From NCBI GenBank assembly GCA_000310025.1, contig FN649741.1:1436750-1475754 (forward strand): DNA of 39,005 bases, read 5' to 3'. A model generated the notes under the pieces. It did not search any database. It saw only the letters and a program-made list of their open reading frames with translations, and had not been told where the DNA came from. Shown here one piece after another: positions 1 to 39,005 of the stretch. The stretch comes from Ectocarpus siliculosus (Eukaryota > Sar > Phaeophyceae > Ectocarpales > Ectocarpaceae). Both the position numbers and the translations under genes were made by a program. Every line of letters starts with the position of its first letter. Within the stretch, counting starts at the first letter, position 1.

Positions 1-3000
1 GGCATGTGGAGTGTGTACGAGAGCCGCAACCACAAGAACAGTAACAAGCGGTCATTTTTACCACAATACGTACCACGCTTCTGTGCACCACGAGAGCGTC
101 TCTCGATAAGAATCGATTTATATATCTTTGTTGTGGCGGAAAAACGAAAAGAAAAACAAGTGAGAGTTCTTCACCTGCCCTCTCCATCCACGCGGGGGGC
201 CGCAGCTCGGATCTTCTCGAACGTCGTTGGCACACGAGACAGGACCTTCAGCGGGAATATGTTTTTTTCGATTGTTCGGTGCCCCGCGCCGTGTTATGAC
301 CAAAACGGAGGAGGTGGTGTGGATCAACACGCGGTTGCGGAGCAGAGGGCCACACGGTCAGAGGGAGTAGGCACGACAGGAAAGCTACTCGCAGGCAGGG
401 TGGGTGGGGCCGTGGTTGAGACAGAAACAAACAAGAGAAAAAAAAAAAAAAGTGGCGAAGATACTTGTAGTACATAAACATCCAACATACACCGGCACTA
501 TCAATTCTGAAGCATTGGCATGGGACGCTGAGATGTTACAGCTCGCCCACGAGCGATGGTACCGAATATGTTCCGGGACACCCACAAGCTATCGACCATT
601 TTGATCGGACGAAAAAAAAACACCTGCGGCGCCTGGATAGCACACATGTTCTATCATATTGTTTCACGGACAGGAAGCCCTACAAAAAAAAAAAAGCCAA
701 AGAAAAATATAATGATGGTGCTGCTTTTGACTACCTCGAACTTTTCTGGGAACTTTTCCCGGAAGTGGTCTGCTGCGGCGAAAGCGTCGAGAAAACTCGT
801 CTGGCCACCCTTTCCCCCTTCGTCGAACTCCAGGCAGTGGAGAAGCTGCGCGGAAAGGAAAGGGCGGCAGGTTGGGGTGGGTGGGGGGCTCATTCGGCGT
901 TTGGCCCTACATCCCTTTGTGAGACGGTGCTGTTTCGCGGTTCGCTTCCACGTTTGCCGCACATTTCGCAAATAACATACTTTCAAGCATTATTTTGCGG
1001 AGGCGGGAGAAAGGGGGGGGGGTACTGAATAGTGGAGAATGGCGACAGTGAGGGTCAGGGGGAAATGGTACGGACAGCGAGGCGCCGCGTCAGATCCTAC
1101 AGGCTTCACACCGTTGGCAGCCATTCCCACGTCGGTTGTTTCTTTCAATTTTTGTAACGGCTTTGCGCGACCTCCTGGCTACCTCGTTCACCGCCGCCGC
1201 CTCTACCTTAGGTTGCATGACGTAAGATACCACACCTCATGGACCGATGCTCAACGCTTGAGTACTCCACATAGCGAAAACGGCAACGATGCCAAAAGTG
1301 GCGGCGTTGTTGGAACCGTCCGTCTTGTAGACAGGCTTTCCGAAGATGCATCGTTTGGTCGTGGCACACCATTCGTCGTGGAGCAATCGAGCCTCGAAAG
1401 TCGCTCGAGGGGGTGTGCTGTCCTACGTATGCAACCTACGTATTAACCCATGAGCCCCTGCTTCTGTTGTTGCGGAGACGCGCTCACCGGTGCTGTTTGG
1501 AAAACAATAGGTTGAAGGAGCCATGCATGACTCTCGAAAACGCACAGAAATCGCCGGCAGCAAAACCATCTCACCTGTAACCCTGGAGCGCTCTCGTAGT
1601 ACACGAGATCCATGTGCATACGCAGTCGCTCGTTGGTGTAGGCCATGTTACGCGGGTTAGCCTGTTGTCCCGAGGGAGGATGAGAACGGCAGGAAGAACC
1701 GCATCAGCTCAAGAGGCGAAGCGTCGTGGCAGGGCTTGCAAATCTGGGGAGATAGGCGCTCGTTAAGTGGCTGAACCGCCGTCTGCTGCAGTTAGTTGCG
1801 ACGCATGTATCGTGCGAAGAATTCCCTCCTTTTCTCTTTCTCTGCAGCCGTGGTGTGGTGCAATCCACCTTCTACCTGCTCTGCCTTTAGCGCCACGACC
1901 TACTGATGATGATGATGTTTTCTGTGCGTGAGTCAAACTTGACCTTCCCAGGGTTTGCGTCTGCTGAAAGGGTCGCGCGACGTAATCTTTGTGTCCTGGC
2001 GCCTATTATCCGTCTAGACCAAAAAACAAAACACGCGGGAAAAAATCCCAGACACGTCCCTGTGCCTCAAGCAACGCACTACAGCAGGACAGCTTCACCC
2101 ACCAACGCCAAAACGATAGCAACACCAACACCATCAACAACAACAACATACAAAGAGGCAGCGACACCAAACACCACCACCACGTATTCGCCAACCAGCC
2201 CTTCGTGCCCTTACCCCGACGTGTGTCTCACCTGAGAGACCACGTCGAACATGTCGCCGTAGAGGGTGTGGTGGGACACGGGCGCCACGCGGCGGGCCAA
2301 GTCGAGCACCGTTCCCTCTTCAACCCCGGCGTTCTCGAGCAGGACCACGCCCACCCGGTTGACCTTTCTCAGCGTCTTGTACAGCGCGCCGTCGTCCTCC
2401 ATGTACTCTCGAGCATCCACCTTGTGGGACGCGCACACGTGCGGGCGACCAGGGAAACGGGATCGGGATCGGGTGACAAGCTGACCTTGGAGGTCAGGGT
2501 CCTGTATGCCACTTACCCTGAGTGTGCGCACTGATGTACCTAAAAACTATTGCGTGAGAGCTTATCATTGTACCGTCACACCAAACCAAGAGCGAAATTG
2601 TTGTACCTAGTGCCGGCAGACACACCGGGGGGAAAACTTGTATGTAGGGCGCAACGCCATTTGCAATTTCACAGGCAGTGGTAATGGCGACATAACCGAC
2701 ATTGCAACCGAAACAAACAACGTCAAACAACAAATCGACACAAGGTTGGCACTCCATAACTAACCGTAGGCAACAGCGGCAGTGATACCATACGCTACAA
2801 GGCACGCATGGGTGACGCGCCGAACACAGACGGTGCCAAATGATAACACAAGCACTACCAGACAACGAGCGCAGGGAAGGCCAGGACAGAGACACCTCTC
2901 TGCGAAACACACACACAAAAACCGCCGCAGCATATGTCGCACGTGTCGGATCCAGCTAGTGCGTTTGCACAGGGAGGGTTCGGACCCGCCTAACCCTAAG

Positions 3001-6000
3001 GCTAACAGCCCTTTGCACACACCATGGGGACAACCCTGTGCACACACCTGACATATTCGCGTTTGGAATCGCGCACCCTGAAACACCCACCTTGGGGATC
3101 GCGTCCCAAGCGCAGAGGGGGGCCGGCCGGCTCCCGTGGCTGCGCTCGTGCAGCGCCGAGGGGGAGTTGTCGTGCTCTCGCAGCCAGGCCGTCCCGTAGG
3201 AGCTTAGGTGTCCGTCCGACCAGGTGATGCTCACTCGCGAATCCCCGGCCGATGTCTGCCGCAAACGAGGGCACCCGAGCGGAAACCGAAAAAAAGTTGT
3301 ACACTTTCGGGTTAGGGTTTTGAGGGTCCCAGCAGCCTTCGCGAGGATATTGATCTTGGTTTTAGTAGGGGGTATACGGGTGGGGGTAGGGGTTAGGGAT
3401 AGCGATACGAAACCCCCCACTCTATTTCGTAGATTGATAAGAGTATCAGGCGATGCCGAGGAAGGCTGTAGACATAGTGGCGGCCGCGCATATTTCAACA
3501 CGGACGGGTGGCGGTGTTGTTCCCGTGGCGCATGCGTGCGTACACGCGCACACGTGTGCATCGGTTCGAGCTGACCGGCCACGCCGTGTCTACCCTCCGA
3601 GGCCTCCAAGGATCGCCTGACCTTAGTAGTAACGTTCGGGGTCGCCTTCCTCATACCCCCAAACAAAATCTTGTAAGAGACAGAAACTTTGTCAGGTGTT
3701 GTTGTCATAAGGAACGGGGGAGTGTGCAAATCGTCTGAACTGATGTCGAAAAACGATGTACTGGTATGAGATTTACCGCGGCAAAAATGCAAAAACACAA
3801 CGCGTTCAGGTGCCACAAATGAAGAATGGCGTGGGCGTCTGCCGGGACTGAAAGTATCAATTTGTTTGCCTCGCTCATTTCTCCTGTGTCGCGAGTGCTG
3901 CTCTGTATCATCAAGACTGTTGTATGTGGTTGTAGGCTACGGCATGTGGTTTTCTGCGTGTGCTTGGTTGATGCGGACATCACCGTCCACCGACATACTA
4001 TCTGCATTCGTGCTTGAGGTACAGCAGTAGTCAAACTGCTGTCCTATAATAGAGTCTTGACACATGCCCTTCAACACCGTCAACACTCTCTGAAACCAAT
4101 GACATGCAGAGCCGACGATGGAGAGAAAGGCAAGGTTTGACCCCCAAGCCACTGGACAGTGTGATTGTGATTGTGGGTTGTGGTTGTTATTATTGGTTGT
4201 CTTCACCCCTAAAAACCGTTCCGGTGTCTGCTCAATACCTTGCAACATTTTGCCGGTCCAACTAGATAACGCGGGCGCCTTTCGTGGTCACATGCCAACT
4301 ATTGCACCTCCCGAAGTGAACAAAATCGAGTGAAACACACACAAGCAGCTCTGCTGTGTGTGCCGCACTTTTCTTCCCATCACCTGCCAACTACATACTT
4401 ACATCCGTGCAGGGCACGCTCGCAGTCGTATGAACCACAAAAAAAAAAGAAGGGAAAATCATCACAAACATCGTTGGGCACACATGTATCTCTAGAGAAA
4501 ATATCTCTACCACATCATGATGCGATGTTTCCATCCAATCTGTGTGAGGGCAGCAGGATTGGTACAAAGTGTGTCATGGATGACCCTAACCTGGTTGTAC
4601 TACTGGTATTTAGGCACCATGGAACACGACCAATTATTTGACCAAGTGGTTCGCACTGCTGTCCTGGATCTCGTGTATCAAAGTCGTTGAACTTCGCTGT
4701 TCGCTGAGTCTTGGATGGTGTTAGGGGCTGAGATGATTGCCGAGAGGCGTGTCGAAGTCGCAGTCCAACCTCGCAGTCAGGCGCCACAAATTAGGTTGAG
4801 ATTTTTTGTACGCATACACCACAACGTGAACACAAAAAAAATAGGATTCCCATTTTTCCTTTAATAGGGCTACCTCATTCTGAAGCGTTAGCTTCAGTCT
4901 CATCGTTCAATATCCGTGGAAGTTTCATTCGCATGCCCCACCCCTTGCCCGACCCGGCCTAAAATGCTGATCTCGAGCTACAGCGCAAATCTCGTGGCGC
5001 CTCGAGTATGGTTCGGTGTGGAATCGCAAGTCATGAGCCGTCCCCGAGTTTGAGCGGCTTCGGCCTCCTGTGGCCGGCAAGAGTCGGCCTTGACTGTTCC
5101 TTGCCTGTTTCGCCATGGAAACGGCCGGTTGAACAGCGAAAGAGGGTCCTGCGTGCTGCGCGCCACATTTTGTTTTTTCCGTTTGTTCTTGAGTGACCAT
5201 TGTACACATGCGGCTGCTGCTGCGGTTTCTGCTGTTGTTATGGTCGGAATGTGTTGCAATGGCCGTACGGTTATTATCGTAGTCAGGTTTGACAACAGTC
5301 TGCTCGTTCGTATAGCGGTAGCGGTGCGCATCTATCGCGACGGCAAGCGCATTGAAATAATAGTTCGTCCGTCGTGCTTCTATTAGTCTACACAGACAGA
5401 TAGTCAGTCGTGTTCTTCTTTGTTTCCACTTCATACCAGAAAAGAAAGAAAGTCTCCACCATCAACTTACAGTATCTCCGCAGCAGTTCGGAAACGACGA
5501 CTATTTTTCTTTTGTCGTGTTTGTTGTTGCTGAGCGCACATCGGATGTCGCCGTTCGTTACACGTGTTCAAGCCTGCGGTGGACCAGAGGGATGAGAGTG
5601 AGCGTCTTCTCGACCAGAGTTCATGCCTTGTCTTCTCGAGTCTCTCTTCCTTTAGTCTACCTCTCTCTCTCTCTGTTGCATTCTCGCCATTAGGGTCCCC
5701 AATAACATCGAACGTCAACGGCAATTGTTTTGCGTCTTGCTGAGTACGAGGCTACCCGTGTACGTACCCGGCTGCTGCATGTGAGGCAATGGGCGCCGCC
5801 TCTTTCCGTCAAGCAATGCGCATGGCCCCTACGGTTCGCCGCACATGCAGTGCTGTGTGACAGCTTCCAGCGGTTCAGAGCGGCGACGGTGTTTTTCGCC
5901 GGTAGAGCCCCAGAACAACGCGAACCCCGCGATTGTTTCATTGTTTTGGGGTCCCCCACTCACCCACCCATCCATGAATTTCTGCAGTTTTCGTTGGGGG

Positions 6001-9000
6001 GATGTTTTTCTTGTCATGTCCATGACGTGGTGCCCCGAGCGAGTATGGTTCGGTAGGGACTCGCAAACCATGACCCCTCCCCGACTTTGAGCATCAGCTT
6101 CGGCCTCCTGTGACGGACAAGAAGACCAGACATTGTCTCGCCATCCAAACAACACCTCAAGTACGGTTCCGTAGGAATTGCAAATCACGACCCCTCCCCG
6201 ACTGTGAGTATAGCTTCCACCTCCTGCGACGGATAAGACCGACGTCAAACCCTAGATTTTGTCTGTCTGTGCCGCCATGTCGTCGCCATCCACGAACAAC
6301 AGCAGTCGGAGAGTCACAAAAAAGAGGGTCCGCTTCGCCACCAAGAAAACATTTTTTTTTTCGATTCTTCTACAGCTGGATATGATGCTACCATGTATCG
6401 GGTATAGCTGTGGTTGAGCTTGAGGGATATAGGGTCTACGGCAGCATATTCTATGCGAAGAGTTAACGCCGTCCTCGCGTAACGATGCGCATCTCCCACG
6501 GCAAGCAGAATGGATGACGTCATCATGACGCTATTTCTTGTGACTACAAGTTCAAGTTCGCCCGGGCGTTTTTGTTCTTGCCGGAGAAAGAGACTAAACT
6601 TCTACTATGTACCAGTCCGTGCATGTATCCGGCTACTGCATGTGAGGTAGTGGGTGCTGCCCCTGCTGTTTGCTGCGGTACATGGAAAGCTTCCAGTGGG
6701 TCGGAGCGGCAAGGGGGTCTTGTTTCTTCACTTGTTTCTTAGCTCTGCTCTCCTCTACTTCTTCTTTGTTTCGTGTCTCTGGCGGTCTCTCTTTTGGTAT
6801 AGCCCTTCGTTCTTGCTTGCAAGAAATTGTGAGGATGTAAAATGGCTGAGTCTGATTGTTTCTTAGGGCCCCCCGCCCACCCACGACCCACCTGTCAGTA
6901 TGATTCATTCGTGATCTCCAATATTTTCAGCAGTAGTTGTCTACTACAGGACATGCGCTACTACTGCTGCGTCCATGGGTGGGTGCAACAGAAGAGCTCC
7001 GGGGACTGGTGGTCTTCTGACCTGATCGCAGAGAGAGGTTCCTGCCACTACCACAATACGACTCTTATTAAATGTCCATGACGGGGAACGCGTACTACGC
7101 CTCTTCTCTTTTCTTTTCCCTCTCTCCCGTCCGGTTCTTTCGTTTCGGAGAGGAAACCTCCTGTGAAAAGCGCATCTTCTGGGGTCCGCATTCATTTAGT
7201 CCCGGATTCTTTCCCGGCGTGCGGAAGAGCGCGTTGTTGGGTGTGGTCGTGTGGTCTCCTTTTTATTCGGGTGTGACGTACGCACTACATATATGTAAAC
7301 GAAAAAAACAGATCAACGAGATGATTCTTGAAAGCATGGAGTCCCTCGCCACAAAAAAGTGCATGCGCATGGATGGGCGTAGTGAGAAGTGCCGGTCGAA
7401 GACTGACGGTTTTTTCGGGTGCGCGTGAGATCGCCTCTAATATTCGTTTGCTCATTTTTTGCTTCATTGTCCAGTCTATAGTTACTACCTCGCATAGCGT
7501 ATTGAAGCGAGCGGAGGGTCCTAGACTAATAAATATGTCGTTGACTTGCGGACCCTTCTTCGGGTCCATTTTATTTTCGTATAACTTTTTTGGGTAAGTT
7601 AGCATGTGACCACGGCGGGAATCGACCGCGTCAAGTATACATAATAGTACGAACAGACGAAGAAGGTACAAGAAGGTACTGGGTAGAGAGAACAGAACGA
7701 ACGGTTTTTTGTAATTTATTGTGAAGACAACAACAACGGCACTGCTGGGTTCGTCCATGGATAGTTTTTGCAGCACTTTTGTTTAAAGTATTTGAGTATA
7801 AAACGACTTCTTCATGGATGGGTAATGAGAGGTTTCAATTCAACTACTGTACTACAATATCTTACTTACTGGAGTATGGAGGGTGCTCGTTGTTCTTATG
7901 CATGGCATGTACCGGCAGTAGTAGGTGACATAATATATCGCATCATCAATCTTCACAGCTTATAATGTTAATCCACGACGACGAGGACGTCAAACGATAG
8001 GTTTGTTTCGGAAAGCTATCGGTGCCAACGCCGCCCGGCCACGATTTCTGCTGTGGAGCAATCGAGCTTTGAAATTAAAAATTGTTCAGGGGGTGTGATA
8101 TCTTATGTCATCTACTCTGTGTTAGAACTCTTTGTCGTGCTCGGTGGGCGAGCGTGTCGCGGTGTGCGCCCTCGACTTTATTAACCGCTAAAAAATTGGA
8201 AAGCTTCAGACAGGCAACGCGACGATACTCGTCGAGATGCTATCACAATGAAGAAAAACAAAAAGTAAAAAGTATGGCTAGCAGTTGTATTTGTTCCCAA
8301 GCTCGGTAGAGCTTGGGTCTCTATCGACCTAAATTCACTTTTCTGTCCCTGTCATTTTCATTTGCATAGCCCACCCCTTGCCCGACAGTGTCTCAAATGC
8401 TGCTCTCGAGCTACAGTGCAACTCTCGTGGCGCCTCGAGTATGGTTCGGTAAGGAATCGCAAACCATGACCCCTCCCCGAGTTTGAGCAGCTTCCACCTC
8501 CTGTGGCCGACACGACCCGGCCTTGACTGTTCCTTGTCTGTTTCGCCATGGGAACGGCCGGTTTAACAGAGAAAGAGGGTCCTGTGTGCTGCGCGCCACA
8601 ATCTTCCATTTTTTTGTTTGCGTTTGTGTGTCATTTGTTTCTTGCTGAGTGATGCTCGAATTGTGCTGCAAAGCTCGTTTTTGTAATCTAATCGTCTCTG
8701 TAGGTTGCGCGCGTTGCTCGCGTAGGCAGCGAGTTGCTCGCGTAAAGGTAACGATGCGCGTCTCTTGATTTTTTCTGTGCAGTCATCCATGAACAACAAC
8801 AGCAGTTCGAGACAAAGACTAACAACAAGGACGGTCGGCCGCAAGCAAGCGTGAACGTTATTGGGAACTTGAGCGAAGAGGTCGATGGTAGCACGATCTC
8901 TGTACTTGTGTACACACGTACAACAGTAGCTATGAAAACGGTCGACGCTTTTCTTGTAGAGGTGCACATCTAACACGGACGACAGGGTTATTGAGGTGTA

Positions 9001-12000
9001 GTTCGTCCGTGGTGCTTAGTCTCTTCTTAGTCATGTTCGTTGTGTTTGTTTTCACTACAGTTCAACAATACAACAAAGACAGAAAGTCCGTCTGTAGATT
9101 CCGTAGTTTTGTTTGCTGCTGTCTGAGTAAACGAGGCTACCCGTGCACCCGGGTGTTGCATGTAACACGATGGGCGCTGCCAGGTAATGGGCGTGGCCAT
9201 AATGTTTGCTGGAGTGCCTATGTGAGAACTTCCGGAGGTTTAGAGCGGCGAGGGTGCTTTTTCTATACTCTCCTCCGCCTCCTCGCTGAAGCCTGTCGGG
9301 TCGCGGTCGGGTCTGGCTCTTTTTTACAATATGGTTGTAAGCATATGTTGATTGTACTCATGCGTTGTTTTTTGGGGTCCTCTATTCGACCATTCCCCAA
9401 TTGATCTTAGTTTTTGTTGGGGGATGTTTTTCTTGCCGTGTATCGGGTATGGTTGTGTGTGAGCTCGAGGGATAGGGTCGACCGCAGCACACTCATGTGC
9501 GTAGGAAGCTAGCTATGCGAGGGGTTAACGCCTTCCTCACTCTCGGTAGCGATGCGCATCTCCCACGGCAATCAAAACAATACGGCAATCAATCATGATG
9601 TTCTTGTTCCTACAAATGCAAGTTCGCCCGGGAGTGTGTTGTTCTTGCCGAAAAGAGCGGGACTATATAAATTACCGGTCCGCGTTCTGGTGGTCTCGTT
9701 TATTCGGGTGTGATCGTGCGTACTAGTCAGATGATCAGCGAGCACGGTTAGCGAGGTTGTCGACAGCGTGGAGTGCCTCGCCACAAACAGTGGGGATACG
9801 CACGGATGGGCGCTGTGAGAAGTGCCCTCTTCTTTCTCTCCGCTGAGGGCCGGTCGAAGACTGATATTTCCGGGTGCGTGCGCGTCTGGTCGTCTCAACC
9901 TTCTTCTCGCGAAAAACAAGTCATGGTCTCCAACAACAATAATAGTCCACCTAAAAAAAAAAATAACAGCAGCGAGCAGGCACTGCTGGGTTCGTCCATG
10001 GATAGTTGTATTTTTGCTGTTCTCTACTCAGTAAGATCTTCTGATGGCTTTAGCATTTTTGTGACCACGGGCCGAGTCTTTGCTAGATTTTGGGATTAGC
10101 AACTAACACGAGTTTAATGTGAAGAAAAACAACAACAACAACAACAACAACGTCTACAATACATTCCCAAGTTCCCAAGCTTGGGTCTCTATCGACCTAA
10201 ATTCACCTTTTCCCTGTCCCTGTCATTTTCATTCGCATAGCCCACCCTTTGCCCGACAGAGTCTCAAATGTTGATCTCGAGCCACAGTGGTCAGAGGGAC
10301 GAGGGTAGGTGTCTTCTCGAGAGTGTATCCCTTGTCTGCTTTAGCTCTCTTCTCTCGCCTTTCGTCGCCGGTGGGGTCCCCACGACAACGCCAACCGCGA
10401 TTGATTTTTTTCTTGCTGTGAGTGAGTAAAGTGCATCCGGCTGCTGTATGAGAGACGATGGTTGCTGCCAGGGAATGGGTATGACAATGATGCATGCTGC
10501 AGTGCCTATGTGATAGCTTCCGGGGATTCAGAGCGGCGAGGAGGGTGATTTTTCTATGCTCTCTTCCGCCTCCTTGCTGAAGCCTGTCGGGTCTTTCTCA
10601 CTCTCTTGGCCTCGCTCTTTTTTCGTATTTTTATGTTTGTCGTTTTTTTTGTTTGTTCAAGCCTTGTTTTTTGGGGTCCCCCGCCCACCCATCGTGTAGC
10701 AATGCGCATCTAAACACGGACGGCAGGGTTATTATTGAGGTGCAGGAGTTCGTCTGTGGGTGGTTTTATAAGTCTGTTTGGTCTTGTTGTTGTTACTAAC
10801 TTCCGCCCCCCTACCGATAACGCCTTACTCGCGTAGCGTTGCGCATCTCCAACAGCAAGGAGAATGGAGTACGCATGATGTTACGTTGTACGTCATTCAT
10901 GTTGTGGGTTGATGTTTTTTGTGACGACAACTAAATGCAAGTTCGCCCGGGCGTTTTTTGCTCTACCGAGTGAGAGGGACTAAATTTACCGGTCGGTCCG
11001 CGTTCTGGTGTTCTCGTTCATTCGGGTGTGTGTGACAGTGCGTAGATAGTGCGTACTGGACAGATCATCAGCGAGCATCATTAGCGAGGAGATTGTTGAC
11101 AGCATCGAGTCCCTCGCCACAAAAAGTGCATACAGTGGTTGGCCCGATATAGTGGCATGTAGGGGCAATAGGAGAATATGCCACTTTTCAGGGCAGTTCT
11201 GAAGCTTTAGCTTCAGTCTCATATTTCAATATCCGTGGGTGGAACTTTTATTCGCATAGCCCACCCCTTGCCCGACCCGGTCTCAAATGCCAATCTCGAG
11301 CTACAGTGTAAATCTCGTGGCGCCCGAAGTATGGTTCGGTAGGCAATCGCGAACCATTACCCCTCCCCGAGTTTCAGGGGCTTCCACCTGCTGTGGCCGA
11401 CATGACTCGGCCTGGACTGTTCCTTGTCTGTGTCGCCATGGGAACGGCCGGTTGAACAGTGAAAGAGGGTCGTGCGTGCTGCGCGCCACAATAATTTGTT
11501 TTTTTTGTGATTTTCTTCGTGAGTGACCATGCTGCTATTGCAGAATTGCTTCAGGCAAGGTTGTGATATCGTGTCTGTCGCTTTGGGGTGCTCGCGTCGC
11601 GTAGTATGCGATGCGCGTCGCTTACTTTGTCGCCTGTTGTGTCGTTATACATGAAAAGCAACAGCAGCACAACAGTTGAGACAGACAACAACAGGCCTTT
11701 TTTCTCTCTTGCTGCATATATATGCATGGATGGGTGGTATGCATGGTAATAGTCTAAGCGGCATATTGCATGGGTGGCATACATCGAATAGGTGTTGATC
11801 CTTTTCGAGTCTGCTGCGTAGTCAGTCGTAACTTGAGCGATAAGGTAGATGGCAGCACAATCTTATTTACAACAGAGAGTGAAGTATGGCAACCAACAGT
11901 CTGCTGCTCTGTGCAGCGGTGCACATCTATCGCGGACGGACTAGTTCGTCCGTGTAGTCATGTTTTTTGTTCTCACTTCGTCACAGAAGGATGAAAGTCC

Positions 12001-15000
12001 GCACTACTCTAGTCTATCTAGTTCCAACTCGGCGACTTGTGGTGGTTGTGTTTGTTGTTGCTGAGCCCACTTCGGATACCGCCGTTCGGTACATATGTCT
12101 GACAGCCTGCGGTGGGCCAAAGGGACGAGAGTGAGTGAGTGTCTTCTCGAGAGTGAATGCCTTGTCTTCTCTCCGCTCTCTTCTTTTAGTCTCTCTCTCG
12201 TCTTTCGCCGGTGGGGTCCCAACCATATCGAACCACGTCAACCGCAGTGGTTTCGCATCTTGCTGAGTAAGAGACTACCCGTGCACCGGGCTGCTGCATG
12301 AGAGGCGATGTGCGCTACCTGTTTTATGTCAAGCAATGGACTTGGGGCCCTACCTAATCCTGGACATGCAGTGCTATGTGACATGTTCCAGCGGCCCAGA
12401 GCGAGCGACGACCACGGTGGGTTTTCTATGCTTCTTTTGCCTCCTCCCTCAAGCCTGTTCGCCTGGCTCACGTGTCTTTGATCTTTTCTTTTTTTTTTCA
12501 TGCTTTGTTTGTTGGGGTCCCCCAGCCACCCCCGCCAACCATTAATTTTTGTTGGGAGGGGTGTTTACTTGCCATGTTCATGACTGGGCCCCGGACTTTT
12601 TACTCGCACCCCGTCCATTTCCACTTGTCAACACACCACCACATCCTATTGTACCATGCCCAACACACGTCCAAGGCCTGGGGAATTTTGAAGCTTTATT
12701 TAGCTTCAGTCTCATCGTTCGAGTTTGAACGGCTTCCGCCTCCTGTGGCCGGCAAGAGTCGGCCTTGACTGTTCCTTGCCTGTTTCGCCATGGAATCGGC
12801 CGGTTGAACAGCGAAAAAGGGTCCTGCGTGCTGCGCGCCACAATTTGTTTTTTTTGCGTTTGTTCTTGAGTGACCATGGTAGGTAGTAGTACACATGCGG
12901 CTGCTGCTGCGGTTTCTGCTGTTTATGGTCGGAATGTGTTGCAATGGTCGTACGGTTATTATCGTAGTCAGGTTTGACAACAGTCTACTCGTTCGTATAG
13001 CGGTAGCGGTGCGCATCTATCGCGACGGCAAGCGCATTGAAATAATAGTTCGTCCGTCGTGCTTCTAGTCTACACAGACAGATAGTTGTTGCTGAGCGCA
13101 CATCGGATGTCGCCGTTCGTTACACGTGTTCAAGCCTGCGGTGGACCAGAGGGATGAGAGTGAGCGTCTTCTCGACCAGAGTTCATGCCTTGTCTTCTCG
13201 AGTCTCTCTTCCTTTAGTCTACCTCTCTCTCTCTCTGTTGCATTCTCGCCGTTAGGGTCCCCAATAACATCAAACGTCAACGGCAATCGTTTTGCGTCTT
13301 GCTGAGTACGAGGCTACCCGTGTACGTACCCGGCTGCTGCATGTGAGGCAATGGGCGCCGCCTCTTTCCGTCAAGCAATACGCATGGCCCCTACGGTTCG
13401 CCGCACATGCAGTGCTGTGTGACAGCTTCCAGCAGTTCAGAGCGGCGACGGTGTTTTTCGCCGGTAGAGCCCCAGAACAACGCGAACCCCCCGACTGTTT
13501 CATTGTTTTTGGGTCCCCCACTCGCCCACCCATCCATGAATGAATTTCAGCAGTTTTCGTTGGGGGGATGTTTTCTTGTCATGTCCATGACGTGGTGCCC
13601 CGAGCGAGTATGGCTCGGTAGGGACTCGCAAACCATGACCCCTCCCCGAGTTTGAGCATCAGCTTCGGCCTCCTGTGACGGACAAGAAGACCGGAAATTG
13701 TCTCGCCATACAAACAACAGCAGTTGGTCAGTTGAAAAAAAGAGGGTCCGGTCCGCCAAAGATTTTGTTTTTATGTTTCCCTGCCGACAAATAAAAATAT
13801 AACCTTGGCTTACGGCAGTGCAAATCTCATGGCGCCTCAAGTAAGTACGGTTCCGTAGGGAATTGCAAATCACGACCCCTCCCCGACTTTGAGTATAGCT
13901 TCCACCTCCTGCGGCGGATAAGACCGACGTCAAACCCTAGGTTTTGTCTGTCTGTGTCGCCATGTCGTCGCCATCCACGAACAGCAATTGGAGAGTCACA
14001 ATAAAGAGGGTCCGCTTCGCCACCAAGAAAAAAACAGTTTTCTTTCTCGATTCCATGTATCGGGTATATAGCGGGTAACCACGGGTCGGACGCACACCAC
14101 TGGCCCTCGTTTGTCGCCAATAATGAGGAAGTAGCGGGAGGGAGAAAAATATGTCTATTCTTGAGATGAGTTCCGTATGTGTCGCATCTCGTGAGGGAGG
14201 TATTCATCCAGCTCTTTCTTCTTCTCGATCATTTATTTGCACAGACCGCCTGCCGTTTCCCCCAAGGGAGACTTCCACCGCCAGCGGGGGGTCTGCCTCC
14301 GCCCGCCGGGCCGTCAGAAGGTCCGAATTCGAGGGCAGGGCGTTGCTGAGGTGTAGTTGTGTGCATGGGTTTTGGTCGAACCGCCCAGCCATTTTCGGGT
14401 TGGGGAAAGAAAAACCGGGTACTACTCCTCCGGGGGGTGAGTAGCCAAGATCGGGTGCACCCGGTGGAAAGGCGGTCAAGGTCGGGTAGGGGCGGGCGTC
14501 GGCCAATCAGATGGTGGCATGCGGCCGCTCCCAGCAGCATCTTGTAGGGGTACCCGATTATGGCCGTGTTTGGACCGGGTGTACCCAATTTTGGCCACTG
14601 CTCTTTTTTTCTTCATGGATGGGTAATGAGAGGTTTCAATTCAACTACTACTACTACTACAGTAACTTACTACTGGAGTATGGAGGGTGCTCGTTGTTCT
14701 TATGCCTGGCATGTACCGGCAGTGGTAGGTGACATAATATATCGCATCATCAATATTCACAGCTAATAATGTTAGTCCACGACGACGAGGATGTCAAACG
14801 ATAGGTTTGTTTCGGAAACCTATCGGTGCCAACGCCGCCCGGCCACGATTTCTGCTGTGGAGTAATCGAGCTTTGAAAATAAAAATTTGTTCAGGGGGTG
14901 TGATATCTTATGTCATCTACTCTGTGTATTGTATGTATACAGTAGAACGCTTTGTCGTGCTCGGTGGGCGAGCATGTCGCGGTGTGCGCCCTCGACTTTA

Positions 15001-16221
15001 TTAACGGCTAAAAAACTGGAAAGCTTCAGACAGGCAACGCGACGACACTCGTCGAGTTGCTATCACAACGACATTATTCGATGTTTATATTGGGTTCATG
15101 CACATGTCGAGATTGTGACAAAAGAGATTTTGATGCCACAATATGGGCGGTTCCACTTGTCAAGTTGCCACTTTATATGGGGCCACACGAATGGATGGGC
15201 GTTCTGAGAAGTGCCCGCTCTCTCCGTTCACAGGGCCGGTCGCGGCTGTTCTTTTCGGGAGCGCTCGGGCGACATGGATGTGTATCAGACCCTCCGGCCG
15301 AACATGCTGCTAGTTTTCAAGCGTCTACAGGACGACTTATGGTTAGGGTTGGTGTTAGTTAGGGTTAGTTTTTTTGGGTTGGACTTTGTTGGCTCAATGT
15401 ACTGTGTGTATGTATACATAGCTCGTGTGTGTGCAATATCTTTCCGTTTGCGTCAGTTGCTGACTGCGGGGCCCCGACCCTCCCTGCCGCGTGACCCTCC
15501 ATTCTTTTCTCAAGTGGAACGCGTGTTGTTGTTTTCGTTCGTTGGCGAATAAAAGGCATGTGTCCTACATCACGCAAAAAAAAAGAAGTGAACTTGGGAA
15601 TAGGACGGCGACGATATTCGTCGTCTTGCTTTTGAAGCAATTGTACAATAACAATACCAACCACATGCCAAAATTTCAGATTCCAACTCGAACAAAAATC
15701 GTGATGTAATTAATGTAATGCGCTTTCAACTATTCATGATCTTCTTGTTGTCTGGCCCACCCAGGTTGATGCCCTGTGGATGAAAATACACAATATAATT
15801 TTCTCACCTCCACTGGCTTTAATCCTGGATCCACATCGCCCGGAAACACGGTTCTCTGACCGCTCTCGTGCAAGAAGGATGGGCAGTTCACTCGCAGCCA
15901 AGTATAGTCAAAGTACGAGTTGTGCCCGTCATCCCATAGCACTTCTACCTGCCGTTCGTTTGCGAGAACCTGAGTTGAAGAAACCTTGGGGTCGTTGTTC
16001 CGCGTGCTGATCGCAGAAGTTGGCTGGCCCGCGGAAGCCGTAGCGGCGGTACCGAAGCGAACCGCGGGTGGGCGCAGCTGCTGCAGGCGCGTAGGAGACG
16101 GTTGCTGTGTTCCAGCGGCAGTAGCAGCAGCAGCAGCGGTGGAGGGTGCGATGTTTCTCAAGAACGCCGCACCGGCCCTTGACCGAAATAGGCGCGGCGT
16201 ACCCCGCAAGACATGAGCCAT
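1..16221 (-). CDS. gamma-butyrobetaine / trimethyllysine dioxygenase-like protein (multi-exon, 3' end outside window)
   Basis: This family uses Fe(II), 2-oxoglutarate and O2 to hydroxylate trimethyllysine or gamma-butyrobetaine in carnitine synthesis. Six exons are visible: 16221-15808, 3255-3091, 2420-2232, 1661-1575, 845-735 and 245-175. All internal joins are phase 0 with GT-AG borders, giving about 345 residues. Residues 1-30 are Arg/Ala-rich without acidic residues, like a mitochondrial presequence. Residues about 91-175 form the N-terminal DUF971-type domain, with two repeated signatures: VLWDDGHNSYFDYTWLR and ITWSDGHLSSYGTAWLR. The catalytic double-stranded beta-helix follows. Its HxD iron motif is H272-M-D274, followed by SAPGLQLLHC as in BBOX1 and TMLHE. 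The distal iron His and the 2OG-binding Arg would lie beyond the left edge. I cannot decide between the BBOX1 and TMLHE activities; the VPTTF motif of exon 6 leans slightly to TMLHE. The family call is firm; the splice sites are by eye. Confidence 0.88.
175..245 (-). CDS. dioxygenase gene exon 6 (last visible exon)
   Basis: 71 nt between acceptor GCTGAAG|GTC and donor GGGCAG|GTGAAG. It encodes VLSRVPTTFEKIRAAAPRVD, equivalent to the L.rVPaTFqKI block of the family. It ends in phase 2, so further exons must lie to the left of position 1. Confidence 0.75.
735..845 (-). CDS. dioxygenase gene exon 5
   Basis: 37 codons between acceptor GCGCAG|CTT and donor TTCGAG|GTAGTC. It encodes LLHCLEFDEGGKGGQTSFLD, then AFAAADHFREKFPEKFE. 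This matches the LLHC...GGe..f.DaF..a...r...Pe.F block that follows HxD in this family. Confidence 0.87.
1575..1661 (-). CDS. dioxygenase gene exon 4 (iron-binding HxD)
   Basis: 29 codons between acceptor ACAACAG|GCT and donor TTACAG|GTGAGA. The segment NMAYTNERLRMHMDLVYYES aligns with the conserved NVAYT...L.fHtDl segment. The HMD tripeptide supplies the first two iron ligands. Met replaces the usual Thr between them, which does not remove a ligand. Confidence 0.88.
2232..2420 (-). CDS. dioxygenase gene exon 3
   Basis: 63 codons between acceptor CACAAG|GTGGAT and donor TCTCAG|GTGAGA. The region ALYKTLRKVNRVGVVLLENA followed by HTLYGDMFDV corresponds to the start of the catalytic core in BBOX1/TMLHE (the xxVGIVRLxxA and YGxxxxV elements). 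Confidence 0.88.
3091..3255 (-). CDS. dioxygenase gene exon 2
   Basis: 55 codons between acceptor GCGGCAG|ACA and donor CCCAAG|GTGGGT, phase 0 on both sides. It encodes the second half of the N-terminal domain (SITWSDGHLSSYGTAWLREH, then CAWDAIPK). It is separated from exon 1 by the 12.55-kb repeat-filled intron. Confidence 0.85.
4878..6412 (+). repeat. long direct repeat, copy 1
   Basis: This copy is near-identical over long stretches to 12688-14070, most clearly 5046-5395 with 12722-13085 and 5523-6130 with 13087-13690. It has about 118 bp (5400-5520) that the other copy lacks. It lacks about 120 bp that the other copy has near 13715-13835. Confidence 0.85.
7805..8262 (+). repeat. R3 repeat block, copy 1
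   Basis: About 455 bp starting CTTCATGGATGGGTAATGAG. It matches 14611-15063 with only scattered substitutions and a few short indels. Confidence 0.88.
8355..8606 (+). repeat. R1 repeat block
   Basis: A copy of the block also found at 4925-5170, 11240-11495, 12720-12845 (truncated) and 10225-10287 (truncated). It runs from GCATAGCCCACCCCTTGCCC to GGTCCTGTGTGCTGCGCGCC. An internal core beginning GTATGGTTCGGTA and continuing into CGCAAACCATGACCCCTCC also occurs at about 6042, 6162, 13605 and 13848. Confidence 0.8.
9600..9890 (+). repeat. R4 repeat block
   Basis: Shares AAGTTCGCCCGGG, CCGCGTTCTGGTG, ATTCGGGTGTG, GTGCCTCGCCACAAA and GGATGGGCGCTGTGAGAAGT with partial copies at 10915-11150, 7245-7430 and 15183-15275. 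Confidence 0.7.
11195..11495 (+). repeat. R1 repeat block
   Basis: This copy includes the upstream GAAGCTTTAGCTTCAGTCTC lead-in shared with 4880 and 12690. The body runs through CCCACCCCTTGCCCGACC to GTCGTGCGTGCTGCGCGCCA. Confidence 0.8.
12688..14070 (+). repeat. long direct repeat, copy 2
   Basis: Partner of 4878-6412, same orientation, about 7.8 kb away. It lacks most of the R1 block (equivalent of 4915-5045) and the 118-bp segment. It keeps a roughly 120-bp segment with an A-run and GAGGGTCCGG that is missing from copy 1. Confidence 0.85.
14100..14600. other. GC-rich insert inside the repeat array
   Basis: This segment between repeat blocks (14070 and 14611) has no counterpart at the matching place in copy 1 (6412-7805), where the sequence is different and longer. 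It is richer in G and C than its flanks and contains GGGTAC and GGGTGCACCC motifs. Reading frames of about 100-120 codons are open on the minus strand. None resembles a known domain, so I do not call a gene. Confidence 0.4.
14611..15063 (+). repeat. R3 repeat block, copy 2
   Basis: Partner of 7805-8262. It has a small insertion around TATTGTATGTATACAG near 14930 and loses part of a CTACTGTACTACAA stretch. Confidence 0.88.
15808..16221 (-). CDS. dioxygenase gene exon 1
   Basis: The exon holds 138 codons from ATG at 16221 to the donor GAG|GTGAGA. It encodes the presumed mitochondrial presequence and the first half of the DUF971-like N-terminal domain, with WLRVNCPSFLHES corresponding to WLRDNCP in animal enzymes. 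The start was chosen as the first in-frame ATG, giving an Arg-rich, acid-free N-terminus. Confidence 0.85.
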
Positions 16222-16359
16222 TTTTGGGTTTGGCAGCAGGCAAACCTGTAGTCAATTTGCACTTCCTGATACGTTGAACGGATTACAGCAGAACCGATTG
16301 AAACAGAATCGGAGCACGTAGTGCAGGCTGGCTCTTCGTGCTTCGCCGCTGTGCGTTGT

Positions 16360-16433
16360 GCAGCGCAGCTATGGAAGATGGCAAAATATAGCAAAGCTTC
16401 GCTATATTTTGTCATCTTCCATAGCAGCGCAGC
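16360..16433. repeat. 74-bp near-perfect palindrome
   Basis: The two 37-nt arms meet at the AAGCTT centre (16396/16397) with no loop. By eye the arms differ at only four positions. The inner arm reads TATGGAAGATG then CAAAATATAGC, and the outer arm is built on GCAGCGCAGC. It lies about 140 bp upstream of the dioxygenase start codon, so it falls in that gene's 5' leader or promoter. It could be a cruciform-forming site, a miniature inverted-repeat element, or an RNA hairpin if transcribed. Confidence 0.9.
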
Positions 16434-17984
16434 GACGACGGAGAGATCGATTGAAAAAAGTTTTCGAGGCGTGTTTCTGTGTGTAACCGATTTTTCCATT
16501 ATTTGCGGCGAGATTGGTTTCGAGTTTCGAAGGGCCGAAATAGACCCGAGAGGGCGAGACCTGCAGACAGCACCACCACAGGACACAGCACAGAGTGTTC
16601 ATGCAATGTGGTGCCTACCCTCTGTCGTTGGCGCGGGCTGCCGACGATAAATCTCTCCTAGCATAGCTCAGCCGAGATACAATGCCAGACCTAGGCTTCA
16701 ACTGCAGAACGGAGAGAGACAAATGGAGGGCAGGAGGCATCGTTCACAGTAAGAGAGCGTCATTCGACAACTGTAGTGGTATGCGTACTTCGAAGTGTGC
16801 CAGCCGAACACTAACCGGTTCAATATGATTAGGTCGATCGCAAACACGCTTGTACTCATGCACTCTATCGAAGCTGGTTTTTGCTCGTGTAGTGTGGCCC
16901 ACACCATCCGGTTGGCATGCGGCAAAGCTTGCTCTGAACCGCGTCGTCTTCCTGCAAGCATCACCTCCTTTCTTCCATGCATGGGCGGTTGAGCCCCAAG
17001 GGCTGAAACAGCTTCTTGCCACCAGCATCACATGCGGCGTTTTGTTGTTGACGCAAAGTCCTTTGAATTTTAATGCCCCCCTCGCTATTAGTAGACTACA
17101 TACTGTATGTATTGTGCTAACCCCTGCAGCAGAGACCAACAACGCAGAGCCGTCTGTCTCAACAAAAAAGTATCCTGTTGGTACAGAGTAGATCTACACG
17201 GTCAAACTGATGTATGTTGTTGTTTTTACCACTGGAGAATACAATACCCTTCCCTTCATCACGTTCCCATTCCATACTGTATAGGTTCGATCCGAGTACG
17301 GGCATGTGTTATCGCGTATGTAGAACACATCATTGTGTCCGTTGCACACGGTGAAGCAAGTGAGTATGTCGACCCGGTTCTCCCGGTCCCGACCGGCTTT
17401 GGCGTATTGCCGGTGGCAAATACATACCACGGCAGAGGCCGGTGCCCGCAAGAACCTTGGCTCCTACGGGTAACGTGTGGCAGTGTTTGCAAGTTGTTAC
17501 ATACAAGTCCGCATACCCTTTCTGTAGAAAAAACAAGGGCCGTGCTGCCCCTTCCACCGCTCGGTCCACACTCCCTAGCCTTTCCTCTATTGGTCTTGGG
17601 TGGAAGGGGGGCATTTCTTGTAGCTCGGACAACAGGGCGGCGTATCCTAATATGTAGACCTTTGTACAAATACCACTACACCGAGAGTTCTTACACACCC
17701 CATCCACCTGTCCGATACACATCAGCGCAACAAGCGTTCCTCCGTCCCCGCTCCGGAGATATAGCGTTGACCCCATCTTCGTGTTTGGGGATCCTTCATC
17801 TCTCTTCGGGTCGGAACTCAAACGCCATATTTCCACCCGCAAGCCAACATCCTCTATGACTTTTACCCGAGGGTGGGGGGGAAACGCTCCAGAGGTATCT
17901 TCTCGCGACCTTCCCTCCCAACATCGAAAGAAGCAATTCCCTCCACCGCACATCACCTCTAACACCAAACCCAACCCTATCGTC
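16434..17984. other. spacer between divergent genes
   Basis: The dioxygenase gene runs left and the STPG2-like gene runs right from here. Long overlapping ORFs are open on both strands (17107-17859 plus, 17330-18016 minus). They share no recognisable motif and have no splice support. The spacer probably holds the 5' leaders and promoters of both genes, but I cannot point to a specific box. Confidence 0.4.
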
Positions 17985-19356
17985 ATGTCCCGAATCGGTG
18001 CGCTTCCCAAAACCACAGCTGCCCCGCTGCAGGTGGACGTTGGACCCGGATCTTACGACGTCGCGGCAGGAGGCCCGCCGACGGAGGGTCGACCCGGCTA
18101 CGCCCCTTTCCTAAGCACGGCCGAGAGAAAGCTCGGCCCGGACACCGCCGCGGCCGACCTCCCGGGCCCCGGGTACTACTCCTCCGAGCCTGTTCAGCAC
18201 AACAGCGGCCTGTCCGGGCGACCCAGCGATGTCTTTCGATCGGGCACGAGCCGTTTTCGGCCCTCCAACGGTGGCCAGGGCGCAAACGACACCCCCGGTC
18301 CGGGCACGTACCTCGGTCACGAGGAGTTCGGGACCAGGGACCAGGGAATGAGCGGCAACTTTAAGGGGGACAGCGACAAGATCAAGTGGGTGCGGGTGCC
18401 GACGGCGCCGTCCATCCCCGGCCGGGAGCAGAGCTACGGGTACGAGGAGGGCGATCAGGGGGAGCTCGTCATGCAGCGGCCCGTGGAGCTCGGGCACAGC
18501 GGGCGCGGGGACGATCGACCGGGGCCGGTAGACTACCAGCCCAGGGTCGAGTACACCCGCCGCTGCCCGGCGGCCATAGACTTCTCGAAGGGCGAGGACC
18601 GACTGGTGGCCCTCAGCAAGGCGAGGGCGTCCACCACCCCGGGGCCCGGCCACTACAACGCCGCCAGGGGGCTCGGAGACCCCGACGACGGCCTCGACAT
18701 CGGCAGGGCCATCCACCGCAAGCGGCAGCGGCCCACGGCCTCCTTCCACTACGGGACAAAGCGAGATAGACAGCGCAAGACGCGGGACACCGCCGCCCCG
18801 GGACCGGGGGACTACAAGATCCCGAGCGGGCTGGACGTCCGGCGAGACCCCGGCCGCCGAGACCTGTCCTTCTTGTCGACCTCTCGCCGGTTCGACGAGC
18901 CGGCCACCGGCGCCGGGAGCCGGGCCCCCGGGCCGGGGTCCTATGTGACCGCGCCCAGCGACTTCGACCGCTGCCGGGCGAAGGACAATCGGGTTCGTCC
19001 GCGGCGCGCCTCATTCACGGCGCCGGTGGGATTCCAGTCCACCACCCTTCGTTTCGCTGGCGACGGGAGGAGGGGTGGCAGCGAGATCGGGCCGGCGAGC
19101 TACAGCCTCGGTGGGATGGCTGAAGAGATAAGCCGCAAGGGCTCAGGAACCGGAAGAAACGTGGGCGCCTTTGGGTCGACGGCGAGGAGATTTCCGGTCG
19201 CGGGGGGCGGTCAGCCCCACTTGCCCAGGCCAGGGGCGTACGAACTCGGCGTTGCTGGGGGAGTTGATAGAGAGGAGGGGCAAAATACGCGGCCCTCGGT
19301 TCCGGTCGGTCCGAGCGGAAAACGGTTCCCGAGTGCCTTGTCAGCGTTTGCATCAG
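17985..19356 (+). CDS. STPG2: STPG2-like gene exon 1
   Basis: 457 codons plus one nucleotide, ending GCATCAG|GTGGGC. It carries nine of the PG-rich repeats and two further SHIPPO signatures of the type FGSTARRF and FLSTSRRF. Confidence 0.85.
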
Positions 19357-20491
19357 GTGGGCATAACGTTTGCATCGGCTTCGTCTTGCTCCTGATGTTG
19401 ATCGGGTCGTGAGTGGGCGCAAGCTAATAGGCGTTCTCTGCTGGCCACTTGAGTGCACATTTGGCGAGCGGGAAGCATCTATACAGACGTGCTGCTATCT
19501 CAACTTGGGAATCGAATGAACTCGAGTGTGACCGGGAGATCGAACGGGCGAAATATGCAAACGTCGTCGTTCTCTAGACCTGTAGATTCTCGCTCGCAGT
19601 CGAGCTCGTCATCAAGTTCTGATCAGCAAGCACTAATATTACGACCACCTCGAGCCTGATATCATGCTGATCGACGGACAAATTTGCCGCAAAATGCTTG
19701 CAATATTTTCGGGCGAGTTCTTTCCTCACACGAAGTACTTCACCTCCACCGATCAACGCATGCATGTCGACGAACCAACCGAACGCGTTAGCTACCAAGA
19801 GGTTCGCCCCACCGTTTTCTGCAAACCCTGGTCCGGCACCGGGCCAGTACGAAGTCAGACCACTCGACAAGCCTAGAGGGGTTTTGCCTCTCGGAAAGCA
19901 GTCGAAGAACCGCTTCGAGGTATGTAAAGTAGTTGCACATGCCCTGCTATCGGCATGCTGCCAAATCGGTTGTGACAATTTTCCGTTTGGAGGTGCCCCG
20001 CCCTCACTAGACATGTACGGTACTCACGAGAATTTCCTGCAGTCCTCGAAAGAGTTGTAGCTGTGTACTAAGTGACGTAGCAGCATCCTCCGACGCTACA
20101 CACAAAAGGACGTTAAGTACGTTTTGTGCCTTGGGGAAGCAGATATTTACTGGCGGAAAGTCCCGCACGACTGCGACCACGCGCCGTCCAACTACCTCCG
20201 GCCTAACTTCAGAGCACAATCTACGCGCTAGCCAACGTACTCTCCCGCCGTTCGATGACATCACGGCAACGACCGTCCGTCGTACAGAGTGCAAAGAACG
20301 CTGTGCGGCCGGGGCTTGGACCGGGGAGCTACGACGTGAGGGACGTGGTGCAGCTCGGAAGGGCTCGCTCGCGGAAGAACATTATGGTCAGCTCGCAGGC
20401 TCGATTCACGGACCCGAGCGCGCCGAGTTCGAACAACCCCGGTCCAGGGTACTACGGCACGGGGATGGTGTACGGGAATCTGCTGAAGCAG
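17985..20491 (+). CDS. STPG2: STPG2-like sperm-tail PG-rich (SHIPPO) repeat protein
   Basis: Proteins of this family bind or line axonemal microtubules. Exons are 17985-19356, 19792-19919 and 20288-20491, with phases 1 then 0 agreeing at both joins, plus a possible terminal exon at 20598-20696. About twelve PG-rich repeats are visible: VGPGSY, PGPGYY, PGPGTY, PGPVDY, PGPGHY, PGPGDY, PGPGSY, IGPASY, PRPGAY, PGPAPGQY, GLGPGSY, PGPGYY. The N-terminus (VGPGSYDV, then GYAPFLSTAERK and PGPGYY) has the spacing typical of STPG2, which is why the ATG at 17985 is preferred over the in-frame ATG at 17781. The joined protein is about 568 residues, against about 460 in animal STPG2. Exon 1 is strikingly GC-rich. 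The family call is firm; orthology to STPG2 is an inference. Confidence 0.88.
19792..19919 (+). CDS. STPG2: STPG2-like gene exon 2
   Basis: The acceptor GCGTTAG|CT completes an Ala codon in the right phase. The junction then reads FASATKRFAPPFSANPGPAP, a textbook SHIPPO sequence. The donor is TTCGAG|GTATGT. Confidence 0.82.
20288..20491 (+). CDS. STPG2: STPG2-like gene exon 3
   Basis: 68 codons between acceptor CGTACAG|AGT and donor AAGCAG|GTGGGT. It encodes RPGLGPGSYDV and NNPGPGYYGTGMVYGNLLKQ. The last motif is typical of the C-terminal end of STPG proteins. Confidence 0.82.
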
Positions 20492-20597
20492 GTGGGTGCC
20501 TACATGGTCAGCGTATCGTTGAAGGATACAAAAGTTAGTAGCCTATTGAAACTGCTGCACAGGACTGACACCGCTCTCCTAGTGTCATTTCGTGCAG

Positions 20598-20696
20598 AAC
20601 CACAACCTTGAGATCTATTGTGCAGGTCTCGGTGTTGTTTGTTGCCAAGTGTGCTCTTGGCGTTCACACGAAGGGTTCTCGGCAAAATGTTGGTGA
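20598..20696 (+). CDS. possible terminal exon of STPG2-like gene
   Basis: After acceptor CGTGCAG the phase-0 frame reads NHNLEIYCAG and runs to a TGA at about 20696. NHNLEI could stand for the L.K.tyN..I ending seen in related proteins. Alternatively exon 3 reads through its donor to a stop at about 20611. Confidence 0.4.
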   Translation, partial: NHNLEIYCAGLGVVCCQVCSWRSHEGFSAKCW

Positions 20697-21990
20697 ATCA
20701 CACGTACGTACGTGGTTGCATCATCCTCTCTGGCGGTGAGCTCATAGTTGTTGTTGTTGTCTTTACATTATAAACCGTTCCGATCTCTCGACCCAGTACC
20801 TTGTTCTGTCCGTACTACTCTAACACTTGGCGCGGTCGATCCCGTGGTCACAGGCTAACTTACCCAAAAAGGTATACCCCAATAAAATGGACCCGAAGGG
20901 TCCGCAAGTCAATAGAAGTCAACGACAAACAGTCAAACACTCTCCGCTCGTCTCTACACGCTATGTGAGGAAACCATAGACTGGAAAAAAAGAAAAATGA
21001 AAAGACAAAGCACGGAGCAAAAATTTCTTCGATGATCCCTAAACACGACGACGAGGACGATGCTGGTAACGGCCGGCTGATGACAACTGTTGATCCCCCC
21101 CCTGCGTATCGTTTCGCGCAGACGTACAACATCGCCATCGCAGAGGCGAGTGCCGACATTTGCTGAGAGCTAGGTTTTGCGGAGGGGGGTTTGAGACCAT
21201 GCTTTTTCGACTGGAAAAAGAAGCTGGCCTTGCAAACGGCCCCCGAAGTCAGGAACAGGAACGTCAATTCAAGAGAGTTGGAAACGAAAGGCGCCACTCG
21301 TGTGTGATATATCCTGAAATGGTGCTGTTGGGGGCGAGTACTGTGCGTTTCCGCACAGCGATAGTCGTCTATATAGAGGTTATTCCTCGCTCGTTTAACG
21401 TATTGCTCCATTCCTCCTTTCGGCGCTGCCGTCCATGAATGGCACAAGCTTTGGAGCGGTTGTTACCCTTCACCAGAGTATATACGCTCCGGATGATGCT
21501 CCGTTCCTCCTTTCGGGACTGCCGTCAATGAATAGCACAAGCTTTTGTAGCGGATGTTACCTTGACCAGAATACATACCCTCAGGATGAACCGATGAAGA
21601 ACGCCGAAGCCTTTGAGACAACAACACGCTGCGGCAAAACTCTGCAACGCGCACACGTGCACCTAGAGGCGACTCTCTTCCGTGAACATATAGAAGTACA
21701 ATCTCGAATATACAAAAAGTTGGCTCCGCAACTCCGAGCAGCACAACCCCCGGGTTACAGCAAGGAGCAAGCGCATGCGCACGCACTACCCTCAAACGGT
21801 CAGCAAACCGCACCGTATGCGGACGGCAATGCGCACGGCCGGCCATGCGAATGGCAGACGCGCAATCCGCTTGTTTCTAGCCCACCCAAGCGGCCTAAAC
21901 TGTCGCGAACCGAAGCAAACGTGAACAACGCACACATCGACAGAGTGAACAACAGACCCGCAAGTCTCAAGGTAGGAAGGCACCCCGCCG
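20697..21990. other. spacer with no supported gene
   Basis: Antisense ORFs at 20860-21447 (minus) and 21435-22235 (plus) are open but unrecognised. The second is partly built from the 93-bp tandem duplication and a (CAC)10 run, so neither is called. Confidence 0.4.
21407..21590 (+). repeat. 93-bp tandem duplication
   Basis: Copy 1 is 21407-21499 and copy 2 is 21500-21590. Shared landmarks are TTCCTCCTTTCGG, CTGCCGTC, ATGAAT, GCACAAGCTTT, GTTACC, ACCAGA and GATGAT/GATGA. Divergence is moderate. Confidence 0.85.
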
Positions 21991-22005
21991 CCCCCGCTCG
22001 CTCAT

Positions 22006-22614
22006 CTACCAGGGACATTTCTCGACAGGGAGAAATGGCTCGTTGCCCCCCTCCCTCCCTTGCTCCGCCAACTCTCGCTCCTCGAGGTCTTCCCCTCTCG
22101 GAGGAGAGTCCGCCGCTCCTTTTGCGCAATTCTCACTCTCCTGTAGTGGTAACGCCGCCGGCTTTGCACCACCACCACCACCACCACCACCACCACATTG
22201 ATGATGCTCTTGTTGCTGGGTTGCGTCTTCTGTAACGGTAGCGGTAGCACCGCGTTCCCCGAAAGAACCTTGCGACGACGCCCGGAAAAACGCCTCCGTT
22301 GCCTCGGGCTCGTCGCCTGCTGCCTTCTTGGCGGTGTTGTCCAGTCGGTCGGTACAACCGACATCTGGTTGTCGCTGTCGTTGTCGCTGTCGCTGCCGCG
22401 GCTGCTGCTTCTTTTCAAGGAGCTTGAAGAGGTCCGGGTGGGCTTCGGCGGTAGGGCCTCCTTCAGCGACAACCTCTCTGGCACGCGGGGGGCGTCGGCA
22501 ACAAAATGAGGCAGACGTAATCAAATAAGGGCGCAACATCGCGGGGTTGCTGGGGTATAGTGCGGCGGAAATCATGGCCGTGAAAGGCCAACTCTGGGCC
22601 ATGCAACCCCACAC
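22006..22614 (-). CDS. candidate low-complexity coding region, hypothetical
   Basis: About 200 codons are open on the minus strand. Features include a Gln/Arg alternation (RQRQRQRQRQ), a poly-Gly tract from the (CAC)10 run, and a hydrophilic tail. A second minus frame is also long and Ser/Arg-rich, so the correct frame is undecided. A good acceptor, TTGCTGCAG, sits at about 22619. No family is recognised. Confidence 0.25.
   Translation of the reverse strand: MWGCMAQSWPFTAMISAALYPSNPAMLRPYLITSASFCCRRPPRAREVVAEGGPTAEAHPDLFKLLEKKQQPRQRQRQRQRQPDVGCTDRLDNTAKKAAGDEPEATEAFFRASSQGSFGERGATATVTEDATQQQEHHQCGGGGGGGGGAKPAALPLQESENCAKGAADSPPRGEDLEERELAEQGREGGNEPFLPVEKCPW
22167..22196 (+). repeat. (CAC)10 microsatellite
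   Basis: Ten consecutive CAC trinucleotides. They would read as poly-His on the plus strand and poly-Gly or poly-Val on the minus strand. Confidence 0.95.
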
Positions 22615-22741
22615 CCTTGCTGCAGCAAGCCAGAAGAGGGGTGGTTAGAGGGAACGGCCCAGATACGGAGGCGGAACATCATATCTCCCCGAATAAAAAA
22701 AAACACAGCCGTCGGAAAACGTAAGAAAAAAATCTGCTGAC

Positions 22742-22905
22742 CTGATCTCCCGGTGGCTCAAGCACTCGAACCGAGAATGGTACTCCTGCTGAGCGAGTCG
22801 AAACAGGCTCCTTGCCAACTCCGCCTGAAGGTGTGACAAGCCGTGAAAATGGCGACGGAGGAAAAAAAATGCGTCCTCCACCTTCAGACTATGGCCGACC
22901 ACTTG
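22742..22905 (-). CDS. candidate exon of an unrecognised protein
   Basis: This frame reads VEDAFFFLRRHFHGLSHLQA, then ELARSLFRLAQQEYHSRF, an amphipathic helix-like segment. It ends at donor ATCAG|GTCAGC. An acceptor may be CTGAAG or GAACAAG near 22870-22905. I cannot name a family. It may belong to the same transcript as the frames at 22006-22614 and 23375-24518. Confidence 0.4.
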
Positions 22906-23374
22906 TTCAATGGGAATTTATTTCCAGACAAGCAAGACTCATGGGTAGACAGTCACTTACTAGGAAAAGGCCCATAGTATGCATATGAGCGGCAACCAGA
23001 AACGCCCAAAGCAGCGACATAACGATAAAACCGGGATGTGATCAATCTACGTTTCAACCGGATTGTCCGAGAGGGCTCCGGTGTAGTCCACAAATTCTGC
23101 ACCCAACCAACCACCTCCTGCGGTCGTTGACTATTCCCTGTAACTGAGGTAGACAAAGGAGTCTGCGGCGACCGGCTTGAAAAAAATGGATTTTTAACAT
23201 ACGGGGCCCCTAACGCATGCCAACTGGTCGAGCCCTAAACAAAGCGTGATATGGCTATGAATACTGCTGAAGGTCCAAACTCACTCCGCTCAAGAGCGGG
23301 GGATGCACCGATCTGATACCTCCAGTGTGACCGCCAGCACCAAAGCGTGGCAGCAACGCCCGTCAAGCAGCCGG

Positions 23375-24518
23375 TCAGCAGAAAGAAGCGAGAACATTGT
23401 CGCTGCCGTCAATGTAGACTACGACCACCACCACGATCTCCACGGCAGCACTCCCAACCGTCCCAACAATTCTCATAATCACCTTTTCCGGAGAAAGCTC
23501 GAGCTCGACGGCCCCTGCATTTCCCCCGAGCCGGCAAGCGAGGGCCAAGAATCTCCCCTCCCCGACCCCGTGGCTGGAGTTCGCGACCCCGCCGGCCTTC
23601 TCTGCCTGGCTGTGCAGACCCGCGCGGTCCCGCTTCGAGAGCTCCGCGCCGAACACAAGCACGGCCACCAGGACCGTCGACGCTCCTCCGCCTCCTCCTG
23701 CTGTTCGGCGGAGATGTTCGTCGTCCTCCGGCTGCTGCTCTTCTGGTGCTCTTCTCTCGCGCTCGTGATTGCTTTCGAGCTCCCTCGGTCCTCCTCCTCC
23801 TCCTCCTCCTCCTCCTTCCCCTCCTGTTGGCCTGTGCGCCGCTGCAGGCGCGGGAGGCGGCTCTACCTCCGCGCGCGCAGAGGGTCCCCGCGAATCTTCT
23901 GCAGGCTGCGGGGCGCCTTCCCTCCCCTCCCCCGGGACTGCCTGGTCCCCGACCCTCCCTTTCAAGAAGTCGACAATCGCGGCCTGGCCTTCGTCGTACG
24001 AGACGTCGCTCGGTCGCAGTCGGAGCTCGAGTCCGACCCAAGCACCGTCTTCTCCAGTAGGCTTTCCTTTTTCCTTCTTCGTGGTGGTTGCCGGGTCCTC
24101 GCTCTCGGAGCTCTCTCTCGCGAGCCGGCTGCTCCGCTGGGACAGCCGTAGCCTGGTCCACCAATCATCGTCGCTCATCCCGATGTCGCGACTCCCCGCT
24201 TCTTGCCGCCGGTCGTCGTTGCCGCTCTCGGTGCTACCACCTGTCCTGTCGGCACCGCTTCTAGACTTGTCGCGACCGCTCGCTACGTCACCACCACCAC
24301 CAGCAGCAGCAGGGTCCGCCGCAGCCTCTGCATCGCCAAGTCCACCGGGTTGTCGTGGAGAGAGCTGACGGAAGCTCTCGCACCCGAGGGGTTCTCGGGC
24401 CGCTAGCGCGGCGGAGCGGAGCGGCAAGCTGAGCGCCGCGACACGGCGGCGATCCGTCTCGAAAGCGCCGCTTCCACTTGTCTCCTCTTGTCCTTGCCCC
24501 CCTCCAGCCCGCCTCACC
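23375..24518 (-). CDS. long low-complexity reading frame, hypothetical
   Basis: About 380 codons are open in the frame that continues PYM-like exon 2. It is rich in Gly, Ala, Arg and Glu with acidic/basic patches (SDDDWWTRLRLSQRSSRLAR, then KKEKGKPTGEDG), and has a poly-Gly tract over the (TCC)9 repeat. A hydrophobic stretch STVLVAVLVFG lies in the C-terminal third. I recognise no domain. High GC opens frames on both strands here, so this may be a true extension, a separate exon (a start at MSDDDWW is possible) or chance. It is kept because its composition looks protein-like and the opposite frames are poorer. Confidence 0.35.
23789..23815 (+). repeat. (TCC)9 microsatellite
   Basis: Nine TCC units inside the long minus-strand reading frame, where they read as a Gly run. 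The region around it is strongly purine/pyrimidine-biased. Confidence 0.93.
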
Positions 24519-25560
24519 TCAGGGGACCCGGACGCTGCCGTTAGCAGGAAGAGGGCCGCGCCCAGGAATCGCGGTGTGCCGCGCCTGCCCTCGTCTGCGT
24601 TGATTTCGCCCAGTGATCGGGTGTGACCTGCTGCTGGGCCGCCGCCATCACCACCACCCGTGGGGGTTCGGAACGCTGGCGGAACGTAGCGGGTAGCCCC
24701 TCCGGATCTCGAGTTGAACCCTGGGAGAAAACAGAGCGCACAATAACGTTGTACCGGGGCTTCAGGGTGTGTTTTGTGTGTGCTCCTCTGTTGTCAATTG
24801 GCCCATGAACGAAAGCCGTGTTGTAACTTTGGGCGCTGCATCTCGAGAAGGCCAGGTGCATGTTTATCCATACAGCCCATTACGCAAGCAACCCGAGCGG
24901 CTCAGCTTGGTGTACATAAAGGACGGGATTATTGGTCGAAAGAGTTGCGGGCTGTGGTGACGGCTCAACAGTAGGATTCGAGTACTGTATGCATAGTTTC
25001 GAATCAATCCGTGGTTCTTGATGTTGAAGGCGGTCTGGAACTTTAGGGAACAGGGGATAAAAGAGACACGAGTTCACGAGAGTCCGAAAGTTTTGGAGAA
25101 CGTCTGGAGAGAGTCTAGCCAAGAGGCAGCGAGAAGACAGAGAGAGATAAATAGGCTTGTAGTACACAGCACATGGCAGAAGCGCAGAGCAGGAGCACCG
25201 TTTCGGACTGGATCGATATTGCTGTTTCCGCCTACAGGGCGCCTGAAGCAGGAGGTCTCCCTCCACGGTGTCATCGCAACGCTGTTGCTCTCCTTGCCCT
25301 CTAAACCATGGCGATTTGCACAAAACAGTAGTCGTGGCATCCTACTGCCGTGCAAGCTGTTCTCAGCACACGTTCACCTCGAGTCTACAATGAAACCTCC
25401 TCTGCTTCACGCTTCCCGAACCTGTCCGAATTTTGCGTGCCTTTCTCCATGTACCGTCTGGTCTCTGAGTAGCCGGGATCATGGCAGCCAACTCGCGCCT
25501 CTCCCTCAGTCGGCGACGTAGCGCGGTCGAGACGAAGCTGCACAGCTGCACCTGCTGCAC
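24519..25560 (-). CDS. PYM1: PYM (partner of Y14-Mago) homologue, N-terminal exons
   Basis: PYM binds the Y14-Mago dimer and helps remove exon-junction complexes from translated mRNA. Exon 1 contains MIPATQRPDGTWRKARKIR, the diagnostic Mago-binding signature (IPATQRPDGTWRK.R.VR.GY). It can start at the ATG at 25482 or the in-frame ATG at 25560, and it ends at 25422 with donor ACAG|GTTCGG in phase 1. Exon 2 starts at 24720 after TTTCTCCCAG. The phase-correct join continues TGFNSRSGGATRYVPPAFRT. A strong donor, CCTGAG|GTGAGG, sits at about 24518. The usual basic C-terminal coiled region of PYM is not evident. Instead exon 2 runs into LGAALFLLTAAS and, unspliced, into a long low-complexity frame. 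The N-terminal call is good; the rest of the model is open. Confidence 0.72.
25422..25560 (-). CDS. PYM1: PYM-like exon 1 (Mago-binding motif)
   Basis: 46 codons plus one nucleotide from the upstream ATG. The segment RRELAAMIPATQRPDGTWRK leads straight into the motif in frame, so either Met could be used. The ATG at 25482 leaves the motif at the very N-terminus. Confidence 0.72.
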
Positions 25561-25597
25561 ATCTCCGCATTCCCTTTGGGAAAATTTAAGCGCCGTG

Positions 25598-25609
25598 ATT
25601 GGCTGACGT
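25598..25609 (-). promoter_or_regulatory. CCAAT box next to a TGACGT element
   Basis: The plus strand reads ATTGG at 25598-25602 and TGACGT at 25604-25609. On the minus strand this is ACGTCA-GCCAAT, about 40-120 bp upstream of the two possible PYM starts, a normal place for a CCAAT box. The same two motifs recur in the tandem repeat at 27061-27267. Confidence 0.35.
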
Positions 25610-26702
25610 TTTACAGTCCAGTCATCGCCTTCGCGCCCATCCAGTGAATGGGTAGTCTCTCTGTGTGTGTATTTATTTTTTCTTAATCCAGTCGCCCTGC
25701 CCTCCGCCGTCCGCCCTTTGCCCCGACCACCGCCGACGCGTTGAATTTCGCACGGTGGATGGAGGAAGCACTCTCAGCAAATCCTCTGATGTTCTTGGCG
25801 CGGAATCCTATACCTTTTGAATTGCTGTGCGAAGAGTGTGCGTGCGGTTTTGGGTTTTGGAAGGGACAGACAGGTATGCGTGTGGACTGCTGGATCTTTG
25901 CGTACGTCTGGGTGGGGTAGGCGGCGGTAGCCTAGAACCGTGCGACCACGGTATGCCCGCGCTGGTGTCTTTTGTCTCTCGAGGATCCGCTCAGAGTGCT
26001 TCCATGCAAGGACCGCTTGAGCCGAGACCACTCCCTCGTCTGCACCAAGAGCGGCGCCTCAACCTTCCTCCACAATTCGATGGTTCGGGTAATCCTCAAG
26101 ACACACTGCGCGAGTGTCATGTGCCATCGCCGTTGAGAATTCTTCCCCTTTTACCACAGGCACTGGTAAGGGAAAGGGGCTGCAATACAAGATGGATTTG
26201 GTAATCTCCCCAGGATTACACGCAGGAGAGAAGGGAAAGGAACTCTGCACCAAGTCCATTCTTATAGACGTAGCAATCGTCAACCCATCCACAGGTCGAG
26301 CATCGTCAAGTCGATCCAAAAGCCAGGATCCGCCCTCGAAGATCGAGCCGTAAGTAAGTCTTATCACTATTGCGGGAATTTTCAACCCGCCTAGATCTAC
26401 CCTCCTTACTGCTTGCTGCTTTTTCAACGTATGGTGGTCTTGGTGAAGGCACCAATCGACTGATCGTGGCTATCGCCAACCACTTGGCACACGAAGCTTT
26501 TTGCCGGGGGAATTTCGGCAACGAAAGAGCCTTAATTCGCCTGAAAGCTTTTCACACTAACAGGATTCATAGATGGTTTCCCTTCGAGCTACAGCTCGTT
26601 TACTGTCGATGCGAACTCACGATGTGTTCAAACGTCATGGGCTACTGAACGACCAACTTCCACCAGGGCCAATCGGTTGGGATCTCTGCGACAACGATAA
26701 TA
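25610..26702. other. spacer, possibly with a retroelement relic at 26110-26650
   Basis: On the plus strand, frames at about 26114-26350 read LQYKMDLVIS and CTKSILIDVAIVNPSTGRA. A shifted frame at about 26380-26650 reads AFSTYGGLGEGTNRLIVAIA. This resembles the C-terminal region of some non-LTR polyproteins (R.Dlvi ... llvDv.v..P). Stops and a frame shift interrupt it. This is weak similarity from memory of the pattern only. Confidence 0.3.
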
Positions 26703-27068
26703 ATGAGTGTAGACGAAGGAAAGGGAAAGGGAAGAGAGGAAGACGAAGACGACGATGGAGGAGGAGGACAGCATGGAGGAGTGGAAGAGAGCAAAGGGTT
26801 TGAGCCAGATGGCCTTCCCAAAAACAAAAAACGCAGGGCTAGGGAAGAACTGGCAAGAGATTGTTGTCAAAATGAGGATCAGAATGATGGTAGCGTCAAC
26901 AAAGGGGATGATGGTGAAATAACTCCTAAACGAACTCGAGTACAAGGTAATAGCCTTGGTAGACGCGTGCAGTTTTCTTCTGTTGCCACTGTTTCTGTCT
27001 TTGATCCGAAGGATTGTTTAGCCTCCCCCATGCTGCCCCCTCACGGGGTCCCAGTTCATGGCAGATAG
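26703..27068 (+). CDS. small acidic protein with RVxF motif, hypothetical
   Basis: A single-exon frame of 121 codons. Residues about 6-30 are Glu/Asp/Gly/Lys-rich, KNKKRRAREE at about 41 looks like a nuclear localisation signal, and RRVQFSSVATVSVFDP near residue 87 contains RVQF, which fits the RVxF docking motif for protein phosphatase 1. The GA-rich start (GAAGG/GGAGGA repeats) may keep the frame open by chance. I recognise no family. Confidence 0.35.
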   Translation: MSVDEGKGKGREEDEDDDGGGGQHGGVEESKGFEPDGLPKNKKRRAREELARDCCQNEDQNDGSVNKGDDGEITPKRTRVQGNSLGRRVQFSSVATVSVFDPKDCLASPMLPPHGVPVHGR

Positions 27069-27267
27069 AAGTGTTTTGTGTTTTCAACCGCAGTAAGGCT
27101 GACGTCTTTTCATTGGTCAGCCGGTTAGCGCGGTCAATACCAACAAAGACACACACACACGAAGCAGATATAAGTGTCTTGCCTTTTCAACCGCACTGTA
27201 AGACTGACGTAGTTTCATTGGTCAGCCGGTTAGCGCGGTCGATGCTAATAGTAAAGACACACACGAA
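27061..27267 (+). repeat. 103-bp tandem duplication with TGACGT-ATTGG and tRNA A-box-like motifs
   Basis: Copies are 27061-27163 and 27164-27267. Each has GTTTTCAACCGCA or CTTTTCAACCGCA, then TGACGT, six bases, ATTGGTCAGCC, GGTTAGCGCGGTC and an AAAGACACACAC run ending GAAGCAG. TTGGTCAGCCGGTTAGCGC is close to the D-arm/A-box of a tRNA gene with one base missing. Confidence 0.85.
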
Positions 27268-28548
27268 GCAGGTAGTTGCTCGGTTTACAACCCCGGGAAA
27301 GCGGAGGAAGCACTCAGTAAGCTAAACACCCAACACCATCTCGTGGCGGGTGTCATCGTCATTGCTGTTGTTGCTTTGGCGTTTGGGGAGAGGGATAATC
27401 GGTAATCGAAACCTTAGCACCTGGCCAAGGGTACGCGTGAAAATCATTTCAAGACACATAATAGGCCTATCAATCGAAGATCGGGGTCATTTGTGGGGGG
27501 GGACAACTTTGGTTGGGACGGCGGGGGCATATAGCCATGTATCATCTGAGCAGCACGCAGCCCACGCAAGGAAAAACAACTCCGAAATCCATCTTGGGTG
27601 CAGCAGCCTCCCGCTATCTTTCTTACTTGGAACAGACCAACGAGTGCAACCACGTCTACTCTTCCTCTAGTCAGGTTTCAGGCACTTCACGCTGACTCCA
27701 TGCACTCGCAGATGATTGACCAACAGATACTTCATCTTCCGCTCCTCACAAAGCTCAGATTTCAACGCCTCTCTCTGCCTCTCTGCAATCTTCTGCATCC
27801 ACGCCGGGGCGTCGGCGGTTCGGGGTCATCTGTTTGGGGTTAGGGCATATACCCATCCATGTATCCCCGGGTTTTCTGCCGTTGCCTCGGTGCCTTGGCG
27901 TCCCGATCTCGCATGGTGTGCATCACCACTAGCGCTGCTGGCGCTGTGATTTAGTGGAGAGCCCCGAGAGATGGCAGACACCCCGGTCATCTTCGCAATC
28001 TTAGGGTTAGAAACCCCAGGGAGCCGCAATAATAGGCCGCCAGTCGCCCGTGTGGCCTATTGGTCCAGCCAAACGTAACCCTACAAAACATGAAGAAGAC
28101 CAAGGCTACGGGTAGATTATTTGCGACACTATGTTCCCTGTTGTGCAGTGCAATGTAGAAGAGGCGGCAACGGCAAGTTTGCAAGGCAAGTGTGGTTCAA
28201 TGTGAAAGCTGGTCAATGACCTGTTCCAACCGAATTTGACGGATACTACTACCAAAGTATATTTATACTACCCTCCTACTTTTTTTATGTTGGCTCGTGG
28301 GGTTTTGGAACTGAAGTTCTACGGAAAGGTAGATGTACCGACGCCCGGTTGTTTGTTGTGAAGACAAAACACTTCGTACCCCCGGGCCCCTTCGAAACCA
28401 TCGAGCAGTCTCCGGCGGCCGAAACGATCCTACAACCGAGGCTGGTGTGGAGCTTTACATAACACTCTTGCCATTTCGAGACATACATACTGAGACGCAA
28501 CGGAGGCCGGCCACAAACCGCGGCTTAGTATATGGGCTATAAGATGTA
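27268..28548. other. spacer with no supported gene
   Basis: I see only short ORFs without motifs. A loose direct similarity exists between 27480-27545 and 27818-27870 (GGGGTCAT, then GGGGGCATATAGCCATGTAT against GGGCATATACCCATCCATGT). TTAGGG occurs near 27838 and 28001. Confidence 0.4.
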
Positions 28549-28549
28549 C

Positions 28550-28577
28550 CAGCTGTCGCTACAACGAGCGACAGCTG
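28550..28577. repeat. short perfect hairpin
   Basis: CAGCTGTCGCT, a six-base loop ACAACG, then AGCGACAGCTG: an 11-bp perfect stem. No gene adjoins it, so a role as terminator is not supported. Confidence 0.85.
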
Positions 28578-28848
28578 ATAGATGTAACTGTCCTCAGACG
28601 TGTGCGTCCACGGGCGGAAACAGAGAGTGCAAACACCACACACCTGATACTACACCTGCTGTGCGCTGGCGTGAGAGCTGTGGTAACGTAAACTTTCACC
28701 TCTGCCGGCTACCCCCCCCGTGTCCACATCCCGCTTTTGTGAACATAGTCTACATACCCCCCGCACACCATGTTCCGTCTTGTTTTGATCGTTGGTTCTC
28801 CAACTCCCAGCGAAACAGCAGGACACAAGTCGGCTCTGGTCACCTAGC

Positions 28849-29140
28849 GCACCAATCGTCATGGCACCACTTCGAGCGTGTGCTCCATTGCGATATCTCT
28901 GGGCGTGACAGCTGTGTTAGGCATGGGTGGCGAGTGTGGGAAGACCTTCGCGGCGGCGTGGAATCCAAATCGTATTTTTGGCCCGGGCAATCGGGCCGCA
29001 TCGCCAGGCGAAATAGCCAAACCGGATTTCACATCGCCACGATGCTCTCGGCGCATACAGAACCAATGCCCAACACAACCATCACGCCCCTCGACACCAC
29101 CATGGAGCACACGCTCGAAGTGCGATGGCGATCGGCGTGC
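28849..29140. repeat. 292-bp imperfect foldback (inverted duplication)
   Basis: The left arm (28849 to about 28985) and right arm (about 28995-29140) are reverse complements at roughly 70-75% by eye. ACTTCGAGCGTGTGCTCCAT is exact in both arms. GGCGTGA, TGTGTT and GGCAT are aligned around it. The centre is CCCGGGCAATCGGGCC. An 83-codon frame is open across much of it on the minus strand, probably by chance. Confidence 0.8.
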
Positions 29141-29279
29141 TAGGTTTCGAGAACAAATGTGGTACTGTGCTCATATTTCTGGCAGTTGAATGCGGCGGTA
29201 AACAAAAATGCGCGACAGCAATACATGGCCTCATCACACCACAGAGAGTCCACCGGCATCGACCCCAGATGTTGTCGCC

Positions 29280-29380
29280 CGCTGCGCGTGTGTGTCGCCT
29301 GTGATGCGTACGCTGTCTGCTGTGCGTGTGTTGTCTGCTGTGTGGTGTCGCCCGCAGTGCGTGTGTTCTCTGCTGCAATC
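29280..29380 (+). repeat. degenerate short tandem repeat
   Basis: TGCGTGTGTTGTCTGCTGTG-like units of about 20 bp are repeated three to four times with variation, in a stretch without a supported gene. Confidence 0.6.
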
Positions 29381-29554
29381 CGCTGTGTACCCCGAAAAAG
29401 AAAACAAGTGCATCTGCTGACCCCTGTAGTCTAAGATCAGGTCGTGTACTCAAAAACCTAGGTTTAGCGAACAGACGTGACAAACTCTTTGGTCCTATAT
29501 TGCGGCGAGACTTCAAGCCAGACAAGAAATCTCGCTTCGCTCGAATACAACAAG

Positions 29555-30105
29555 CCCATACTACGTGAACCCATGCGTTGGTGATGACCTTCACGGGGAC
29601 CTTGCCTACGTGAGATTGGAGCGAGATTCCCCTGAAGTTGTTGCAGTCTCAACCACCCTGCTTGTACAACAACACCTTGATGGTTGCGTCCTTCGACTCT
29701 TGGGGGGTCTCTCCTCCGTTCGACACCTCACCGAGGATGGCATGGAGGTGCTCCACGAGGATGGGTTCCTCGTCGTCGTCGATCTTGAGCTACTCCGCAG
29801 GGAGGGAGTCATTGCCATGTGCTTTCCAGTTTTGCAGTCCTTTCGTTACCCGCGTTCCACCTCCTTGACGTCTGGCACCGATCCCAAAACAAACGTGGAG
29901 TGGCACCTGTCGCCGGTCGCTGCGTCACTTGCTCGATGCTGTCTGGGGTCAGGGTGGGGGACTTGGTGTTGAGGAGGGGGCCGACAAACCTCGCCCATCG
30001 ATCGAGGATGTCGTCCTTCCTCCCGAGCAGCACACCATTCTCGTCCGCAACGGGCTGCTTTCCTCCCGCTTGTTGCCTCCCACTGAGACCCACTGATCTC
30101 TTCAT
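29555..30105 (-). mobile_element. broken LINE-type (non-LTR) reverse transcriptase fragment
   Basis: Minus-strand pieces in shifting frames follow the order of the N-terminal part of an RT domain. First comes DENGVLLGRKDDILDRWARF, then VGPLLN. Next are VTKGLQNWKAHGNDSLPAEL and GGETPQESKDATIKVLLYKQ. Last is NCNNFRGISLQSHVGKVPVK. These correspond to D..G.ll.d...il.RW..hF..LLN, the k.gKa.G.DglpaElLK block, vP..WkdA.i..l.KkgD and nyRgIsLls...Kvl.kvi. At least one stop (after LLYKQGG) and several frame shifts break it, and it stops before the YxDD catalytic motif, so it cannot be active. Confidence 0.8.
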
Positions 30106-30827
30106 TCAGGTGTTTTGGTCGAGGCCTGACAGATCGCGGTGATTGATTTTCGCTCGCTTCGAGTATTTTTGGTCACATATCTGTCCAGGTGGGCATATGT
30201 GCCCGATTTGCCTGCTGCTGCAGCCACTCCCTTACACGCTTGTTTGTGGGCCCTTCACGACGTTGTCTTCAAAATTGTCCTTTATCACTCGACGCGCTTC
30301 CCGCCGAATATGAGGGTTCGAGAAATAAAGACACGCTCGCGCGCGGTTTCATACACGATTACAATGACCCAACATTTCAGGTCCGTGCGATATTCGTAGA
30401 CCCTACTTTTCGTCCTTATGGCAACTAACTGTAGTGCTTGATGTTTTAGACACTCACGCCCGGTTGGCCGTTGGGGGAAAGAGCAGGGGGTGCCACGCGC
30501 ACGACAGCTAACAACGTGGGGGCTCCGAACCAATCATCCTCTGGTCGTACCGCCCAACGCACATCTATGTATGTGCAGGGCACCTGAAACAGTCACCATG
30601 TCGTTCTACCACCAGATCCGACTTCACACGAACATGCGACACATATTTCTTCCTTCCCCAGTAAAAAAACAGGGCCAAGGGGTGGATCCCCCCGCTTATG
30701 GTAAGGTGGGAAAACTTGCCATGGAAGCTGAGACACGCGGACTACAGTCTACTCCTCCTCCCGTCATGCTACCTACTGTACCATGGTTGACTTGCACCTG
30801 GAGCGGAGAGTAGGCGGGTGATGATGT
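30106..30827. other. spacer before the palindrome array
   Basis: No supported gene. An isolated CTTGCCATGGAAG at about 30715-30727 and a CCATGG at 30781 look like decayed outliers of the array to the right. Confidence 0.4.
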
Positions 30828-31352
30828 ACTTCCATGGAAGTATCGCCATGACATCTGTGAACGTTTCCATGGAAGTTGCTTCTGATTACTTCCATGGAAG
30901 CTTGGGGCGGATGGCGTACTTCCATGGAAGTATCGCCACGATACGTTTGGACAGCTTCCATGGAAGCCGCATATTTTGACTTCCATGGAAGCTGGGGCCG
31001 GGTGGTGTACTTCCATGGAAGTAGAGCGATGACGCTTCCATGGAAGCTAGATATTATGCTTCCATGGAACTTGTCCGATTATGGCCCACTTCCATGGAAG
31101 CACGTGGAAGTGGGTGTAATCGACTTCCGTGGAAGCGTTCCAAACTACTTCCATGGAAGTTACCAAACTTTTATGGAAGCTCCAACTTCCATGGAAGTTG
31201 TTGCTGACCCCCCAGCTATGTGAACTTCCACGGAAGTCGCCCACACTTCCATGGAAGTCAGTTTCGAGCTTCCATGGAAGTTAAAATCAATGAGCTTCCA
31301 TGGAAGTATGTACTGCTTCTATTGAAGTAAACATCTACTTCCTCCATGGAAG
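30828..31352. repeat. cluster of about 20 copies of the palindrome CTTCCATGGAAG
   Basis: Thirteen copies carry the exact 12-mer CTTCCATGGAAG. Seven are variants with one to four changes or an insertion. Most are extended to ACTTCCATGGAAGT or GCTTCCATGGAAGC. Centres lie at 30834.5, 30869.5, 30894.5, 30924.5, 30960.5, 30985.5, 31015.5, 31040.5, 31064.5, 31094.5, 31129.5, 31153.5, 31173.5, 31191.5, 31230.5, 31251.5, 31274.5, 31300.5, 31321.5 and 31346.5. Spacers of 4-27 bp are much more variable than the palindromes. A higher-order period of about 90 bp (three palindromes) is visible at the left: 30828, 30918 and 31009 are each preceded by GTAC or TGTAC, and spacers such as CTTGGGGCGGATGGCG and CTGGGGCCGGGTGGTG are related. 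Confidence 0.95.
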
Positions 31353-31379
31353 CTACACACATATGGACAGTATGTAGAG

Positions 31380-31500
31380 GACTGGGCCACACACGGGAAA
31401 ATAGGGGGAAAACAGAAGCTTGAAAGCCTCATGTGTTGGCCTTCTCGTGTGTGACCTCGGCCGATACGAACGGTTCGGACAGATTTGGCAGACGACAATA
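31380..31500 (+). repeat. dispersed repeat module M1
   Basis: Contains GCCTCATGTGTTGGCCTTCT and CCTCGGCCGATACG, then CGGACAGATTTGGCAGACGA. Related modules are at 37350-37465 and 37676-37745. Confidence 0.75.
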
Positions 31501-32500
31501 ATTTGCGGTTATCCCAAGCCTACTGCCGATAAGCCCGTGGCAAAACTCTGTCACAGAAGTCCGCGGGAATATCCGGAACGGTTGGGATTTTGGTGAGGGA
31601 CAACCGCCTCTTTTGTGCCTTTTCGCACCGCCCCATCTAACGAATATTGTCGAGCGAGGAAAACATAGAGGGTGAGACACAAAGGACAAAAACCTTCGCG
31701 TGTGGAGCGCACGCCGCACACAGGCAGTCAATACACAATCTGACATCTTATCGAGCGTCACAAGCCACATGTTTTTGCAGGCATACCTGCTGTGCAGCAG
31801 CGCAGGGGTGAGTGAGGCGGCGGCGTGTAGGGAAAAAAAGAAAAAACTCTCACGAAAAAGCACCTCATTTTTCGCGTGGTCGCCTCTCTCGTGCACACTG
31901 CCCACAGTTGGCCACGAGCTATAACAAACAAACCCGACGCCCTCTACCGCGTGTGCCTACGAGCTCCGTTGGGCTACAGCAGTGGGAATCTTTCCCCTGT
32001 CTCGGTTTGGGAGGATGAAAAACTCGCACACCGGCAGGCAAGCGGAATCGTCCGTTGTTGTTTTTTTCGTTTGATCGGCAAGTAACCCCGCGACCCATCG
32101 CCACACATCCACAGCAGCTCACCCCAGCACACTCCAGCGGGTGCTCTGAGGAGGGCTCTGAGTGTTTTCTGGCGGGCTCGTGTCTCTGAGGATGGTGCGT
32201 TTCACAACTCTGACTCTGTGTTATGTATATACGCGCCGCAGACTCAAAGTTGGGCACTTCGGTTCGTCAAGGATTTATTTTTTGCCGTGCCGTGGTGGAC
32301 TTGGCGGGATGGGGGGTGAATACATTCAACATCTGGAAATTGTGTACGTGTTACCGTGTGCAGAAATTCGTCTCGGGCGCGGCGTAACCTCCAAACGAAC
32401 GTATTTTGAGGATACGGGCATATTGTGAGGATACGGACTTATTATGGTGCTTGTGATACCGTCTAGACTATACGTACGGTTGTTGTGTAGTAACCAACTT
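31500..32500. other. spacer with no supported gene
   Basis: Only short ORFs without motifs. A small direct repeat GAGGATACGG (32407 and 32427) is the only structure I see. Confidence 0.4.
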
Positions 32501-32504
32501 AAAG

Positions 32505-32955
32505 CAAGCAAGCGTGTTTTCGTGGTCGGAACGTCGGTCAGACCGTCGCCAATCCGAGTCCCCGATTGAATCCGTTGACGGGCAGACGGAGTGCGTTGTA
32601 CGCGCTAGCTTCACTCGGAGAGTGCCGAAACGGGGAATACTGCGGGCCAAATGCAGTGTACTACTGCTGTACTACTGTGGTACTGTGGGCATCGAATTCG
32701 ACCAAAATGCGGTGGAATAGGTACCGGTTGAGGGCCGCGAAAAAAAAGGGCAGGTTTAATTAAGGAATAAATAATAAAAATGCTGTCTGGGAAATCGTAG
32801 ACATACAGGTACTTTTCTGACGCTATGAATCCATTGCTAATCTGTCTCAGACTCTTTTCTATGATGGAGATGGCTTCGTGGTGTCATATTAAGAAAAAAA
32901 AAAAAAAACACACACACAGAAAGACTACCCATTCGAGATATACCCGCAGTCGACC
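32505..32955 (+). repeat. repeat modules M2, M4 and M3 downstream of the RGS gene
   Basis: M2 (CGTGTTTTCGTGGTCGGA, 32512) recurs at 37645. M4 (GCGGTGGAATAGGTACCGG, 32708) recurs at 37874. M3 (AGAAAGACTACCCATTCGAG, 32919) recurs at 37538. The order of modules differs on the two sides of the RGS gene. Confidence 0.8.
32805..32907 (+). repeat. inverted repeat, left copy
   Basis: Contains TTTCTGACGCTATGAATCCA and CAGACTCTTTTCTATGATGG and ends in an A-run. The reverse complement of 38575-38684 matches it closely over about 100 bp. Confidence 0.9.
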
Positions 32956-33301
32956 GGTTTGTTGAAGCGCAGACAGCACAAACCGTTGTTTATTGAAACC
33001 CTTCGGATTGTCCAACCGTTATTACGTGAAAAGAGTATCACGTCGTACGAGGCCCAAAGCACGAGAGAGTGTTTCGATCACTCTGTCGAAGCAAAGGGTC
33101 CAAAATTAACCGATTTCCTCGCTTTGCACCTCACGATCGCACTTCTTCGTCAAGGAAAGGAAGGAGAGGCTAACGTCCCTGCACTCTAGACTCCCATACG
33201 AAGGACATTTGGACCTTGGTCCTTGTGCTCAGTTGAAAAGCCTGGCTCCGAGATGTCGCTGATGTACATGTAGCCGGCTCCTGAAATCCGCGCTTCACGG
33301 A

Positions 33302-33592
33302 TCAGTGTCGCCCGCCTCTTGTTTTGGAAACGATGCGAGAAGTGAATGAATGACGTGTCCACTTCAAGGTGTGCCTTGTGGAACCTCTGTGCACAGGAGA
33401 CTTAGACATGCTGTTCGCAGCCGCGTCGCAATGTTCCCGCCCCTCGTCGCCTGATGCTATGATATCTATGGCCAAGAGACCTTCGGCGATGCGCTGATAC
33501 CTCTCCGTAGCCTGGAACTTCGCTAGAAGGTTGTCCGCCAGCATCTGGCTCGTCTGTGTCTCGGCTAGTGTGAAGATGTCAGCCCTGCCATC
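33302..33592 (-). CDS. 7TM-RGS gene exon 8 (RGS end and tail)
   Basis: Acceptor CTCTCAG|GATG to TGA at 33304-33302. DGRADIFTLAETQTSQMLAD, then NLLAKFQATERYQRI, matches the last RGS helices (F..A...v..lL..d...rF..s..y). A Ser/Arg-rich tail of about 50 residues follows. Confidence 0.88.
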   Translation of the reverse strand, partial: DGRADIFTLAETQTSQMLADNLLAKFQATERYQRIAEGLLAIDIIASGDEGREHCDAAANSMSKSPVHRGSTRHTLKWTRHSFTSRIVSKTRGGRH

Positions 33593-36500
33593 CTGAGAGG
33601 AGAGTGAGTCGGAACGGACAATTTCGTGCACAGCAACAAAACACAAACCACGGTGAGTGAGGAATCAGCCAGTATTTTTTCAGCCTAGGAGAAACCTATG
33701 GACTTGGCCAAAAGGACGCTGGTATTGCGAGAGCCGATGACTGGCCACTGTACTGTACCTTCAAGAGGATGAAGTTCTGCACACGTGGAAATATTGCTAT
33801 ACTTTGTACATGGAAACAAAATGACAATGCGTCTGAAGAATCCCGTATATGGAAATCGAGGAAACGGTAGTTCGAGAACACATTGTTTACCGTGTCTAGT
33901 TCCTTGAATCTGGCCTCGTCGACGTCGCGCATGACTCCGGTCCTTGCACGACAGTCAATATTGACTTCATACGAAGAGCCGGACTTGATGAACTTGTTCA
34001 CGATTGCGACAAACTCCTTGAACAGGGCGTCGTCATCGGCTTCAACCGCGTAGATTGAGTCACGGAAAGCCGCCACCTCCCTCAGAAGCAAGATCGACTG
34101 CGATTGTTTTTGGTGTTGATGCGCGTGCGGGCGTGCAGGCAGGGAGGGCAGGGAAGCAGTCTGTCAGACAATGGGTCGATATAGATAGGCTGTCATGAAG
34201 ACGCTGACGTACTACATGTAAGCTACTTCCCTTAATCCTACTCTATTGCTAGACAACTCTCACCTCTCCGCAGAGTGCCTTTTGGCAAAAGCTATCGAAA
34301 GCTTCCAGGAGGGGAGGAGTGTTTATGATTGTTTCAAGGCGGCCCAGCTGAATCGTGCTCAGCGGCCTTGAAGTACAGGTGACATGCATGGTCTCATTCA
34401 TCCCAACAGCGACCTTGCCGCTCGCGCTCCTTCTCCATGGGACGTAGGGAAACCAGGGAACGTGATAGTCCTTTCGGTCGGACGATTGCCGCAGAACTTC
34501 CCTCACCGGTTTGATGTTCCTGAGATTCGATAGACACACGAAACAAGAAAAAGCAAGATAAATCCAGTCGCAAATTATGTAGAGAGTAACGTTTGACCGC
34601 AAGTTTCGAAAAATGACCCGCAAGTGCAAATCATAAAATCATGACTTATCGATTCGGTGCGTCTATTCCGGCGGGAATCAGTTGGGCAGAACATACGGCC
34701 TAACTAGCCACGCTGTTGGCTGGGGCTCATTGTGAAGACATGAATCCAGACCGCAGACTTCATGGGCGCAACGACAGCGGCCCCTCGTCACTCACGTGAT
34801 CCACAAGGCGGTGTGGAAGCGGACGACCATGAATACGACCATGTGCATACGCATGAGGGTCGGAGTATAGAACTCTCCAGCAGCTTTCATTCCCATGACC
34901 ATCGCTGCATCAAGACATTCACAACACCATACCGAACGGAAGTTAAGGATGGACAGATGCAAGCAGGTGAATAGCGTTGCTCGGGGTAAGGCTCCGGGAG
35001 CTTCACGCAAAACGCTGCACCAGCGACAATTGAAACTGGGGTGCCCATTCGTTCTTGTCGTGCCCGCCCGTGGAACGCACACCAGCATGTTCCACACAAA
35101 TGAGATGCCCTGGCTTTTGACACAGTTGTGTTGTATCCAGCACTTGCTACCGAGAGTGGGAAGCAACAAAAGAGAGAAGGTATTTTTCTCAGGCGAAATT
35201 AATATTTTTTGTGTTGGACGTCTTTTTCTAGATGGCACAAACAAACCACGGCAGTCACACCGTGAAAGAAAATCCGTGGGCATCCTTCTTGGGCATTTTA
35301 GCAATGGATGTAGAGATGAGAGCTGCAGCATTTTTGTCTGATGTTTGTTGCAAGGATTGTCTCCCCACCGAGCCGTGCTGGTTTGTTGTGGTAGCTGTTG
35401 CGGCGTCTTCAGCTCAGTCCCTTACATGAATGAAAACAGCATCGGAGCCGAGAAAAGGCCGTGGTGAGGCAGCCTCCTTCAGCTTGGAACCACACGAAGC
35501 ATTTCCACACACAAGCCCTTATTTCGCGCGGTCGTACAATACCCACGCACAACGCTAAGCTCACCCACGGCTACGATAGAGAACCGTCCGACGGCCACAA
35601 TCTCCTTGGACGTGTTGAACAAGTCGTTGGTTTTCTTTAGTGTGCGGTAAAGATAGGCGCTAGCGCCGACAGTCAGCAGCATGTCCAGATTCATCACAAT
35701 TGGCATCTTTCCGGCCACCCTGAAAGTTTTCAAAAGGGCGAAACAAGCAGGGGACCGGCCATAGTTTCAATTGACGCGTATTCGGTACTTTTGTGTACCA
35801 GGTAGCTGCAACACGTGGCACATCGAAGTTTTCGAGCGCGCTTTGTTGGTGAGTGAGGCAGTACTACAATGGCCCCTGGGTCTATCATTCTACCAAAAGT
35901 GAACAAAACAAGTGGTGATCGAGGGAGGGAGAAGGCTTGCAGAACTCCTAACTGGCAGATTCGGAACTCACATGGGAACCCCGTACGTAGGTACAAAGGA
36001 CCACACGACCACCTGTAGCACAAGAAAGATTGCCAGGACGATCGGGATAAAGTTGCGTTCCCGGAGGAACGAACCCCACCGCTGCCGGCTCCGCGGTGTG
36101 AACATGATCAACAACCGCACGCCGCGGAGAATGTAGGTGGCCGTGAAAGAAAGCATCAGTGGAACGCACAGGATTTTTTCCGGCCCCGCACTCATGTCAT
36201 AGGTCAGCGTCATCCCAATGATTTCGGGACCAGAGATGAGAATCCCGATAGCGCCGGACATAACCGCCAGCATAGGAGACCTGCAGAGTGAGTATGGAGG
36301 AGGGCGGGGGGGGGCGGGAGTCGTGAATCGAGGACGAGGTGTACTCGTTCATCATACATGCGGTGTTCGTGAGGCCATAGACCCCGCATTCGTACAAAGC
36401 CGAGGCGGAGCTCGCCTTTCGGGCCCTCCCCGGATCAAGCTCAAAATGTACCAAGCGATGATCGGTGAGTCGCATAAAGCATCAACAAAAGTTGTCTTGC

Positions 36501-37181
36501 ATATCGGTGACAGCCTCTAACGGTTTGCCCATTTTCTGGTGCCCCCACTTAGTTCCAAGAGACCGCCTTGCGCTATACCGCCTCGTGGGTACCTCACCAT
36601 TTAACACCATGTGGAATGATCATTCCTCCTTTGCGGGGATAAGGTTTCTCAACCCGCACAAGACGGTCTGCTCTTTAGCTCTCTCGGTCTTCCTTCAGAA
36701 TAATTTCGTGCATTTTCCAAAGTAAAAAGTATCCAATTAATGCAGGCTAATCTATGCTGATTTAAACTCATCTTCCACTGACAGACTGGTGAAACCGAAG
36801 CCGTGGTATCGCTAGATCTACATGGTTGATTATTGTGTGGTCCCTCCACAATACTACAATTTGGAATGTCCGCTCCCGCAACCTGCACCTTCCCGCCATC
36901 GGGAGTTACATCGGCTCACGAATACGGCAGTTGTCCCTTTTTAAGTGCTTATCGCCGGGCAGTCAAACGAAAAATCTCATGCGGGTCCCCCTACCCTCCC
37001 TTTGGTGTGAATGTCAAACACAGATAGATGCACACCTGAGCGCGATGAAGAACTCTTTTCGGAGTTGTCCCATTGCGGCGCAGTAGCTCAGGCTCACGAG
37101 AGAAAACACAACCGTGTAAGACAGAATGACCACGTCGATGAAAAGCTGTAGCCACGACCGCGGCGCGAATGCAGTCGCCAT
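33302..37181 (-). CDS. seven-transmembrane protein with C-terminal RGS domain
   Basis: Proteins of this build (as in plant RGS1) are plasma-membrane proteins whose RGS domain speeds GTP hydrolysis by G-alpha. Exons are 37181-37036, about 36425-36330 (borders uncertain), 36280-35972, 35719-35565, 34904-34796, 34519-34264, 34097-33891 and 33592-33302. From exon 3 on, every phase agrees (2,1,2,0,0). The protein is about 520 residues. Exon 1 carries TM1 (FIDVVILSYTVVFSLVSLSY). Exon 3 carries VPLMLSFTATYILRGVRLLI and FIPIVLAIFLVLQVVVWSFV. Exon 4 carries MNLDMLLTVGASAYLYRTLK and KTNDLFNTSKEI. Exon 5 adds the last TM. The RGS domain spans exons 6-8, starting LETIINTPPLLEAFDSFCQK, with LCGESILLLREVAAFRD as helices 3-4 and FIKSGSSYEVNID as the core before helix 6. 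No signal peptide is obvious. Confidence 0.88.
33891..34097 (-). CDS. 7TM-RGS gene exon 7 (RGS core)
   Basis: 69 codons between acceptor ATCGCAG|TCG and donor GACACG|GTAAAC. SILLLREVAAFRDSIYAVEA, then EFVAIVNKFIKSGSSYEVNI, is the core RGS helix bundle. It ends DEARFKELDT. Confidence 0.9.
34264..34519 (-). CDS. 7TM-RGS gene exon 6 (linker and RGS start)
   Basis: 256 nt between acceptor AATCTCAG|GAAC and donor GGAGAG|GTGAGA. The first 45 codons are a polar linker. The RGS domain starts at QLGRLETIINTPPLLEAFDS and reaches QKALCGE. Confidence 0.87.
34796..34904 (-). CDS. 7TM-RGS gene exon 5
   Basis: 109 nt between acceptor GATGCAG|CGAT and donor ATCAC|GTGAGT. It encodes GEFYTPTLMRMHMVVFMVVR, the last membrane segment before the cytoplasmic part. 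Both phases agree with the neighbouring exons. Confidence 0.78.
35565..35719 (-). CDS. 7TM-RGS gene exon 4
   Basis: 155 nt between acceptor CTTTCAG|GGTG and donor CCGTGG|GTGAGC. It completes the Met of exon 3 and encodes a transmembrane helix, then the YRTLKKTNDLFNTSKEI loop typical of 7TM-RGS proteins. Confidence 0.87.
35972..36280 (-). CDS. 7TM-RGS gene exon 3
   Basis: 309 nt between acceptor CTCTGCAG|GTCT and donor CCCAT|GTGAGT. It encodes MLAVMSGAIGILISGPEIIG plus two further long hydrophobic helices separated by the basic loop TPRSRQRWGSFLRER. Confidence 0.88.
36330..36425 (-). CDS. 7TM-RGS gene exon 2 (borders uncertain)
   Basis: The frame ARKASSASALYECGVYGLTN followed by TACMMNEYTSS fits the second transmembrane region. 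The acceptor GGGGAG|G gives the right phase. No strong donor in phase 2 is visible; a weak GTCCTC would leave an intron of only about 50 bp. The borders need transcript data. Confidence 0.5.
37036..37181 (-). CDS. 7TM-RGS gene exon 1
   Basis: From ATG (37181) to GCTCAG|GTGTGC, 48 codons plus two nucleotides. It encodes the first transmembrane helix and a short cytoplasmic turn (GQLRKEFFIALR). Confidence 0.8.
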
Positions 37182-37339
37182 CGGCCGCCGGCGAAAAACA
37201 CACTGGTCGGTTGAACGTGGACGTGTCGGGGCTCGGTCGACCTACGGTGCGATTACAATGCCAGTCGGGTAATGCGCGCAAACACTCATGCAGCATCTAG
37301 TTGACTTAAGGTAAGCACCGCAGAAAGAAGGCGGGGCAA

Positions 37340-37920
37340 CAGACGTAACAAAAGAAAAACGCAGCAAGCCTTGGGAAGCCCCATGTGTTTGCCTTCTCCT
37401 GCGTGGCCCCTGCCGATACGTCTATGTAGTACCGAACGGTGCGGACAGATTTTGGCAGACGACTACTACTACTACTGTCGATGTCGCACGACAGGAAGAC
37501 GACAGACAGAAGTAAGGAAAAATAAAAACACACACAGAAAGACTACCCATTCGAGATATACCCACAGTCGAACGGGATGTGGTGGAGTCTTTTCAGTGAG
37601 TGGAGGGAAACCGGCTGGGTACTGAAGTCTAACTCACCTTGAGCGTGTTTTCGTGGTCGGACCGACGGTCAGATTCTCCTGTGCGACCTCGGCCGATACG
37701 TCTAGTACCGAACGGGTCGGACAGATTTCGGCAGACGACTACAGTACACTAATGTCGACGTCGCACGACAGAAGACGACAGAAGTAAGGAATAATAAACA
37801 CACACACAGAAAGAAGTCTAATATTATTATAATTCGCCCACAGTTATAATTCGGCATCGAATCTAGCCCCAAATGCGGTGGAATAGGTCCCGGTTGAGGG
37901 CCGTGAAAAAAACGGGCGAG
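37340..37920 (+). repeat. repeat modules M1, M3, M2, M1, M4 upstream of the RGS gene
   Basis: M1 at 37350-37465 and 37676-37745, M3 at 37528-37572, M2 at 37645-37675 and M4 at 37852-37917. These are the same modules as at 31380-31500 and 32505-32955, in a different order. AGGAA(A)TAAT/AATAAA runs with CACACACA recur between them. Confidence 0.8.
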
Positions 37921-39005
37921 CACTCACTGCTGTACAGAATGACCCACGCCCTCAGCGAGGAACGCCCCAACGCCCATCCATCACAATTGCCGCGACTGCT
38001 GTTCCAAAGAACCAATCGGACCGCGCTACACACGACATCCCGTCACGATAAAAACCATGAAAAGGTTCAGTGCTCAGGCCATTTCCCGCATTTGGCTCAC
38101 TGCCAAAAGTCAAAGCCACGCGTACCAGCGGGAGCCACACACACACTGTGAAAGCCGCGCCTCACTTGGCGGCTGTGGGAGAGGCACGTAGTAGGCGAAT
38201 CGTCGTATACATAAACGAACGCTATCCTTCAACTGAGACGTTCCGCGGGTAAACACCCTTTTCTACAGCAATATGCAGGTTTGGTGATGGTATACTAACG
38301 CATCGGATGTCGTATAACGCGCGGTTCTTCTACTACATACATACAGTGTTTGTTGCTTCCTCGCCACAGCAGCCCTCCTCCCTTTTAGCACTCACGTGCC
38401 GTTCCGTCGCTCTCCTTGGTCGGGTTGGGAGGCCGGTGTGTGGGTGTGTGTGTGCTGAGTGACAGCAGTGCGCCTACAACTGCAACAACAGCAGTGCAGC
38501 GGCTGTGGTACGCTGCGGGTGGCGTGTGTGGCTGAGGTTTGGGTAGAGAAACACAGACAGAGTGATTTTTTTACTTTTTTTTCTTAGTACAAGTAAGTAT
38601 GACACAACGAAACCATCTCTATCATAGAAAAGAGTCTGAGAAAGATTAGCAATGAATTCATAGCGTCAGAAAGTACCTGCCTTTTCGCCCCGGTCCGGGT
38701 TCATTTTTGTTTTTGAAAAAGATCGCCGCCTCTACCTTTGAGATAGCCCCGGGGCGTTTTTGCACCACCAACCGCCGGTAGGTACAGGCTATTGTAGGCC
38801 AGCCAAGAAGCTGATAAAATGGTTGAAAGCCAAATACACCACGATTTTTACGAGATGGAACCTGAAAGTTTGACATGTGGTTCGTTCGTATTTGTAGCAC
38901 AACAAATACAACTGCAAGCCGTACTTTATACAAGGAAGGGCGATCGACGGCGACGATCGACGGAGCGACGGCGGCGCGATCGACGAAGGCGGCCCAAGGC
39001 CGCCC
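37921..39005. other. spacer to the right edge, no supported gene
   Basis: Apart from the inverted repeat at 38575-38684, I see only short ORFs. The last 70 bases hold repeated CGATCGACG units (38940, 38954, 38979) and a GGCGGCCCAAGGCCGCC hairpin. They may be the start of a repeat continuing outside the window. Confidence 0.4.
38575..38684 (-). repeat. inverted repeat, right copy
   Basis: Partner of 32805-32907 in opposite orientation. The two copies enclose the whole 7TM-RGS gene, about 5.7 kb apart. Confidence 0.9.

Follow-up and report, generated by a model that had tools for sequence, protein, structure and literature searches.

Repeated subterminal sites are a known feature of several groups of DNA transposons. 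In the hAT superfamily (Ac/Ds, Hermes, Herves) they are described together with 8-bp target-site duplications, short inverted termini and many short non-autonomous copies. The Ac transposase binds repeated AAACGG motifs (PMC3260210), the Herves transposase binds repeated subterminal sites (PMC3143072), and in Hermes a quasi-palindromic AAGT/AAGC pair is bound by two BED domains, an isolated AAGC being bound weakly and AAGT requiring an AT-rich neighbour (PMC10368747). For the Mutator-like element Muta1 of Aedes aegypti, the account gives 12-bp subterminal repeats, nine per end, spaced evenly 3-4 bp apart in 145-bp inverted repeats, with 8-9 bp duplications and over 300 non-autonomous derivatives (PMC5225508). 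CACTA/EnSpm elements carry dense subterminal repeats recognised by TNPA, and in soybean Tgmt* 24 such repeats make up 12 palindromes within 732 bp (PMC2613891). Zisupton elements are reported to make 8-bp duplications (PMC12730594), and Ectocarpus is reported to contain giant KDZ elements that carry nested insertions (PMC12477816). Finally, the IS4-type element ESvi-1B of Ectocarpus siliculosus is described as single-copy, with inverted termini of 18 bp, 8-bp duplications and a Fanzor gene (PMC3627910).

The locus considered here belongs to a new family of this already known kind. The window, that is the whole stretch of E. siliculosus DNA that was analysed (39,005 nucleotides), holds an array of short palindromic dyads at 30829-31352, which we read, with a probability of roughly 0.8, as the subterminal region at the right end of a DNA transposon of the cut-and-paste type (class II) whose insertion generates 8-bp target-site duplications, the dyads being putative sites for a dimer. 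Our recount of the array agrees with the preliminary description of about 20 palindromes: 20 sites, with no strand assigned, lie within two mismatches of CTTCCATGGAAG, 13 of them exact and seven with one or two changes. The window as a whole holds 24 such sites, against a mean of 1.55 and a maximum of 5 in 100 shuffled windows. Genome-wide (189 Mb, 492 contigs) exact CTTCCATGGAAG occurs 1212 times and the reversed-word control six times. That the genome is very probably a brown-algal one is also borne out by the EsV-1-7 domain, which according to PMC12477816 has proliferated in brown algae: all 150 candidates scored, out of 880, were matches, while 14 control genomes yielded none.

Start-to-start distances of the first dyads are 35, 25, 30, 36, 25, 30, 25, 24, 30, 35 and 24 bp, reproducing exactly the series quoted earlier; across the whole array they range from 18 to 39 bp, and the spacers measure 6-27 bp rather than the 4-27 bp first given. 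The higher-order period of about 90 bp is also real, TRF reporting a 91-bp unit repeated 2.2 times at 30826-31023 (forward strand). Less settled is the proposal that spacings fall near multiples of five, or half-turns of the helix. Among 181 distinct spacers the best period is 4.9, and none of 2000 jittered controls was equally strong; stricter removal of redundancy moved it to 6.5 (n=65) or 6.25 (n=41), values that we think are an artefact of the stricter filter. The period is thus unstable between data treatments, and helical phasing of the dyads is unproven.

The boundary of the transposon lies just beyond the array. Among 108 matches to window 30600-31600, nine stop at query base 785-786, corresponding to window 31384-31385, and when these nine right ends are aligned they agree up to that point and diverge beyond it. 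Read inward, the right tip is CAGTCCTCTACATTACTGTCCATATG; the window version, CAGTCCTCTACATACTGTCCATATG (25 bases, 31360-31384, reverse strand), has one base fewer than that of most relatives. The other tip, GGGTAATATACATTATTGTCCATATGG, is found in inverted orientation in six loci, with an array present in five, and other subfamilies have the tips C[AG]ATCTCCTACACTATTTGACAAATG and GGGTAACCTACACTATTTGACAAATGG. The two ends share, inverted, a terminus core, TACATTA.TGTCCATATG in subfamily A or CCTACACTATTTGACAAATG in B, right tips beginning CAGTC, CAATC or CGATC and left tips GGGTA(A). The inverted termini are about 26 bp long, imperfect and partly asymmetric. A 20-base core of GGGTAACCTACACTATTTGACAAATGG matches 233 places at three or fewer mismatches, compared with nine for a control. 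Ten loci chosen by terminus core, drawn from 100 listed places of the 233 with facing pairs favoured, all carry dyads inside at least one terminus (10/10), although the right end of one of them, L044, is without dyads.

The window copy itself is a left-truncated member of subfamily A (26003-31384, forward strand; right terminus at 31384), with 91-92% identity to a relative, C76, in which both termini are present, together with an 8-bp duplication, ACACAGCA. The C76 element starts about 1.6 kb further left, with an array and a tip of its own that the window copy lacks; the latter has lost its left end and is probably immobile. Elsewhere in the window, the region 4910-15071 contains repeated blocks of 130-300 bp that are 85-99% identical, and part of this region matches DNA lying to the left of the C76 element. 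A GBBH-like_N match spans 15733-16251, and a second, weaker match covers 2956-3933. There are also a 584-aa open frame at 17658-19409 with a match to the sperm-tail PG-rich (SHIPPO) repeat, perhaps a gene for a flagellar protein, and a pair of 75-nt inverted repeats, 93% complementary and 5.7 kb apart (32814-32888 and 38598-38672).

Target-site duplications were scored in 16 two-ended elements. At the strict position an 8-bp duplication is perfect in five (C12a, with GACCAAAT, C26, C66, C23b and C3) and, if the tip may shift by up to three bases, in seven, the two additions being C76 and C15; under neither rule did any of 240 mismatched element pairings reach 8/8. With the shift, three further elements match at 7/8, as do six of the 240 control pairings. 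In nine of the 16 the duplication is imperfect or absent. The elements differ in size, C76 measuring 6.8 kb and C12a 24.8 kb with nested repeats. Beside the shortened left tip of C12b a GAGTGAAA duplication can be recognised by eye, outside the script's count.

Within these elements the arrays are set at a fixed offset. They start about 33 bp inside the tip, usually with 6-31 dyads per end, and in 11 of the 16 two-ended elements the distance from each tip to its outermost dyad is 30-34 bp (tip positions for C3, C5 and C25a were placed by hand). The five exceptions are C12b, with its shortened left tip, C7, C5, C25a and C25b, the last of which has dyads at a single end. Terminus-like places flanked on both sides by 300 bp or more numbered 65; of these, 35 (in loci L007, L038, L047, L057 and L059) were excluded as tandem runs or as lying beyond the array, most of these being flanked by dyads on both sides. 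Among the 30 isolated termini, the inner 620 bp hold 6-24 dyads in 27 cases, a figure biased upward because most loci were picked for holding dyads, and zero dyads in the outer 300-620 bp in all 30. Those without inner dyads are L011 3339 (which has an exact core), L019 1448 and L044 8179.

What could so many dyads do at a transposon end? Each dyad may be regarded as two inverted half-sites (GGAAGY) on which a dimer would sit, most likely of the transposase or otherwise of another DNA-binding protein encoded by the element. Many occupied dyads at both ends could mark the element and help to join its ends for excision. Most likely the dyads are predicted docking sites of a dimeric transposase, both the bound protein and its action being what we infer. 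Among the ideas of the preliminary description, the one that fits best is a series of sites bound by a dimeric protein; that description overlooked the transposon end at 31384, its relatives and the second array.

The dyads might alternatively be a minisatellite-like amplification that rides in transposon ends and has no binding role, which we consider improbable. Local tandem duplication is evident in the 91-bp unit, and terminus-like cores too are tandemly amplified in C25, C30, C74 and C144. Against this stand the fixed tip-to-array distance across diverged subfamilies and the conservation of the dyads over the spacers between lineages: when a consensus built from seven right arrays of subfamily A is set against one from four older relatives, 14 of the 208 positions in dyads differ and 81 of the 288 in spacers (p=7e-10), although apparent dyad conservation is inflated since the alignments are anchored by the dyads. 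When a third copy is used to define the dyads, they are slower than spacers in 12 of 14 mutually non-independent comparisons (p 0.009 to 2e-12), the two exceptions being the pairs of recent copies, C76 vs C12b and C268 vs C42. As an observation in its own right, the terminus core also occurs in tandem, with a unit length of about 75 or 116 bp, as though ends of the transposon had turned into satellites (L047 297-1477; L057 5486-8496; L059 5043-5301; C25:533007-533551; C16:3123315-3124127).

Much less probable still is a function for the host in situ, as an enhancer, replication origin or matrix attachment element. Clusters of motifs with two-fold symmetry are a typical mark of dimeric regulators, and the word is far over-represented in the genome. 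However, the arrays track transposon ends, and in recent copies the dyads change as fast as the spacers, so that resident copies are without clear constraint: the counts, which are small, are 8/214 dyad and 15/314 spacer positions for C76 vs C12b (p=0.67), 6/192 and 4/306 for C268 vs C42 (p=0.19), and 6/214 and 17/347 for the window vs C76 (p=0.28). Dyads are thus better conserved than spacers between lineages but not among recent copies. This is as expected of a sequence required for transposition, drifting after insertion, rather than of one required by the host; the replication and matrix ideas of the preliminary description also find no support in the isolated termini, with their zero dyads outside.

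About as improbable, and if anything a little more so, is the notion that the array is a structured nucleic acid, either a hairpin transcript feeding small RNAs or cruciform DNA. The RNA fold of the array is far more stable than those of 100 shuffles (z -18.4), since each dyad is able to pair with all the others; any run of self-complementary words would fold strongly. A single dyad, however, has no loop of its own, and the window yields no Rfam match at gathering score. The flanking bases tell further against it. In 425 distinct exact dyads a purine precedes the dyad 402 times and a pyrimidine follows it 404 times, giving the site consensus RCTTCCATGGAAGY, whereas the two outer bases are complementary in 171, compared with 200 expected (p=0.005, toward fewer). 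The outer-base pairing noted previously is thus present in the window, in 8 of its 13 exact dyads, but does not extend to the set of 425. Among variants with two changes, 4 of 186 are still palindromic; with covariation of this kind absent, the suggestion of a hairpin transcript finds no support. A purine/pyrimidine preference without pairing across the dyad favours protein half-sites over hairpins, and is explained by half-sites read independently by a dimer and not by selection for base-pairing.

A CRISPR-like adaptive spacer archive, the label first attached to the cluster, shares with the array only repeats better conserved than spacers and has a negligible probability: the distances of 18-39 bp leave no constant repeat-spacer unit, spacers recur through tandem duplication and are not unique (as the preliminary description correctly argued from the duplication), the arrays lie within elements that have inverted termini and target-site duplications, and a two-dyad pattern matched 0 contigs in a viral collection.

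Returning to the transposon reading, which superfamily does the element belong to? The 8-bp duplication is the length seen in hAT and Zisupton and lies within the 8-9 bp of Mutator-like elements; it fits these three and the IS4-type ESvi-1B, and argues against CACTA. As no transposase has been tied to the family, all four are candidates. The likeness to hAT extends, as those elements are described, to the inverted termini, which are short, the repetition of short motifs in subterminal position and the many short non-autonomous copies. The half-site GGAAGY moreover ends in AAGY, comparable to AAGT/AAGC of Hermes, a likeness that is a lead only, given the weak binding of isolated AAGC and the AT-rich neighbour needed by AAGT in the Hermes account. 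However, the left tip here begins with GGGTAA. The hAT tip consensus is YARNG, from which the right tips CAGTC, CAATC and CGATC and the left tip GGGTA all depart. The hAT transposase domain PF05699 has 20 matches in the genome, none of them within 100 kb of the arrays or termini among the places listed, six of the 20 being on contigs without a listed place; the hAT genes at C354:24097, C9:3999427 and C11:2345616 look intact. Muta1 is alike in its 8-9 bp duplications and 12-bp subterminal repeats; here the repeat is palindromic and the window spacers are 6-27 bp, in contrast to the even 3-4 bp reported for Muta1. For KDZ, the likeness consists of the 8-bp duplications of Zisupton and the reported presence of such elements in Ectocarpus; the KDZ transposase domain PF18758 has 0 matches here, but the search was equally silent in its controls. 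ESvi-1B, compared by description, is likewise brown-algal, with inverted termini and 8-bp duplications, but differs in being single-copy and in its 18-bp termini and Fanzor gene. CACTA/EnSpm elements resemble the family in their dense subterminal repeats, which form palindromes in Tgmt*, and differ in their 3-bp duplications and CACTA tips, as against 8 bp and GGGTAA / C[AG][AG]TC here.

The search for an encoded transposase covered several interiors. Pfam recognised none in 20 of the 33 listed window frames, including two of the three frames of the element, nor in ten frames scanned from C12, C76 and adjacent DNA and six from C23, and none was seen on reading the interiors of C25b, C30 and others by eye. 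A coding-like stretch in the window element (26561-27065, forward strand, with one in-frame stop and one frame change) is common to C76, the window, C268, C30, C9 and C296, and occurs also in C10 and C144. There are, however, about 930 first-look candidates genome-wide, many with an open frame, so the stretch is not specific to this family; two long open copies lie away from termini, with a single stray dyad core in one and zero in the other, and it is taken as a dispersed repeat and not as the family's gene. C12 (24.8 kb) and C25 (7.9 kb) were likewise set aside as candidate autonomous copies, their interiors holding frames that by eye are Copia polyprotein; C12 also contains a 325-bp direct repeat. 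Two C74 ends that lie 37 kb apart were not accepted as a pair, as their flanks fail to match by eye. Nested in the 24.8-kb C12 element, at L015 7577-8851, is a 424-aa frame which, judged by eye, resembles a tyrosine recombinase; it has no Pfam match and adjoins an FNIP-repeat frame.

DUF7869, which we take to be a Sola transposase, was a further candidate. Sola-1 makes a 4-bp target-site duplication, unlike the 8 bp here. Of 12 DUF7869 matches, two (C23 and C296) have arrays nearby; six loci were fetched, and the dyad core is absent in five, while in L026 an array abuts a copy. In C23 the DUF7869 gene is about 5 kb inside the array, and a link there is possible. Overall, with five of the six fetched loci lacking the dyad core, it seems to be another element's gene. 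DUF7869 also occurs in a large repeat family that carries, on the opposite strand, a frame that by eye is ParB-like in one copy (L029 2-505 and 4096-5372; L026, L027, L028 and L030); this repeat family resembles the Sola1-1 element described from Ectocarpus (PMC12477816).

A bolder proposal, which we put forward as speculative and rather unlikely, is that the family represents an unnamed brown-algal superfamily whose transposase recognises arrays of fused 14-bp sites with two-fold symmetry, as many as about 30 at each end; the number of dyads may then determine how strong an end is, and the end cores would also have been amplified into satellites.

No published description of the array was found in the open-access literature searched, and neither "subterminal" nor "palindrom" occurs in the main text of PMC12477816; the family may be present in the supplementary library of that paper, perhaps as an unclassified DNA element. 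With the transposon reading, an odd cluster of palindromes becomes a defined and testable transposon end, with numerous palindromic sites at both tips and at a fixed offset. The families explain a large part of the conspicuous 12-mer seen across the genome, since of the 1212 exact copies of CTTCCATGGAAG 588 fall within the window or the loci read and the other 624 elsewhere in the genome, and should be useful for annotating brown-algal mobile DNA. If the acting enzyme is found, these arrays would offer a system for learning how many sites a transposon end needs and how end sites diversify.
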